Source: Croceicoccus naphthovorans (GTDB taxonomy: Bacteria > Pseudomonadota > Alphaproteobacteria > Sphingomonadales > Sphingomonadaceae). From it: DNA of 64,000 nucleotides. The position numbers and the translations under genes are program-made. This document shows, piece after piece, positions 1 through 64,000 of this stretch. Location: positions 2,173,501 to 2,237,500 of the forward strand of contig NZ_CP011770.1 in assembly GCF_001028705.1 (NCBI RefSeq), written 5' to 3'. Numbering within the stretch: position 1 is the stretch's first letter; every line of letters starts with the position of its first letter. Below the pieces are notes generated by a model. It searched no databases and had not been told where the DNA came from. It saw only the letters and a list, made by a program, of their open reading frames with translations.

Positions 1-1451
1 ACATCCGCCGTCATGCCGTCGGTGCTGGTCACCGCGCGCAGGGCGCAGACGCTGTCGTACGTGCGCCCATCGCCCATTACGCCGACGGTGCGGACGGGAA
101 GCAGCACGGCAAAGGCCTGCCAAATCGCGTCGTAAAGGCCCGCGTTCCGGATCTCCTCAAGGTAGATCATGTCGGCCTTGCGCAGGATGTCGCACTTTTC
201 CTTGGTGACTTCGCCAGGGATGCGGATGGCAAGGCCCGGTCCGGGGAACGGGTGGCGACCGACGAAAATCTCTGGCAGGCCGAGTTCGCGGCCCAGTTCG
301 CGGACCTCGTCCTTAAACAGCTCGCGCAGCGGCTCGACCAGCTTCATGTTCATGCGTTCCGGCAGGCCGCCGACATTGTGGTGGCTCTTGATCGTAACGC
401 TCGGCCCGCCGGTGAAGGAAACGCTCTCGATCACGTCGGGATAGAGCGTGCCCTGCGCAAGGAAGTCGGCGCCGCCGATCTTCTTCGCCTCTGCCTCGAA
501 CAGGTCGATGAAGGCCGCACCGATGAACTTGCGCTTTTTCTCCGGATCGGTCTGTCCGGCCAGTCCGCCAAGGAACATCTCTTCGGCATCCACGTGGACC
601 AGCGGGATGTTGTAGTGGTCGCGGAACAGGGTCACGACCTGCTCCGCCTCGTTCATGCGCATCAATCCGTGATCGACGAAGACGCAAGTCAGCTGGTCGC
701 CGATGGCTTCGTGGATCAGGACGGCGGCAACCGCGCTGTCGACGCCGCCGGAAAGACCGCAAATAACCTTGCCGTCACCGACCTGTTCGCGGATTTCGGC
801 GATCTTGGTGTCGCGGAACTGGGCCATCGTCCAGTCGCCCGCGCAGCCGCAGACGTGGCGCACGAAGTTGGCGATCAGCTTGCCGCCGTCGGGCGTGTGG
901 ACAACCTCGGGGTGGAACTGCGTGCCGTAATACTTGCGCGTCTCGTCGGCGATCACTGCGAAGGGCGCACCGTCGCTGGTGGCCACGATTTCAAAGCCGG
1001 GGGCGAACTTGGTCACCTTGTCGCCGTGGCTCATCCAGACCTGATGTCGCTCGCCCTCGGCCCATAGGCCGTCAAACAGGGCGCAGTCTTTGGTCACGGT
1101 CAGGAACGCGCGACCGAACTCGCCACCCTCTCCCGTCTCGTGCCCAGGCCGGACCTCTCCGCCCAGCTGCTTCGACATGACCTGCTGGCCATAGCAGATG
1201 CCAAGGATCGGCAGGCCGCTGTCGAACAGGCACTGCGGGGCGCGCGGGGATCCGTCGTCGGGCACGCTGGCGGGCGAACCGGACAGGATGATCCCCTGCG
1301 GTTTCATCCTCTTGAACGCCTCTTCCGCCATCGTGAATGGGGCGATTTCGGAATAGACCCCCGCTTCGCGCACGCGGCGGGCGATCAGCTGGGTGACCTG
1401 GCTGCCGAAATCGACGATCAGGATGGAGTCGTGGTTGAGCGCGTCTGTCAT
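1..1451 (-). CDS. guaA: GMP synthase (glutamine-hydrolysing), 3' end beyond window
   Basis: Cytosolic enzyme that aminates XMP to GMP with glutamine and ATP, the last step of guanine nucleotide synthesis. The N-terminus ([18 protein letters not shown], then [17 protein letters not shown]) is the classic class I glutamine amidotransferase opening, followed by the SGSP turn and GICYGQQ around the nucleophilic Cys. The last visible codons give [14 protein letters not shown], typical of the C-terminal dimerisation domain. About 483 residues are visible of a family usually near 520, so only about 40 C-terminal residues are missing. The ATG immediately before TDAL fits the usual GuaA start. It stands alone on its strand in what can be seen; a 17-bp palindrome lies about 70 bp upstream. 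Confidence 0.97.
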
Positions 1452-1521
1452 GGCCGCGCGATAGAAAGCACCCGCGATTCTGTCCAGCGCCGGGGGCCGA
1501 ACCTGCAAAACGCAGCAGTAA

Positions 1522-1538
1522 CTTGCAAAATTTGCAAG
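1522..1538. promoter_or_regulatory. 17-bp perfect palindrome upstream of guaA
   Basis: CTTGCAAA-A-TTTGCAAG is a perfect 8-bp inverted repeat around one base, about 70 bp upstream of guaA and 157 bp upstream of the 29-residue peptide gene on the other strand. The size and position suit a dimeric repressor site controlling one or both genes. It is not a PurR-type site and I do not recognise the motif. Confidence 0.4.
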
Positions 1539-1663
1539 CAATAATGTTGCTTTCGCACTTGCAGCATATGCTGGCCGCGCCTAGCTGAGCCCCTGTGATC
1601 CGGGCCGGAAGAGGAGCCGGGCCGAATCGCGATCCGAAAAGCAAAACAACCGAGACCGGATGC

Positions 1664-1690
1664 CCTGTTCGTGCGAACGAAACAGGAGGA
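1664..1690 (+). promoter_or_regulatory. Hairpin or operator abutting the Shine-Dalgarno of a 29-residue peptide gene
   Basis: GTTCG-TG-CGAAC is a perfect small inverted repeat. A competing, longer pairing joins CCTGTT with AACAGG plus an inner CG/CG, which would take part of the strong GGAGGA ribosome-binding site into the stem. The two mutually exclusive folds next to a strong Shine-Dalgarno suggest control of translation, or simply an operator. This is inference from pairing only. Confidence 0.3.
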
Positions 1691-1694
1691 AAGA

Positions 1695-1784
1695 ATGACG
1701 ACCAATCTGACCAGCCACGTCATCGGCGCAATCGCTGCGCTGGCTTTCAGCGGCATCGCTTTCACCGCGACGCTGATCGCCTGA
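1695..1784 (+). CDS. 29-residue single-pass membrane peptide
   Basis: A 29-codon gene with a near-ideal Shine-Dalgarno (AGGAGGA, 4 bases before ATG). After a polar start (MTTNLTSHV) the peptide is one continuous hydrophobic segment, IGAIAALAFSGIAFTATLIA, ending directly at TGA, so it can only be a membrane peptide or a signal-like peptide. A perfect GC hairpin follows 16 bp after the stop, which makes this a self-contained unit with its own signals. I do not know a function. A toxin-like type I peptide or a small accessory subunit are both possible. Confidence reflects the RBS, hydrophobicity and terminator, not homology. Confidence 0.6.
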   Translation: MTTNLTSHVIGAIAALAFSGIAFTATLIA

Positions 1785-1800
1785 CAGGCACCACGATCCG

Positions 1801-1821
1801 CCCCGCCCATGATGGGCGGGG
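1801..1821. terminator. GC hairpin between the 29-residue peptide gene and the ZIP gene
   Basis: CCCCGCCC-ATGAT-GGGCGGGG is a perfect 8-bp stem with a 5-base loop, placed between two convergent genes. It could end transcription from both sides, although no T-run follows on either strand. Confidence 0.55.
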
Positions 1822-1850
1822 TCGATCGACCCAGACCTGATTCTCGGGGC

Positions 1851-2558
1851 TTAACCGCCGCCTACTTCCGACAGGATTAGCGCCAGCAAGACGCCCAGCG
1901 CGGTGGCAATGCCAACGGTATGCGCGTCTTCCTTGAACGCCTTGGGAAACACTTCAGTACCCAGGCTGGCAACAACCGCGCCCGCCGCAACGCAGCGGAC
2001 GAAGCCCAGCACATGTTCGCTGACCCCGTTGAATGCCAGATTGCCAACGATGGCCGCCATCGACAGCAGAGCCGCCGTCGCCGTCCATAGCCATACGACT
2101 TTGGCCTTCGACCAGCCCTGATTTTCACGCATCGAACGCGCGCCGCTCGCCGCCTCGGGCAGGTTCGACAGCAGGATCGATGCCGCCAGCGCAGCCACTT
2201 CCTTTGGCCCCGCCGCGATCAGCGCAACGCCCAGTGCAAGGTTTTCCGGCACGCCGTCGGTGGTGACCGCCGCCAGCAATCCGCCGCCGCTGTCGCTGCC
2301 CCATTTTTCGTCAATCCAGTAATCGATCACGGTGAACAGGACCGCCCCGGTCGATACGCCCAGCACGACGATCAGCAGCGAGCTTTTCTCCAGCGTCGGC
2401 TCAATCAGTTCGGTAACCAGCGAGAGCAACAAGGCCCCGCCCGCCAGCGCGACGATGAACCCTTCGGTGCGGGGGCGCAGCTTGCCGTAAACCCCGATCA
2501 ACGCGCCGATGATCAGCGCACCCGACACGATGGCGACAACGGCAAGAGTTAGGCCCAT
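1851..2558 (-). CDS. ZIP-family metal ion transporter
   Basis: Inner-membrane carrier of about 235 residues built almost wholly of hydrophobic helices. The metal-path motifs of the ZIP family are visible: TDGVPENLALG in the fourth helix and SNLPEAASG in the fifth, which match the family HN.PEG/HE.P positions except that Asp/Asn replace His. Substrate is probably zinc or another divalent cation, but the missing histidines make that uncertain. A stretch with EKWGSDSGGG lies in the cytoplasmic loop. I chose the ATG of MGLTL; a TTG three codons upstream is an alternative start. It follows the M20 peptidase gene by about 40 bp and may be co-transcribed with it. Confidence 0.75.
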   Translation of the reverse strand: MGLTLAVVAIVSGALIIGALIGVYGKLRPRTEGFIVALAGGALLLSLVTELIEPTLEKSSLLIVVLGVSTGAVLFTVIDYWIDEKWGSDSGGGLLAAVTTDGVPENLALGVALIAAGPKEVAALAASILLSNLPEAASGARSMRENQGWSKAKVVWLWTATAALLSMAAIVGNLAFNGVSEHVLGFVRCVAAGAVVASLGTEVFPKAFKEDAHTVGIATALGVLLALILSEVGGG

Positions 2559-2598
2559 GCCGGCCAAACCCGCCAGAGGCAGCCCCCGTTCCCGCTCC

Positions 2599-6593
<3,995 letters not shown>

Positions 6594-6677
6594 TCCGATG
6601 GGTCCCAGGGGGAGTTTCTCGGAACCGCCCCGTCCCGCACCGGTTCGCAGATGGTACACCTGTAAAGGAGCATCTGC

Positions 6678-7103
6678 ATGACGACGAATACCGCAACGGC
6701 CCGCTACGAGGGTCTTGGCAAGGACGGCAAGGGCCATGTCGCAACCGTATCGGGCGCGCTTGATGCGCCCTATGGTTTCAACACCCGTTTCGAGGACGCG
6801 CCCGGCACCAACCCGGAAGAAATGATCGCCGCCGCCCACGCATCCTGCTTTACGATGGCAACCAGCTTTGGACTTGCCAAGGCTGGCTATACGGACGGAC
6901 AGCTCGACACCGAATGCACGGTCACGCTGGAAAAGGACGGTGACGGGTTCAAGGTGAGCAAGTCGGCGCTAACACTTACCGCAAAGGTTGCAGGTATCGG
7001 GCAGGAAGAGTTCGAAAAAATCACCGACGAAACGAAGGCGGGATGCCCGATCTCGAAGCTGCTCAACTGCGAAATCACGCTGGATCGGACGCTCGAAGCT
7101 TGA
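6678..7103 (+). CDS. OsmC-family thiol peroxidase
   Basis: A 141-residue OsmC/Ohr-type peroxidase that reduces organic hydroperoxides with a pair of cysteines. The peroxidatic Cys is C57 in AAAHASCFTMA and the resolving Cys is C123 in KAGCPISKLLN, both in the family contexts; a third Cys at 131 is extra. The N-terminal ARYEGLGKDGKG and SGALDAPYGF favour the OsmC branch over Ohr. AAGGAG lies 8 bases before the ATG. The TGA overlaps the TTG start of the phosphatase gene, so the two are translationally coupled, which may link peroxide defence with redox-sensitive tyrosine dephosphorylation. Confidence 0.93.
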   Translation: MTTNTATARYEGLGKDGKGHVATVSGALDAPYGFNTRFEDAPGTNPEEMIAAAHASCFTMATSFGLAKAGYTDGQLDTECTVTLEKDGDGFKVSKSALTLTAKVAGIGQEEFEKITDETKAGCPISKLLNCEITLDRTLEA

Positions 7104-7564
7104 ACGACACGCCGCGCATCCTGTTCGTCTGCCTCGGCAACATCTGCCGCTCTCCGCTGGCCGAAGCGGCGTTGCGGGCCGAGGCAGATCGGGCTGGACT
7201 TACAATAGCGGTCGACAGCGCGGGCACGGGCGCTTGGCACGTCGGCAACCCGCCGGACCCGCGCGCTATTTCGGAAGCGGCGCGCAATGGCATGGACATC
7301 GCGCACTATCGCGCACGGCAGGTTGGCCGGAACGACTTCACTGCCTTCACCCATATCTACGCGCTGGATGCCGACAATCTGGCCAACTTGCGCAGGATGC
7401 GGCCATCCGATGGCACCGCCGCTCTCGCCCTTTTGCTCGACGAAGTGCCGGGCCGCACGGGAGAGGCGGTGGCCGACCCCTATTATGGCGACGACAGCGG
7501 CTTTGCGGTGACATGGGCCGACGTCAGCGCCGCCGCCCGCGCGATCGTCGCGCGGTTGCGCTAA
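7100..7564 (+). CDS. Low-molecular-weight protein-tyrosine phosphatase
   Basis: Cytosolic phosphatase of 154 residues. The P-loop CLGNICRS near the N-terminus holds the nucleophile C11 and R17, and the general acid is D126 in VADPYYGDD. Family partners include tyrosine kinases of exopolysaccharide export, and some members act on phosphoarginine, so the substrate is open. I chose the TTG start because it overlaps the osmC stop and places the P-loop at the usual distance; an in-frame ATG 57 bases earlier would add 19 residues encoded inside osmC and is unlikely. The stop overlaps by four bases the end of the convergent MFS gene. Confidence 0.9.
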   Translation: MNDTPRILFVCLGNICRSPLAEAALRAEADRAGLTIAVDSAGTGAWHVGNPPDPRAISEAARNGMDIAHYRARQVGRNDFTAFTHIYALDADNLANLRRMRPSDGTAALALLLDEVPGRTGEAVADPYYGDDSGFAVTWADVSAAARAIVARLR

Positions 7565-8853
7565 ACGTCCTCCACCCAGCCTTTTCGCAACTGCCGTCCA
7601 GCCAGCCCCATGAACAGCGCGGCCAGCCCGTATAGGGCCAGCGCGAACAGCATCGACCAGCGAAGCGCCTCATCGCCGTAAACCGGCTTCAAGGCATCGG
7701 ACAGTGCGCCCAAGGCATAGATGCCGCCGCCAAGCCCGATCAGGTTGTTGATCAGCAGGAACAGTGACGAAGCCGTCGCCCGCTCTGCCGGGGCGACAAG
7801 GTGCTGGACCGCCGACAGCACCGGGCCCAGCCAGATGTAGGCGAAGGCCTGCGGGATCAGGAACAGCACGAAAGCCAGAGCGACGCTGCCCGATACGATA
7901 CCGCCCGCATAGAACGGGATCGCACAGAGATAGGCCAGCGTCGGCAGCCACGCATACCAAGCGCGGTCCCTGCGCCCAAGCTTGTCGCCCAGCCAGCCGC
8001 CCAGCAACACCCCCGCGACTCCGCCGATCAGCAGCACCCCGCCAAAGAATTGCGAGGTCTGCACAAGGTCCAGCCCGAAACTGCGCTGAAGCAAGCTGGG
8101 CAACCAGAACGCGACGCCATAACCCAGCATTGAACCCGATGCCGCCCCGAACGAGAGCAGCCAGAACGCAGGCTTGCGCGCCAGCAGTCCGGCGATGGCA
8201 CGGAACTTTGGCGCCTCGCCCGTGGCGACAGGCGCGCGGGGCACGTCTTTTACCACCAGCTTGAACAGCGGCGCGAGCAGCACGCCCAGCAGGCCGACGA
8301 CGACAAACGCCACCCGCCAGTCGACCGTCGCCGCGATATAACCGCCCGCCATGACGCCCAGCGCCGAACCCAGCGGAATGCCGAGCGAATAGATCGAGAG
8401 CGCAAAGGCCCGCTTCGAACTGGGGAAATAGTCTCCGATAATCGCGTAGGATGGCGCGACACCGCCAGCCTCTCCGATGCCGACGCCCAATCGTGCCAGA
8501 AAGATGTGCCAGAACCCGCCCGCCAGTCCGCAGATCGCGGTAAACCCGCTCCACAGCACGAGGCTGACGGTTATCACCCAGCTCCGGCTCGTCCGATCCG
8601 CCAGCCACGCCAGCGGCACAGCGAGCGTCGAATACAGCAACGCAAACGCGATCCCGCCCAGCAGGCCCATCTGCGTATCGCTAAGCTGCAGGTCGGCCTG
8701 TATAGGCGCAGCAAGGATCGAGAGGATTTGCCGGTCGAGAAAATTGAAGATGTAAACCGCCAGCAGCATCCCCAGCACCGGTCCCGGTTTTGCGGGAAGT
8801 GTCCGGGCAGGTTCGGTCCGGGCGGGCGGCGTTTCGGTGGTGGTCGCGGTCAT
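7561..8853 (-). CDS. MFS transporter, Spinster-like
   Basis: A 430-residue, 12-helix inner-membrane carrier. The first helix pair (YIFNFLDRQILSILAAPIQ, then DLQLSDTQMGLLGG) and the motif-A loop AWLADRTSRSW followed by GVGIGEAGGVAP are hallmarks of the Spinster-like branch of the major facilitator superfamily that is common in sphingomonads. Substrates of these bacterial members are mostly unknown; aromatic or terpenoid acids are often guessed. Its ATG overlaps the stop of the alpha/beta-hydrolase gene (ATGA), so it belongs to the TonB receptor, hydrolase, transporter unit. It would move the substrate, or the hydrolysed product, across the inner membrane. Confidence 0.85.
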   Translation of the reverse strand: MTATTTETPPARTEPARTLPAKPGPVLGMLLAVYIFNFLDRQILSILAAPIQADLQLSDTQMGLLGGIAFALLYSTLAVPLAWLADRTSRSWVITVSLVLWSGFTAICGLAGGFWHIFLARLGVGIGEAGGVAPSYAIIGDYFPSSKRAFALSIYSLGIPLGSALGVMAGGYIAATVDWRVAFVVVGLLGVLLAPLFKLVVKDVPRAPVATGEAPKFRAIAGLLARKPAFWLLSFGAASGSMLGYGVAFWLPSLLQRSFGLDLVQTSQFFGGVLLIGGVAGVLLGGWLGDKLGRRDRAWYAWLPTLAYLCAIPFYAGGIVSGSVALAFVLFLIPQAFAYIWLGPVLSAVQHLVAPAERATASSLFLLINNLIGLGGGIYALGALSDALKPVYGDEALRWSMLFALALYGLAALFMGLAGRQLRKGWVEDV

Positions 8854-9764
8854 CGGGCGTATTCGTGCAGGAAGGGCAGCAGTGCCGCAAGCACCTCCGG
8901 CTCATCCAGCAATGGCGCATGGCCGCGCTGGGGCACTTCCACCGCCACAAAGGGGCCGGCGTGACGCCGCTCCATCTCCGCCTGCGTTTCCGCGGCCATC
9001 AGGTCAGATAAGGCACCGCGCAAGCTGAGCACCGGCAACGTGCCAAAACTGTCCCAGAGCGGCCAAAGATCGGCGGGCACAACGGCATCGCTGCCCTCTG
9101 TCATGCCCAGTGCGATGGCCGGGTCATACGCGGGGCTGATCCCCTCCGGTCCCTCGCGTGATGTGCGCTGGGCAAAAGCCAGCCAGTCGCGATCATCGAA
9201 GCCGGGAAAGGCATCGGCATTGATCGCCGCCACCTTGCCCGCCGCATCCGCCCATGCCGCGACCGGCTTTGACGGTCCGACATATTCGGTGATCCGCGCC
9301 AGCCCGGCGGCGTCAACCACCGGCCCGATGTCGTTCAGTACCATTGCCTTAAGCCGGTCGGGCGCAGTCGCGGCCAGGCCCATGCCGATCAGCCCGCCCA
9401 TCGACGTGCCGATCACCGCACAACGATCGATGCCAAGGCTGTCGAGCAAGGCAAGCATGTCGGCCATGTAGACATCGACGCGATAGTTTTCGGGCGTGTC
9501 GTCGTTATCCGACAGCCCCCGCCCGCGCTGATCCGGCACGATCAGCCGCCAATCGGCAAGATGCGGCACGAGCGGTTCGAAATCGGCGCTGTTGCGAGTC
9601 AATCCATGCATCAGCAACAGCGGGGTTTTCGCTTCGGCCCCTTCGCCCGCGCCATCCGTTCGCCCCCCGGCCGGATAGTCGCGTGCGAAGAGATCGAGCC
9701 GCCCGTCTGCCGAGCGATACCGATGCTCCCGGTACTGGACCACAGTCCCTCTCCCGATGGTCAC
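8850..9764 (-). CDS. Alpha/beta-hydrolase
   Basis: A 304-residue cytosolic hydrolase. Signs of the fold are the oxyanion HG turn in LLLMHGLTRNS, the DQRGRGLSD loop, and the nucleophile elbow GTSMGG with Ser121. The late His is probably in QRGHAPLLDEP near the C-terminus. Overall it resembles the esterase, lactonase and meta-cleavage-hydrolase branch. The start is a GTG five bases after the TonB-receptor stop. With the receptor upstream and the MFS gene downstream, the simplest reading is hydrolysis of an ester or lactone taken up by this system; the substrate is unknown. Confidence 0.87.
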   Translation of the reverse strand: MTIGRGTVVQYREHRYRSADGRLDLFARDYPAGGRTDGAGEGAEAKTPLLLMHGLTRNSADFEPLVPHLADWRLIVPDQRGRGLSDNDDTPENYRVDVYMADMLALLDSLGIDRCAVIGTSMGGLIGMGLAATAPDRLKAMVLNDIGPVVDAAGLARITEYVGPSKPVAAWADAAGKVAAINADAFPGFDDRDWLAFAQRTSREGPEGISPAYDPAIALGMTEGSDAVVPADLWPLWDSFGTLPVLSLRGALSDLMAAETQAEMERRHAGPFVAVEVPQRGHAPLLDEPEVLAALLPFLHEYAR

Positions 9765-9768
9765 AGCT

Positions 9769-12105
9769 TTAGAAACGGATCTCGCCCGTCACGAAGATGC
9801 GGCGCGGATCGCCATAGAATGCCGTGCGAATGCCCTCCGTACCCAGCGAGCTTACGTAGTTCGGATCGCCGGTGATGTAGTTGTAGCCAGACACCACATA
9901 GCGCTTGTCGAACAGGTTCTTGGCATGAACGCCGATGGTGAAACGGTCGGCATCGTCGCTGTATACGACGCTGGCGTTGACCAGCGCGAAGCCATCCTGA
10001 TCGAGGCCGGGGATCGGGTTCTCGAACTGTTGCGAATCGCTGCGCAGCGATACGCTGCCGAGGAAATCGACGATGCCGCCGCCGACCGGCAGGCCAAGGT
10101 CGAAGCCCCAGTTTACCGTCCATTCGGGCGTGTTCTGGATGCGCCGCTGATCTGAAATGTCGGCACCGTTCAGGATGAATTCGTTGAACTTGGCATCGAG
10201 GTAGCCGACCGCGCCATTGACGCTGAACCGGCTGCCCATCCCGGCGAAGTCGCGACCGGCCAGTGCGTCGAATTCGATCTCGAAACCGTTGATATCGGCG
10301 CTGGCCGCGTTGGTCGTGATGCCGCGGAACGCTTCGAACACGCCGTCACCGTCGGAGTCGACCCCTTCGGAGCCGAGGATCTGCATGTCGGTATAGTCGT
10401 TCTTGAATGCCGCGACGCTTAGGTTCAGGCGACGGTCGAGCAGCGATGCCTTCCAGCCGATTTCAAAGCTGTCGACCACTTCGGGATCGAAGGTCATGAA
10501 GTCGTAAATCTCGGCATCGCTGACCGTGCCGTCATTATCCAGATCGATGGCATCGGTGGTCTGGCCGCGCGGGTCGAAACCACCGCCCTTGAAGCCCTTC
10601 GAATAGGTTGCGTAAAGCGTGTGGTTCGGCGCGGGCTTGAAGCTGAGCGAGGCGCGCGGGGTGAATTCCTTGAACGTGCGGGAACCGTCGAAATCGGACG
10701 TAACCGCAAACGGGATCGCATCGCCGCCGAACAGGTCGGAATAGCCGCCGACATAGCTGGTCCGCTTAACGATAGAGCTGCGTTTGTCGTAGGTATAACG
10801 CCCGCCCAGCGACAGGCTGATCTTGTCGGTCAGATCATATGTGAAATCACCGAAGATCGACCAGGTATCGGTACCAACCTCGCCCACCGTCTGCCCGTTC
10901 AGGCCGGTGTAGATCGTCGTATCGTTCAGGAAGTTCAGCAGGTCGCCGGTAGTGAACAACGCGACGTCGAAGCCGGTAAAGGCGCTGGCATTAAGATAAT
11001 AAGCGCCCAGCACACCGTTCAGGCGGTCGCCTTCGTAAAGAAGCTGAAATTCCTGGCTGAACTGGTCGTTTTTGTAGATCGCGGGCACGTCGACGTCGAC
11101 GATGTCGAGGCTGTCGAAATCGATCGGAGAGGTCGACTTGTCCTTGCGATAGCCGGTGATCGACTTCAGCGTGACGACATCGTTCAGCTCGTAAGCGATG
11201 TTGAGCGCGCCGCCATAGGCTTCAACCTCCTGATCCACGACATCCAGCCCGGCACGGGTATCGTATACGTCGTCGAGCGGTTCAACGCCGGTGACGAGAC
11301 CGTCGAGCAAGCGATGGCCCTGGCGCGCGAAGCTGTTGTCCTTCACATAGTCGCCCGACAGGCGGATCGAGAGCGGGCCGCCGTCATATTCGATGGTGCC
11401 GCGCGCGGCCCATACGTCCTTGTTGTAATTCTCCTTGCCCGGCTGGTTGACGTAATCGCCAAACCCGCCCCGGCTGAGCCGAGCGCCGCTGACGCCGACC
11501 CGCAGACCATCGCTGAGCGGTGTGGACGCGGTGACGACAACGTCGGCCTGATCGTAGGAACCGTAAGTGCCCCGCACCTTGAACGTGGTTTCATAGGGCA
11601 GGCTGGCGGTCACGTACTTGATCGCGCCGCCGATGGTGTTGCGACCGTAAAGCGTGCCCTGCGGACCGCGCAGCACTTCGATCCGCTCTACTTCGTACAC
11701 GTCAAGAACGGCGGCCTGCGGGCGAGCGAGATAGACATCGTCGATGTAGAGGCCGACGCCCGGTTCGTACCCTGCGACCGGGTCTTGCTGGCCGATGCCG
11801 CGGATGAAGGCGGAGAGCGTGGTGTTGGTGCCGCGCGATACTTCCAGCGTGACGTTCGGAACGTCCTCGCCGATTTCCTCCAGCGTCTGCGTGCCCTTCT
11901 TGGCCAGCGTCTCGCTGCTGATCGCGGTGACCGAAATCGGAACGTCGAGCAGGCGTTCCTCGCGGCGGCGGGCGGTGACCACGATCTCGTTGCCGTCCTC
12001 AATGTCCGACAGGCTGCTGGCCGCGTCCTGTGCCGCGGCGGGCGTGGCGACGGTGGCGGCAATGGCAAAAGTGCTGGCGGCGCAAGCGAAAAGCGCGGTC
12101 TTCAT
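9769..12105 (-). CDS. TonB-dependent outer-membrane receptor, TetR-linked unit
   Basis: A 778-residue outer-membrane receptor using TonB/ExbBD energy. The signal peptide ends near ATPAAAQDAA, followed by a TonB-box-like NEIVVTARRRE. The plug domain carries IRGIGQQDP and ERIEVLRGPQGTLYGRNTIG; the rest is a 22-strand barrel ending in the aromatic-terminated VTGEIRF. The start is decided by the ribosome-binding site: CGGAGG touches an upstream ATG directly but lies nine bases before the ATG of MKTALFAC, so that one is chosen. First gene of a three-gene operon and divergent from a TetR gene, with a palindromic operator in the gap. This branch usually carries a small organic substrate rather than iron siderophores, but that is a guess. 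Confidence 0.93.
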   Translation of the reverse strand: MKTALFACAASTFAIAATVATPAAAQDAASSLSDIEDGNEIVVTARRREERLLDVPISVTAISSETLAKKGTQTLEEIGEDVPNVTLEVSRGTNTTLSAFIRGIGQQDPVAGYEPGVGLYIDDVYLARPQAAVLDVYEVERIEVLRGPQGTLYGRNTIGGAIKYVTASLPYETTFKVRGTYGSYDQADVVVTASTPLSDGLRVGVSGARLSRGGFGDYVNQPGKENYNKDVWAARGTIEYDGGPLSIRLSGDYVKDNSFARQGHRLLDGLVTGVEPLDDVYDTRAGLDVVDQEVEAYGGALNIAYELNDVVTLKSITGYRKDKSTSPIDFDSLDIVDVDVPAIYKNDQFSQEFQLLYEGDRLNGVLGAYYLNASAFTGFDVALFTTGDLLNFLNDTTIYTGLNGQTVGEVGTDTWSIFGDFTYDLTDKISLSLGGRYTYDKRSSIVKRTSYVGGYSDLFGGDAIPFAVTSDFDGSRTFKEFTPRASLSFKPAPNHTLYATYSKGFKGGGFDPRGQTTDAIDLDNDGTVSDAEIYDFMTFDPEVVDSFEIGWKASLLDRRLNLSVAAFKNDYTDMQILGSEGVDSDGDGVFEAFRGITTNAASADINGFEIEFDALAGRDFAGMGSRFSVNGAVGYLDAKFNEFILNGADISDQRRIQNTPEWTVNWGFDLGLPVGGGIVDFLGSVSLRSDSQQFENPIPGLDQDGFALVNASVVYSDDADRFTIGVHAKNLFDKRYVVSGYNYITGDPNYVSSLGTEGIRTAFYGDPRRIFVTGEIRF

Positions 12106-12158
12106 CAGGGTCATCCTCCGATCGAGCGGCCTTTCATCAGGCCTTGGATTGCTCGGTA

Positions 12159-12181
12159 TTGAAAGTTGAACCGACTTTCAA
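12159..12181. promoter_or_regulatory. Probable TetR operator between receptor and regulator
   Basis: TTGAAAGT-TGAACCG-ACTTTCAA is a perfect 8-bp inverted repeat with a 7-bp spacer, 23 bp in all. It lies 54 bp upstream of the receptor ATG and 48 bp upstream of the TetR ATG, where a repressor would block both divergent promoters. The size and symmetry suit a TetR-family dimer. Autoregulation is inferred. Confidence 0.65.
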
Positions 12182-12228
12182 GTCCTGATTGTTTGCCTTT
12201 GCCCGCGTTGCAGCGTAGCTGTTGCGAA

Positions 12229-12849
12229 ATGAGCACAATTCCTGCGGACGAAGGCGGCAAGACAAGCAAGGAACCACGCACCGAACGGGGCCGTCGAACG
12301 CTGCGCAAGTTGCTGGATGCCGCCGCGATAGAGTTCGGCGAAAAGGGCTTCCACGAAGCGTCGATCAGCGGGATCACTCGCCGCGCCGGAACCGCGCTGG
12401 GCAGTTTCTATACCTACTTCGATTCGAAGGACGAGATTTTCCGTGCGCTGGTTTCGGATATGAGCGGCATGGTCCGCGCGCGTTCCGCCGAAGAGGTGAA
12501 GCCGGGCATGAATGCGCTGGAGGTCGAGACCGCCGCGCTGACCGGGTTCCTGAAATTCGCGGTAGAGCACAAGGAAATCTACCGCATCGTCGACGAGGCA
12601 GAGTTCGTCGATCCAGACAGCTATCGCGAACACTATGTCTCAACGGCGAAGCGCATTCTCTCCCGCCTTGAAAACGGCATGGCCAGCGGCGAATTCCGCC
12701 CCGGCATGGGTGAGGCTCAGGCCTGGGCGCTGATGGGCATGTATGTCTTTCTTGGCATGCGATATGCCATCATGGGCGAGGATCGCCCGGTGGAAGAGAT
12801 GGTCGCGGTGGCGCGCGGCATCCTGGAGAACGGTATCCGTCCCGAGTAA
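12229..12849 (+). CDS. TetR/AcrR-family transcriptional regulator
   Basis: A 206-residue regulator. The N-terminal TetR HTH is plain: RRTLRKLLDAAAIEFGEKG, HEASISGITRRAG and GSFYTYFDSKDEIFRALV. The helical ligand-binding domain follows. I chose the ATG of MSTIPADEGG, since the longer in-frame version would place coding sequence across the palindromic operator and adds a cysteine-rich, unlikely leader. It is divergent from the receptor, hydrolase and MFS operon, so it probably represses that operon and itself until the imported compound, or its product, binds. Convergent with the FHS transporter gene, 18 bp apart. Confidence 0.9.
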   Translation: MSTIPADEGGKTSKEPRTERGRRTLRKLLDAAAIEFGEKGFHEASISGITRRAGTALGSFYTYFDSKDEIFRALVSDMSGMVRARSAEEVKPGMNALEVETAALTGFLKFAVEHKEIYRIVDEAEFVDPDSYREHYVSTAKRILSRLENGMASGEFRPGMGEAQAWALMGMYVFLGMRYAIMGEDRPVEEMVAVARGILENGIRPE

Positions 12850-12867
12850 CGCCGCGCGCGTTGCGCG

Positions 12868-14160
12868 TCAGGCGGGGCGGCGGGCGAAGACCCCGAACCC
12901 GGCGATGATGGCATAGCAGATCGCCGGCAGGATCAGCGCCAGCGCAAGGCTGCCCGTCACGTCGGCCAGCACGCCGAACACCACCGGCACGACTGCACCG
13001 CCGACGATGGCGACGTTGATGATCCCCGACCCGTCCGCCGCGCGCGAACCCAGCTTTTCGCAGGCGAGCGCAAAGATCGTCGGGAACATGATCGAATTCA
13101 TCAAGCCGACCGCCAGCAGGCTGTACCCTGCGACCGCCCCGCTGCTGAGCGCGGAGATCGCGATCAAGGCAATCGCCGCCGCCGCGTTGAAGGCAAGGAT
13201 CTTGCCCGGGCTGAACACCCGCAGCAGCGCCGAACCGATAAACCGGCCCACCATCGCCCCGCCCCAGTACAGCGTGATCATCCAGCCGATCACCGATTCC
13301 GGCTGACCGAATACTCGCGCCTCGGCAAGGTAGTTGATCAGGATCGAACCGATGGACACTTCTGCCCCGACATATAGGAAGATCGACAGCGCACCGAAGC
13401 CGAAGCGCGACCGCTTCAGCAGAGACAGCCCGCCAATCAGCGAGCTTTCCTCGTGATTTTCACCCTGCAACCGATTGCGAAACAACCAGACGGCCAGCGC
13501 GACCACGCCGATGGCCACCGCAAGGCCGAGGTAGGTGTTCACGATCATGTTGGATTCGGCAGTGCGATAGGCGCGCAAGGCCTCGCCCGTCAGCTGATCG
13601 GCGCTGACATCGGCCAGCTTGCCAAGGATCAGCCCCGCCCCGATAGCGGGAAACACCGTGGTGCCCAGCGAATTGAACGCCTGTCCGAAGGTCAGCCGGC
13701 TATGCGCGGTACGCTGCGGACCCAACAGGCTGATCAGCGGGTTCGCCACGACCTGCACCATGACCACCCCGCTGGCGAGGACGAAGTAGGCGAAGAGGAA
13801 GATCGCATAAGTCGCGGTCTGGCTGGCCGGGATGAACATAAGGCACCCCGCCATCATCGTGATCAACCCGATCACCGCGCCGCGCATATAGCCGACCTTT
13901 TTCACCAGCCGCGCCATCGGCAGGCCCATCACGAAATAGGCCGCGAAGAAGCAGAACTGCACCAGCATCGCCTGCGTGTAGTTCAGCGTGAACAGCTCTT
14001 TCAGTTTCGGGATAACCACGTCGTTCAGGGACGTGATGCCGCCGAAGATGAAGAACAAAGCAAAGACGAACGGCTGCAACCCCGGCGCGTCGATGTGGGT
14101 GCCCTCGTCCTCGATCGGATTCGGGTCGGTCGAGCTTGCAATATCGGGGGCGATTGCCAT
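12868..14160 (-). CDS. Sugar MFS transporter, FHS (FucP/GluP) family
   Basis: A 430-residue 12-helix proton/sugar symporter of the fucose/galactose/glucose (FHS) family. Family features are the FFIFGGITSLNDVVIPKLKE first helix, QFCFFAAYFVMGLPMA in the second, and VVANPLISLLGP with LTFGQAFNSLGT in the middle. It probably imports glucose or another hexose into the cytoplasm. AGGAG lies eight bases before the ATG. As the last gene of the beta-glucan locus it fits as uptake route for monosaccharide released by the GH3 enzyme encoded just upstream. Confidence 0.88.
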   Translation of the reverse strand: MAIAPDIASSTDPNPIEDEGTHIDAPGLQPFVFALFFIFGGITSLNDVVIPKLKELFTLNYTQAMLVQFCFFAAYFVMGLPMARLVKKVGYMRGAVIGLITMMAGCLMFIPASQTATYAIFLFAYFVLASGVVMVQVVANPLISLLGPQRTAHSRLTFGQAFNSLGTTVFPAIGAGLILGKLADVSADQLTGEALRAYRTAESNMIVNTYLGLAVAIGVVALAVWLFRNRLQGENHEESSLIGGLSLLKRSRFGFGALSIFLYVGAEVSIGSILINYLAEARVFGQPESVIGWMITLYWGGAMVGRFIGSALLRVFSPGKILAFNAAAAIALIAISALSSGAVAGYSLLAVGLMNSIMFPTIFALACEKLGSRAADGSGIINVAIVGGAVVPVVFGVLADVTGSLALALILPAICYAIIAGFGVFARRPA

Positions 14161-14226
14161 GCGGGCGTCTCCTCTTGCCGGGTCCGTCTGTCGCAGCCCG
14201 GCGCGGTTTTCTTTTATGTCAGGCGG

Positions 14227-16716
14227 TCAGTCCGCGAAAGCGGGGCAGTCCGACGTTCGCACCACCGGCGCAATGCGAGCGGAGAGCAGCGCGAGCGAAA
14301 GCCCCTCACCCGCAGACAGGAACATCGGCGTATCCATCTGCGACAGGTTCGCGCCCGCGTCGGCAAAGCATTGCAGCGGGATCGCAAGGCTGGAAACCTC
14401 ACCCTTGGGCGCGGCCTTCAGCCGTTCGGTCATGTCGACGGTACGCCCTGCAAAACCAAGCGTGACCGGACCGCTGCCTACGGAATCGATCCGCCATTCG
14501 ATGGCCAGCGATCCGCCCTCTGCCAACTGGTGCGACAGGTCTGCGGCAGGCCCTTCGATCAGGGCGTTGCCGTTTCCGGTCCATGTCAGCGCCTTGGCGT
14601 CTTCCTGCGCACGGACATCGACCGACCGGACAGAGACCAGACCGCCCGCGCTCTCGATCGGGGCCGAGGCCACATCGCGGCGGCCGCCTGCGTCCTCTAC
14701 CTTCAGCACCCACGGCGCCAGCGCCCGGCCCGCGCCAAAGAAGCTGGCGACGTTCAGCGCCTCTGCCATGTCCATGCCTGGATCTTCGGACAGAGTGCCG
14801 AACTGGGCGGGCCGCGCATAGCTCTGGCCATAGCCCAGCGGGAACAGTGGGCGGCCAATCGGCGCCTTCGCATCGCGCGGCCATGGGAACGACAGCGTGC
14901 CGGTGAAATCGCGCGGCGACTTGCCGTCCGCACCCGCGATCAGCACGTCGGCCACGCCCGCCCCCTGCGACCCGGGGAGCCATGCGGCCACGAACGCGTC
15001 GGAGGCGTTGATTTCGGGGCTGGTGAACATCGGGCGGCCCGAAAGGAAGACCGAGACCACCGGAATACCCTTGGCCTTCAGGCTTTTCAGAAGAGCAAGG
15101 TCGCTGGGGTTCGACGGCTGATAGTCCAGCGTCGGGACATCGCCTTGATACTCGGCATAGGGCGTTTCGCCAAAGACGACGATGGCGACATCGGGGGTCT
15201 GATCGAAACTGCCGTCTGCGGACAACGTGGCGCTGCCGCCCGCCTGCGTCACGGCGCTGTTCAAGCCATCCCAGATCGTCTGGCCGTTGCGGAAATCGTC
15301 ATGGGTGACGTCGGTGCCTTGCCAGCTGACCGTCCAGCCGCCCGACTGGATCGCCATCGAATCGGCGGCAGGTCCGGCGACCAGCACTTTCGCGCCCGGC
15401 TTGATCGGCAAGACCGACCCTTCGTTCTTCAGCAGGACCAGCGACTTCGCCACCGCTTCGCGAGCGACCGCAAGGTGCGCGGGCGCGCCGACGGCGGCAT
15501 GGTCGCGGCGCTGCATCGGCGGCGTGTCCATCAGGCCCAGCTTGAACTTCACGCGCAGGATGCGGCGCACCGCATCGTTCAGCCTCGCCTGCGTTATCGC
15601 CCCGCTGCGCGCCTGCGCCAGCGTGGTTTCATAAAGACCCTTCCAGCTATCGGGGGCCATGAACATGTCGAGCCCCGCCATGATCGCGCTGGGGCAATCG
15701 GTATTGGTGCAACCCGGCACCTGACCATGCGCGTTCCAGTCGCCGACGGTAAACCCCTGAAATCCCAAAGCACCCTTCAGCGCGTCGGTCAGCAGCGAGT
15801 GGTTGCCGTGGTTTTTTACGCCATTCCAGCTTGAGAAGCTGGCCATCACGGTCAGCGCACCTGCGTCGATCGCGGTGACGTAACCGGCGGCATGGATGTC
15901 GATCAGTTCGCGTTCCGAAATTTGCGCATCACCCTGATCGTCGCCGCCCAGCGTGCCGCCGTCGGCTAGGAAGTGCTTGGCTGTTGCGGCTACGCGGTCG
16001 GCGGGAATCTGCACCCCGCCTTCCAGCTTCCCCTGCAGGCCCAGCACCATTTCCTTGCCATAGCGGGCAACGATCTGCGGGTCGGAGGAATAGCCTTCAT
16101 ATGTCCGGCCCCAACGCGGATCCTGCGGCACGGCCAGCGTCGGCGCGAACGTCCATTCGATGCCGCTGCCCGCGATTTCCACCGCAGTCACTTCGGCAAT
16201 GCGCCGGATCAGCGCGGGATCGTGCGCCGCGCCCAGCCCGATGTTGTGCGGGAATACGGTCGCACCGGGAATGTTGTTGTGCCCGTGAACCGCGTCGACA
16301 CCGAAGATGATCGGGATCGCCACGCCCTTTTCGCGCGGCTCCAACGATACGGCGCGGAATTCACCGACCAGCCGATCCCAGTCCGCAGCGGTTGCCCGCT
16401 CGTTACCATAGGGGCCGCTGTTCCCGCCGGCCAGGATCGACCCGAGCGGATAAGTGCGCAGGTCTTCGGGAGAGATCGCGGAGATATCCGCCTGCACCAG
16501 TTGGCCGACCCGCTGTTCCAGCGTCATGCGCGCGATCAGGGCCGAGATGCGGTTTTCGGTCGCAAGGTCGGTAATCGCCGCCGGCGTGCGCGCGCTGGGC
16601 CAGTTGGCCGGGTTCGCGGTGGCGGCATCGGGTGTGTCAGAGGTGACAGTCTGTGCCGCGACGGGCGTCGCCATGCCGATCAGTCCAAGAAGTAAAATAT
16701 GCGGAGCAATCCTCAC
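14227..16716 (-). CDS. Exported glycoside hydrolase family 3 (exo-beta-glucosidase)
   Basis: An approximately 829-residue GH3 enzyme that removes glucose from beta-glucan oligosaccharides. A signal peptide ends near ATPVAAQ, so it works in the periplasm. Visible GH3 features are GVDAVHGHNN, PTLAVPQDPRWGRTYEGY, AKHFLADGG, and the nucleophile Asp (about residue 326) in GFTVGDWNAHGQ. The (alpha/beta)6 sandwich follows, then a C-terminal beta-rich extension. The length and the extension resemble ExoP-like 1,3/1,4-beta-glucosidases. I chose a GTG start, with GGGGA seven bases upstream; a TTG six codons earlier is also open. A LacI-type operator lies 25 bp upstream of the GTG. Confidence 0.92.
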   Translation of the reverse strand: MRIAPHILLLGLIGMATPVAAQTVTSDTPDAATANPANWPSARTPAAITDLATENRISALIARMTLEQRVGQLVQADISAISPEDLRTYPLGSILAGGNSGPYGNERATAADWDRLVGEFRAVSLEPREKGVAIPIIFGVDAVHGHNNIPGATVFPHNIGLGAAHDPALIRRIAEVTAVEIAGSGIEWTFAPTLAVPQDPRWGRTYEGYSSDPQIVARYGKEMVLGLQGKLEGGVQIPADRVAATAKHFLADGGTLGGDDQGDAQISERELIDIHAAGYVTAIDAGALTVMASFSSWNGVKNHGNHSLLTDALKGALGFQGFTVGDWNAHGQVPGCTNTDCPSAIMAGLDMFMAPDSWKGLYETTLAQARSGAITQARLNDAVRRILRVKFKLGLMDTPPMQRRDHAAVGAPAHLAVAREAVAKSLVLLKNEGSVLPIKPGAKVLVAGPAADSMAIQSGGWTVSWQGTDVTHDDFRNGQTIWDGLNSAVTQAGGSATLSADGSFDQTPDVAIVVFGETPYAEYQGDVPTLDYQPSNPSDLALLKSLKAKGIPVVSVFLSGRPMFTSPEINASDAFVAAWLPGSQGAGVADVLIAGADGKSPRDFTGTLSFPWPRDAKAPIGRPLFPLGYGQSYARPAQFGTLSEDPGMDMAEALNVASFFGAGRALAPWVLKVEDAGGRRDVASAPIESAGGLVSVRSVDVRAQEDAKALTWTGNGNALIEGPAADLSHQLAEGGSLAIEWRIDSVGSGPVTLGFAGRTVDMTERLKAAPKGEVSSLAIPLQCFADAGANLSQMDTPMFLSAGEGLSLALLSARIAPVVRTSDCPAFAD

Positions 16717-16740
16717 CGCGTTTCCCCATCCCAAATTGCA

Positions 16741-16756
16741 TTGTGAACGTTATCAA
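16741..16756. promoter_or_regulatory. LacI-type operator upstream of the GH3 gene
   Basis: TTGTGAACGTTATCAA fits TTGNNAACGTTNNCAA, the centrally symmetric AACGTT pattern typical of LacI-family sites. The same TGTGAACGTT core recurs upstream of the large TonB-dependent receptor of this locus. The LacI gene two genes away is the obvious candidate to bind it. Confidence 0.6.
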
Positions 16757-16774
16757 CTAAGCATTTGCACGCAT

Positions 16775-16797
16775 CCGGCGGGGTAGTCAACCCCGGC
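16775..16797 (-). terminator. Weak hairpin after the MFS gene
   Basis: GGGGT-AGTCA-ACCCC gives a 5-bp stem with some flanking GC pairing, between the MFS stop and the GH3 operator. There is no T-run. It may only dampen read-through from the MFS gene into the GH3 gene. Confidence 0.25.
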
Positions 16798-16811
16798 TGA
16801 CGCTTGGCAAA

Positions 16812-18023
16812 TCAACCTTTGCGGGAAAGCGTTCGCGCGGTGGAGATCAGCAGGAGGCAGGCGATGACCGCCAGCACGGCAAGGATCGCCATCAGCCCCG
16901 AATAGCCAAAGGCCGGTACCACCGCGATGGTCAGCCACGGCATGAACAGCGAAGGGACGGTGTTGGTCAGGTTGAAGATGCCAAGGTCGCGCCCACGATG
17001 CCGCGCACGGGGCAGGACGCGCAGGGTCTGGCTGGAATGCAGCGCCAGAAACACCGTGCTGGACAGGCCGAACACGACATAGCCCGACAATGCCAAAGCC
17101 ATGCCCTGCGCCAGTGCCATCGTCACCAGGCCCAGCGCCGCAATCGCCGCGCAGATCGCCAGCGGCACGATGGGCCGCCCCGCCCTGTCCGCCCAGCGGC
17201 CCGAGAGCAGCGCCAAGGGAACGGCGGCGGCCAGCACAAAGCCGAAGATGCGCGCGACTTCCGCGTCGGTCACAGCGCTATCGATCGAACGGAACCAGTA
17301 GAGCAGATAGGCGAACAGAGCCGCCTCTGCCACCTGAACCAAAAGGCGCGCCGCCCACATGCGCTTTACCGGCTTGGCCGGGTCCGCCGCTTCGGCAGGG
17401 CCGCGCAGATCGTCGCGCATCAGTTCGGGAAACGGCCTTGGCCTGCCGAACAGCAGCACCGGCAGGACGCAAACCGCGACCACCGTCGCGACGATCCACA
17501 ACCGCCCTTCCGGCCCGGCCAGACCGGGGATCGTCACCACCGCGCTCGTCACCGCTCCCGCCGCCGGGGCAAAGGCCATGAGGCCTCCGAGCAATCCCTT
17601 CTGCCCATCGGGAACGCAGTCCCCCGCCCATGCCGAAAGCGGCCCCATCATCATGTTGAGCATCACCTGCCACACCAGCAAAAGCGCAAGCAGCTGCCCC
17701 GCGCCCTGCGCCAGCGGCACCATCAGCAACAGCGCGCAATTCCCGGCCAGCCCCGCCGCGACCCATGCGCGGCGATATCCGGTCCTGTCGCTCAGCCAAC
17801 CGAACGCGATATTCGCAAGGCTGGCCGCGATCGCCCCGCCAAAGGTAAGGTACCCCAGCACCCGCACATCGCCCGCGCCCGCCATATCGGTCACGCGCAG
17901 CGGCAGCAGCACGGTCAGGAACGGGACATAGGCAATCGAACACCCGGCCCAGCCCAGCGCGTAAAGCAGGAGGAAGCGGGCGCTTTGCCGCGCATCGCCG
18001 CCTGCCTGCCCAAGCGCGTTCAC
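16812..18023 (-). CDS. MFS transporter of the beta-glucan locus
   Basis: A 403-residue, 12-helix inner-membrane carrier. The motif-A loop is GWLSDRTGYRRAW between helices 2 and 3, and its second-half copy is GRWADRAGRPIVP. The sequence resembles the glycoside-importing MFS carriers often found in sphingomonad glycan loci, but I cannot fix the substrate; oligosaccharide or glucoside uptake fits the context. The start ATG overlaps the stop of the LacI gene (ATGA), so regulator and transporter are translated together. Confidence 0.8.
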   Translation of the reverse strand: MNALGQAGGDARQSARFLLLYALGWAGCSIAYVPFLTVLLPLRVTDMAGAGDVRVLGYLTFGGAIAASLANIAFGWLSDRTGYRRAWVAAGLAGNCALLLMVPLAQGAGQLLALLLVWQVMLNMMMGPLSAWAGDCVPDGQKGLLGGLMAFAPAAGAVTSAVVTIPGLAGPEGRLWIVATVVAVCVLPVLLFGRPRPFPELMRDDLRGPAEAADPAKPVKRMWAARLLVQVAEAALFAYLLYWFRSIDSAVTDAEVARIFGFVLAAAVPLALLSGRWADRAGRPIVPLAICAAIAALGLVTMALAQGMALALSGYVVFGLSSTVFLALHSSQTLRVLPRARHRGRDLGIFNLTNTVPSLFMPWLTIAVVPAFGYSGLMAILAVLAVIACLLLISTARTLSRKG

Positions 18024-19069
18024 CTCGGCGGTGCGGTCGAGGCGCGCTCGACAAGGTCTGCCGGAACGACGACCGGCGCGTCCGGCACTTCGCCATCGCG
18101 ATGGGCGGCGATGATCAGGTCCACCGCCTTGGCCGCGACTTGCGCAATCGGCTGGTCCACGGCGGTCAATTGCGGATGGGTGAATTTCACGATCGGCGTA
18201 TTGTCGAAGCTGATGAGCGAAAGGTCCGCCGGGATCGCCAGCCCCTTTTCGCGTGCAACTTCCAGGGTGGCGAGCGCCATCTGGTCGTTGCTGGCGATGA
18301 TCGCGGTGGCCCGATTGGGTCCGTTCAGCAGCGCCTCGGCGCCCTCACGGCCCGATTCGAAAGAGAAATCGCCCTTGTGGAACAGCCCTGCGGTATCCAG
18401 CCCGCGCGTAGCCATCGCCTTTTCCCAGCCATCGGTACGCCAGCCGCTGACCGAATATTCGTCCGGCCCCGCGATAAAGCCGATGCGGCTGTGCCCCAGA
18501 TCGGCCAGATAATCCGTCGCCATCTCCGCCGCGCCATCGTCGTTCATGGTGATCGCGATGCCGCGCCCCGGAACCCCGGGGCTGATCCGTGCGAAGGGAA
18601 TGTCCTGCTTTTCCAGTACGCCGGTGATCAGCGGATTGTCGCTGTGCGGCGGGGTCAGGATTACGCCGTCGGGCTGCAACGCGGCAATCGCGGCGGTCAG
18701 CTCCCGCTCGATATGATCGGAGTGCGTGTCGACCAGTTCGAAGATCAGGCGATAGCCATGCTCGGCACATTTTAGCATGCCGCCCAGCAACATCTGGTCG
18801 ACCCAGTCCGCGCCCTGCCGTTCCTTCCAGTCGGCAATCGTACGATCGCGGTCGTTAAGCGCAAGGATCAGGTACGATCGCGACCCGCTCATCCGCTGGG
18901 CCGCGATCGATGGGACATAGCCCAACTTGTCGATCGAGGCCTGAACCTTCGCCTTCATCTCTGGCCGAACGTTCGGCTCCTTGTTGATGACGCGGCTTAC
19001 CGTCTGGAGCGAAACCCCAGCGTCGGCAGCGACATGCTTGATCGTAACGGCCTGGCGCCGACGTGCCAT
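18020..19069 (-). CDS. LacI-family transcriptional repressor of the glucan locus
   Basis: A 349-residue regulator. The N-terminal HTH is TIKHVAADAGVSLQTVSRVI, followed by the hinge helix IAAQRMSGSRS and a periplasmic-binding-protein-like sugar domain with DQMALATLEVAREKG and SLISFDNTP. It probably represses the locus until a glucan oligosaccharide binds. Candidate sites of the form TGNNAACGTTNNCA lie upstream of the GH3 gene and of the large TonB-dependent receptor. Only 13 bp separate it from the GH16 gene stop, so it sits inside the operon it is likely to control. Confidence 0.93.
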   Translation of the reverse strand: MARRRQAVTIKHVAADAGVSLQTVSRVINKEPNVRPEMKAKVQASIDKLGYVPSIAAQRMSGSRSYLILALNDRDRTIADWKERQGADWVDQMLLGGMLKCAEHGYRLIFELVDTHSDHIERELTAAIAALQPDGVILTPPHSDNPLITGVLEKQDIPFARISPGVPGRGIAITMNDDGAAEMATDYLADLGHSRIGFIAGPDEYSVSGWRTDGWEKAMATRGLDTAGLFHKGDFSFESGREGAEALLNGPNRATAIIASNDQMALATLEVAREKGLAIPADLSLISFDNTPIVKFTHPQLTAVDQPIAQVAAKAVDLIIAAHRDGEVPDAPVVVPADLVERASTAPPR

Positions 19070-19082
19070 CTCGCGATTCCCC

Positions 19083-20015
19083 CTATCGCTCGCAGGCGGA
19101 CCCGGTAGCCGGATCGGCGGCGCATTGCCAGATGCGAACCCAGTCGACCTTCATACGTTTCGGATAATCGCCGGGATCGAAGCCGCCAAGCCCCCGACCT
19201 TCGGGCAAACGACCGCCAACAGCAAGGTTGAGGATCAGGTGAAACGGCTGGTCAAACGGGGCCAGACGATTGCCGGGCGCGGCATCGCTGTACCACTCGC
19301 TGGCGGTGCGGATGGCAAAGGGTTTGCCATCCACGGTCCAGACCATGCGCTCTGCACTCCATTCCAGTCCAAAGACGTGATAGCCCGACAGGACCGGCGG
19401 ATAGGGCACTTCGTCGCCTTTGAGCGCATTTTCAGGCGGCTCGCCGCCGAAGTGCAGTGTGCCGAGGATCGTGTTTTCCTTACCACCTGGGCAGCCCTCG
19501 CATGGCACGCCGAGGTTGACCGCCTCCATGACGTCGATCTCGCCCGACAGCGCCCACAGGCCATAGGCGTCGTGCTCTGGCATCATCCAGATCGCGGGCC
19601 ATGTGCCCTGCCCCTGCGGCAGCTGCGCGCGCACCTCGATCTTGCCGTATTGCCACGCTGCCTTGCCGCGCGTGACCATGCGGGCGCTGGTATAGGGCTT
19701 GGTGTCCACCGGCACTTTTACGCCCGGCTTGCGACGGTGGATCGGGATGGCGGGGCCGGTCGTTTCCTCCTCATGTGCCTCGATCACCAGCACGCCGTCC
19801 TCTATGCGCGCGTTGCGGGCATGATCGGTATAGCACTGGCGTTCGTCATTCGCGCCGCCCCAGCAGTCGATGTCAAAGTCCCACTTAGTGCGGTCTATGT
19901 CTGCCATGTCGAATTCGTCCGACCAGACGAGCTCCCACTCCGGTTCGGCGGGGGGCACGGTGGCACAGGCGCTCAGGCTCCAACCAAAGGCAAGCGCAGC
20001 AATTGCTTGTCGCAT
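19083..20015 (-). CDS. GH16 beta-glucanase lipoprotein (laminarinase-like)
   Basis: A 310-residue endo-beta-glucanase. The N-terminus MRQAIAALAFGWSLSACATV is a lipoprotein signal with lipobox LSAC, so it is probably tethered to the outer membrane. The GH16 active site GEIDVMEA has nucleophile E159, assisting D161 and acid/base E164. The spacing E-I-D-V-M-E (the beta-bulge form), with VWSDEFD at the front and WPAIWMMPE before it, is typical of laminarinase-like 1,3(4)-beta-glucanases. The ATG overlaps the halogenase stop as TGATG; an upstream in-frame start would lie inside the halogenase gene and gives a charged, unlikely leader. Confidence 0.93.
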   Translation of the reverse strand: MRQAIAALAFGWSLSACATVPPAEPEWELVWSDEFDMADIDRTKWDFDIDCWGGANDERQCYTDHARNARIEDGVLVIEAHEEETTGPAIPIHRRKPGVKVPVDTKPYTSARMVTRGKAAWQYGKIEVRAQLPQGQGTWPAIWMMPEHDAYGLWALSGEIDVMEAVNLGVPCEGCPGGKENTILGTLHFGGEPPENALKGDEVPYPPVLSGYHVFGLEWSAERMVWTVDGKPFAIRTASEWYSDAAPGNRLAPFDQPFHLILNLAVGGRLPEGRGLGGFDPGDYPKRMKVDWVRIWQCAADPATGSACER

Positions 20016-21511
20016 CAGGCCGCTTCCGCCTCCTGCGCGCCGCAGTACTTTGCCACGTAATCGGCGTGGGCTGGCAGACTGCCGACCGTTTTCGCGACTG
20101 TTTCGCGCAGGCCGCGCAGCAAGTGTTCGAGTTCGCGGTCCGAAAGCTTGCCCGCGACCGGGTGGTGGCTTTGCGGCATGATCCCCTGCCCCATCATCAC
20201 CTGTATCCACGAATTCTCGACGAACAGTTCCTCGTTCGTGCGGAACACGCGGCCGGTTTCGCGGAACAGCGCGATCTTGTGCGCAAGACTGTCGGGGATC
20301 TCCATGCTGGCGCAGTGCCGCCAGAACGCGGAATCGCGGCGGTCCGTCGCCTTGTAGTGCAGGATCAGGAAATCGCGAATCTGCTCCATGTCCTGCATCT
20401 GCTGCGCGTTGAATTCGGCCTCATCGCGTTCCGACACGCGGCCTGCGGGCAGCATGCGGATCACGCGCATGATCGCGCGCTGGATCAGGTGGATCGAGGT
20501 CGATTCGAGCGGCTCCATAAAGCCCGACGACAGCCCGATGGCGACACAGTTGCGATGCCACTGCTTGCGCCGCGCACCGGTGACGAAACGCAACCGGTTG
20601 GTCTTTGTCGTCGTCTCGCCCTCGATATTGCCCAGCAGGCGTTCCTCTGCCGCATCGTGATCGAGATAGCGGCTGCAATAAACGATGCCGTTGCCAACCC
20701 GGTGCTGCAGCGGGATGCGCCACTGCCAGCCCGCATCGTGCGCCATCGCACGGGTATAGGGCACCGCCGGACGCACGCTGCTGGTCTGGACCGCGATGGC
20801 GCTGTCGCAAGGCAGCCAATGGGTCCAGTCGTCGTAGCCAATGTGCAGCGCCTGCCCCATGATCAGCGCGCGGAAGCCGGTGCAATCGATGAACAGGTCG
20901 CCCTCGATCCGGGTGCCGCTTTCCAGCGTCAGCGCGGCGACATCGCCGCTCTCGCCGTCCATTTCGACATGCGCGATCTTGCCCTCGACGCGCTGCGTGC
21001 CCTCGCCTTCGGCAATGCCGCGCAGGAAACGGGCGAAGGCGGTGGCGTCCAGTTGAAACGCATAGTTCAAGCGCCCGTCGGGCAAGTGCGCGAACCTGCT
21101 TTCCCGCGCGGCGACCAGTTCGGTGCAGTATTCGTCATACGAAACGTCGTGCCCGCGCGCCTTGCCTTCCATCCAGAAGTGCTGGAAGCCCGCCGTCCAG
21201 TGGTCCTTGCCCGTCCCGCCGAACGAGTGGAAATAGCTTTCGCCCGGCACGCGCCAGTTATCGAACTGGATGCCCAGCTTGAATGTCGCATGGGTGGCCC
21301 GCATGAAATCCGGTTCGGGAATGTTCAACAGTCGCAGATAGTTGACCAGCGGCGGGATCGTGCTCTCTCCCACCCCGACCGTGCCGATCATGTCGCTTTC
21401 CACCAGCGTGACGTGTGCGGTGCGGCCCAGCGTGCGCGACATCGCGGCGGCGGTCATCCACCCGGCGGTGCCACCACCGGCTATGACGATGCGGATCGGT
21501 TGCTGGGTCAT
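20015..21511 (-). CDS. Flavin-dependent 'tryptophan halogenase' family protein, copy 1
   Basis: A 498-residue FADH2-dependent halogenase-fold protein. The FAD motif [11 protein letters not shown] is at 8-18, the halogenase lysine at K78 (ATFKLG, matching Lys79 of PrnA), the diagnostic WxWxIP is intact as W262-Q-W-R-I-P267, and the catalytic-Glu region reads SSGFMEPLEST. The enzyme should therefore be able to make and hold hypohalous acid if given reduced flavin; no flavin reductase is next to it. Its real substrate is unknown, and its place between glucan genes argues against a secondary-metabolite role. It follows the cupin gene with a 4-bp overlap. Confidence 0.9.
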   Translation of the reverse strand: MTQQPIRIVIAGGGTAGWMTAAAMSRTLGRTAHVTLVESDMIGTVGVGESTIPPLVNYLRLLNIPEPDFMRATHATFKLGIQFDNWRVPGESYFHSFGGTGKDHWTAGFQHFWMEGKARGHDVSYDEYCTELVAARESRFAHLPDGRLNYAFQLDATAFARFLRGIAEGEGTQRVEGKIAHVEMDGESGDVAALTLESGTRIEGDLFIDCTGFRALIMGQALHIGYDDWTHWLPCDSAIAVQTSSVRPAVPYTRAMAHDAGWQWRIPLQHRVGNGIVYCSRYLDHDAAEERLLGNIEGETTTKTNRLRFVTGARRKQWHRNCVAIGLSSGFMEPLESTSIHLIQRAIMRVIRMLPAGRVSERDEAEFNAQQMQDMEQIRDFLILHYKATDRRDSAFWRHCASMEIPDSLAHKIALFRETGRVFRTNEELFVENSWIQVMMGQGIMPQSHHPVAGKLSDRELEHLLRGLRETVAKTVGSLPAHADYVAKYCGAQEAEAA

Positions 21512-22527
21512 CGGCTAAGGGTCCTGAGCAGGAAGGCGCGAAGGCGCCCGGCGGTTTCGGGGGTAAGCGGATTGAGAACGGAGCGAGCGTGTTCGGGGAT
21601 ATGCGCGGTCACATTCTCATCCGCGTCGAAAACATAGTGATCGAACAGGTCGCGCCAGACCTTGCGGTCCTTTTCGGGCAAGTCGCGGATCGTCATCATC
21701 GCGTGGTTCAGTGCATCCTGCGGCTGGCCCAGATAGCGCGGCGTATCGCGCCACCAGTAGTTCACCAACACGTTGAACGGGGCCAACCCCTCGACATGGT
21801 GCCACCACATCGACGGCACGAAGATCGCATCACCGGGTTCGAGTTCGGCGACTTGCGCATGGCAGAGCGCCTCTTGGAAACGCGGGTGCGCGGCGAAATC
21901 GGGTTGTTCGAAATCGACCATCGAAATCGCGCGGCCTGCAGGCGTGTTGTCGACAGGGCCGAGGTAGAGGTTGCGGAACTGGTCGGGCGGCAGGACCGTG
22001 AACCGGCGACGTCCAGCGGCGCAGACCGCAAGGTTGTCGGGAAAATCGTTGTGCGCGGCGATACGCGTCTTGGTGCCGATCCAGATCGAGGCGAGCGCAT
22101 CGCGATTGCCGAGATCGACATGGTTCGCATCGTGCAGCCCGCGAAAATGCTCATGCACGTCGATAGAGGCGAGGTAGATCGCGGGCGACTGTTCCATCGC
22201 CTCTCCCTCATCCATTTTCTGAAAAATCGTCGGCAGCCTGGCGCGTGAGGTGCGGAAATTCATCTGCATCGTATCGTCGTAGAACAGACGACCGTCGCTC
22301 TCCGGCGCGGCAACCGAGACCATGAAGGGCCGCTCCACCGCGTGGTTGAGCAGGTACCGCCGCGCCTCTGCGGATGACATCTGTGCGGCCCGCACCAGCG
22401 GCCAATCCGCCGCCAGCCCGCGCACCACGAACGGCTGGTCCGCCCCGCGCAGCATCGCGTCGAGCGCGCCAGGCTGGGCCACCTCGCGCTCTGCGACATG
22501 CGGAAGAGCGGTAACGGTATCAGGCAT
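21508..22527 (-). CDS. Cupin-like (JmjC-fold) protein of the halogenase cluster
   Basis: A 339-residue cupin_8/FIH-like protein, often called Pass1-related in sphingomonad and Xanthomonas genomes. The iron-site pattern is visible as HND in AAHNDFPDN and a later His in WWHHVEG, with VRGLAADWP at the N-terminus and VNYWWRDTP after the core. This suggests a 2-oxoglutarate/Fe(II)-type dioxygenase or a protein hydroxylase, but activity is unproven. I chose the ATG of MPDTV, eight bases before the SapC stop; a start ten codons upstream is possible. In this cluster it might modify a protein or glycan together with the halogenases. Confidence 0.85.
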   Translation of the reverse strand: MPDTVTALPHVAEREVAQPGALDAMLRGADQPFVVRGLAADWPLVRAAQMSSAEARRYLLNHAVERPFMVSVAAPESDGRLFYDDTMQMNFRTSRARLPTIFQKMDEGEAMEQSPAIYLASIDVHEHFRGLHDANHVDLGNRDALASIWIGTKTRIAAHNDFPDNLAVCAAGRRRFTVLPPDQFRNLYLGPVDNTPAGRAISMVDFEQPDFAAHPRFQEALCHAQVAELEPGDAIFVPSMWWHHVEGLAPFNVLVNYWWRDTPRYLGQPQDALNHAMMTIRDLPEKDRKVWRDLFDHYVFDADENVTAHIPEHARSVLNPLTPETAGRLRAFLLRTLSR

Positions 22528-23236
22528 GGACCGACTGGCGGTTCTTGCGCGCGACAAGGTCGGTCAGGTGCGAGAGCGAGGCGAGTGCCATGAAGATCGG
22601 CATCAGGTGCCCCGCCGTGTGCAATTCGCCGAGCGCAGCCGCATCCAGTGTGCGCAGGCGATCCTCGTTGATGATGTGAAACCCGACGAGGCTGCGCCTG
22701 GCCCCGTCGTCCAGCTCAACCTCCAGGGTAAAGGGTTCGAGCAGGTCATATGCCTTCAGCGCAGCGAAGAAGTCCGCACATTCACGATAGCCTGCATCGA
22801 GCAAGCCCAGCTTTCCCGCGGTATCCTCCAGATAGGGCGTCGCCTCGCCCGCATCGTCGAACAGGCGGACGCCATCGACATGTCCGGCGCGCGGGTGCGC
22901 CATGTCGATATGGACTTGCGCCGGGCCTTCGCCATCGGCGCTACGCCCGATCAAGAACGGCTGAATGGCGAGCGCCAGCGGGCGATAGAGCGCGTCCCAC
23001 TGTCCATCCTTCAGGAACAGATTCTCGCCATTTTCGAACCCGAACAGCGCGACCGCGTGGAACCGGTCGTCGGCGGGGTTCTTGTGGAACAGGATCGGGA
23101 AATGCGCCTGCACCTGCCGGAATTCGACCGGCACGGTGACACACGACATGACCGCATCGCCCAGTTCGGCATCGGGCTGCATCGCGACCCGCAGATCGCG
23201 GTGGGCTTGCGGGTCGAGAACGGCGTGCTGGCTCAT
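22520..23236 (-). CDS. SapC-family protein
   Basis: A 238-residue protein of the SapC family, named after a Campylobacter S-layer-linked gene but found in sphingomonads, Caulobacter and Alteromonas beside TonB-dependent receptors. Family features are [26 protein letters not shown], and the [13 protein letters not shown] end. There is no signal peptide or membrane helix, so it is probably cytosolic. Function is unknown. The ATG of MSQHAV overlaps the stop of halogenase 2 (ATGA) and is preferred to an ATG three codons earlier. It also overlaps the cupin gene, so four genes here are coupled. Confidence 0.87.
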
Positions 23237-24756
23237 GCGGGGCATCCTGTGGCTTGGCGGACGGGCGCGGTGTTGCGCAGGGTATCGAGGTATGCGCGAT
23301 TGGTGGGCAGCGCGGAAGCAAGCTGACGCGCGCGGCGGGAGACTTCACCGCCAGCGCTTTGCCATGTCGGCAGACGCGGTGCGGGTGCGCCCATGCCGTA
23401 TAGCACGTACTGCCAGCTGGCCGCCGGGAAGATCTCATCCGCCATCGGGAAATCGGCGCTGGTCGGCACATGATTGCGCCACAGTGTCAGCAGATCCGCA
23501 AGGTTGTCCGGCACGGTCTCGCGGTGCGCCTGCCAATAGGCACCACCGCGGTCCGAGAGGACGTAGTGCAGCTTGAGGAAATCAACGATCCTGTCCCAAC
23601 GCGTGCGGAAAAGCTGGTTGAAACGGCGGGCGTGGATGTCCATCTCCGCCCGGGTTTCGGGAAATCCGTCCATCAGCGCGCGCAGCGACAATTCGATCAT
23701 GACAATGGCGGAAGCTTCCAGCGGCTCCACGAACCCTGCCGACAGCCCGATGGCAAGGCAATTGCCGATCCAGAACCGGTCGAGATGCCCGCTTTCGAAC
23801 CGCAGCAGGCGCGGTTCGGGTACCGGTACCCCCGGCAAGGCCCGCGCGACGTAATCGCGCAAGGTAGCAAGCGCCCGATCGTCGGAACAGAACCGCGAGG
23901 CATAGACGCACCCGATCCCACGCCGTGTCGGCAGGGCAATATCCCATAACCAGCCCGCATCGTGCGCCGTGCCGACGGTGACCGAGGCAATGGCGCTATC
24001 CGGCGCGGTGGGCACTTGCGCGGCCAAGGCTCGGTCGTTGAACAGCACGTCTGACCGGTCGATCCGCCCCGCCCCCATTTCGCCTGCGATCAGCAGTCCG
24101 CGCATGCCGGTGCAATCGATGTAGAGATCGCCCGACAACACTTCGCCGCTATCCAGCACGAGCGCCGCGATGTCGCCGTTTGCCGCGCGGTCCACGCCCT
24201 CGATCCGCGCGGCAACATGCCGCACGCCCAAACCCAGGGCATGGCGCTTCAGCAGATCGACCAGCTTTCCCGCGTCGAGGTGGTAGCCATAGTTCAGCGC
24301 CCCGGCGTAACCCGGCATTGCTTTTTGGCGCGGGGCGAGACCTTGCTCGCAAACCTCGGCCTGCGGCGTCACCGCGTCGGCGAAACCGCCGCCCGCCGCC
24401 GTCCACGCAGCAACCGCATCGCGCGGTGCATCGCCCACCGGTGAGGTGAATGGATGCAGATAGCTGTCGCCAGCCGACCCGTCGCGCCAGCCGTCAAACC
24501 GCGACCCCTGCTTGAACGAAGCATCGCAGGCGGTGAGGAATTCTTCCTCGGCGATCCCGATGGCGGCCAGCGTCGCGCGCATGGTCGGCCATGTACCTTC
24601 GCCCACGCCGATAGTCGGAATGTCGGGCGCCTCGACCAAGGTCACGGCAAGCGGGCGGGCAACGTCGCGGGGACCGCGCGCGGCTATCGTGCAGGCCGCA
24701 AGCCATCCGGCTGTGCCTCCTCCGGCGATCACGACATGATCGACAGTGCCGCTCAT
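23233..24756 (-). CDS. Flavin-dependent 'tryptophan halogenase' family protein, copy 2
   Basis: A 507-residue halogenase-fold flavoprotein, paralogous to copy 1. It keeps the FAD motif [11 protein letters not shown] (8-18), the flavin-loop GVGEGTWP, the halogenase lysine K82 (ASFKQG) and the [11 protein letters not shown] glutamate region. The WxWxIP motif is altered: W269-L-W-D-I-A274, with Ala in place of Pro. That motif blocks mono-oxygenation near the flavin, so this copy may have shifted chemistry or be non-halogenating. First gene of the coupled halogenase, SapC, cupin, halogenase block, 223 bp behind the TonB-dependent receptor. Confidence 0.9.
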
Positions 24757-24824
24757 GGTCCTTGCATCCTCTCGGCCGCTTTGACAGTCCGCCCTAGACT
24801 AACGCCATTTACTAACGCGAAAGC

Positions 24825-24854
24825 CGCCCGCGCGCGAGGGAGTGTGCGCGGGCG
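24825..24854. terminator. Hairpin between TonB-dependent receptor and halogenase 2
   Basis: CGCCCGCGC and GCGCGGGCG form a perfect 9-bp GC stem around a 12-base loop. It lies about 125 bp downstream of the receptor stop and 70 bp upstream of the halogenase start. It may act as a partial terminator or as a 3' stabiliser that lets the receptor be made in excess over the downstream enzymes. No T-run follows. Confidence 0.45.
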
Positions 24855-24979
24855 ACCTTCTGCTATCGGCGGGGATTGGACGGGGCAATGCTGCCCTTCC
24901 CTCGCCTTTTGCGGCGACCGTGGGTGCCAGAGAGGTCGCTCAACCCGCCAGCACCCGATCGCCGATCCCATCATTGCGA

Positions 24980-27916
24980 TCAGAAGGTGTAACGTACCCC
25001 CGTCGCATAGCGGGCATAGCCCGGTGCGGCGAAGTACGTCGTCTGATCGTTGCGCATGTGGCCCCGACGGTCGGCATTGGTAATGTTGATGCCTTCCACG
25101 AATGCCGTCAGGCCCTCCATGAACTCATAGCTCGCGCTGGCGTCCCACTGGCCATAGCTTTCGACGTAGAACGGGTCGGAACCATAATTGGCAAGGAAGC
25201 CATCGCGCCAGTTGTAGGCGACGCGCGCCTGCAGCGGGCCCTTGTCATAGAACAGGACCGCGTTGGCACTGTCGCTGACGCCGGTGATTGCGAACTGGGT
25301 GGCGGTATAGCGCAGCGTATTGTCGTAATACGTGTCGCTGTCCACGATGGTGTAGTTCAGGATCACGCCAAAGCCGGTGTCCCACAGGTTGTGCTGGACC
25401 GCGAATTCCCAGCCGTCGATCGTCGCGGTGCGGTCACCATTGAACGGGGTCGACAGGCGGAAGTTCACCAGCGGATCGTCGGGCTGCCCCAGGATGCCGC
25501 CCGTAACGGGGTCGATCACCTCTGGGTAATTGGCCGCGATATAGGCCAGCTGGTCGCCGAAGGTGGAATCGGCGGGCAGGTTGGCAATCGCCTCGTCGAT
25601 CAGTTCACCGCCAAGGCCCTGAGCCGGGTTGGTCAGGCCGTATTGCGGGCCTTCGCTGATCAGCGTGACCGGGAAGTCCGACACCTTCTTGCGGAAATAG
25701 CCGACCGACGCATAGCTGGCGGGGGCATAGTACCACTCTGCCGACAGGTCGATGTTCTTCGACTTGTAGGGCAGCAGGCCCGGGTTGCCGACCGATGCGG
25801 TACTGCCGCCATCCGGACGAATCGGGGCCGCAAGCGCGATGCCGCCCTGCAGCTGGCCATAGTTCGGGCGCGTGATCGTGTGGCTGTAGCTGGCGCGCAG
25901 CTTCACGTCCTGGATCGGCGACATGTCGAAGTCGATCGCGGGCAGCCAGTTGTCGTAGCTTCCCTTGCGGGTTTCGGTCGTGCCGCCCGAATAGTTGATC
26001 GCGATTTCGTTTGCGCCGGTCCACGCGGTGCTGACCGCCACCGGCACCAGCGCCGAAGAGTTGATCTTCGTCTTTTCGTACCGCAGGCCAAGCCGCAGGT
26101 GCGCCTTATCTGCCAGAAGGTCGAAGGTGTGCAGCGACTGAATGTACGGTGCAAACGTCTTTTCGCGGATGCGACGGTCGATGGTGTAGTCGGCAAGACA
26201 GGTGCCCGCACCCGCGCCGGTGTTGGCGCAGATGCCCAGCTCATCGTCGAGCAGGTTGATAAGGCCGACGGTATCGACCTTGAAATAGTTCGGGATGATC
26301 GCGGGATCGTCCGAACCTTCCATACCGGCCAGGTCGTCCGACAGGTCGGTCATGTCGAACAGGTCGTCGGGCGTTTCGTCGGCGGGGAGCGTACCGCTCC
26401 ACGTTTCGTTCTGGATAAAGCCGTAGGCCGACCGCACCTTGTTGTCGGTATAGGTCGCGCCGAAATCGAGGCTTTCGATGAACGAAGCGTCGAAATCGTA
26501 GTGGCCCTTCAACGCGACTTCGTTGATCCGGTCCCGCATATAGGCATTGCGGAAGGCGTTGCCCGCAGGACGGATGTTCGATGCATCGATTTCCGATCCC
26601 GGAAACATGTCGACCGAGATCACCGGCATGTCGGTGGTGAAGTCCACGGTCTGCGCCTCTACACCATAGATCGCCGCGCCCACCGCAATGTTGCTGCCAT
26701 AAGGCGAGGTGGGCTTCGACGTGGCGGTCGAATGGTGCGCGTCGAGGACCAGGGACAGGCCGCCCGGCCCTTCCCATTCGAGATTGCCGCCCAGCGAGTG
26801 GTTGATCGAACGGTTGGCCGCAACCGCGCCGGTAATGGCAAGGTCCTTGTTCGGGCCGAACGTTTCGGAATAGAAATTCGGGCCCGCCGCCGGGCCGTCG
26901 GTCCAGCTGCTGCTCGTGTTTTCATGGTTGAACCACACGCCGATGGAATTCGTGCGCGCTTCGATCGTGTTTTGAGAGAACGTGTAGTCGAGCGTACCGG
27001 TCAGGTTGTCTGTCGGGCGAATCTGGAACACCGCCTGCCCGTTGAACCGTTCGCGGTCGATGTCGGTAAAGTCATACCCGGCATTCTGCGTTACCTGATA
27101 GATATCGGTCGCATCAGGGCGATTTTCGACATTGTCGCCATAGCCGAGCGAACCCCAGTTGTTCTCGTCACCCAGATAGCCTTCGCGCCAACCCGCGTTG
27201 AACTGGGCCAAGCTGGCCTTGCGGCGCTGGTACGATCCGGAGACCATCACGCCCATCGTGTCGTCGGCGAACGTGGTGCTGTAAATGCCCGAGATTTCGG
27301 GCGTGATCTTCGTGCCTTCGAAGGTGTGGTCCATGACCGCCTTCGCGCCAACGCTGCCGCGCGCGCCGGGGCGGTCCAGCGGGCGCGGGGTCTTGATGTT
27401 GATGACCGAGCCGATACCGCCGGTGGGCAGCGAGGCGCGGCCCGACTTGTAGACCTCGACCCCCGCAATACCCTCTGACGCGAGGTTCGCGAAATCGAAG
27501 CTGCGCGAAACCGGCGCTTCCGTGCCGTTGCCAAGGCCAGATGCGGGCATCTGGCGACCGTTCAGCAGGACAAGGTTGAATTCGGGACCGAAGCCGCGAA
27601 CCGTGACGTTGGAGCCTTCGCCGTTGCTGCGGTCGATCGACACGCCGGTGATGCGCTGAAGCGATTCGGCAAGGTTGGTATCGGGGAACTTGCCGATATC
27701 CTCGGCACTGATCGCATCGACGACACCCTGCGCCTCGCGCTTGATGTCGGCCGCGGCTTCCAGCGATGCGCGGATACCGGTGACGAGGATGACGTTATCA
27801 TCCTCTGCCGCGTCGTCGGCGTCTTGCGCGAAAGCGATTTGCGGCATCGTGGCCATAGCGATGGCCGATGCTCCAAGCATGAAACGAATAGGTGTGCGCT
27901 GGCTGCGTCGCGCCAT
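24980..27916 (-). CDS. TonB-dependent outer-membrane receptor of the glucan locus
   Basis: A 978-residue receptor, probably carrying glucan oligosaccharides. The signal peptide ends at MPQIAFAQDA. A TonB-box-like VILVTGIRAS, the segment DAISAEDIGKFPDTNLAESL and a plug with RITGVSID, TVRGFGPEFN and LLNGRQMPA mark the long class of sphingomonad and Caulobacter carbohydrate receptors. The barrel ends in YARYATGVRYTF with the usual terminal Phe. The start is the ATG of MARRSQ, preceded by GGGGAGAGGA; a longer version would begin inside the operator. It leads the polysaccharide operon and has tandem TGTGAACGTT sites upstream. Confidence 0.94.
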   Translation of the reverse strand: MARRSQRTPIRFMLGASAIAMATMPQIAFAQDADDAAEDDNVILVTGIRASLEAAADIKREAQGVVDAISAEDIGKFPDTNLAESLQRITGVSIDRSNGEGSNVTVRGFGPEFNLVLLNGRQMPASGLGNGTEAPVSRSFDFANLASEGIAGVEVYKSGRASLPTGGIGSVINIKTPRPLDRPGARGSVGAKAVMDHTFEGTKITPEISGIYSTTFADDTMGVMVSGSYQRRKASLAQFNAGWREGYLGDENNWGSLGYGDNVENRPDATDIYQVTQNAGYDFTDIDRERFNGQAVFQIRPTDNLTGTLDYTFSQNTIEARTNSIGVWFNHENTSSSWTDGPAAGPNFYSETFGPNKDLAITGAVAANRSINHSLGGNLEWEGPGGLSLVLDAHHSTATSKPTSPYGSNIAVGAAIYGVEAQTVDFTTDMPVISVDMFPGSEIDASNIRPAGNAFRNAYMRDRINEVALKGHYDFDASFIESLDFGATYTDNKVRSAYGFIQNETWSGTLPADETPDDLFDMTDLSDDLAGMEGSDDPAIIPNYFKVDTVGLINLLDDELGICANTGAGAGTCLADYTIDRRIREKTFAPYIQSLHTFDLLADKAHLRLGLRYEKTKINSSALVPVAVSTAWTGANEIAINYSGGTTETRKGSYDNWLPAIDFDMSPIQDVKLRASYSHTITRPNYGQLQGGIALAAPIRPDGGSTASVGNPGLLPYKSKNIDLSAEWYYAPASYASVGYFRKKVSDFPVTLISEGPQYGLTNPAQGLGGELIDEAIANLPADSTFGDQLAYIAANYPEVIDPVTGGILGQPDDPLVNFRLSTPFNGDRTATIDGWEFAVQHNLWDTGFGVILNYTIVDSDTYYDNTLRYTATQFAITGVSDSANAVLFYDKGPLQARVAYNWRDGFLANYGSDPFYVESYGQWDASASYEFMEGLTAFVEGINITNADRRGHMRNDQTTYFAAPGYARYATGVRYTF

Positions 27917-27972
27917 CAGTCCTCTCCCCTGACCCGGCGAATCGGTACACTCCGACGCGTCCGGAATTACGT

Positions 27973-27998
27973 TGTGAACGTTCATGTGAACGTTCCCA
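27973..27998. promoter_or_regulatory. Tandem LacI-type operators upstream of the glucan receptor
   Basis: Two TGTGAACGTT cores stand 12 bp apart. The second, TGTGAACGTTCCCA, fits TGNNAACGTTNNCA exactly; the first ends in TG instead of CA. The same pattern precedes the GH3 gene. They lie about 57-82 bp before the receptor ATG, where a repressor would cover the promoter. The matching regulator is presumably the LacI protein of the locus. Confidence 0.6.
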
Positions 27999-28129
27999 GA
28001 CGTAATGTCAACTCACCGTGCGGCAAAACGATTCCGCCGCATATGGATGAGCGCACGCGGTCAGGCCGCCGCGCACGGCAGTAGACTATATGGTTTCCTG
28101 TGAAACTTGAAGGCCCGTTAGGGCGCGTA

Positions 28130-30034
28130 TCAGCCTTCGTCGGGCTCGATCTCGACCAGCAGCGATTCGACCTCTACCTGCTGCCCCGCCGCGACGGTCA
28201 ACGACTTGACCGTGCCCGCAAAAGGCGCGGTCATCGCGTGCTCCATCTTCATTGCTTCCAGCACGAGCAGGCGCTGCCCTTCGGCAACGCTATCGCCCTC
28301 CGCCACGTCGACCGCGATGACTTTCCCCGGCATCGGCGCAAAGATCGCACCATCTGCCGCAGAGCCTTGGCCAGATCCGCGTACGGCGGTGTCAAACGCG
28401 TAACCGACACCATCGGAAAAGACGACGACGCGATCGCCATCGGCGTATGCGGTCGCCGTCGTATCGACAGCACTCAACAGGTCTCCGTCATCTTCGAAGG
28501 CAATGGCTTCGGCCTCGGCCAGATCGATTAACCGCCCCTCACCGCGATGCGACAGCCACACGGCATGACGTGCCGGGGCATTCAGACGGAAACCGACCAG
28601 TTCGTCCTGATCGTCGCCCGCTGCGATCTGCGCGGCAACGCTCCAGATCGCATCGTCTGCCTCGCCACTGGGGATCAGATCGTCGCCGTGGCGCTCGATA
28701 AAACTGGTGTCGAGATCGGCCTTGCGGAAATCCTCTGCATCCAGCGCACGGACCAGAAAGCCCGCATTGGTACGCACCGGCCAAACTTCTGTATCCGCCA
28801 GCGAGTCGATCAGCGCATCGATGGCCGCTTCGCGATCCTCGCCGTGACATACGACCTTGGCGATCATCGGATCGTAGAACGGGGAGACCTGCCCGCCTTC
28901 TTCGACACCGGTTTCGATGCGGGTCGCGTCGCCGAATGCCAAGCGGTCCAGCCGCCCGGTGCTGGGCAGGAAGCCGCTGGCCGGATCCTCGGCATAAAGG
29001 CGCACTTCCATTGCGTGCCCATCGATGGACAGCTCTTCCTGGCGCAGTGGGATGGGCTCACCACTGGCAACGCGCAGCTGCCATTCGACCAGATCGACGC
29101 CGGTGATTTCCTCTGTCACCGGGTGTTCGACCTGAAGCCGCGTGTTCATTTCCATGAACCATGTGCGATCGGCGCGCAGTCCTTCGCTGGCGTCGGCGAT
29201 GAATTCGATCGTTCCCGCGCCTTCGTAGTTCACCGCCTGCGCGGCCTTGACCGCGGCGGCACAGATTGCCTCTCGCGTCGCTTCGTTCATGCCCGGCGCG
29301 GGCGCTTCCTCGATCACCTTCTGATGACGTCGTTGCAGCGAACAGTCGCGTTCGAACAGGTGCACGACATTCCCTTGGCTGTCCCCGAAGACCTGAACCT
29401 CGATATGGCGGGGTGAGAGTATGAACTTCTCGATCAGGACGACGTCGTTGCCAAAGCTGGCTCGCGCCTCACGTCGACAGGATTCGAGCGAGGACAGGAA
29501 GTCGCCTTCGGCATCGACCTTGCGCATACCCTTGCCGCCTCCGCCCGCAACGGCCTTGATCAGCACCGGATAGCCGATGGCATCGGCCTCGGCCTTCAAC
29601 CGCTCATCGGACTGGTCTTCTCCCATATAGCCCGGCGTGACCGGCACGCCCGCCTCTGCCATCAGCGCTTTGGCCGCGTCTTTCAGCCCCATCGCATTGA
29701 TGCTGGCAGGCTTGGGACCGACCCAGACCAGCCCGGCATCGATCACCGCCTGAGCGAAGGCCGCGTTCTCGGACAGAAAGCCATAGCCGGGGTGGATCGC
29801 TTCCGCCCCGGTCTGTTTCGCGGCGGCAATGATGCGCTCGCCAACCAGATAGCTCTCGGCCGCCGGTGACTGGCCGATATGCACCGCATCGTCCGCCATG
29901 CGTACGTGCAGCGCCTTGGCATCGGCATCGGCATAAACCGCCACGGTGCGCACGCCCATGGCGCGGGCGGTGCGGATGATCCGGCAGGCGATTTCGCCGC
30001 GATTGGCGATGAGGAGGGATTTGATCATGGCCAT
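28130..30034 (-). CDS. Methylcrotonyl-CoA carboxylase, biotin-containing alpha subunit
   Basis: A 634-residue acyl-CoA carboxylase alpha chain for leucine degradation: it carboxylates its biotin using ATP and bicarbonate. In order: biotin carboxylase domain (SLLIANRGEIACRIIRTA, ATP-grasp AVAGGGGKGMRKV, EMNTRLQVEHPVTEE), a linker domain, and the C-terminal biotinyl domain with EAMKMEHAMTAP. The identity as methylcrotonyl- rather than acetyl- or propionyl-CoA carboxylase rests on its neighbours, the matching beta subunit and isovaleryl-CoA dehydrogenase. The chosen ATG overlaps the beta-subunit stop (TAATG), with AGGA four bases before; the ATG two codons later is equally possible. Confidence 0.9.
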   Translation of the reverse strand: MAMIKSLLIANRGEIACRIIRTARAMGVRTVAVYADADAKALHVRMADDAVHIGQSPAAESYLVGERIIAAAKQTGAEAIHPGYGFLSENAAFAQAVIDAGLVWVGPKPASINAMGLKDAAKALMAEAGVPVTPGYMGEDQSDERLKAEADAIGYPVLIKAVAGGGGKGMRKVDAEGDFLSSLESCRREARASFGNDVVLIEKFILSPRHIEVQVFGDSQGNVVHLFERDCSLQRRHQKVIEEAPAPGMNEATREAICAAAVKAAQAVNYEGAGTIEFIADASEGLRADRTWFMEMNTRLQVEHPVTEEITGVDLVEWQLRVASGEPIPLRQEELSIDGHAMEVRLYAEDPASGFLPSTGRLDRLAFGDATRIETGVEEGGQVSPFYDPMIAKVVCHGEDREAAIDALIDSLADTEVWPVRTNAGFLVRALDAEDFRKADLDTSFIERHGDDLIPSGEADDAIWSVAAQIAAGDDQDELVGFRLNAPARHAVWLSHRGEGRLIDLAEAEAIAFEDDGDLLSAVDTTATAYADGDRVVVFSDGVGYAFDTAVRGSGQGSAADGAIFAPMPGKVIAVDVAEGDSVAEGQRLLVLEAMKMEHAMTAPFAGTVKSLTVAAGQQVEVESLLVEIEPDEG

Positions 30035-31635
30035 TACATCCTGAACACGCCGAACGGCGCACGGTCTGGGATCGGAGCTTCGAGTGCGGCGCGGAAGGCA
30101 AGGCCCAGCACGTCGCGCGTCTGCGCCGGATCGATCACACCGTCGTCCCACATCCGGGCGGTGGCGTAGTAGGGGTTGCCCTCGTCCTCGTACTTTTCGC
30201 GGATCGGGGCCTTGAAGGCTTCGGCTTCCTCGGCGCTCCACGTATCGGCATCGCGGTGCACGGTGGCGAGCACGCTGGCCGCCTGTTCGCCGCCCATCAC
30301 GCTGATCCGGCTGTTGGGCCAACTGAACAGGAAACGCGGCTGATAGGCGCGGCCCGCCATGCCGTAGTTCCCCGCGCCGAAGCTGCCGCCGATCAGGACG
30401 GTAACCTTCGGCACTTGCGCGGTGGCAACGGCGGTCACCAGCTTTGCGCCGTGCTTGGCAATGCCCTCCGCCTCGTACTTGCCGCCGACCATGAAGCCGG
30501 AAATGTTCTGCAGGAACAGCAAGGGGATGCGCCGCTGACACGCCAGTTCGATGAAGTGCGCGCCCTTCTGCGCGGATTCGCTGAACAGCACGCCGTTGTT
30601 GGCAAGGATCGCCACCGGCATTCCGTGGATATGCGCGAACCCGGTGACGAGCGAACTGCCGTAGAGCGGCTTGAACTCGTGAAATTCGCTGCCGTCGACG
30701 ATGCGCGCGACGATTTCGTGCACGTCATAGGGCGCACGCACGTCGTCGGGGACGATAGAATAGAGCTCGTCGGCGTCGTATTTCGGCGGGACCGGGGTCT
30801 TGAATTCGACCGCCGCGCCTTCGTTCACACCAAGGTGGCTGACAATGTCGCGCACGATGGTCAGCGCATGTTCGTCGTTCTCGGCCAAGTGATCGGCCAC
30901 GCCCGACTTGCGCGTGTGGAGGTCGCCGCCGCCCAGATCCTCGGCGCTGATTTCTTCACCCGTCGCGGCCTTCACCAGTGGCGGCCCGGCAAGGAAAATC
31001 GTGCCCTGTTCACGCACGATCACCGTCTCGTCACTCATCGCCGGAACATAGGCGCCGCCCGCAGTGCAGCTGCCCATGACACATGCGATTTGCGGAATGC
31101 CCATCCCGCTCATCCGCGCCTGGTTGTAGAAGATGCGGCCAAAGTGATCGCGGTCGGGGAAGACCTCTGCCTGAAAGGGCAGGTTCGCGCCGCCGCTATC
31201 GACAAGATAGATGCACGGCAGGCGGTTTTCCTCTGCGATCTCTTGCGCACGAAGGTGCTTTTTTACCGTCATCGGGTAATAGCTGCCGCCCTTCACGGTG
31301 GGATCGTTGGCGGCGATCATGCACTGGCGGCCCGACACCATGCCGATGCCCGCAACGATGCTGGCCCCGTGCACGTCGCCGCCATACATGCCGTTGGCAG
31401 CTAGCTGGCCGATTTCCAAAAAGGGCGAACCGGGATCGAGCAGACGCTCCACCCGGTCGCGCGCCAGCAGCTTGCCGCGCGCGACATGGCGTTCGCGATA
31501 CCGCTCCGCTCCGCCCAGCGCGGCTTCCGCAACCTTTGCGCGCAGTTCGTCAACCAGCGCGCGGTTGTGCTTCGCGCGCGCCTGCGCCTCTGGTGAGGAC
31601 AGGTCGAGTTTCGATGTCAGGACGGGCGCACTCAT
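30034..31635 (-). CDS. Methylcrotonyl-CoA carboxylase, carboxyltransferase beta subunit
   Basis: A 533-residue carboxyltransferase that moves the carboxyl group from biotin to 3-methylcrotonyl-CoA. The acyl-CoA site [16 protein letters not shown], the oxyanion regions and the biotin-site [16 protein letters not shown] and [20 protein letters not shown] are all typical of the MCC beta branch, which differs from PccB by the [16 protein letters not shown] segment. Starts within the stop of the small membrane-protein gene (ATGA overlap) and ends within the alpha-subunit start. The operon order ivd, membrane protein, beta, alpha supports leucine catabolism. HMG-CoA lyase and the hydratase are not in this stretch. 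Confidence 0.94.
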
Positions 31636-31901
31636 TTATGGGCCTTTCGATTTTTCGGCGCGATCAGGTGGCGGTAAACGCCGACCACGTTGATGATCAG
31701 AAGACCGACGTTCTGCCAGCCGATCCCCGCACCTTCGTCGTTCAAGAAACCCCATGCGATCAGCGCGATGGAGCTGGTAACGAACAGAACGAAGGCCCAG
31801 CCCGTGATCCGCTCGCCAAGGTTGAGCGAGACGAGGAACGCCGCCAAAAGTGCAGCGCCCGCCCCGTAATATTGCAGGATGTTGAGCGTGGATTCGCTCA
31901 T
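31632..31901 (-). CDS. Small membrane protein, CBU_0592-like, in the leucine operon
   Basis: An 89-residue protein with three predicted membrane segments: [16 protein letters not shown], a middle helix around [18 protein letters not shown], and a last one around [16 protein letters not shown], then a basic tail PKNRKAHK. It resembles the small CBU_0592-type family whose role is unknown. It overlaps ivd upstream and the carboxyltransferase gene downstream by four bases each, so it is locked into the leucine-degradation operon. It may be a regulator or anchor for the operon's enzymes, or a passenger. Confidence 0.75.
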
Positions 31902-33061
31902 CCCCTCATGAGCTCCCGCCCGATCAGCATCCGGCGAATTTCGTTCGTGCCCGCCCCGATATCCAGCAGCTTGGCATCGCGCAGGAACCGCTCTACCGGC
32001 CAGTCGAGCGTATAGCCCGCCCCGCCCAGCGCCTGAACCGCTTCGCCCGCCGCGCGGAAGGCATTCTCGCTGGCCAGCAGTATCGCACCCGCCGCGTCGA
32101 AGCGCGTGGTCTGGCCCGCGTCGCAGGCTTTGGCCACGGCATAGGAATAGGCGCGCGCCGATTGCAGCCCTACGTACATGTCGGCGATCTTGGCCTGCAT
32201 CAGCTGGAATTCACCGATGGGGCGGCCGAATTGCTTGCGTTCGCGGACATAGGGAATGACGACGTCGAGGCAGGCCTGGATGATGCCAAGCTGCACGCCC
32301 GACAGGACGACGCGCTCGTAATCCAGCCCGCTCATCAGGACTTTCACGCCTTCGCCGACGCCCGCCATGACGTTCTCGTCCGGCACGAAGCAATCGTCGA
32401 AGACCAGTTCGGCGGTGGGCGATCCGCGCATGCCCATCTTCTCGATCTTCTGGCCGATGGAGAAACCGTCGAAGTCCTTCTCGATCAGGAAGGTCGTAAT
32501 GCCCTTCGGCCCGGCATCGGGATCGGTCTTGCCATAGACGACCAGCGTGTCGGCATAGGCGGCATTGGTGATCCAGAACTTCGTACCGTTCAGCACCCAG
32601 CCGCCATCGGCCTTCGTGGCGCGCATCTTCATCGAAACGACATCGGAACCGGCCCCGGCCTCGCTCATCGCCAGCGAACCGACATGCTCGCCGCTGACCA
32701 ACTTGGGCAGGTACTTCGCCTTCTGCGCATCGCTGCCCCAGCGGTGGATCTGGTTGACGCAAAGGTTGGAGTGCGCACCGTACGACAGGCCGAGCGAGGC
32801 GCTGGCGCGGCTCACTTCCTCCACAGCGATCAGGTGATCGAGATAGCCGAGGCCCAGCCCGCCGAAATCTTCGGACACAGTGACGCCGTGAAGGCCAAGT
32901 TCGCCCATCGCCTGCCACAACTCGTCACGCGGGAACCAGTCCTCACGGTCGATGCGGTCGGCCAGCGGCATGATCTGTTCGTCGGCGAAGCGCGAAACGG
33001 TGTCGCGGATCATCACGGCGCTCTCGCCAAGCTGGAAATCGAAATCGGGGGTCGCGCGCAT
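31898..33061 (-). CDS. ivd: Isovaleryl-CoA dehydrogenase
   Basis: A 387-residue acyl-CoA dehydrogenase with FAD that converts isovaleryl-CoA to 3-methylcrotonyl-CoA, passing electrons to ETF. Substrate and flavin segments are clear (LAMSEAGAGSDVVSMK, NGTKFWITNAAYAD, AYSYAVAKACD, LGGAGYTLDWPVERFLRDAK). The catalytic base is E249 in SGLDYERVVLSG, at the position special to isovaleryl-CoA dehydrogenases rather than the C-terminal Glu of short-chain enzymes, which supports the assignment. The start is the ATG of MRATPDFDF; the longer form would run into the LysR promoter. First gene of the leucine operon, divergent from LysR. Confidence 0.94.
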   Translation of the reverse strand: MRATPDFDFQLGESAVMIRDTVSRFADEQIMPLADRIDREDWFPRDELWQAMGELGLHGVTVSEDFGGLGLGYLDHLIAVEEVSRASASLGLSYGAHSNLCVNQIHRWGSDAQKAKYLPKLVSGEHVGSLAMSEAGAGSDVVSMKMRATKADGGWVLNGTKFWITNAAYADTLVVYGKTDPDAGPKGITTFLIEKDFDGFSIGQKIEKMGMRGSPTAELVFDDCFVPDENVMAGVGEGVKVLMSGLDYERVVLSGVQLGIIQACLDVVIPYVRERKQFGRPIGEFQLMQAKIADMYVGLQSARAYSYAVAKACDAGQTTRFDAAGAILLASENAFRAAGEAVQALGGAGYTLDWPVERFLRDAKLLDIGAGTNEIRRMLIGRELMRG

Positions 33062-33153
33062 GTCTATCCTCTCTTCGTACAGACCAAATCCTACGGCCCC
33101 GCCCTGCGTTCCGACAAATTGAAAACGGTTTGGCCATGATATAGACAGCATCT

Positions 33154-34026
33154 ATGATCGAACGCTACCTGATCCGCTATTTCATCGCCGTGGTCGATAG
33201 GGGCAGCTTTTCGCGCGCCGCCGCAGCCTGCAACGTATCGCAACCCACCCTGTCCGCCGGGATCGCCAAGCTGGAGCGGCTGGTCGGCGCGCCGCTGTTC
33301 GAACGGTCGAACCGCCGGGTCGAACTGACTCGCGCCGGGGCCAGCTTCGTCGAACACGCGCGCGCCATCGAACGCGGATTCGCCGCCGCTGAACAGGTCG
33401 CGCAAGAAAGCGGCCCGGCACAATTGCTGCGCATCGGGATCGCCTCGACCTTTCCGTCGGCACTGATCGGCGCGGGGGTTGCCGCCATGCGCAAGGCCGA
33501 TGCCAGTGCTCGGATCGAATTACTCGACGGGCGAATGCGCGATCTGATGCAACAGCTGGACCGCGGGCGGCTCGACGCCGTCATCGGACCGGTCGCCCAA
33601 ACACAAGAGGTGCAACGCGATCTGGGCGTAGAGGATTACCTGATGGCCCTACCCGCGTCTCATGCGCTTGCCTCGCGCGACGATGTTGCTCCTGCCGATT
33701 TAGCCGGGGAAGCGATGCTGGTCCGCCGCAATTGCGAGGCACTGTCCGATACCAGCCGGTTCTTTACCGCGCATGGCGTGCGCCCGTTCATGGCGGCACG
33801 CACCACCGATGACGAACGGGCGATGGCGATGGTCGCGGCAGGTCTGGCGATCACGGTCGCGCCCCGTTGCTTCGCGCGCGATGGCATTGCGATGGTGCGG
33901 CTGGAAGGATTCGATCCCGAACGCCGCATCGGCCTGATCAGCGATGCGGACGCGATGGCGCGCATCGGTGCTTCGCCCGTATTGCGTGCCCTGTGCGATA
34001 CGATTGCGGATTGGCTGACACGATAG
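33154..34026 (+). CDS. LysR-family transcriptional regulator
   Basis: A 290-residue LysR regulator. The winged HTH reads YFIAVVDRGSFSRAAAACN, VSQPTLSAGIAKLERLVGA and LFERSNRRVELT, then a PBP-like effector domain. It is divergent from the ivd operon with a 92-bp gap, the usual arrangement for an activator of the neighbouring operon. It might instead control the SLC13-type gene that follows on the same strand 61 bp later. The effector is unknown; an acyl-CoA or keto-acid of leucine breakdown is a reasonable guess. Confidence 0.9.
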   Translation: MIERYLIRYFIAVVDRGSFSRAAAACNVSQPTLSAGIAKLERLVGAPLFERSNRRVELTRAGASFVEHARAIERGFAAAEQVAQESGPAQLLRIGIASTFPSALIGAGVAAMRKADASARIELLDGRMRDLMQQLDRGRLDAVIGPVAQTQEVQRDLGVEDYLMALPASHALASRDDVAPADLAGEAMLVRRNCEALSDTSRFFTAHGVRPFMAARTTDDERAMAMVAAGLAITVAPRCFARDGIAMVRLEGFDPERRIGLISDADAMARIGASPVLRALCDTIADWLTR

Positions 34027-34087
34027 GGGGCGGCTTGCCCTCACCCGTCCCTTCGCTAGAACGATGATAGGGGGTGAAGGGGAACCA

Positions 34088-35503
34088 ATGACAAGCAGGC
34101 GGATCGGCTTCTGGCTGGGACTGGCGTTGATGGCGGTGACGATCGTGCTGCCCCCGCCCGCCGGGATGGAGCCGCCCGCGTGGTACATGGCGGGCCTCGT
34201 CTGCTGGATGGCGGCGTGGTGGATGACGCAGGCGATCCCGCTTTCAGCCACAGCGTTATTGCCGTTCATCGTCCTGCCACTGGCTGGCGTATCGGGCGCA
34301 AAGGCGGTGGCGTCGTCGTACTATTCGCCGATCATTTTCCTGATCCTTGGCGGTGCGATGCTGGCGCTGGCGATCGAGCGTACCGGCCTGCACCGGCGAC
34401 TGGCGCGCGGACTGGTGCGGATGGGTGGGCGAAGCGCGTTCTCGATGTTGCTGGCCTTCATGGCGGCAACGGCGCTGCTTTCCATGCTGATCAGCAATAC
34501 GTCGTCGGCGCTGATCATGGTGCCGATGGCGCTGGCGGTGATCGCAGGCGGCACGGGTGAGGAAGGCGACGAACCCAGGCAGTCCGGCATCGCGGGTGCA
34601 TTGCCCATCGGCATCGCATTTGCCGCCACCATCGGCGGGTTCGGTACCATCGTCGGTACGCCCACCAACGCCATCGCGGTCGCGCTGCTGGACGAGATGC
34701 TGGGCGTGAAGATCAGCTTCGCCCGCTGGATGGCGTTCGGCCTGCCGCTGGTCGTAATCTCCCTACCCATCGCGGCATGGCTGATCGCGCGGGTCCAGCG
34801 CCTGTCGACCGACCGGTTCGACATCGACGCCGCCCGCGCCGCTTTGGCATGCGAGCCGAATTGGTCGACACCGCAAAAACGCATGGGCGTGATCATCGCC
34901 CTCGCCTTCGCGGGCTGGCTGATCGCGCCGTTCGTGGGAATTTACCTGCCGCCCGATTCGCTGACCGACGGGACCGTTGCGGTTGTTGCCGCGCTGATCC
35001 TGTTCGTTTTGCCGGATGGCACGGGCCGCCCGATGCTGACGTGGAAAGAGGCGAACCGCGCGCCGTGGGACGTGCTTTTGCTGTTCGGCGGCGGATTGGC
35101 GTTGGCGGGCGGCATGGGCGCATCCGGACTGGCCGATTGGTTGGGCCAGATGTTGCTGCCGCTGAAGGCCGTGCCGCTGTTCCTGGTGGCAATGGCAATC
35201 TGCGCGCTAGTCATCGTGATCACCGAATTTGCCAGCAATGTTGCAACGGGCAGCGCGATCATACCAGTCGTCGCGGGCCTGATCGCGGCGCTGGGCGTCG
35301 ATCCGATCCTGCTGGCCATGCCCGCCGCCATCGCGGCATCGTGGGGTTTTATGTTGCCCGCCGGGACGGGACCGAACGCGATTGCGTGGAGTTCGGGGCG
35401 CATCGCCCTGCCCGCAATGATCAAGTCCGGCCTGTTGTTGGATGTCGTGGGCGTAATCCTGTTGCCCGGCGTGATCTGGCTGGTCGCGGCGGTTATCCGC
35501 TAG
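34088..35503 (+). CDS. SLC13/DASS-family anion permease
   Basis: A 471-residue inner-membrane carrier with about 11-12 hydrophobic segments. Marks of the divalent-anion/sodium symporter family are WWMTQAIPLSATALLPF, SNTSSALIMVPMALAV, GTIVGTPTNAIAV and the C-terminal TEFASNVATGSAIIPV with AASWGFMLPAGTGPNA. Likely substrates are dicarboxylates such as succinate, or sulfate; the sequence does not tell which. AAGGGGA lies just before the ATG of MTSRR, which is preferred to an ATG eight codons earlier. Convergent with mltG, with only five bases between. Confidence 0.88.
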   Translation: MTSRRIGFWLGLALMAVTIVLPPPAGMEPPAWYMAGLVCWMAAWWMTQAIPLSATALLPFIVLPLAGVSGAKAVASSYYSPIIFLILGGAMLALAIERTGLHRRLARGLVRMGGRSAFSMLLAFMAATALLSMLISNTSSALIMVPMALAVIAGGTGEEGDEPRQSGIAGALPIGIAFAATIGGFGTIVGTPTNAIAVALLDEMLGVKISFARWMAFGLPLVVISLPIAAWLIARVQRLSTDRFDIDAARAALACEPNWSTPQKRMGVIIALAFAGWLIAPFVGIYLPPDSLTDGTVAVVAALILFVLPDGTGRPMLTWKEANRAPWDVLLLFGGGLALAGGMGASGLADWLGQMLLPLKAVPLFLVAMAICALVIVITEFASNVATGSAIIPVVAGLIAALGVDPILLAMPAAIAASWGFMLPAGTGPNAIAWSSGRIALPAMIKSGLLLDVVGVILLPGVIWLVAAVIR

Positions 35504-35508
35504 GCGAC

Positions 35509-36477
35509 CTATTTGCCCGTAGCCCGGCGGTGCGCGCGCCACCTTGCGACGTTATCATTATGCTCGGCCAGCGTGTCGGCAAAGGCATGCCCGCCGCTGC
35601 CGTCAGCCACCATGTAGATCGCCTTGGTATCCGCCGGGTGCAACACAGCCAGGATCGATTCGCGCCCCGGATTGGTGATCGGCCCCACCGGCAGCCCCGC
35701 CATCGAATACGTGTTGTACCCGTTCACCGCATCGATCTCGGACCGCTTGATCCGGCGGCCCAGCGGCTTGCCCTTGGTAATCGGATAGATGATGGTCGGA
35801 TCGGCCTGAAGCCGCATCCCGATGCGCAGGCGGTTGGAATAGAGCCCTGCCACCATGCGCCGCTCGCCCGGCACGCCGGTCTCTTTCTCGACGATAGCGG
35901 CCAGGCTCAGCGCCTCGTCCACCGTTTTCACGGGAATATCGGCATCACGCTTCGGCCATTCGGCGGCGATGAAGTCGGTCATTGCCTGTTGCATCCGCGC
36001 CAGCACGACCGCACGTGCCTCGCCCCGTTCGAAGTCGTAGCTGTCGGGCAGGATCGATCCTTCGGCAGGCACCGCGACGTCACCGGTCAGCAGGTCCTCC
36101 GCCATCAACCGTTCGTGCACCATGATCGAGGGCAGCCCCTCTGGCACCGTGACCATCCGGCGGATCACTTCGCCATGCTGCAAGGTATCGAGGATCGTCG
36201 CCGGACTTGCCCCGGCGGGCAGCAGGAATTCCCCCGCCTTCACCGGATCGCCGCTGCCCAACACCTTGGCGCGCAGCAGGAAAGCGTCGGCGGAGCCGAT
36301 CAGGCCCTCGTCCGCCAGCTTGCCAGCCGTGGAAGTCAGCGACGCGCCGGTCGGCACGATAAACGCCGTGTCCTCCTCAATTTCGGACCCGCCGTACCAC
36401 CCGCTTGCGAACCAGCCGGCCGCACCGGCAATGGCAATAGCCACCACCGCGACCGCGACGAGAAATCCCCGTTTCAT
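35509..36477 (-). CDS. mltG: Endolytic peptidoglycan transglycosylase
   Basis: A 322-residue, inner-membrane-anchored murein lyase that cuts growing glycan strands and sets their length. One N-terminal membrane segment (FLVAVAVVAIAIAGAAGWFA) is followed by a LysM-like subdomain (VPTGASLTSTAGKLADEGL) and the YceG catalytic domain. The catalytic Glu is E197 in AAIVEKETGVPGERRMVA; LQADPTIIYPITKG, YNTYSMAGLPVGPITNPG and HAFADTLAEHN complete the signature. It follows fabF by 21 bp, the fabF-mltG order seen in many alphaproteobacteria, so lipid and wall synthesis are co-expressed. Confidence 0.96.
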   Translation of the reverse strand: MKRGFLVAVAVVAIAIAGAAGWFASGWYGGSEIEEDTAFIVPTGASLTSTAGKLADEGLIGSADAFLLRAKVLGSGDPVKAGEFLLPAGASPATILDTLQHGEVIRRMVTVPEGLPSIMVHERLMAEDLLTGDVAVPAEGSILPDSYDFERGEARAVVLARMQQAMTDFIAAEWPKRDADIPVKTVDEALSLAAIVEKETGVPGERRMVAGLYSNRLRIGMRLQADPTIIYPITKGKPLGRRIKRSEIDAVNGYNTYSMAGLPVGPITNPGRESILAVLHPADTKAIYMVADGSGGHAFADTLAEHNDNVARWRAHRRATGK

Positions 36478-36498
36478 AAGGGGCCGCGCTTCATAGCG

Positions 36499-37758
36499 TC
36501 AGTCGACCGCCTTCATGATCAGCGACGCATTGGTGCCGCCGAACCCGAACGAGTTGTTCAGCACCGCCTTCACCGCACGCTTTTTCGCGACATGCGGCAC
36601 AAGGTCGACGCCTTCGGTCCCCTCGTCCGGATCGTCCAGGTTCAGCGTCGGCGGCACGACCTGGTCGCGGATGGCCAGGATGCAGAAGATCGCCTCAACC
36701 GCGCCGGCACCGCCCAAGAGGTGGCCGATCGCCGACTTCGTCGAGCTCATCGAAGCGCCGCCAAGATCGTCGCCCAGCACGCGCTTTACCGCGGCCAATT
36801 CGATGGTGTCAGCCATCGTCGAGGTACCGTGTGCATTGACATAGTCGATGTCGCCCGCTTCCATCCCGGCCTTCTTCATCGCCATGCGCATCGCGTTTTC
36901 CGCGCCCTTGCCTTCGGGGTGCGGTGCAGTGACATGATAGGCATCGCCCGACAGGCCATAGCCGACGACTTCGGCATAGATCTTCGCGCCGCGCGCCTTG
37001 GCATGCTCGTACTCTTCCAGCACGACGACGCCCGCGCCTTCGCCCATGACGAAACCGTCGCGGTTCTTGTCATAGGGCCGGCTGGCCTTTTCGGGCGCAT
37101 CGTTAGACGACATGTTCAGCGCCTTGGCCTGAGCGAACCCGGCGATGCCGATGGGACAAATCGTCGATTCCGCGCCGCCCGCCAACATGATGTCGGCGTC
37201 GCCATCCTTGATCATCCGCGCCGCATCACCGATCGAGTGGGCGCCGGTGGAACAGGCCGTGACGACCGCGTGGTTCGGGCCCATCAGCCCGTACTTTATC
37301 GATACCTGCCCGGAAATCAGGTTGATCAGACGCCCGTGAACGAAGTGCGGCGAAACGCGGCCCGGGCCACGTTCGTTCAACACCAGCGATTCGCTTTCGA
37401 TGCCCGGAAGCCCCCCGATGCCCGACCCGATCGAGCAACCGGCGCGCAGCTTCGTTTCGTCATCCATGTCGACGAGACCGGCATCTTCCAGCGCCTGTCC
37501 GGCGGCGTCGATGCCGTAAACGATGAACGGATCGACCTGGCGGCGGATCTTGAAATCGACGCGCTTGTCGGGGTCGAAACCGTATTCGTGATCGGCGGGC
37601 TTTACCTCGCACGCGATGGTGCACTTCTGGTCCGAGGCGTCAAAACGCGTGATCTGGCCCGCACCGCTTTTCCCGGCGATCAGGTTGGACCACGCGGTCT
37701 CTACGTCTGCACCCAGCGGGGTGACGAGGCCAAGTCCGGTTATGACAACACGGCGCAT
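36499..37758 (-). CDS. fabF: Beta-ketoacyl-ACP synthase II
   Basis: A 419-residue condensing enzyme that elongates acyl-ACP with malonyl-ACP. The Cys-His-His triad is visible: C169 in VVTACSTGAHS, His in VNAHGTSTMADTIE, and His in KSAIGHLLGGAGAVE. GFGGTNASLI closes the protein. The ATG of MRRVVITGLG is chosen; a start 11 codons upstream would give an atypical N-terminus. It lies 136 bp downstream of acpP with a hairpin in the gap, and 21 bp upstream of mltG. Confidence 0.97.
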   Translation of the reverse strand: MRRVVITGLGLVTPLGADVETAWSNLIAGKSGAGQITRFDASDQKCTIACEVKPADHEYGFDPDKRVDFKIRRQVDPFIVYGIDAAGQALEDAGLVDMDDETKLRAGCSIGSGIGGLPGIESESLVLNERGPGRVSPHFVHGRLINLISGQVSIKYGLMGPNHAVVTACSTGAHSIGDAARMIKDGDADIMLAGGAESTICPIGIAGFAQAKALNMSSNDAPEKASRPYDKNRDGFVMGEGAGVVVLEEYEHAKARGAKIYAEVVGYGLSGDAYHVTAPHPEGKGAENAMRMAMKKAGMEAGDIDYVNAHGTSTMADTIELAAVKRVLGDDLGGASMSSTKSAIGHLLGGAGAVEAIFCILAIRDQVVPPTLNLDDPDEGTEGVDLVPHVAKKRAVKAVLNNSFGFGGTNASLIMKAVD

Positions 37759-37819
37759 CAATGCTTCTCCGGCAAACTTCCCGGCGGCCACGCCCCATGC
37801 GGGTCCGCCTCAAACGCAA

Positions 37820-37846
37820 CAGGCCCAGCCCAGCGGGCCAGGCCTG
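37820..37846 (-). promoter_or_regulatory. Intergenic hairpin between acpP and fabF
   Basis: CAGGCC-CA-GCCC-AGC-GGGC-CA-GGCCTG folds into 6-bp and 4-bp stems separated by a 2x2 internal loop. Its place between acpP and fabF suggests a partial terminator or processing site that keeps acyl carrier protein far more abundant than the synthase. There is no T-run. Confidence 0.45.
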
Positions 37847-37894
37847 TCATGATCGGCCCGATCCGCGGCTGCGGCGGGCAAAACGCAAGGGCTG

Positions 37895-38131
37895 TTAGCC
37901 CTTGTGCTCTTCGATGTACTTCACGGCATCGCCGACGGTCGTGATCTTTTCGGCGGCGTCGTCCGGGATTTCGACCCCGAATTCTTCCTCGAAAGCCATG
38001 ACCAGCTCGACGATGTCGAGGCTGTCCGCGCCCAGATCGTCGATAAAGCTGGCATCCATCGTCACCTTGTCGGCTTCGACGCCCAGATGCTCGACGACGA
38101 TCTTCTTAACGCGTTCCTCGGTATCGCTCAT
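37895..38131 (-). CDS. acpP: Acyl carrier protein
   Basis: A 78-residue acidic protein that carries acyl chains on 4'-phosphopantetheine during fatty acid and lipid A synthesis. The attachment serine is S37 in the invariant [15 protein letters not shown]. Length and charge are exactly those of housekeeping AcpP. It heads the acpP, fabF, mltG run; the spacer to the next gene upstream, aspS, carries a weak hairpin. Confidence 0.98.
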
Positions 38132-38198
38132 GGAAAAACCCTCTCGCTAAAAGCGGTAAAAAACTCAGGGGTCGCCCTAAAGGCGGTTTTCGGGGGTT

Positions 38199-38233
38199 GC
38201 AAGGGTTATGAGACGCTGCCCACAAGCCCTTGC
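38199..38233 (-). terminator. Possible aspS terminator
   Basis: GCAAGGG pairs with CCCTTGC across a 21-base loop immediately after the aspS stop, read on the minus strand. The 7-bp stem is modest and no T-run follows, so this is a weak call. Confidence 0.3.
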
Positions 38234-38235
38234 GC

Positions 38236-40053
38236 TCAATCCCCGATATTGTCGGTGCGAACCTGCTTGGCCGGATCGGCTTTCGGCGGGTCGATCGTGC
38301 GGATGTGCAGTTCGCGTAGCTGCTTGGGGCTGACCTGCGTCGGAGCCTGCATCATCAGGTCTTCGCCCCGCTGGTTCATCGGGAAAGCGATGACTTCGCG
38401 AATGGCCTGCTCGCCCGCCAACAGCATGACGATACGGTCGATGCCCGGTGCCGAACCGCCGTGCGGCGGTGCGCCGTATTTAAACGCGTTGATCATGCCG
38501 GAGAAGTTGGCGTCGACCTCTTCCTGCGAATAGCCAGCGATCTCGAACGCCTTGTACATGATGTCGGGCCGGTGGTTCCGGATCGCGCCCGACGACAGTT
38601 CATAGCCGTTGCAGACGATATCGTACTGCCAAGCCAGAATGTCGAGCGGGTCCTTGCCCTCCAGCGCTTCCATCTCGCCCTGCGGCATAGAGAACGGGTT
38701 GTGACTGAAGTCGATCTTCTTCAGCTCCTCGTCGTACTCGAACATCGGGAAATCGACGATCCAGCAGAACTTGAAGCAGCCCTGTTCGATCAGGCCCAGT
38801 TCCTCGCCCACGCGGGTGCGGGCGGCACCGGCCAGCTTGGCGGCGTCCTTTTCCTTGCCCGCGGCGAAGAACAGCCCGTCATCGGGGCCGAGGCCCAGCT
38901 CGTTGTAGAGCGCTTCCATCCGGTCAGCGCCGTGGTTCTTGGCAATCGGCCCGCCGAATTCGCCGCCCTTGCGGGTGACATAGCCGAGCCCGGCAAAGCC
39001 CTCGCCCCGCGCCCAGTTGTTCATGTCGTCGAAGAACTTGCGGCTCTTGTCCGCAGTGTTCGGCGCGGGGATCACGCGGACCTTGCCGCCGCCGCCCACG
39101 ATCTTTTCGAACAGGCCGAAGCCCGACTGTTCGAAATGCGCGGTAACGTCGGAGATGATCAGCGGGTTGCGCAGGTCGGGCTTGTCGCTGCCGTATTTCA
39201 GCAGGCACTCGGCATAGGGAATGCGCGGAAATTCGCCTGCGGGGGTTACTGTCGCGCCATCGGCGAATTCCTCGAACACACCGGCCAGCACGGGCTCCAA
39301 CATCTGGAACACGTCTTCCTGCGTGACGTAGCTCATCTCGAAGTCGAGCTGGTAGAATTCGAGGCTGCGGTCGGCGCGCAGGTCTTCGTCACGGAAGCAG
39401 GGGGCGATCTGGAAATAGCGGTCGAACCCGCTGACCATCAGCATCTGCTTGAACATCTGCGGTGCCTGCGGCAGCGCATAGAACTTGCCTGCGTGAAGAC
39501 GGCTGGGCACGAGGAAGTCGCGCGCACCTTCGGGGCTCGATGCCGTCAGGATCGGGGTCTGGTATTCAAGGAAACCCTGGTCGGTCATCCGGCGGCGCAG
39601 CGACGAAATCACCTTCGACCGCAGCACGATGTTGGCGTGCATCTTGTCACGCCGCAGGTCGAGGAAGCGGTTCTTGAGGCGGATGTCTTCGGGGTATTCC
39701 TGCTCCCCGGCCACCGGCATCGGCAGCTCGTCTGCGCGGCTTTGCACCGTGATTGACCGGGCAAACACTTCGATCTCGCCGGTTGCAAGGTTGGGGTTTA
39801 CGGTAGATTCAGCACGGGCCTTCACCTCGCCATCGATGGTGACGACCGATTCCACGCGCAGCCGATCCAGGACTTCCAGCGCCGGGCTGTCTTCGTCGGC
39901 CACGACCTGCGTCATGCCGTAATGGTCGCGCAGGTCGACGAACAATACGCCGCCGTGGTCGCGTTTGCGGTGGACCCAGCCCGAGATCCGGACGGTTTCA
40001 CCGACGTTGGCGGCGCTTAACTGGCCGCAGGTATGGGTGCGATAGGGATGCAT
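38236..40053 (-). CDS. aspS: Aspartate-tRNA ligase
   Basis: A 605-residue class II synthetase. The N-terminal OB-fold anticodon-binding domain ([23 protein letters not shown]) is followed by motif 2 ([18 protein letters not shown]), the bacterial insertion (GAD) domain and a motif 3 region around [19 protein letters not shown]. The length matches bacterial-type AspRS. Many alphaproteobacteria use a non-discriminating form that also charges tRNA-Asn; the sequence alone does not let me decide. Divergent from the first of two tandem unknown genes. Confidence 0.97.
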
Positions 40054-40260
40054 CTGGTTTTCGCTTGAATCTGTGAAGACAAAGGATTGCCGCCGCCCCT
40101 AGGCCAAGCGCGATCCGATTTCCAGTGGCGCGATGCACCCGTGCCCGGAGCGGGTGGTGCAAGAATTTTTCAAGGCTGTCCCTAAAACTCTTCTTAACCA
40201 TCCGCAGGCTAGAAAGCCCCCTAACTACAAATGCGCCCAACTGACACAAGGGACCAGTGC

Positions 40261-41232
40261 ATGTTCGCAAGCAATCTGTTCGGCAGCGAGGACGAGCGCC
40301 AGGGCTTCCTCGACGATGTTGAGTCGTTGCTGCGTCGCGGCCAGCCGGACGTTGCGGCGGGTCTGCTGGAAGGTCAGCTGGGCGATCTGGCCGACGATGG
40401 CGACGAACTGGCCCGCCTGTGCATCAAGGTTCCGGTCAGCGCGGTACGCATCACCGGTTGGGAACAGCTTGCCGGTAAGCTGGAAAAGCTGGACCGCCCC
40501 GGCAGGCCGATCACCGCCATCGGCATCGATATTTCCGCCCCGTTCGAAATGCCCGAACTGGATGACCGGCACGGCAATTTCTACGAACCCGATCTGGACA
40601 CCGTCTACTACACCGACAGCGCCTTTCCGTTCGCCAGCGCCAGCCGCGAGATGATGATGGAGGAAGCGCAGAACGCCAAGGCAGCTTGGGTCGGCCATTT
40701 CGAAAACGTCGATGCGACCATCGGCGTGCGCGGGCTTGGCGGGATCTACGGCGAAGTTCTGATCGCGCAGAAGAAGTGCAAGGACTACGATCACAAGAAC
40801 GCGATGGAACAGGATTCTGCCGTCATCGCATCCGCCTTTATCGCGGTCCGCCTGCATCAGGCGATCAAGGCCACGGCGGAAGGGCGCGGAATGCCGCGCG
40901 CCGCGTGCCTGATGGTCGGCAACAACGAAAGCTTCCCTTATTACGACGCGCCGGTGATGACCCGGCCGGAGTACGAGGAATACCTCGACGCAGAGGGTGA
41001 AGAGGACGACTGCGGCCAGTACGACCACGCCTTCGGCACGCTGCGCCTTGCTCCCTTGCCCGACGATTACGATCCGTTCGCCGCCATGCCCGACGAAGAT
41101 CAGGTCAGCGGCGCAGCCTTGCGCAAAAAGCTGCGCGCGCAGGCAGAGGCTGAAACGCCCGAGGTGGCCAACGATGTCGCTCCCGCCGGGATCGGGGGCT
41201 TCCTGAACCGCATCCTGAAGCGAAGCGCCTGA
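40261..41232 (+). CDS. Conserved protein of unknown function, tandem paralogue 1
   Basis: A 323-residue soluble, acidic protein without signal peptide or membrane segments. I recognise no domain. It begins MFASNLFGSEDERQGFLDD, has an early ITGWEQLAGKLEKLDRPG, then ITAIGIDIS, YYTDSAFPFAS, a cysteine/His-poor middle, and NNESFPYYDAPVMTRPE near the end, closing with a short basic amphipathic FLNRILKRSA. The downstream gene has the same order of blocks, so the pair arose by duplication. AAGGGA precedes the ATG; a start ten codons upstream is less likely. The two are 17 bp apart and co-transcribed. Function cannot be inferred. Confidence 0.85.
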   Translation: MFASNLFGSEDERQGFLDDVESLLRRGQPDVAAGLLEGQLGDLADDGDELARLCIKVPVSAVRITGWEQLAGKLEKLDRPGRPITAIGIDISAPFEMPELDDRHGNFYEPDLDTVYYTDSAFPFASASREMMMEEAQNAKAAWVGHFENVDATIGVRGLGGIYGEVLIAQKKCKDYDHKNAMEQDSAVIASAFIAVRLHQAIKATAEGRGMPRAACLMVGNNESFPYYDAPVMTRPEYEEYLDAEGEEDDCGQYDHAFGTLRLAPLPDDYDPFAAMPDEDQVSGAALRKKLRAQAEAETPEVANDVAPAGIGGFLNRILKRSA

Positions 41233-41249
41233 GGAGGGCGACAAAACAC

Positions 41250-42209
41250 ATGGTCTTTGCCAGCCAGTTGTTCGCAGACAAGGAAGCCGAACGCGCCTTC
41301 CGCCATCAGGTGGAGGGCCTTTTGCGTGAAGGGAAGGCCGTCGACGCCCTGTCGGAAATTGACGCGAAACTGGGCGAGATCGGCGAACGCCCGTTCGCCA
41401 AGCTCGGCCTCTCGATCCAGCCCGAAAGCGTTGTCGTTACCGGATGGGAAGCGATCGGCGGCACCATCGATTCGCTCGACATCCACGGCCAGCCGATCTC
41501 GGCCATAGGCGTCGATCTGGCCAATCCCGATGCCTATGGCACCGAACCGGGCGGCGACATGCGGCTGACGCCGGTGCTGGAAACCTCGTTCTATTGCGAC
41601 GATGTGTTTCCCTTTGGCGTGTCGGACCGCGACGGGCTGTGCACCGGCTATGGCCGCAACGGCGCGACATGGCGCGGTTCGCATGAGCATCGCGACAATT
41701 GTCTGAAGGTTTCGGGCCTCGACGAACTTTATGGCGCATACCACGCGGTACGCCCGCACATGGATCGCGGCGAGCTGACCGAGCTCGCCGATTACGACGC
41801 GCCGCGTCTGACTGCGATGCGCTGTGCGGTGCTGGTCCACATGGCTATCGCCCGCGCGGTCGAAGATCAGAACCTGCCCCGCCCGATGGCGGTTATATGC
41901 GGCAGCAACGAGGATTATCCTTACTTCGACGCCCCCGTCACGACCCGCGCCGATTGCGAGGAAGCGAACGACGCGCAGGCCGAGGCGGGCGATACGGACG
42001 AGGCACTGTTCACTTCGCTCGCCACCTTGGCCCCGGTGCGGCCCAATGCGACCTATCAGTTTCAGGTTGAGACCGAGCACGTATCGGGCCGATCCCTGCG
42101 CCACCGTTTCGTGCGCGAATTCGCCGAAGATGCGGAGAGCATGGACGGCGTGATCGCGGCGGAAGAACAGGCAAAGCCGAGCTTGCTGGATCGGCTCCTG
42201 CGGCGCTGA
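41250..42209 (+). CDS. Conserved protein of unknown function, tandem paralogue 2
   Basis: A 319-residue soluble acidic protein matching its upstream neighbour block by block: FASQLFADKEAERAF at the start, VTGWEAIGGTIDSLD, ISAIGVDLANPD, FYCDDVFPFGVSDRD, then CGSNEDYPYFDAPVTTR and HVSGRSLRHRF, ending in LLDRLLRR. It differs by having several cysteines (CDD, CTGYGRNG, DNCLKVSG, CAVLVH, ICGS, DCEE), absent from copy 1 at these places, which could bind metal or be redox-active. GAGGAGGG lies 11 bases before the ATG. Shared family and operon suggest two subunits of one complex; this is inference. Confidence 0.85.
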   Translation: MVFASQLFADKEAERAFRHQVEGLLREGKAVDALSEIDAKLGEIGERPFAKLGLSIQPESVVVTGWEAIGGTIDSLDIHGQPISAIGVDLANPDAYGTEPGGDMRLTPVLETSFYCDDVFPFGVSDRDGLCTGYGRNGATWRGSHEHRDNCLKVSGLDELYGAYHAVRPHMDRGELTELADYDAPRLTAMRCAVLVHMAIARAVEDQNLPRPMAVICGSNEDYPYFDAPVTTRADCEEANDAQAEAGDTDEALFTSLATLAPVRPNATYQFQVETEHVSGRSLRHRFVREFAEDAESMDGVIAAEEQAKPSLLDRLLRR

Positions 42210-42272
42210 TTTTCTTGCTAAGTCCGGCGTGCGCCGGGCAGACTCAAGCGCCGGGCGCGGGATATTTCTTTG

Positions 42273-42526
42273 CCTCAGACGCCGGCGGGGCCATCCGGCC
42301 CCTCAGGCTTTCCTCGCGCCTGACGGCGCTGCGGGCGGCCATTCGGCCCTGTCGGAGTCACCGTCGGTGCCCGGTTCCAGCGCGATGCGGGCAAGTTCGT
42401 ACAAACTCTACTCCCTCTTTCGGTTGGCAAAAGTCCGGGGCGCAAAACGACACCCGCAAGCGCCAACGCGCGCCGCCGCTTATGCGACGAAACCAAGGGG
42501 CCGGATGGCCCCGCCAGCGCCTGAGG
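42273..42526. repeat. Palindromic MITE-like element, copy A
   Basis: This fills most of a 367-bp spacer. The outer 30 bases at each end are inverted repeats with 28 of 30 matching (CCTCAG at the tip, then GGCGGGGCCATCCGGCCCC), and weaker inverted symmetry continues inward. A second element about 6 kb away has similar length and the same order of blocks, including TCACC..CGGTGCCC.GTT.CAGCGC and CGGGGCGC....CGAC.CCCGCAAG. I see no transposase inside. The remaining bases of the spacer, before and after, show nothing else except a CTCAAGCGCC motif at 42242 that also occurs at the tip of copy B. Confidence 0.7.
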
Positions 42527-42576
42527 TCCAAACAACGTTTGCCCGCGGCGGCCCGTTGCACTAATGCGCCGTCTCG

Positions 42577-43818
42577 ATGAAAGTGCACCCTCTGATCAGC
42601 TCTACCGATGAGCTGCGCGACCTCTGCGATCGTTTCGCCACTGCCGATTTCGTTGCCGTGGACACCGAGTTCATGCGCGAATCGACATATTGGCCTCTGC
42701 TCTGCCTCGTCCAGATTTCCGATGGCAAGGAAGCCGCCGCGATCGATCCGCTGGCGCAGGGCATAGACCTGACCCCGCTGCTCGACCTGTTGTGCGAGAA
42801 CGAAGACGTGCTCAAGGTCTTCCATGCCGGGGGGCAGGACGTTGAGATCATCTACAATCTGACCGGCAAGACCCCGCACCCGATCTTCGACACGCAGATC
42901 GCGATGATGGCGATCAGCCAGTCCGAACAGATCGGCTATTCCAACCTCGTCGAATCGTGGCTGGGCCATGCCATCGACAAGGGCGCGCGGTTTACCGACT
43001 GGTCGCGCCGTCCGCTGACCGAACGTCAGCTGGAATATGCCGTCGGCGACGTTACCTACCTGTCCAAGATTTTCCCGAAGATGCTCAAAAAGCTGATCAA
43101 GACGGGACGCGGCATCTGGCTGGATCATGAGATGGAGCGGCTGGCCGATCCGGCGAACTATGCGCAGGACCCGGACACGCTGTGGCACCGCATCCGCGCG
43201 CCTGGCCGCAATCCGCAAGTGCTGGGCCGGTTGAAGGCACTTGCCGCATGGCGAGAGAACGAGGCGCAGGATAAGGACATCCCGCGCGGGCGCATCGTTC
43301 GCGACGAAACGCTGGCCGATCTCGCCAGCCACCCTCCGAAGAAGCAGGCCGACCTTGCCAAAGTACGCGGCCTGTCGAACGGGTGGAAAGACAACGACAT
43401 CGGCAAGCGGCTGATGAAAGTGCTCGACGCCGCCGAACCGCTGCCTGCGGAGGAAATGCCAGAGCGTAAGCGCGGCGCGCCGCTGGGCAAGGAAGGCGCA
43501 CTGGTTGCCGACTTGTTGAAACTCCTGCTGAAAATCCGCTCACGCGAGATCGACGTCGCCTCTCGACTGCTGGCCCGGTCCGACGACCTCGAACAGCTTG
43601 CCGCCGGGGTGCGCAAGAAGCTGCCCCTGCTTGAAGGCTGGCGGTTCGAGGAGTTCGGTCGCGACGCGCTCGATTTGGTCGAGGGCAAGCTGGGTTTCGG
43701 TGTCGAGAACGGTCGCCTGAAGATGACCCGTATCGGCGAAGGCCCCGTCGCGCCAACGCCGGAAAATCAGCAAGCCGACGACGACGGCGAACAAGCATCG
43801 CAGAGCGAAGAAGCCTGA
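42577..43818 (+). CDS. rnd: Ribonuclease D
   Basis: A 413-residue 3'-5' exoribonuclease that trims tRNA precursors. The DEDD catalytic residues are visible: D29 and E31 in AVDTEFMRE, Asp in FHAGGQDVEIIYN, and D with Y in QLEYAVGDVTYLSKIF (the DEDDy type). The C-terminal half carries an HRDC domain around RLKALAAWRENEAQDKDI. The acidic tail (QQADDDGEQASQSEEA) is common in sphingomonad homologues. It is followed 12 bp later by oxyR, likely in one transcript. Confidence 0.95.
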   Translation: MKVHPLISSTDELRDLCDRFATADFVAVDTEFMRESTYWPLLCLVQISDGKEAAAIDPLAQGIDLTPLLDLLCENEDVLKVFHAGGQDVEIIYNLTGKTPHPIFDTQIAMMAISQSEQIGYSNLVESWLGHAIDKGARFTDWSRRPLTERQLEYAVGDVTYLSKIFPKMLKKLIKTGRGIWLDHEMERLADPANYAQDPDTLWHRIRAPGRNPQVLGRLKALAAWRENEAQDKDIPRGRIVRDETLADLASHPPKKQADLAKVRGLSNGWKDNDIGKRLMKVLDAAEPLPAEEMPERKRGAPLGKEGALVADLLKLLLKIRSREIDVASRLLARSDDLEQLAAGVRKKLPLLEGWRFEEFGRDALDLVEGKLGFGVENGRLKMTRIGEGPVAPTPENQQADDDGEQASQSEEA

Positions 43819-43830
43819 GCGCCTAGACCC

Positions 43831-44730
43831 ATGAGCGCGACCTACCTCCCCACGCTCAAGCAGTTGCAGTACCTGCTGGCACTGCACGAACACGGCCACT
43901 TCGGACGGGCTGCGGAATCGTGCTTCGTGTCGCAGTCCACGCTGTCGGCGGGTATTCGCGAACTCGAATCGCTGCTCGGCGTGACGCTGGTCGAACGGAC
44001 CCGGCGCGTGGTGCGATTTACGCCGCTGGGCGAACAGGTCGTCGCCAAGGCGCACCGCCTGTTGCGAGAGGCGGAGGAACTGTCCGATCTCGTCCAGTCC
44101 GCCGGGCAACCGCTGTGCGGCGAATTGCGGATGAGCGTGATCCCGACCATCGCGCCCTTCCTGCTGCCCCGTATCCTGCCGCGTTTGCGCAAGGAGCGGC
44201 CCAAGCTGAAGCTGTTCCTGCGCGAAGAGCCCAGCGCTGATGCCATCGAATCGCTGCACCACGGCCGGGCCGATTGCGTGCTGCTCGCCCTGCCCTTCCC
44301 GACTGGCGAAGTGGAACGCGAGACGATTGCGAAAGACGACCTTTACGTCGCTTTCCCAAAGGACGATCCGCGCGACCCACCTGCGGAAATTCCGCCGGAC
44401 ATGATCGACGAAGGCCGCCTGCTCTTGCTCGAAGACGGGCACTGCCTGAAGGAACACGCGCTGGCCGCCTGCAATCGCCCGGAGTTGCGGGCCAGCGCGA
44501 CCATGATCGGCACTTCGCTGCATACCCTGGTGCAGATGGTCGACAATGGCCTCGGTCTTACGATGCTGCCCAAGATGGCGCTGGATGCTGGCATCCTGCA
44601 CGACACCGATGTCGTCGCACGTCCTCTGAAATCGAACAACGCCAGCCGCGAAATCGCTCTCGTCTGGCGCAAGGGCAGCCCCCGTGCGGAGGAATTCCAC
44701 CTGCTCGCCCAGGAACTGCGCGAGGGCTGA
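43831..44730 (+). CDS. oxyR: Hydrogen-peroxide sensor, OxyR-type LysR activator
   Basis: A 299-residue LysR regulator. The HTH reads LQYLLALHEHGHFGRAAESC with VSQSTLSAGIRELE. The redox pair C205 and C214 lies in EDGHCLKEHALAACNRPE with exactly the nine-residue spacing of C199 and C208 in Escherichia coli OxyR, so a peroxide-triggered disulfide is expected. ALPFPTGEVE and the GTSLHTLVQMV segment also match OxyR. It follows rnd closely and is convergent with the phospholipase-D-like gene, separated by three bases. Confidence 0.95.
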   Translation: MSATYLPTLKQLQYLLALHEHGHFGRAAESCFVSQSTLSAGIRELESLLGVTLVERTRRVVRFTPLGEQVVAKAHRLLREAEELSDLVQSAGQPLCGELRMSVIPTIAPFLLPRILPRLRKERPKLKLFLREEPSADAIESLHHGRADCVLLALPFPTGEVERETIAKDDLYVAFPKDDPRDPPAEIPPDMIDEGRLLLLEDGHCLKEHALAACNRPELRASATMIGTSLHTLVQMVDNGLGLTMLPKMALDAGILHDTDVVARPLKSNNASREIALVWRKGSPRAEEFHLLAQELREG

Positions 44731-44733
44731 GGG

Positions 44734-46275
44734 CTATTTCGGGCGACGGATGCGACGAAACAGGCCCTTTCGCTCGCTGATCGGTTCGAACATGTCGTCC
44801 GCACTTTCGGGGTCAAGCCACTCGTCATCGGCCAACGCCTTCTCCACGCCGTTCAGCTTGGGCATTTCGTAAAGCCGCAGCGCCCGGCCCGGTTGCGGGT
44901 GGTTCTGGATCATCGCGTGCATCGATCCATACTGCTCGATCAGCGGGCCGATCTCCGCCGGGTCCAGCCCCATATGCTCTGCCAGCAGGTCGTGGCGCAG
45001 CGCCCTGATCTTCGCCACCTCGTCGCCGTTATCGAAACGCGTGGCATCCAGCAGCAGGTCGCATTCCGAATCGAGGCCCAGCGACCGGTTGTTCATATTG
45101 GCCGACCCCAGCTTCAGTACCTGATCGTCCACGATCATCAGCTTGGCATGAACGTAAATCGGGTTATCGCCCGCCGTGCGCGGGATATAGACGCGAAAGC
45201 GCTGCTTGGTATCGACCTTGCCGATGGCCTTGAGCAACCGCGCGCGGGCGGTGTCCATCGCCTGCTGCTCCAGCCAACCGTCGGCTTCTTCGGGATTGAC
45301 CAGCACGATTTCAGGCGGATCATCCTCTGCCATGCGCTCGGCAATCGCCTCGCCGATCTTGCGAGAGGCGAAGTACTGGCTCTCGGCATAGATGAACTTC
45401 TTCGCGCGCTTGATTAGCGAGAGGAAAAGCGTCTCGATCTCGCGAATTTCTTCGCAATCCTCGAAAGTGGCACGCGTGCGCGCAATGCCCAGCTTGATGT
45501 TGTCGAAGCTCGGATCAAGGTCGTCTGGCCATACGCTGTGCGGCTGCGCGGGCACCGGCGCAAGATCGCTGCCGCTGGCAATGTTCCAGCGTTTGCGGCC
45601 CAGATCGTCGAGCGCGCGGGCGACATCGCCCTCAACCAGCATGGTCATGTCGTGCCACGGCATATAGGTGCCGCCGCCCGGTTCGCGGCGCAGGCGATCC
45701 TTGTCCAAATGCTCGCGCGTGTCCCAGCGATCGGCGGTCATGTCGATACCACCGCAAACGGCGAATCGATCGTCGACGATCACGATCTTCTGGTGGTGCG
45801 AACAGCCGACAGGATGCGCCGCGTCGAACTTGAAATTTATGCGGTCATGCCGGAACCAGCGCCACATATCGATCAGCATGGAACCGCGGAAAAACATCTT
45901 CACCGCGCCGAAATTCCATTTCAGCACGTAGATTTCCAGATCGGGGTTTCGGTTCGCCAACCAGACGATGAAGCGCCCCAACCGGCGCGGCGGGTGCGAT
46001 TTGGGCCGACGTTGCCACCAACGCCGCCCGCGCCCCAGCGCGATGCGCGTGTCGAAGTCCCAGCCGATCAGGAAAATGCGCTTTTTCGCGCGCATCATCA
46101 CATCCTGCATGATCGTGAAATAATCGGCGGCGTCGACAATGACCTTCGCCTTGTCGGCATGCTCGAACCGCCAAACCCCGGGCTCGACACTCTGCGCGAA
46201 TGCCGACCCGGGGTCGTTGGCCTTGTTCCCCGCCGGGCCGTCCGGTTGATCCGGGCGAACCACCTTGTCCGTCAT
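44734..46275 (-). CDS. Phospholipase-D-family protein (cardiolipin-synthase-like)
   Basis: A 513-residue protein with two HxKx4D catalytic motifs: HHQKIVIVDD (H161, K163, D168) and YVHAKLMIVDDQ (H377, K379, D384), each followed by the usual GG/GSAN turn. They form one PLD active site. There is no clear membrane helix, but RRLGRFIVWLANRNPD is strongly basic and hydrophobic, suggesting membrane contact. The family includes cardiolipin synthases and phosphatidyltransferases; homologues in sphingomonads are often just called PLD-like. It lies 54 bp downstream of the hemerythrin gene on the same strand. Confidence 0.87.
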   Translation of the reverse strand: MTDKVVRPDQPDGPAGNKANDPGSAFAQSVEPGVWRFEHADKAKVIVDAADYFTIMQDVMMRAKKRIFLIGWDFDTRIALGRGRRWWQRRPKSHPPRRLGRFIVWLANRNPDLEIYVLKWNFGAVKMFFRGSMLIDMWRWFRHDRINFKFDAAHPVGCSHHQKIVIVDDRFAVCGGIDMTADRWDTREHLDKDRLRREPGGGTYMPWHDMTMLVEGDVARALDDLGRKRWNIASGSDLAPVPAQPHSVWPDDLDPSFDNIKLGIARTRATFEDCEEIREIETLFLSLIKRAKKFIYAESQYFASRKIGEAIAERMAEDDPPEIVLVNPEEADGWLEQQAMDTARARLLKAIGKVDTKQRFRVYIPRTAGDNPIYVHAKLMIVDDQVLKLGSANMNNRSLGLDSECDLLLDATRFDNGDEVAKIRALRHDLLAEHMGLDPAEIGPLIEQYGSMHAMIQNHPQPGRALRLYEMPKLNGVEKALADDEWLDPESADDMFEPISERKGLFRRIRRPK

Positions 46276-46329
46276 GCGTCTTCCTTGCGATACGTTCCGG
46301 TGGTGCGACCCGGTGAAAGCGCGGCGCGC

Positions 46330-46821
46330 CTATTTCTTGGCGTCTTCCATCGCTTCGGGCGTCACTTCCTGCTCTTCGCATTCCGCGTCCTTGCGGCGTT
46401 GAAATACCGAACGCATGTGCGCAAGATCGGCATCGGTCAGATACTTTTCGAAGTCCGGGAAGTGCTCGTCCTCTTCCTCGTCGATGTGATGCTCGTACCG
46501 GTGGCGCAGGTCCTTGAACTTAGCCAGCCATGCGCTGCTGCTCATGTCCGTGGCGGCGAGATCGTTGAGCATCTCCTCGATCTCATGATGTTCTGCGACG
46601 GAGTGGCGGGTCTCGCCCGTCGTCTCGGGCTTGCGCAGCATCGTGGAGTAGAGTGCCTGCTCCTCCGCGGCCGCGTGGCTCTTCACTTCGACGGTGAATT
46701 GCTCCAGCAGGCCTTGGCGCTCATCGCTCGCGCCCTCGGTTTCGGCCATCTGCTTTAGCAGCTTGCGGTGCTTGTCGTGATCTTCCTTCAATCGGTCGAA
46801 GATGCCGGTTGTGTCGGCCAT
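46330..46821 (-). CDS. Hemerythrin-domain protein
   Basis: A 163-residue four-helix-bundle protein that should bind a di-iron centre. Likely iron ligands are His in LKEDHDKHRKLL, His and Glu in VKSHAAAEEQALY, His and Glu in SVAEHHEIEEML, and His in YEHHIDEEEDEHFPDF. The highly charged C-terminus is typical of bacterial stand-alone hemerythrins, which store or sense oxygen, nitric oxide or iron. Located upstream of the PLD-like gene, with which it may be co-transcribed. Confidence 0.88.
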   Translation of the reverse strand: MADTTGIFDRLKEDHDKHRKLLKQMAETEGASDERQGLLEQFTVEVKSHAAAEEQALYSTMLRKPETTGETRHSVAEHHEIEEMLNDLAATDMSSSAWLAKFKDLRHRYEHHIDEEEDEHFPDFEKYLTDADLAHMRSVFQRRKDAECEEQEVTPEAMEDAKK

Positions 46822-46973
46822 GGGTCGCTCCTGAAAATTTTCAAATGTGCGTTTGGAGGATCAACCGCCGGATGGGTACGAGGTTCCGAACCGCAGATCG
46901 TACCGAATGCGAAATATCCCCACAGCAGGGCTTGCCAAGCCCGCCTTCCCCGCCTAGATGGCGCCCTCCAAGC

Positions 46974-47050
46974 GCGCCCGTAGCTCAGCTGGATAGAGCA
47001 CCAGACTACGAATCTGGGGGTCAGAGGTTCGAATCCTTTCGGGCGCGCCA
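46974..47050 (+). tRNA. tRNA-Arg (anticodon ACG)
   Basis: A complete cloverleaf: acceptor GCGCCCG pairs with CGGGCGC; D-arm GCTC/GAGC; anticodon stem CCAGA/TCTGG around loop CTACGAA with anticodon ACG; T-arm ending in GGTTCGAATCC; discriminator G and encoded CCA. ACG is normally edited to ICG and reads CGU, CGC and CGA. The strongest terminator of the window follows immediately. Confidence 0.97.
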
Positions 47051-47090
47051 ACAACAAAGCCCGCCCCTGCAAAGGGGCGGGCTTTGTTGT
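47051..47090. terminator. Strong terminator after tRNA-Arg
   Basis: ACAACAAAGCCCGCCCCT, a GCAA tetraloop and AGGGGCGGGCTTTGTTGT form a perfect 18-bp stem, directly after the tRNA CCA. The TTTGTTGTTT arm gives a T-rich end on the plus strand, and the mirror A-rich arm allows termination from the other side. Confidence 0.9.
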
Positions 47091-47154
47091 TTGGGGCATT
47101 CCAAGATGCGAACCTAAGTTCGGAGTCGGAGCGACAAAGCCGCAAAGACAGGAC

Positions 47155-47176
47155 GGGCTGGGCAGGAGACCAGCCC
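47155..47176 (-). terminator. Possible mutT terminator
   Basis: GGGCTGG and CCAGCCC form a 7-bp stem around an 8-base loop, 27 bp beyond the mutT stop on the minus strand. There is no T-run after it, so confidence is low. Confidence 0.35.
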
Positions 47177-47203
47177 TAGCCTTTCGGGCCGACCCACCAG
47201 TGC

Positions 47204-47596
47204 CTAAACCCGCAACCGTCCCATTAAATCCACATCCAACGGCGCAAGCTGCAACAGCTCAGCCTCCGCCAAAGAACACCACCGAACCGCTTCGCCCTCC
47301 AGTGCCTGCGGCTCCCCAGCCCATTTGCGGCAGGTGTAAAGAAGAATTACAACCGGTGCCTCGCTTCCCGGCAAAGCCGCCCCTGTCGCAAAGCACGCAG
47401 GCTCCAGCGCAGCCGAATCGACGCGAATCCCCAGCTCCTCGGCCAGTTCGCGGGCCAAGGCGGCCTGTGGCGATTCGTTTTTTTCGACCTTTCCGCCGGG
47501 AAATTCCCAAAGTCCGCCGTGATGTTTCGCTAGCGGACGTCGGTGCATCAGCACCTGCCCGGCGCCATCAATCAAAGCAGCTGCAACGATTAGCAT
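47204..47596 (-). CDS. mutT: Nudix hydrolase, MutT (8-oxo-dGTP diphosphatase)
   Basis: A 130-residue sanitising enzyme that hydrolyses 8-oxo-dGTP and prevents A:T to C:G changes. The Nudix box at 34-56 is complete (GGKVEKNESPQAALARELAE followed by ELGI) and fits Gx5Ex7REUxEExGU. HHGGLWEFP just before it, and the short single-domain length, match MutT rather than other Nudix branches. It reads toward the tRNA and is divergent from the Flp pilin genes. Confidence 0.93.
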   Translation of the reverse strand: MLIVAAALIDGAGQVLMHRRPLAKHHGGLWEFPGGKVEKNESPQAALARELAEELGIRVDSAALEPACFATGAALPGSEAPVVILLYTCRKWAGEPQALEGEAVRWCSLAEAELLQLAPLDVDLMGRLRV

Positions 47597-47719
47597 GGTT
47601 TACCTGCCATTTACCAAAAGCCCCTGTCGGATAGTTTGCCAATGCTGCGGGTGCTCTCAACCAAAAATTAATCCCTTGGGGCGATTCTGACGACGGACCA
47701 CAAGGGAAGGCCCAAAACC

Positions 47720-47914
47720 ATGTTGAACACCATCCTCAAGTTTCTTGACGATGAAAACGGAGCGACAGCCGTCGAGTACGGCCTGATCTGCGCAATGCTC
47801 GTCATTGCAATGATGACGGCGCTCAATGGTGTGGCGGGCGAGACCATCAAGATGTGGACCAAGATCACCGATAGCAGCAGAACTGCGATGCAGAATTCAA
47901 ACCCAAACGGTTAA
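47720..47914 (+). CDS. Flp-type IVb pilin, copy 1
   Basis: A 64-residue prepilin. After a short charged leader (MLNTILKFLDDENG) comes the prepilin-peptidase site G/ATAVEY with the Flp tyrosine and glutamate, then a hydrophobic helix GLICAMLVIAMMTALNGVAG and a short polar tail. Such pilins form thin Tad fibres for surface attachment; no cpa/tad export gene is nearby. AAGGGAAGG precedes the ATG. Followed 134 bp later by a second pilin gene. Confidence 0.9.
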   Translation: MLNTILKFLDDENGATAVEYGLICAMLVIAMMTALNGVAGETIKMWTKITDSSRTAMQNSNPNG

Positions 47915-48048
47915 CTTCTTTTTCAGTTTTTATGCGTAGGTGAATAACAGCTCGAACAGGGAACTGGGGGCACCGAAGTAAATCTTCGCCAGAACTTTGA
48001 TTGGGCCGGGTGAACGTAAAGTACCTAGTTTGAACCAGGAGACCTAAC

Positions 48049-48225
48049 ATGCAGTTTTTCAAGAACCTCATCGCTGACGAATCCGGTGCGACCGCCATCG
48101 AGTACGGCCTGATCGCCGCTCTGATCGCCGTTGCTTGCATCACCACGCTGACCGCTCTGGGCAGCGAACTGAACAACACGTTCGGCACGGTCGAAGATTC
48201 GCTCGTCACCGCGAACGGCGGCTAA
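48049..48225 (+). CDS. Flp-type IVb pilin, copy 2
   Basis: A 58-residue prepilin starting MQFFKNLIADESG, with prepilin-peptidase site G/ATAIEY, hydrophobic helix GLIAALIAVACITTLTALGS and tail NNTFGTVEDSLVTANGG. It is the canonical Flp form, closer to Caulobacter PilA-type pilins than copy 1. AGGAG lies 7 bases before the ATG. A good rho-independent hairpin follows, so the pilin pair ends here. Confidence 0.92.
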   Translation: MQFFKNLIADESGATAIEYGLIAALIAVACITTLTALGSELNNTFGTVEDSLVTANGG

Positions 48226-48255
48226 CAAGTTAACGGTACCTACCGTTCTTGAGCG

Positions 48256-48283
48256 AACGGGCGGCAGGAAACTGCCGCCCGTT
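48256..48283 (+). terminator. Rho-independent terminator after the pilin pair
   Basis: AACGGGCGGCAG, a GAAA tetraloop and CTGCCGCCCGTT form a perfect 12-bp stem, followed by TTGCGTTT. It sits 30 bp after the second pilin stop. Confidence 0.9.
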
Positions 48284-48300
48284 TTGCGTTTCTGCTTAAG

Positions 48301-48560
48301 CCTCAGGCCCGGCGACCGCATCCGCGGCCTTGGCTATAGCTCGCGCCTGAGGGCGCTGCTGCGGGCGGGCTGCCGCCCTTGCGGGGATCACCTACGGTGC
48401 CCCGTTGCAGCGCAACCTCGCTCGCTTTCCCAATAGATTGATAAGCCTCCTGTCGCGCAAAATTACGGGGCGCGCAGCGACTCCCGCAAGGCCGAACGGC
48501 CGCCGCGCCTTATCGGCGCGTAGCCAAGCCGGGCGGATGCCCGGCGCACGGCGCTTGAGG
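48301..48560. repeat. Palindromic MITE-like element, copy B
   Basis: This spacer element has the length and block order of copy A and is itself a large imperfect palindrome. CCTCAGGC at the left tip mirrors GCTTGAGG at the right; GGC(C)TTGGCTA recurs inverted, and CTTGCGGGGATCACC mirrors CGACTCCCGCAAG. The TCACC..CGGTGCCC.GTT.CAGCGC block matches copy A at 22 of 26 bases and CGGGGCGC....CGAC.CCCGCAAG at 21 of 25. No reading frame of note lies inside. It fills the whole gap between the pilin terminator and the M48 gene end. Confidence 0.7.
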
Positions 48561-48568
48561 GACTAAAG

Positions 48569-50056
48569 TCAATAAGTAACGATTTTCACCTTCTGGCCTG
48601 CCTGCAACGAACTGTTGCTGGTCAGCGAGTTCAGAACGAGGAAACGCTCCATCTTGTAGTTCGTGTAGGCCATGCGGCTGGCGAGCGATGCCAGGGTGTC
48701 GCCCGATCTTACGGTCACCACCGAAATCTTGCGCGGCTTCACCGCTGCCGCCTCGGTCGACGAAATCTTGCGCATCGACGAATACATCGGATTGAACACG
48801 TTGGCGCTCCCCGCCTGCGTGATCGTCACGAAGTGAAACGCTTGGCTATTCGAAAATTCGTAGGCGAAAACGGTCACATCTACTGCGCCACCACTCGCAT
48901 TCACGCGCGCCGTGCCATAGGCCGCCGGAATGCCGTTTACGGTCGTCCGCTGGATTGATGACGGTGTGATCTGCTGCTGCCCATCCGTAAGCGCGTTGAA
49001 CGCGTTCTGGATATAGGTGTTCATGTTGCCGTTATAGGTCCCGCTGGTCAGCTGGCCCTTGCCCGACTGGCCACTGATCGACACGGCGCGCGTGCCGTTG
49101 ACCATAAAGAAGCCGTTCGGCGCCTTGAATTCAAAGCCGTAGACCGGATGAATGAAAGTATTGCCTTCGACGATGCCCTGCTTCGGATCGTCGCCGTACA
49201 TCATGCCGTTGATGCGCGTCAGAAACGTATCCTTATTCGTCACCGTGCCCGGCATGCCCTGCGCTTCGGTCAAGGCGCGCTGAACGCGGCTGGCAGGATC
49301 GGGGTGGGTCGACGCCCATTCGGGCACCTGATTGCCGGTCGAACCCATCATCTGCGCGTCAAGCGCGTTCTGCTGCGCAAGGCTCTGCAACACGGTTGCC
49401 ATCGCATCGGGATCGTATCCCGCGTTTGACAGGTAGGCGATGCCAAGATCGTCGGCCTGCGTTTCCTGACTGCGCGAATATTTCAGCGTGAGAAGCTGCG
49501 AACCCTGCATGGCAAGCTGCTGGCCCAGCTGACCGATCTGCGAATTGCCGAACAGCACGCCCGACAGGATCGCGCCGACCGCGCCCAGGATCGAGTTCTG
49601 CTGCGCCGCAGACTGCCGCTGCTGCGCATGACGGGCCGCGACGTGGCCAACTTCGTGGCCCAGCACGCCGGCCAGTTCCGCCTCGTTATCCATCAACGCG
49701 ACAAGCTCACGCGTGGTGTAGATATAGCCGCCGGGAATGGCGAAAGCGTTGTTGACCGACGAATTCAGCAGCGTCACCGTGTAGGTATCGCGCGCATTGG
49801 CAAGGCCCGACTGTACCGCGATATTCTTGCCGACTTGCTCGACATAACTGGCCTGCGGGCCGGTATAGGCCCCGCCGAATTCGGCAATGAGCTGCGGATG
49901 CGCCTCTGCGCCCAGCTTTGCCTCTTCCTGCGTGATCGCACCGGCCTGACCGGGCGTTACGGGCGCAGTCGTGGTTCCGGCGCAGCTCGCCAATGCGAAT
50001 GACATGGTGCCAACCGTAACGGCAAGGGCGGCAAAACGGGGCGAGCGGGTCGGCAT
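48569..50056 (-). CDS. M48 zinc metalloprotease lipoprotein with C-terminal LysM
   Basis: A 495-residue exported protease. The signal ends in lipobox LASC (Cys25). The M48 active site HEVGH is at 134-138 (LGHEVGHVAARHAQQ), with the third zinc-ligand Glu probably in SRSQETQADDLGIAYL and the substrate region AIPGGYIYTTRELVAL before it. The last ~47 residues form a LysM domain (VTVRSGDTLASLASRMAYTN), which should bind peptidoglycan. The overall type resembles BepA/YfgC-like quality-control proteases of the outer membrane. Monocistronic by spacing. Confidence 0.92.
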   Translation of the reverse strand: MPTRSPRFAALAVTVGTMSFALASCAGTTTAPVTPGQAGAITQEEAKLGAEAHPQLIAEFGGAYTGPQASYVEQVGKNIAVQSGLANARDTYTVTLLNSSVNNAFAIPGGYIYTTRELVALMDNEAELAGVLGHEVGHVAARHAQQRQSAAQQNSILGAVGAILSGVLFGNSQIGQLGQQLAMQGSQLLTLKYSRSQETQADDLGIAYLSNAGYDPDAMATVLQSLAQQNALDAQMMGSTGNQVPEWASTHPDPASRVQRALTEAQGMPGTVTNKDTFLTRINGMMYGDDPKQGIVEGNTFIHPVYGFEFKAPNGFFMVNGTRAVSISGQSGKGQLTSGTYNGNMNTYIQNAFNALTDGQQQITPSSIQRTTVNGIPAAYGTARVNASGGAVDVTVFAYEFSNSQAFHFVTITQAGSANVFNPMYSSMRKISSTEAAAVKPRKISVVTVRSGDTLASLASRMAYTNYKMERFLVLNSLTSNSSLQAGQKVKIVTY

Positions 50057-50186
50057 CTGTGAGGCTCCTCGAAATCTTCTACAATAACGGGGAGCCGCAC
50101 GTCCCTGCGACGAACGGCGACAGTCCCCTAACTACGCAAGGGAAAACCGGTGTGGGCGAAGATTTGTTCCCGAAACAGGGGGAGGA

Positions 50187-51155
50187 TCAGGCAAGACCGC
50201 CGATTGCGATGAACCGCTCCGCACGCTTTGTGCGCAGTTCCTGCGGCGTCTTGCCGGACAGCTTGGCCAGTTCTTCATCGATCGCCGCGCCAAGCGATTT
50301 CGACGCCGCGACCGGATCGCGATGCGCCCCGCCCAGGGGTTCGGTCACGATTCGATCCACCACGCCCAGTTTGGCCAGATCCTGCGCCGTGACTTTCATC
50401 GCTTCCGCCGCTTCGGATGCCTTTTCGGCGGTGCGCCACAGGATCGATGCGCAGCCTTCAGGGCTGATGACCGAATAGACTGCGTGTTCCATCATCAGCA
50501 CGCGTTCGGCGCTGGCCAAAGCAACCGCGCCGCCCGATCCGCCCTCACCCACGATGCAGGCGACCATCGGCACCGGCAGGTCGAGGCAGGCCTCGGTGGC
50601 GCGAGCGATGGCTTCCGCCTGTCCGCGTTCCTCGGCCTCGATCCCCGGAAACGCGCCGGAAGTATCGACCAGCGTCACCACTGGCAGGCCGAACCGACCG
50701 GCCAGCTCCATCAGGCGGATCGCCTTGCGATAGCCCTCCGGCTTGCCCATGCCGAAATTGTGCTTCAGCCGCGACTGCGTGTCGTTGCCCTTCTCATGCC
50801 CGATCAGCATCACGCGGCGACCGCCGCCCGGCGTATCCAGCGTGGCGAATCCGCCAAGGATCGCCTGATCGTCGCCATAGGCGCGATCTCCGCCCAGCGG
50901 CATGAAGTCGCTGAAAGCATGAGCCACGTAATCGCCGAAATGCGGGCGCGAAGGATGGCGTGCAACTTGCGTTTTCTGCCACGGGGTCAGCGACTTGTAG
51001 ATGCTGGACAGTTGGCCCTTGGCCTTGTCCTCAAGCTTGGCGACTTCGGCGTCGATGTCGAGCTCCACCTCTTCACGATCCGCGGCGCTGCGCAGGTCGG
51101 AGATGCGGCGTTCGAGTTCCGCAAGCGGCTTTTCGAATTCGAGATAACTGGTCAT
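50187..51155 (-). CDS. accA: Acetyl-CoA carboxylase carboxyltransferase subunit alpha
   Basis: A 322-residue subunit of the AccAD carboxyltransferase that forms malonyl-CoA for fatty acid synthesis. The N-terminal helical part ([19 protein letters not shown]) and the crotonase-like core with [41 protein letters not shown] and [12 protein letters not shown] are fully typical. The start is the ATG of MTSYLEFE; the longer frame would overlap xerD. It follows xerD by ten bases on the same strand. Confidence 0.97.
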
Positions 51156-51165
51156 CGCGGAAGCG

Positions 51166-52086
51166 CTAGTCCGGGTTTGCATCGGGAGCAAGGGGGCGCG
51201 GCCTTCCCGCGCCCAACGGATGACGCGCATTCACCAGTTCGATCAGCCGCGCCGAATCGACGTGGGTATATATCTGCGTCGTCGCGATGTCGGCGTGGCC
51301 GAGCAGGGTCTGCAATACGCGCAGGTCCGCCCCGCCCTCCAGCAAGTGCGTGGCAAAGGCGTGGCGCAGGACGTGCGGGCTGACCGCGGTGGGCGGCACA
51401 CCGGACTTTTCGGCAAGTTCGCGCAACAGCTGGAACAGGCGGATACGGCTGAGATGCCCGGCTTTAGCGCCCTTGCGCGACGGAAAGACGAACTTGCTGC
51501 CTTGCGGACGCAGTTTCAGCCAGCGCGACAGAGCGGTGCGGGCGCGTGTGCTGACCGGCACCATACGTTGCTGCCCGCCCTTGCCCGTGATCGTCAGCAA
51601 GGGCGCGTCGCGCGGCACGGCGTTCAACGGCAGCGAGACCAGTTCGGTCGCCCGAAGGCCCGATCCGTAGAGCATTTCGAGCAGCGTCAGTGTGCGGACC
51701 GCGTTCGGCGCGTCGTCCTCGGCGTCGGCCTCCGCCTGTGCGAACATCGCATCGACTTGCTGTCGGCTGAGAAGGCGCGGCAAAGGGCGGCGGATACGCG
51801 GGCGCGGCAAGGCACCGGACGGATCATCGCGCCGATGGCCTTCTTCCACGAGAAAACCGTAATATTGGCGCAGCGCCGAACAACGCCGGGCCACCGTCGA
51901 AGGGGCAAGATCCGCCCATGCCGGACCAAGCGCGGACAAGTCGTCCGCATCGGCATCGGCCAGCAACGGCACGACATCCTGCGCCGATTCCAGATCACGG
52001 CGATAGGCAACCAGCGTGTTCGCCGCCGCGCCGCGCTCTGCGGCCAGCATGTCGAGGAAATCGTCGATATCGGGCGCGGCGGTCAT
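51166..52086 (-). CDS. xerD: Tyrosine recombinase XerD
   Basis: A 306-residue site-specific recombinase that, with XerC, resolves chromosome dimers at dif. The catalytic residues are in place: R145 (GSGLRATEL), K169 (GKGGQQR), H238 and R241 ([12 protein letters not shown]), H264 ([10 protein letters not shown]) and nucleophile Y273 (QIYTHVD). The N-terminal SAM-like domain is present. XerD rather than XerC is preferred because of its accA/aroK neighbourhood, common in alphaproteobacteria; sequence alone leaves some doubt. Starts 15 bp after the unknown exported-protein gene. Confidence 0.92.
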
Positions 52087-52101
52087 GCGCGTCCCACGGC
52101 C

Positions 52102-53985
52102 TCAGCTGCGGGCCACTGCCTCGGCGGCGATCATCCGGGCTTCCGCAGTCAGGCCCACGTCGTTCAGCGCCTTGACGATGTGATAGAGATGCACAGGCGT
52201 CATTTGCCGCCAACTGCTGCCCTGCATTCCCAGCGCGACGAGATAGCTGACCAACACGCGGTTATTGCGCGCCGCCGCCCGGTCGATCGCGCGGGTCCAG
52301 CGGGTTTCCCGGCCAATGTCGTAATTCAGCACGCCCGAAAGCTCTTGCGCCTTGTCCGGAGCAAGACGCCCCAGACCGGCAAGACCCGCCACGAAGAACC
52401 TAGAGCGTTGCTGCCTTGCGGACTCGTCCTCTTCGATAAAACTGCGCACCGCCGATTCGCTGACCACGTCGCTCAGCGCCGGGCTGCCCAGCATCAGCAG
52501 ACCCCAGCCGTGGCTGCCCGTCTGCACCGTATTCGCCCACCGCACCGCGTTGGCATCCAGCCCGGCAGCCAGCATCGACCCGATCAGCCAGCCGGCATCG
52601 GCCTCGAAAGCCGGATCTGGCGTCAGGCGCGCGGCGGCATAGGCGGTCAGGACCTGGCGGCTGTGGAACCGGTTCGACCCGTCGGTATCGCCCCAGATAT
52701 TGCGCATGGCGGTCAGCCGCGCCTCCGGGTCGCCGACATAAGCCTCTCGCAACTGCGCCGCGCGCGAAGCCTCGTCGCCCTCAATCTCCGGGTCCGAATA
52801 TATCTGCGAATAGAGGTCGACCAGCGCGGCACTGGACAGAATGCCCTCTGCCGCCGCCACTTCGCTGCCCTGCGCACGCTGGATCAGCGGAACCGAGGGC
52901 GAGACCGCAGCCATCCGTTGGAACGTCGCGCCACCCGTCGTCAGCAAGCCGTTCGGCACTTCCGCACCGGTCGCCGTCGCCAGCGCGTAACGCCAAGGCG
53001 TCAGTTCATCGACATCTTCCCATTCCAACGTCACCGCCCGACGCGCGCGCCCGACCGCGCCAGCGTATTTCTGGGCCAGCAGCGAATCGATCTGCGTGCC
53101 TTCACTGCGGCGGCGTTGGCGTTCGATGCGGTCCATCCCGCCCGATTCGCCCGAAAAGCTGGAGCAGATACCGCGCAGCAGTTCCCAATCGCGATCCTCT
53201 CTCGCCCGGGCGTGCAGCCGCACCATCGGGCAGGCCCCGGTGAAGTCGCCGGTGCCGACATAGGCATCGTAAGCCGCGCCGATCAGCGCGGGCGAATAGT
53301 CCGCCGAATCGACTTCTTGCACCAGCGCACGCGCAATAACGGGTTCGCCCATGCGGTTCAGCAGCCCAGCCCGCAAGGCGGCGAATTCCACGCCGTCCAT
53401 CCCGGTCGGCGCGGCCAGTCGGCTGGCCAATGCACGGCGGAGGAGAATGTGGCCCCAGCGCGAAACCAACGGCCCCTTCGTGCCGTCCAGAACCCGGCGC
53501 ACGAACAGCGCGTCGTAATTGGTCAGCGAATTGCGCGCCATGCCGCCTTCCGATGCGGCCAGCAGGCCAACCACGTCGGTTGACCGGCGCGCGGCGGGCG
53601 GAATGTCGAAACTGGGCTTGAGACCGAGCAGTTCGTCGATCTCGTCAGTGTCCATCTTCTCTAGATCGTCGAGGCTGGGCAGACGATCCAGCAAGCGACG
53701 CGCTGCCTCTGCGCGAGACGTCGCACCGCCCGTGTTGGGCGCGCTATCGGGGACTGACTGCACCACCGGTTGCGACACCGATCCGCCCGGTGCGGGCGTC
53801 GGCGCGGCAGTCCGGCGCGGCGCGGGCGCTGGCGTCGGCGCAGGGGCGGGATCGTCAAAGCCGGGCGGCAGCAGCGATTCGGGCCCATCTTGCGCATAGA
53901 GCGCGACGATCGGCGCACCGGCCAGCATGGCGGCCAGCGCGATCTTGCGAAAACCCATTCGCGCCTTGCCTGATTTTCGCTGCAT
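52102..53985 (-). CDS. Exported protein of unknown function, proline-rich N-terminus
   Basis: A 627-residue protein. After a signal-like segment (MGFRKIALAAMLAGAPIVALYAQ) there is a Pro/Ala-rich linker with repeated APTPAP units, then a long helical, repeat-like domain without a motif I recognise; phrases such as LLASEGGMARNSLTNYDALFVRRVL and LASRLAAPTGMDGVEFAAL-type helical pairs suggest a solenoid. It is likely periplasmic. The ATG overlaps the stop of the upstream small membrane gene (TGATG). Homologous genes between xerD and aroK are common in sphingomonads from memory, but no function is known to me. A structural envelope role is only a guess. Confidence 0.8.
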   Translation of the reverse strand: MQRKSGKARMGFRKIALAAMLAGAPIVALYAQDGPESLLPPGFDDPAPAPTPAPAPRRTAAPTPAPGGSVSQPVVQSVPDSAPNTGGATSRAEAARRLLDRLPSLDDLEKMDTDEIDELLGLKPSFDIPPAARRSTDVVGLLAASEGGMARNSLTNYDALFVRRVLDGTKGPLVSRWGHILLRRALASRLAAPTGMDGVEFAALRAGLLNRMGEPVIARALVQEVDSADYSPALIGAAYDAYVGTGDFTGACPMVRLHARAREDRDWELLRGICSSFSGESGGMDRIERQRRRSEGTQIDSLLAQKYAGAVGRARRAVTLEWEDVDELTPWRYALATATGAEVPNGLLTTGGATFQRMAAVSPSVPLIQRAQGSEVAAAEGILSSAALVDLYSQIYSDPEIEGDEASRAAQLREAYVGDPEARLTAMRNIWGDTDGSNRFHSRQVLTAYAAARLTPDPAFEADAGWLIGSMLAAGLDANAVRWANTVQTGSHGWGLLMLGSPALSDVVSESAVRSFIEEDESARQQRSRFFVAGLAGLGRLAPDKAQELSGVLNYDIGRETRWTRAIDRAAARNNRVLVSYLVALGMQGSSWRQMTPVHLYHIVKALNDVGLTAEARMIAAEAVARS

Positions 53986-54128
53986 CAACCCGCCTGCACC
54001 GGTAATTCTTCCTCGATCCAGCGCGGTTCTTCGCGCCCGCCGTCGATATAGGCGTAAACCAGCAGGGCGACGATGGCGAGCGCAACGATTGCCCACAGGC
54101 CCTTTCCGCCCGACCGCTTCCCGCTCAT
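53985..54128 (-). CDS. 47-residue single-pass membrane protein
   Basis: A short gene read from an ATG 81 bp upstream of divergent aroK. The protein starts with a basic MSGKRSGGKG, one membrane helix LWAIVALAIVALLVYAYI, then an acidic tail DGGREEPRWIEEELPVQAG facing the periplasm by the positive-inside rule. Its stop overlaps the start of the 627-residue exported protein, so their translation is coupled and they probably act together at the inner membrane. No known family is evident. Confidence 0.75.
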   Translation of the reverse strand: MSGKRSGGKGLWAIVALAIVALLVYAYIDGGREEPRWIEEELPVQAG

Positions 54129-54209
54129 GAAAATCCTTTGCGCTGACCCTGCGCCGCATGAAGCAGCGCGCTTGCGCCCTCGCCTAGCGCAACTATAGGC
54201 GAACCTGCA

Positions 54210-54833
54210 ATGCAAGAGCACGATCCCGCACCCGGCCCCGATACCGCTTCGTCGCAGGATACGCTCTTGCCCGACACCGCGACGCTGGATGCGCTGTCGC
54301 AGAAGCTGGACCGCCCGGTCGTGCTCGTCGGCCTGATGGGCGTAGGCAAGTCGACCGTGGGCAAGCGGCTGGCGCACTGCCTTGGCACCGCGTTCGTCGA
54401 CGCGGACGAGGAAATCGTCGCCGCCGCGCAAATGCCGATCCCCGAGATTTTCGAGAAATTCGGAGAGGCGTATTTTCGCGATGGCGAGCGCCGGGTGATC
54501 GCCCGCCTGATCGAGGAAAGCCACGGGCGCGCCGTGGTCATCGCCACCGGCGGCGGAGCTTTTGTCGATCCCGATACCCGCGCGCTGATCCTGGACCGCG
54601 CCATCGCCGTCTGGTTGGACAGCGATCTGGAAACGCTGGTCGAGCGGGTGAGCCGCAAGAACACGCGCCCGCTTTTGATCGGCAAAGACCCGCGCGAGGT
54701 GCTGTCGGGCCTGATGGCCGTGCGCAACCCGCTCTATGCGCAGGCGCCGGTTCGCGTAGTCAGCGACAGCGGACCGCAGATGGCCAGCGTCGCGCGCATC
54801 CTGACAGCATTGGAGGAACATGTCGGTGACTGA
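54210..54833 (+). CDS. aroK: Shikimate kinase
   Basis: A 207-residue kinase that phosphorylates shikimate with ATP in aromatic amino acid synthesis. The P-loop GLMGVGKST is at 41-49, after an unusually long, probably disordered leader of about 35 residues. Shikimate-site residues follow in DADEEIVAAAQMPIPEIF, FGEAYFRDGERRVI and ATGGGAFVD; the lid carries NTRPLL. The stop overlaps the aroB start by 14 bases, so the pair is translated together. Confidence 0.96.
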   Translation: MQEHDPAPGPDTASSQDTLLPDTATLDALSQKLDRPVVLVGLMGVGKSTVGKRLAHCLGTAFVDADEEIVAAAQMPIPEIFEKFGEAYFRDGERRVIARLIEESHGRAVVIATGGGAFVDPDTRALILDRAIAVWLDSDLETLVERVSRKNTRPLLIGKDPREVLSGLMAVRNPLYAQAPVRVVSDSGPQMASVARILTALEEHVGD

Positions 54834-55941
54834 ACCCGCAACCATCCCCGTGGCCCTGTCGGGCCGCAGTTATGAGGTGCGGGTCGGCCCCGGTCTGCTG
54901 GCGCGGCTGGGTGCGGAATGCGGATTGCTATTGCGCAAGGACAGCGTGCCCGTTGTGACCGACGCCAATGTCGCCGCGCTCTACACCGATGCGGTAGAGG
55001 CTTCGCTGGCGGCGGTGGGGAAACAGGCCCGCTGGCTGGTGCTGCCCGCTGGCGAAAAGACCAAGGACTGGGCGCATCTGGCGCAAGTCATCGACTTCCT
55101 GCTGGCAGAGGGCGTGGACCGGGGCGACCATATCGTCGCGCTGGGCGGCGGGGTGATCGGCGACCTGACCGGCTTTGCCGCCGCCGTACTGAAACGCGGC
55201 TGCGGCTTTGTCCAGGTGCCGACGACGTTGCTCGCCCAAGTCGATTCCAGCGTTGGCGGCAAGACCGCGATCAACGTGCCGATGGGCAAAAACCTTGTCG
55301 GCGCATTCCACCAGCCCGGCCTCGTACTGGCCGATACCGATGTGCTGGGCACCCTGCCCCCGCGCGAATTGCGGGCGGGTTATGCCGAAGTCGTGAAATA
55401 CGGCCTGATCGACGATGCAAATTTCTTCGCATGGTGCGAGGCGAAGGGCCCTGCCCTGCTGGCGGGCGATGCTGCCGCGCGGATCGAGGCGGTGAGCCGC
55501 TCTGTCGCGGCCAAAGCGCGGGTCGTGGCAGAGGATGAGCGGGAGACCACGGGCACCCGGGCGCTCCTCAACCTTGGCCATACCTTCGGCCACGCGCTGG
55601 AGGCGGAGACCGGCTATTCCGATACGCTGCTGCACGGCGAGGCGGTGGCCATCGGCATGGTGCTGGCGGCACGCTATTCGGTGCGGCGGGGATTGATGCA
55701 GCAGGCGGATGCGGATCGCATCGCGGCGCACTTCGAGGCCTGCGACATGAAGGCGGACGTGACCGAGCTTGGCCTGTCATGCGATGGTCGGCGGCTGGCC
55801 GATCATATGCTGCATGACAAGAAGATGGATGCCGGAACTCTGCCCTTCCTGCTGATGCGCGGGATCGGGCAGACGTTTCTGGCCAAGGATGTCGCGATCG
55901 ACGACGTCGCCGCCTTTCTGGATCGCGAACTAAAGTCCTGA
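54820..55941 (+). CDS. aroB: 3-dehydroquinate synthase
   Basis: A 373-residue NAD- and metal-dependent enzyme that cyclises DAHP to 3-dehydroquinate, second step of the shikimate pathway. NAD site ALGGGVIGDLTGFAAAVLKR, the VPTTLLAQVDSSVGGKTAIN segment, the metal ligands in LNLGHTFGHALE and LHGEAVAIGM, and the KYGLIDDANFF region are all standard. Overlaps aroK; ends with a hairpin before a convergent OmpA-family gene. Confidence 0.97.
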   Translation: MSVTEPATIPVALSGRSYEVRVGPGLLARLGAECGLLLRKDSVPVVTDANVAALYTDAVEASLAAVGKQARWLVLPAGEKTKDWAHLAQVIDFLLAEGVDRGDHIVALGGGVIGDLTGFAAAVLKRGCGFVQVPTTLLAQVDSSVGGKTAINVPMGKNLVGAFHQPGLVLADTDVLGTLPPRELRAGYAEVVKYGLIDDANFFAWCEAKGPALLAGDAAARIEAVSRSVAAKARVVAEDERETTGTRALLNLGHTFGHALEAETGYSDTLLHGEAVAIGMVLAARYSVRRGLMQQADADRIAAHFEACDMKADVTELGLSCDGRRLADHMLHDKKMDAGTLPFLLMRGIGQTFLAKDVAIDDVAAFLDRELKS

Positions 55942-55950
55942 CGGAAAATC

Positions 55951-55980
55951 GGCGGGGACAGGCCGATGCCCATCCCCGCC
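55951..55980. terminator. Bidirectional terminator between aroB and the OmpA-family gene
   Basis: GGCGGGGA pairs with TCCCCGCC (8 bp) over a 14-base loop in the gap between two convergent genes. An AAAA run precedes it on the plus strand, giving a TTTT after it on the minus strand, so it best serves the OmpA-family gene. Confidence 0.7.
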
Positions 55981-55990
55981 TGACCTTATC

Positions 55991-56863
55991 TTACAGTCCG
56001 TCGACGCTCTTGCTGACAAGGACGTTGACCGCAACGCGGCGGTTCTGCGCCTTACCCTCTTCGGTCGAGTTGTCCGCAGCCGGATCGGCTTCGGCCATGC
56101 CGGTCGGGGTCAGCATGCGATAGGGCTTCCACCCGCAGGCCTGCTGCAGATAGTTCACCACGCGGCCCGCACGCTTCTCGCTCAGTTCCTGATTGTAGTC
56201 CTGATCGCCAACCGAGTCGGTGTAGCCGACGACGAGCAATAGGGCGTTGTCCATCGCACTTGCCTGCGAAGCAGTGGAGCACAGCTTCTGCTGATCCGCA
56301 GCCGACAGGTTCCACTTGCCGGTGTCGAAGTAGACTTCGGTCGTGCCCTTGATGTTATACTGATCGATATCGCCCATGCGGCCACGCAGGGCCTCGGTCG
56401 CGGCTTCGTTCTTGGTGAAGCGCTGGTTGGTTCCGTTGTGGATCATCGATGCGGTCTTCAGATCGTCAGTCTTGAACTTGATCTCATCCGCCATCAAGCC
56501 GTTCGCATATTGCAGCGTCTTCACCGAAACCGGCAGCCCGTTGAACAGCGAGCTGGCCGCACGGTCCTTGCTGGCAAGGCCAAGGAAGCCGCCTTTGCTC
56601 ATGATCTCGGTCTGGTCGTCGATGGTGATCACGGTCTGCGTGCCGTCGGCCATCGTGACCTGCATCTTGTCACCCATGCGGGCCGAAATGATGCCGTCTA
56701 CGTCGGGGCCTTCGGTCATGTTGGCACGGTTGGGAATACGCTCGCCATAAACGGTGGCGGCCACATCGCCGTTATCCTCATACTGCGCATAGCTGGCGGT
56801 TACGGGGGCCACCAGCATCGCGGCCATGATCAGCGCTTTCGGACTTTTCGACATGAGGTTCAT
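55991..56863 (-). CDS. OmpA-family outer-membrane/periplasmic protein
   Basis: A 290-residue exported protein. The signal peptide ends near APVTASYAQ. The first half is a compact beta-rich domain (DKMQVTMADGTQTVITIDDQ) that resembles no pore barrel; the second half from about 165 is an OmpA C-terminal domain that binds peptidoglycan, with EVYFDTGKWNLSAADQQKL, VVGYTDSVGDQDYNQELSEK and RRVAVNVLV. It probably tethers outer membrane or an envelope complex to the wall. GGAG lies 8 bases before the ATG. No operon partner is visible. Confidence 0.92.
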   Translation of the reverse strand: MNLMSKSPKALIMAAMLVAPVTASYAQYEDNGDVAATVYGERIPNRANMTEGPDVDGIISARMGDKMQVTMADGTQTVITIDDQTEIMSKGGFLGLASKDRAASSLFNGLPVSVKTLQYANGLMADEIKFKTDDLKTASMIHNGTNQRFTKNEAATEALRGRMGDIDQYNIKGTTEVYFDTGKWNLSAADQQKLCSTASQASAMDNALLLVVGYTDSVGDQDYNQELSEKRAGRVVNYLQQACGWKPYRMLTPTGMAEADPAADNSTEEGKAQNRRVAVNVLVSKSVDGL

Positions 56864-56993
56864 TAACGTTTCTCCTTCACTTTTTCAGCTCGAAACGCCT
56901 CGGTCGCATCCGGTCGCCCGGCCGCCCCCTATCCTCGCGTTACGGGCTGTAAGAACTTTTGCCCCGGTTGATGAAATGCACGGCAGAACGCCG

Positions 56994-57045
56994 CACATGA
57001 ACGCATGCATGGGTGTCAGGGTGGCCTTGCTGACACATGAACGCA
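56994..57045. repeat. Pair of 12-bp direct repeats upstream of the OmpA-family gene
   Basis: CACATGAACGCA occurs twice, starts exactly 40 bp apart, within the 319-bp spacer between the OmpA-family gene and the DUF488 gene. Between them GTGTCAG and CTGACAC form a 7-bp hairpin. Two identical sites nearly four helical turns apart may bind a regulator of the OmpA-family gene about 130-180 bp away. I see no gene or RNA in the rest of this spacer. Confidence 0.4.
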
Positions 57046-57182
57046 GGTGCCAGCAAGCCCGTTTGCGGGGTCGATCAGAGTGGTAAGCGCGGTGAACCGA
57101 GGCGAATACGGCCACATGAGCGCCACATTTCTAACAGATTGCGTTAACCATGAACGGCAACGAATCCCGTTGCGACCTGCGA

Positions 57183-57662
57183 TCAGGCCATCGCCGGATG
57201 TAGATGCACCGCCTTGAAATCGCCCAACATCGCGCCGAGCAAAAGCGAACGATGGCACTGGCCCGCATCGCCGCAGAAACAGAGCAGCGCCACGCGCCGT
57301 TCCGCCGCCAGATCGCGCAATTCGGCGGCGGCGGCCAGGGCCTCTGGCAGTTCAAGTTGTCCGCCATAAATTTTCGCCAAACGCGCATAATCGCCGCTGC
57401 GCGCCGCCTCTCGCCCCTCTTTCGGCGTGCCCAGCGGCTTTAAATGGCGATAGCCTATGCCCGCTTCCATCGCGGCACCGGCAAGGGCGGTCTTCGAAAA
57501 TCCGGGACGGCGGGAAAGCGGCAAGGCGCGGACATCGACCAGGACTTCGATGCCCGCGTCCGCCAATGCGTCGATTACCGCAGGCACTGTCGCCCGTTCG
57601 TAACCGATGGTCCAGATCGTGCGGCTATCCGCAGTCGCGCTTTCCGTTTTTGCACTGGCCAT
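57183..57662 (-). CDS. DUF488 domain protein
   Basis: A 159-residue soluble protein of the DUF488 family. Diagnostic features are IWTIGYERATVPAVIDAL at the start, VDVRALPLSRRPGFSK, and the cysteine motif LLCFCGDAGQCHRSLL, where the cysteines could hold a metal or be catalytic. Biochemical function is unknown. The ATG lies 38 bases inside the 3' end of the Flp-like gene upstream, so the two overlap and are likely co-translated. An alternative longer start within that gene would add an unrelated basic stretch. Confidence 0.85.
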   Translation of the reverse strand: MASAKTESATADSRTIWTIGYERATVPAVIDALADAGIEVLVDVRALPLSRRPGFSKTALAGAAMEAGIGYRHLKPLGTPKEGREAARSGDYARLAKIYGGQLELPEALAAAAELRDLAAERRVALLCFCGDAGQCHRSLLLGAMLGDFKAVHLHPAMA

Positions 57663-57996
57663 AGTGATTGCCGTTTGAACCGTTATTGCCGCCTTGGCCA
57701 GCATTGCCGTTATTCGGGGTGGTTTCCTGTGACGGCAGATCGCCCACATCGGGCGCAGTCGGCTGTCCGGACAGCGGGGCACCCGCCGGTCCGTCAGCTA
57801 TGGGCAAGCCAGCCTGATGGCCGTGCGCCGCCATCGCCGTTTTGTAGACGTTGCTCGACGCGCTGTTCACGCCAGAGGCTACCGTATTCGCCATCTTGAC
57901 GACGCCTCCGCCCAATCCGCCCAGAACAACACACAGGATTAGCGCATATTCCGCAGACGTTGCCGCGCGGTCTTCAGCCCACAACACCCTGAACAT
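57625..57996 (-). CDS. Flp-like prepilin with long glycine/asparagine-rich tail
   Basis: A 123-residue protein. The first 40 residues look like a Flp prepilin: short leader MFRVLWAEDRA, the ATSAEY motif, and a hydrophobic helix ALILCVVLGGLGGGVVKMA. The cleavage position has Ala instead of the usual Gly. Unlike 55-65-residue Flp pilins it continues for about 60 residues, ending in a Gly/Asn-rich, low-complexity stretch (NNGNAGQGGNNGSNGNHYG) with Cys near the end. It may be a minor or tip pilin. It overlaps the DUF488 start. Confidence 0.75.
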   Translation of the reverse strand: MFRVLWAEDRAATSAEYALILCVVLGGLGGGVVKMANTVASGVNSASSNVYKTAMAAHGHQAGLPIADGPAGAPLSGQPTAPDVGDLPSQETTPNNGNAGQGGNNGSNGNHYGQCKNGKRDCG

Positions 57997-58107
57997 AGGG
58001 AAAACTTTCGAAGACCCCGGTTGCCAGATGCATCGGGTCCAGCTCTAACTGCGCCCACCCGCGTTAACGATGTACCTTAGGAAATGGGCGAAATATTCGT
58101 TAACGCA

Positions 58108-58479
58108 TCAAAATAGTCGCGAGCCATTGGGCACCGGCTTGTCGGGCGCGAACAAGGTGACTTCGCCCGCCTCATCCGCAAAGCCCAGCGTCAGCACTTC
58201 CGACATGATCGGCCCGATCTGGCGCGGCGGAAAATTGACGACGGCGGCGACCTGCCGTCCGATCAGGTCTTCGCAAGCATAGTTGGCGACAACCTGCGCG
58301 CTGGACTTCTTCGTGCCGATCGTGGGGCCGAAATCGATGTGCAGGATATGCGCGGGCTTGCGCGCCTTGGCGAAGGGTTCGGCGGATACGACCGTGCCGA
58401 CGCGGATATCGACCTTCAGGAAGGCACCGAAATCGATGGGATCGGCGGGCGGCGCTGCGGGATCGTGGGTGACGTGCAT
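58108..58479 (-). CDS. tRNA-binding-domain protein, CsaA-like
   Basis: A 123-residue protein with the EMAP/Trbp111-type OB fold. The motif order is FGAFLKVDIRVGTVVSAEPF, HILHIDFG, KKSSAQVVANYACEDLIGRQ, VNFPPRQIGPIMSEVLTLGF and a C-terminal PNGSRLF. This matches CsaA rather than the MetRS C-terminal domain. Proteins of this type bind tRNA and were proposed as export chaperones. I chose the ATG of MHVTHDP, as the longer reading is antisense-like and overlaps the upstream gene. Confidence 0.9.
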   Translation of the reverse strand: MHVTHDPAAPPADPIDFGAFLKVDIRVGTVVSAEPFAKARKPAHILHIDFGPTIGTKKSSAQVVANYACEDLIGRQVAAVVNFPPRQIGPIMSEVLTLGFADEAGEVTLFAPDKPVPNGSRLF

Positions 58480-58529
58480 GACCGCCACTTCGCGCGGGGC
58501 AACGGCCTTGGCAACCCGTGATGCGCGGG

Positions 58530-58862
58530 TCAGCGCTGGAATTGCGCGATGTCGAGCGTTTCGGACGGGCCGAACCAGATCACATGCTGTGTATGATCGG
58601 CCAGGTCGTCGCCCGTCTCCAGATGCGCGAAGATCGTCAGATCGCCCCGGTTCTGCGCCATCCACGCGGCGAAATCACCAAACCGTTCGGGCGGCACCGT
58701 CAACTGGCAACTGCCGCGCGGATGCGGTCCGACCGGGACGGTATGAAAGCGCCCGACCGCAATCGGAAGTAGCGCAGAGGCCCGCGCGGCCAGATCGCGC
58801 GCCGCGTCGACCTCCGCCGGATCGAAATAGATATGCGCGTGGTAACAGTCGATCTGGGCCAT
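58530..58862 (-). CDS. DOPA 4,5-dioxygenase-family protein
   Basis: A 110-residue single-domain protein. The N-terminal CYHAHIYFDP, HTVPVGPHPRGSCQL in the middle and HTQHVIWFGP near the end bring together the histidines of the DOPA-4,5-dioxygenase family, an extradiol-type enzyme in plants and fungi. Bacterial members are common but mostly untested. The ATG of MAQIDC is preferred to one three codons earlier. It lies 50 bp upstream of the CsaA-like gene, probably in one transcript, and is separated from pccA by a hairpin. Confidence 0.85.
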   Translation of the reverse strand: MAQIDCYHAHIYFDPAEVDAARDLAARASALLPIAVGRFHTVPVGPHPRGSCQLTVPPERFGDFAAWMAQNRGDLTIFAHLETGDDLADHTQHVIWFGPSETLDIAQFQR

Positions 58863-58880
58863 AGTGCGCAAAGTTTAGCG

Positions 58881-58907
58881 CTGCCCCTCCCCAACGGGAA
58901 GGGGCAG
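58881..58907 (-). terminator. pccA terminator
   Basis: CTGCCCC and GGGGCAG form a 7-bp stem extended by CCC/GGG with a small bulge, in the 52-bp gap after the pccA stop. No long T-run follows, but the position suits termination of the propionate operon. Confidence 0.6.
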
Positions 58908-58914
58908 CAAACGC

Positions 58915-60954
58915 TTATTCCAGTTCGAGGATGACGGCATCCACCGCCAGGCTCTCCCCCGCCTTGGCGTTCACGGACTTCACCACGCCCGCCTTTTCGG
59001 CGCGCAGGATGTTTTCCATCTTCATCGCCTCCACCACGGCAAGCGGCTGGCCCGGCTGAACCTCGTCGCCCTCGGCCACGTTCAGCGAAACCAGCAGGCC
59101 CGGCATCGGGCAGATCAGGAACTTCGAAAGATCCGGCGGGACCTTTTCGATCATGTGCTTGTCGAATTGCGCGATCGTGGTCGGCAAGACGCGCAGGACG
59201 TGCTTTGCGCCGCGCGTCGTGATCTCGAACCCCGCCGGGACGGGCTTTACCTGCACGGTCAGTTCCTCGCCGCCCTCACCGTTTTCGTCGCTGTCGAACA
59301 CGGCTGAGACGCTGCGCTGGCCCGGCGTGTATTCCATTGCTAGGTCGACAGGTTCGCCGTCGATGCTGATCTCGTCGCCCGACAGGACGGCGTTGTGGAA
59401 CTCGCCGTCGATCTTCACGCTCCACTCGGCGGGCGGGCTGAGGCGGTTGCCAAGCTGACCGTCGATCCGGCGCGCGCGATCGGCATAGGCCGCAGCGATG
59501 AACGCGCCGATAGCGGCCAGCCGCGTGCGCAGCGTGCGACCGGCGGGCGCGCCTTCGAAACCGTCGGGATATTCCTCTGCAATGAAGCCGGTGGTCAATT
59601 CGCCCGAGCGGAAGCGCGGATGCTGCATCAGCGCCGAGACGAAGTCGATGTTGTGGCCCAGCCCCTCGATCTCGAACGCGTCCAGCGCCTTGATCTGCAG
59701 GTCCGCCGCCTCGTCACGGGTCGGCGCCCAGGTGATCAGCTTGGCGATCATCGGGTCGTAGAACATCGACACCTCGCCGCCTTCCATGACGCCGTCGTCA
59801 ACGCGGACGCCACCGTTGTCGACGTCTACGCCGCGAATGCCGCCCTTCCAGCCGGGGACCGGCGGGTCATAACGGACAAGTCGACCCGTCGAGGGCAGGA
59901 AGCCGCGATAGGGGTCTTCGGCATAGACGCGGTTCTCGATGGCCCAGCCGTCGATCTTCACGTCGTCCTGCGTCATTTCCAGCTTTTGCCCGGCGGCAAC
60001 GCGGATCATCTGTTCGACAAGGTCGATGCCGGTGATGCACTCTGTCACCGGGTGTTCGACCTGAAGACGAGTGTTCATTTCGAGAAAGTAGAACGACTGC
60101 CCGGTCTTGTCCGCGCCGCTGACGATCAGTTCTACCGTACCCGCGCTATAGTATCCGACGGCGCGCGACAGGGCGACGCATTGCTCCCCCATCGCCTTGC
60201 GCATTTCTGGCGTGACGAAGGGCGACGGCGCCTCTTCAACAACCTTCTGGTGGCGACGCTGGATCGAGCATTCACGCTCGTTCAGATAGAGAATGTTGCC
60301 GTGCTTGTCGCCAAGGATCTGGATTTCGATGTGGCGCGGGTTCTCGATGAACTTCTCGATGAAGACACGATCGTCGCCGAAGCTGTTCAGGCCTTCACGC
60401 TTGGTGGCTTCGAACCCTTCGCGCACGTCGGTTTCGCTATAAGCAAGGCGCATGCCCTTGCCGCCACCGCCCGCGCTGGCCTTCATCATCACCGGATAGC
60501 CGATGTCGTTAGAAATCTCGACCGCGTGCTCGGTATCGCGGATTTCTCCGACGAAGCCGGGGACGACGTTGACGCCCGCTTCCTTGGCCAGCTTCTTGGA
60601 CTCGATCTTGTCGCCCATCGCGGCGATGGCATTCACCGGCGGGCCGATGAACTCGATGTTCTCCGCCGCAAGGGCCTCTGCGAACGAGGTGCGTTCGGAC
60701 AGGAAGCCATAGCCGGGGTGAACGGCCTCTGCGCCGGTCTGCTTGCAGGCCGCGATGATCTTGTCCGCGATCAGGTACGATTCCGCCGCGGGCGCGGGGC
60801 CGATGTGCACCGCCTCGTCCGCCATCTGCACGAAGGGCGCGGCGGCGTCGGCGTCGGAATATACGGCCACGGTCTTGATGCCCATGCGATGAGCAGTCTT
60901 GATGACGCGGCAAGCGATTTCGCCGCGGTTGGCGATAAGGATTTTCTTAAACAT
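58915..60954 (-). CDS. pccA: Propionyl-CoA carboxylase, biotin-containing alpha subunit
   Basis: A 679-residue acyl-CoA carboxylase alpha chain. Biotin carboxylase domain (ILIANRGEIACRVIKTA, SAGGGGKGMRLAYSE, EMNTRLQVEHPVTE), a BT linker of about 150 residues, and the biotinyl domain with EAMKMENILRAE. Assigned to propionyl-CoA because methylmalonyl-CoA mutase is in the same operon and because it is clearly distinct from the leucine-type paralogue elsewhere in the window. The beta subunit is not seen here. The ATG overlaps the DUF3445 stop (TGATG). Confidence 0.95.
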   Translation of the reverse strand: MFKKILIANRGEIACRVIKTAHRMGIKTVAVYSDADAAAPFVQMADEAVHIGPAPAAESYLIADKIIAACKQTGAEAVHPGYGFLSERTSFAEALAAENIEFIGPPVNAIAAMGDKIESKKLAKEAGVNVVPGFVGEIRDTEHAVEISNDIGYPVMMKASAGGGGKGMRLAYSETDVREGFEATKREGLNSFGDDRVFIEKFIENPRHIEIQILGDKHGNILYLNERECSIQRRHQKVVEEAPSPFVTPEMRKAMGEQCVALSRAVGYYSAGTVELIVSGADKTGQSFYFLEMNTRLQVEHPVTECITGIDLVEQMIRVAAGQKLEMTQDDVKIDGWAIENRVYAEDPYRGFLPSTGRLVRYDPPVPGWKGGIRGVDVDNGGVRVDDGVMEGGEVSMFYDPMIAKLITWAPTRDEAADLQIKALDAFEIEGLGHNIDFVSALMQHPRFRSGELTTGFIAEEYPDGFEGAPAGRTLRTRLAAIGAFIAAAYADRARRIDGQLGNRLSPPAEWSVKIDGEFHNAVLSGDEISIDGEPVDLAMEYTPGQRSVSAVFDSDENGEGGEELTVQVKPVPAGFEITTRGAKHVLRVLPTTIAQFDKHMIEKVPPDLSKFLICPMPGLLVSLNVAEGDEVQPGQPLAVVEAMKMENILRAEKAGVVKSVNAKAGESLAVDAVILELE

Positions 60955-61775
60955 CAGGCGGCTTCTTCCCTGTCGTCAGGTCTTGGATGGTGGAGGCGCT
61001 TGGCGGCATAACCGGCCAGCGCATTGGCATAGTGCGGAGCGGCGCGGCGATTGCCCTCGCCACCCGCGAAACCTTCGATGGACTGCGCGATGCGCGCGAC
61101 GCCCGCGTCGGACAGCGTGCCCAGCGGCACGACGTGAATACCGATAGTAAAGACGATCGCGCCCGATTTCGGCAGCTTGCGCAGCGTCTCTCGCTCGCAC
61201 CGCACGAACAGCTTTTCGCCCGCGTTCTCGGTCGTGACATGCGCGAAACGAGCGGCGGGATCGTCGGTGGGCAAATAGCGCCAATCGCCGTTCGCCATCA
61301 CGAATGCATTGGTGCGCCCGAAGATATGGGGGGCGCGCAGACCGTCCATGAACTTGTCGACCGCCGTTGCCAATTGATCCGCATAGCCGTCGATGGGAGC
61401 ATGCACGTCGAGCATCGGCTTGCCGATCTTGTCGGCCAGATGCCAATCGGTCGGAAATGCGACGGCGGCTCCGGTCAGCACCCAGCGCCCCTGGTCGTCG
61501 CGGTTGAGCAGGCAAAAGTCTTCCCAATGCGCGCGGGCGACTTGCTCCAGCCCGCCTTCGATGCCGAGCATAGCGGCCAGTTCGGTCTCTGCGGCGCGCG
61601 CTTCGGACAGGACGCTGACGCTATCAGGGTGTGCATCGAAGGCCTCGGCACGCGGTGGCAAGTTCGGCTCACGCGCCAGCCATTCACTCTCGGCCAAACG
61701 CACCAGTCCCATGCGCAGCGGGCCGGAAACGCGCGCGCTTGGCAACAGTGCCTCTACCGAGAAGCCAAGGCTCAC
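60954..61775 (-). CDS. DUF3445 protein (heme-dependent oxidative N-demethylase-like)
   Basis: A 273-residue soluble protein of the DUF3445 family. Family features are the central PIDGYADQLATAVDKFMDGL and WHLADKIGKPMLDVHAPI, then RTNAFVMANGDWRYLPT. One characterised family branch is a heme-dependent oxidative N-demethylase; whether this copy binds heme is unknown. The start is a GTG that overlaps the stop of the upstream small permease gene (GTGA); a longer reading would run opposite to it. It is locked between that gene and pccA, suggesting a link with propionate or methylamine-type metabolism that has not been explained. Confidence 0.8.
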   Translation of the reverse strand: MSLGFSVEALLPSARVSGPLRMGLVRLAESEWLAREPNLPPRAEAFDAHPDSVSVLSEARAAETELAAMLGIEGGLEQVARAHWEDFCLLNRDDQGRWVLTGAAVAFPTDWHLADKIGKPMLDVHAPIDGYADQLATAVDKFMDGLRAPHIFGRTNAFVMANGDWRYLPTDDPAARFAHVTTENAGEKLFVRCERETLRKLPKSGAIVFTIGIHVVPLGTLSDAGVARIAQSIEGFAGGEGNRRAAPHYANALAGYAAKRLHHPRPDDREEAA

Positions 61776-62233
61776 AGCGGTTTCCTTGCCAGATAGACGC
61801 CAAGCGCCATGACCGCGATGCCAAGCAAGCGCTGCCCCGTCAGTGCCGACGGTATAGCACCAAGCCAGCCGAAATGATCGATCGCCGCCGCCGCGACCAA
61901 CTGGCCCAGCAGCACGAAGAAGATCGCATTGCCCACGCCGATGCGCGGCGCGGCGAACGAAACCGTGGTGGCATACAACAGGATGAATAGTGCGCCGAAC
62001 CAGATCCACGGCCGCTCGAAGTGCAAAACCTCACGCGAAGGCAATCCGTTGACCGCAAGCAACACCAGAGCCACCGCAAAGCCGACGGCAAACGCCGCAG
62101 CGGTCGCCGCAATCGGACCGCCCAGCTGGCTCGACAGGGATGAGTTAAGCGCCGCGAACACGGGAATCCCAAGGCCCGCGACGAACATCATCGCGGCAAT
62201 CCACAGGAAGCCCATATGCGGCTGGCCGCTCAT
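61772..62233 (-). CDS. DMT-superfamily small transporter (DUF606/YdcZ)
   Basis: A 153-residue integral membrane protein with five hydrophobic helices (FLWIAAMMFVAGLGIPVFAA at the start, AIFFVLLGQLVAAAAI and LLGIAVMALGVYLA at the end). It has the architecture of the DUF606/YdcZ branch of the drug/metabolite superfamily, which work as dimers. Substrate is unknown. The ATG overlaps the stop of the methylmalonyl-CoA mutase gene (TAATG), and its own stop overlaps the DUF3445 start, so translation is coupled along the operon. Confidence 0.85.
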   Translation of the reverse strand: MSGQPHMGFLWIAAMMFVAGLGIPVFAALNSSLSSQLGGPIAATAAAFAVGFAVALVLLAVNGLPSREVLHFERPWIWFGALFILLYATTVSFAAPRIGVGNAIFFVLLGQLVAAAAIDHFGWLGAIPSALTGQRLLGIAVMALGVYLARKPL

Positions 62234-64000
62234 TACTCCGCCGCCTCATCCAGTTCTTCACCCGCAGGCGGCATGTTGTGGCCCAGCAGGCGCAGCACGT
62301 CCGCCGCGCATTCGACCACGTTCGAACCCGGACCGTAGATGCCCTGCACCCCGGCATCGCGCAGGTACTGGTAATCGCTGGGCGGGATCACGCCGCCAGC
62401 CGTTACCTTGATGTCGGCACGGCCCGCTTCCTTGAGCAGGTGGATCAGTTCTGGGATCAGCGTCTTGTGCCCGGCGGCCAGTGACGACGCGCCAATCAGG
62501 TCCACGCCGTTTTCCAACGCCATGTCGCGCGTTTCGGACGGGGTCTGGAACAGCGGGCCGGAGACGACCTCGAAGCCCATGTCGGCAAAGGCGCTGGCGA
62601 TCACGTTCGCGCCGCGATCGTGGCCGTCCTGACCCATCTTGGCGATCATCACCTTGGGCTTGCGACCAAGGCGGCGCTCCACCGCCGCAACCCCGTCGAC
62701 CACCGCCTGATAGCGGCTGTCATCGGCATAGGCCGCACCGTAAACGCCCTTCACCGGACGCGGCATCGTGTCATAGCGCCCGAAGGCGGTTTCCATCGCA
62801 TCCGAAATTTCGCCGAGGCTGGCGCGTTCACGCGCGGCATCGACGGCCAGCGCCAGCAGGTTGCCGGTTCCGGCAGCGCCTTCGCGCAGGGCCTGGAGCG
62901 CCGCCTGACACTTCGCCTCGTCGCGGCTGGCGCGCATCTTTTCCAGACGCTTGATCTGCGCCTGACGGACGGCGGTGTTGTCGATGTCCAGCGTCTCGAT
63001 CGGGTCTTCGTCTTTCAGGCGGAACTTGTTGACCCCGACGATGACGTCATCGCCCTTGTCGACCCGCGCCTGACGGCCTGCCGCGGCTTCCTCGATCATC
63101 GCCTTGGGCCAGCCGGCGGCGACCGCCTTGGCCATGCCGCCTTCGTTCTCAACCCGTTCGATGATCGACCATGCCTCGTCGACCAGCGCCTTGGTCAGCG
63201 CCTCGACATAGTAGGACCCGCCCAGCGGATCGACCACGTTGGTCATGCCGGTCTCTTCCTGGATCACGATCTGCGTGTTGCGCGCGATACGGGCGGAAAA
63301 GTCGGTTGGCAGCGCGATGGCTTCATCCAGCGCGTTGGTGTGCAGCGATTGCGTCCCGCCCAGCATCGCGGCCATCGCCTCGATCGTTGTGCGCATGACG
63401 TTGTTGTACGGGTCCTGCTCGGTCAGGCTGACACCGCTGGTCTGGCAGTGCGTGCGCAGCATCTTGGACCGTTCGGACTGCGCGCCAAGCTGCGTCATCG
63501 CGCGGTGCCACAGCGTGCGGGCCGCGCGTAGCTTCGCGATTTCCATGAAGAAGTTCATGCCGATGGCAAAGAAGAACGACAGGCGCCCCGCAAACTTGTC
63601 GATGTCCAGCCCGCTGGCCACGCCGTACTTTACGTATTCCATACCGTCGGCGATGGTGAAGGCCAGTTCCTGCACCTGCGTCGCGCCGGCCTCCTGCATG
63701 TGATAGCCGGAAATCGAAATCGAGTTGAACTTGGGCATGTGGTCGGACGTGTATGAAAAGATGTCCGAAATGATCCGCATGCTGGGTTCGGGCGGATAGA
63801 TGTAGGTGTTGCGGACCATGAACTCTTTCAGAATGTCGTTCTGGATGGTCCCTGTCAGCTGGTCCGGCGAAACGCCCTGTTCCTCCGCCGCGATGATATA
63901 GAAGGCAAGGCACGGGATTACCGCGCCGTTCATCGTCATCGACACGCTCATCTGGTCGAGCGGGATTTGGTCGAAGAGGATCTTCATGTCCTCGACAGAG
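62233..64000 (-). CDS. Methylmalonyl-CoA mutase, N-terminus beyond window
   Basis: The visible 588 residues are the C-terminal part of the B12-dependent enzyme that interconverts methylmalonyl-CoA and succinyl-CoA. The (alpha/beta)8 barrel includes [55 protein letters not shown] and [16 protein letters not shown]. The cobalamin domain shows the base-off DxHxxG site [16 protein letters not shown], with GASSLAAGH and [13 protein letters not shown]. Together with pccA it forms the propionyl-CoA to succinyl-CoA route. About 130 N-terminal residues are missing. It is the large catalytic subunit type (single-chain length) by its B12 domain. Confidence 0.96.

Follow-up and report, generated by a model that had tools for sequence, protein, structure and literature searches.

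A putative receptor-coupled halogenase-SapC-cupin module in a beta-glucan operon of Croceicoccus naphthovorans

What do two proteins of the flavin-dependent halogenase family, accompanied by a SapC family protein and a cupin, do inside an operon for sugar uptake? In omics work, transcripts of tryptophan halogenases continue to be interpreted as part of natural-product machinery (excerpts of PMC11337851). The operon lies in a 64,000-nucleotide stretch of Croceicoccus naphthovorans DNA, referred to below as the window, where minus-strand positions 12868–27985 comprise ten genes, found by ORF listing and identified with Pfam and NCBIfam profiles:

24980..27916, minus strand: TonB-dependent receptor (TIGR01782, 608 bits; probable start ATG at 27916)
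23233..24756, minus strand: Hal1, flavin-dependent halogenase family (Trp_halogenase, 394 bits)
22520..23236, minus strand: SapC family protein (PF07277, 216.9 bits against a curated cut-off of 28.9)
21508..22527, minus strand: Cupin_8 protein, candidate JmjC/FIH-like 2-oxoglutarate oxygenase (217 bits)
20015..21511, minus strand: Hal2, flavin-dependent halogenase family (Trp_halogenase, 615 bits)
19083..20015, minus strand: GH16 laminarinase-like lipoprotein (GH16, 47 bits; start ATG at 20015, lipobox LSAC)
18020..19069, minus strand: LacI-family regulator (Pfam/NCBIfam)
16812..18023, minus strand: MFS transporter (Pfam/NCBIfam)
14227..16734, minus strand: GH3 exo-beta-glucosidase/glucanase with Exop_C domain (235 bits)
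12868..14160, minus strand: FHS/gluP-type glucose/galactose transporter (gluP, 264 bits)

The probable receptor start was placed at 27916 and not at 27985 because of the ribosome-binding site GGGGAGAGG, that of SapC at 23236 because the public protein has 238 amino acids, and that of GH16 at 20015 because of its lipoprotein signal; the cupin start was provisionally corrected to 22527. The genes overlap by 4 nt at Hal1/SapC, 8 nt at SapC/cupin, 4 nt at cupin/Hal2, 1 nt at Hal2/GH16 and 4 nt at LacI/MFS, with a 13-nt gap at GH16/LacI, and the preliminary description of ten same-strand genes with six close or overlapping junctions thus held when ORF coordinates and starts were checked. Its assignment to a laminarin-type beta-glucan locus is likewise upheld by the closest structures, which are laminarinase 3iln for GH16 (E 2.7e-51) and exo-1,3/1,4-beta-glucanase 3usz for GH3 (E 7.9e-206). 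Polysaccharide utilisation (CUT) loci are recognised by a cluster of a TonB receptor, glycoside hydrolases, a regulator and an inner-membrane sugar transporter, all of which are present here. Secondary-metabolite genes had been described as missing from the neighbourhood, and the profile search of 20 window proteins recognised none and also found no NRPS/PKS domain; as had been claimed too, no flavin reductase is found among the ten operon genes, and the genome has two PF01613 genes at other sites.

Two palindromes precede the receptor gene:

27975..27984, no strand assigned: LacI-type palindrome TGAACGTTCA, operator candidate 1, upstream of the receptor start (exact match)
27987..27996, no strand assigned: second palindrome TGAACGTTCC, operator candidate 2 (one mismatch)

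In the whole window these are the only sites with at most one mismatch, both being upstream of the receptor. Of 77 related loci (from the best 80 of at least 536 relatives), 62 have a LacI-type palindrome close to the start of the receptor gene, against 0.7 expected, and the two sites would be LacI operators. The promoter and terminator scans gave signals not above chance.

The conservation of the module was followed in 80 named loci, which are the best 80 of at least 536 confirmed SapC relatives and therefore biased to close relatives of the window SapC. In this best-80 set the order receptor-(Hal1)-SapC-cupin-Hal2 is kept in 74 of 80 loci, a count that rests on labelled ORFs, the gene calling having missed genes with lower-GC genomes affected. 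The SapC/cupin overlap of 8 nt recurs in 71 of 78 loci of the same best 80, the 4-nt cupin/Hal2 overlap in 52 of 77 and the 4-nt Hal1/SapC overlap in 24 of 67, where the in-frame start codon nearest the upstream stop was taken, which favours short distances. An order-level sample gave 75 SapC matches, 3 of them in the own genome, and the loci of 60 of the remaining 72 were retrieved; in a phylum sample of 20 fetched regions, one of which (L254) has no labelled SapC, receptor, halogenase and SapC occur together in 5 of 19 SapC loci of other classes, and L265, from another class, holds the five-gene order plus GH3. The gene order is consequently not unique to this strain, which had been named as a refuting outcome, and a chance neighbourhood or annotation artefact is close to negligible because order, SapC/cupin overlap and palindrome are conserved. 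A 5.4-kb viral contig (n=1) carries a partial Hal2 relative. Among the matches listed from open-licence PMC literature, no description of the module was found.

The next question is what the module follows. Modules are also found where agarase, GH20 and GH67 genes are close by, and the stretch around one annotated copy has no annotated glycan gene, its annotation being incomplete; the neighbour-family count rests on 69 of 170 neighbours, selected by hand, and lists 25 of 86 families. Across 42 loci the distance correlation with the receptor is 0.71 for Hal2, 0.69 for SapC, 0.64 for Hal1 and 0.57 for the cupin, compared with 0.47 for LacI, 0.49 for MFS and 0.47 for GH3 on the glycan side, a contrast to which distance within the operon may in part contribute. 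Because of the several glycan types, the glycan-free copy and this co-divergence, the module is considered to track the receptor and not the glycan, so that of the earlier statement that halogenases track glycan loci the conserved module in a glycan locus stands, while the thing tracked is the receptor. Module type and halogenase set follow receptor clade, and 38 of 40 halogenase loci without SapC, chosen by hand among the matches listed, have a TonB receptor in the stretch. Against receptor coupling count the three of four receptors over the class cut-off that have no module in this genome, as well as the lack of any mention of a halogenase in the Xanthomonas loci papers. In favour of the coupling it counts that, of 14 genomes in which no halogenase was matched, 4 have a receptor that passes the class cut-off.

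Co-location with glycan genes would also suit the proposals, made in the preliminary description, that hypohalite is produced at the glycan or that aromatics attached to the glycan are modified. Both are highly improbable: reading of the four module-protein N-termini revealed no signal peptide and the halogenase FAD motif begins at residue 12, which does not fit hypohalite formation at the glycan, and the modules with agarase, GH20 and GH67 genes and the copy without an annotated glycan gene speak against the aromatic proposal. To our knowledge laminarin and agar contain no aromatics. Among the options named in the preliminary description, modification of a protein target of the receptor system holds up best.

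Both halogenases carry the PF04820 motifs, namely GxGxxG, the catalytic Lys and Glu, and WxWxI(P). In Hal1 these are Lys82, Glu347 and WxWxI, with Ala replacing the motif Pro, and in Hal2 they are Lys78, Glu336 and WxWxIP. The Lys is conserved in 90 of 91 Hal1 proteins and the Glu in 91 of 91, while Hal2-type proteins keep them in 164 and 167 of 174, respectively. Maturases of LodB, GoxB and QhpG type were tried as an identity and rejected (18–31 bits against cut-offs of 240–400). The halogenase-fold proteins could still be flavin monooxygenases that do not halogenate, or redox or chaperone proteins that help the receptor to mature, as those weak maturase matches and the retention of a clade without the catalytic Lys, in which 7 of 8 members are also without the Glu, would suggest; this is distinctly unlikely, as the Lys, Glu and WxWxI that mark true halogenases are near-invariant in Hal1 and Hal2 and the characterised relative BrvH does halogenate indole (excerpts of PMC5945002). 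In multi-halogenase loci seven paralogues have lost both catalytic residues, and therefore not every such protein is an enzyme.

The nearest solved relatives of Hal2 are 6y1w (E 3.2e-201) and 6frl (E 1.5e-129), which we take to be Xcc4156 and BrvH. According to the excerpts of PMC5945002, BrvH rejects free Trp and brominates indole slowly, larger substrates could enter, and indole is regarded by its authors as a doubtful natural substrate. These data bear on the rather unlikely alternative that the module produces a small aromatic compound bearing a halogen or hydroxyl group, for example an indole or a peptide-derived signal or ligand, which the receptor senses or takes up together with the sugar. 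Classically, halogenases with this fold act on small molecules, and a receptor-specific ligand would likewise yield co-divergence; the low indole activity of BrvH argues against it, as does the lack of any recognised scaffold-making or activating gene among the 20 window proteins scanned. Moreover, there are one to four halogenases per receptor, in lineages that appear position-specific in the tree, and many ligands would be needed; among the halogenases of this module type Hal2 is the most constant, Hal1 being optional.

The cupin also speaks against a small aromatic, its best sequence relatives being protein hydroxylases and C2orf60: the best PDB matches are FIH (3kcx and 1h2k, E about 1e-18), followed by C2orf60, which we take to be TYW5, and JMJD5. 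The iron triad of JmjC type, HxD plus a distal His, is present and conserved in 105 of 105 proteins, and an Arg presumably stands where FIH has its 2-oxoglutarate lysine. The confident SapC model has no fold match in the PDB, which would point to a new fold. Elsewhere SapC is found beside giant repeat proteins (YDG in L019, RTX in L255, DUF5649 in L257), which are probably exported, and in L252 it adjoins OEP, HlyD and M50-like genes; it also adjoins an FAD-linked oxidase gene and RND efflux genes, a setting that misfits a surface-protein partner.

Those giant repeat proteins, and the existence of the peptide-directed halogenases SrpI and MibH, which modify peptidyl Trp (excerpts of PMC10858898), would also allow that the module modifies another protein or peptide, such as the GH16 lipoprotein, a partner in the periplasm or a precursor peptide that escaped annotation. 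MibH (5uao) matches Hal2 at 1.3e-49. Such a target is unlikely, given that among the best 80 of at least 536 relatives GH16 is seen in 39 of 80 loci and the receptor in 79 of 80. In the same best 80 the gap from the receptor to the next gene has a median of 99 nt (223 nt in the window), and the short gap and the mostly overlapping genes leave little room for a precursor gene in the module.

In favour of the receptor itself (AlphaFold model pLDDT 78.6) as the target, Trp is enriched when halogenases are linked, with group medians of 1.09–1.30% against 0.85% (p 1.3e-4 for all, 8e-4 with the SapC type left out), and it is higher beside several halogenases than beside one (p 0.006), the p-values being uncorrected for the five residues tested and for kinship; Tyr, Phe, His and Met show no enrichment in halogenase-linked receptors. 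Of 106 linked receptors, 100 carry at least one of Trp 277, 361 and 529 (long-ORF numbering; positions picked post hoc), as do 2 of 14 unlinked ones, and in many unlinked receptors the loop is absent altogether. Against the receptor as target, among 97 receptors no Trp column is found among the best separators of Hal1-plus from Hal1-minus; the best aromatic columns in this separation are 990, which holds any of Trp, Tyr or Phe in 71% versus 19%, and 665, which holds Tyr in 56% versus 7% and otherwise swaps to Phe, both without kinship correction. The 27 receptors labelled Hal1-minus include the mislabelled L171, where Hal1 is present, and L176, where Hal1 is matched only in the looser ORF set. 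In a separate comparison of linked with unlinked receptors, residue enrichment is dominated by phylogeny and was set aside as proof.

These data are best read as modification of a protein in the cytosol, with the receptor awaiting export as its most likely target. It can be tentatively proposed, at somewhat less than even confidence, that a LacI-controlled beta-glucan operon holds a receptor-coupled modification module with the newly made receptor as its target. Beta-glucan sugars would relieve the LacI repressor, and the receptor would be co-produced in the cytoplasm with Hal1, SapC, the cupin and Hal2 from their overlapping genes. Ahead of Sec exit SapC would hold or present the receptor chain, Hal2 and the optional Hal1 would add a halogen or a hydroxyl group to aromatic side chains, with tryptophans in the extracellular sugar-binding loops as the most likely sites, and a further side chain would be hydroxylated by the cupin, glycan capture being tuned by these modifications. 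Against this counts that the modification would need to beat export.

The general form, in which Gram-negatives halogenate (and hydroxylate) side chains of their own outer-membrane TonB receptors before export, using halogenases specific to the receptor, an FIH-like hydroxylase and, as a presenter of new fold, SapC, is possible and rather doubtful. If true, bacterial nutrient uptake would involve a class of protein modification of which no description was found among the matches listed from open-licence PMC literature, possibly a new layer of outer-membrane protein modification, and orphan halogenases of BrvH/Xcc type would gain a natural substrate. The link of halogenases to TonB receptors, together with their position-specific paralogues and the SapC-cupin pair, provides a narrow hypothesis for the halogenase substrate, and the SapC model gives a structural handle on the SapC family.

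Among known systems, the BrvH/Xcc4156 group is nearest to Hal2 by sequence and shares its conserved halogenase motifs; in the literature, as far as excerpted, its natural substrate is unknown and a TonB context is unnamed, whereas here the gene context is defined. The RiPP halogenases MibH and SrpI belong to the same superfamily as Hal2, but no precursor peptide or RiPP maturation gene is recognised among the window proteins scanned here. The FIH/JmjC hydroxylases are likened to the cupin as its best PDB matches with the Fe-binding HxD...H kept, from which it differs in being bacterial and receptor-linked. The SapC of giant-protein loci is of the same Pfam family as the module SapC, which here is partnered with a receptor and halogenases. 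In gene content the locus resembles the CUT loci of Proteobacteria, as receptor, GH16, GH3, LacI, MFS and FHS form one same-strand unit with a conserved palindrome before the receptor. The main text of Blanvillain 2007 (PMC1790865) on CUT loci names no halogenase, SapC or cupin, while in the present locus a four-gene module stands between the receptor and the hydrolases.

The ten same-strand genes of the preliminary description are all present as it had claimed, and the six close junctions that it counted were found in the window. The genes are given below in the order of transcription, together with their neighbours.

12868-27985, minus strand: the ten-gene locus as a whole
start inferred at 27916, minus strand: TonB receptor (TIGR01782)
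minus strand: Hal1, halogenase-family protein (PF04820)
start inferred at 23236, minus strand: SapC (PF07277)
start inferred at 22527, minus strand: Cupin_8 protein (PF13621)
minus strand: Hal2, halogenase-family protein (PF04820)
start inferred at 20015, minus strand: GH16 lipoprotein
minus strand: LacI
minus strand: MFS
minus strand: GH3
minus strand: gluP-type sugar transporter
7561-12849: adjoining separate cassette with a TetR regulator (plus strand) and a second TonB receptor, an alpha/beta hydrolase and an MFS transporter (minus strand)
30034-33151: upstream border with carboxyl transferase and acyl-CoA dehydrogenase genes, which probably belong to acyl-CoA catabolism and lie outside the operon

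The substrate of the locus is likely to be beta-glucan, as had been proposed, because the closest relatives of the GH16 protein are laminarinases and that of the GH3 protein is an exo-1,3/1,4-beta-glucanase. Both halogenases of this genome are located within the locus, and three of its four receptors of this class above the cut-off are located outside it.

For the comparison with other genomes the SapC alignment was scanned against named genome records, which yielded at least 536 confirmed relatives; the best 80 loci were kept and are, by this selection, close relatives of the SapC under study. Among these best 80 the order receptor-Hal1-SapC-cupin-Hal2 was found in 62 loci and the same order without Hal1 in a further 12, so that the arrangement, which might have been a chance neighbourhood unique to this strain, occurs in 74 of the 80. 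Three of the six exceptions are truncated at contig ends (loci L172, L180, and L186), and in the others a GH16 match sits between receptor and Hal1 (L178), the halogenase ORFs are doubled, perhaps by frameshifts (L119), or a Hal2 match is absent (L148). In the same 80 loci the receptor is present in 79, the cupin in 78, Hal2 in 77, LacI in 76, and Hal1 in 67, and on the glycan side GH3 and MFS are each present in 61 and GH16 in 39. In the order-level sample (60 genes fetched out of 72 SapC matches outside the own genome) a receptor and a halogenase are both found close to SapC in 25 cases, and in 5 of 19 from other classes of the phylum. Annotated plasmids carry related arrangements: beta-galactosidase, receptor, halogenase, SapC, and agarase in Catenovulum adriaticum (Gammaproteobacteria), and receptor-SapC-cupin-halogenase-GH16-LacI-MFS-GH3 in Sphingobium sp. 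RAC03. On a plasmid of Sphingomonas parapaucimobilis (L271; NZ_CP155750.1 228976-247677) receptor-SapC-cupin-halogenase has arsenic/sulphur genes on one side and a type VI secretion cluster on the other, and the 18.7-kb stretch holds no annotated glycan gene in its incomplete gene table; this natural minimal module is suited to experiments. The finding is real and widespread.

The module core is linked to the receptor and not to the glycan. Halogenases had been thought to track glycan loci; instead the module follows the receptor, and the glycan enzymes nearby vary: 69 neighbours, selected by hand around modules that fall outside the closest group, include GH3, GH20, GH67, GH1, GH43, GH9, and melibiase domains. 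With such a wide range of glycans an aromatic group on the glycan as target fits poorly. Co-divergence, measured by patristic distances across the 42 loci that have eight genes in common, points the same way: the distance correlation with the receptor was 0.71 for Hal2, 0.69 for SapC, 0.64 for Hal1, and 0.57 for the cupin versus 0.49 for MFS and 0.47 for both LacI and GH3, while the partial correlation was highest for Hal2 (0.50) and SapC (0.42) and lower for GH3 (0.28), the cupin (0.07), and Hal1 (-0.10). In a quick tree of 120 receptors the SapC-linked ones form one group of 65, a second group of 5 without cupin, and one stray, which is the second receptor of one locus; the halogenase lineages, as read from a quick tree of 211 proteins, appear position-specific. 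Among 40 chosen halogenase loci without SapC a TonB receptor lies in the stretch in 38 and was not seen in that of L100 and L106; 4 of 14 genomes of the order that gave no halogenase match hold a receptor of this class above the cut-off.

The genes of the window overlap by 4 nt (Hal1/SapC), 8 nt (SapC/cupin), 4 nt (cupin/Hal2), 1 nt (Hal2/GH16), and 4 nt (LacI/MFS), with a 13-nt gap between GH16 and LacI. When the in-frame start codon closest to the upstream stop is taken, the 8-nt SapC/cupin overlap recurs in 71 of 78 loci, the 4-nt cupin/Hal2 overlap in 52 of 77, and the 4-nt Hal1/SapC overlap in 24 of 67, which would be a sign of translational coupling. In 62 of 77 loci, which are related, the palindrome TGAACGTTCA (up to one mismatch allowed) is found no more than 350 nt ahead of the receptor ORF or in its first 100 nt, against 0.7 expected from the remainder of the same loci. 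It looks like a LacI operator and is a candidate for one. The only two such sites in the 64 kb of the window (27975-27984 and 27987-27996) stand just ahead of the receptor start; two sites per window are unremarkable as a count, being reached in 45 of 100 shuffles, and it is their placement that carries weight.

Since the Rossmann GxGxxG motif of the halogenases starts at residue 12 and no signal sequence is visible by eye at the SapC and cupin starts, the four module proteins should act in the cytoplasm. The production of hypohalite at the glycan, suggested previously, is strongly disfavoured by this expected location. The best solved relatives of the cupin are FIH (E about 1e-18), followed by C2orf60 and JMJD5, and its HxD...H motif is present in 105 of 105 sequences. 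The AlphaFold model of SapC (pLDDT 93.4) had no match among PDB chains or viral models; His15, Glu41, Asn75, and Trp83 (numbering of the 241-aa ORF) are invariant in 22 sequences and could mark a binding site. Elsewhere SapC stands beside giant proteins, recognised by frame length, in L007, L019, L249, L255, and L257, with YDG repeats in L019, RTX in L255, DUF5649 in L257, and none found within the first 1500 residues in L007; in L252 it is near OEP, HlyD, and M50-like genes. RND efflux genes, assigned by size and confirmed by Pfam in L047, are near SapC in seven loci, and an FAD-linked oxidase is near it in the family of the window (confirmed by Pfam in L008, otherwise by position); these two contexts do not suggest a surface-protein partner. 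A second SapC of the own genome (L006, C1:1212403-1213056) lies behind an FAD-linked oxidase-type gene, and this type of locus recurs across the family (for example in L008, L009, and L013) with no receptor or halogenase nearby.

The module may make a small-molecule product, but no scaffold gene was recognised among the 20 window proteins scanned; it may also act on a precursor peptide, for which the intergenic spaces examined leave little room (after the receptor gene a median of 99 nt, and 223 nt in the window, with overlaps at the other junctions). The leading candidate target is the receptor itself. Its median Trp content is 1.18% in the SapC type, 1.09% beside one halogenase, and 1.30% beside several, versus 0.85% in unlinked receptors (linked higher, p 1.3e-4; without the SapC group 8e-4; several versus one, p 0.006; all uncorrected and ignoring kinship), and no such difference was seen for Tyr, Phe, His, or Met. 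Of the 106 linked receptors, 100 carry Trp at one or more of positions 277, 361, and 529 (long-ORF numbering), as do 2 of the 14 unlinked ones; the positions were picked post hoc, and many of the small unlinked set lack those loops entirely. In the receptor model (pLDDT 78.6) these residues, 254, 338, and 506 from Met 27916, fall in long loops, which a count of 22 strands would place outside the cell; Trp 328, in the same numbering, would sit at the rim. The most differing aromatic columns are position 990 (71% versus 19%) and Tyr665 (56% versus 7%), and no Trp column of the receptor follows Hal1. The Trp enrichment speaks for modification of the receptor by the module, the post hoc choice and the lack of a Hal1-tracking Trp against it, and its probability is therefore rated as slightly above one third.

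Among the papers listed by searches of the open PMC literature none describes the halogenase-SapC-cupin-receptor unit, and term searches inside PMC1790865 and PMC7142613 gave no hit for halogenase, SapC, or cupin; within that literature the unit is not yet described as such, and the association may have been noted elsewhere, for instance in subscription papers or preprints. Its function is now within reach of one mass-spectrometry experiment. Eight multi-halogenase loci of Sphingomonadales retain a halogenase-fold paralogue without the catalytic Lys; in seven of them (L079, L083, L085, L086, L098, L102, and L036) the catalytic Glu is gone as well, and in L100 it is still there. These eight paralogues fall into a single clade and are perhaps binding or scaffold subunits. 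Lys82 is conserved in 90 and Glu347 in 91 of 91 Hal1 proteins; for Hal2-type proteins, a set of 174 that takes in the paralogues from multi-halogenase loci, the figures are 164 for Lys78 and 167 for Glu336. The nearest solved relatives are 6y1w for Hal2 and 9ltb and 2pyx for Hal1, and the relative BrvH is reported not to accept free Trp and to be slow in brominating indole, which it attacks at C3 (PMC5945002).
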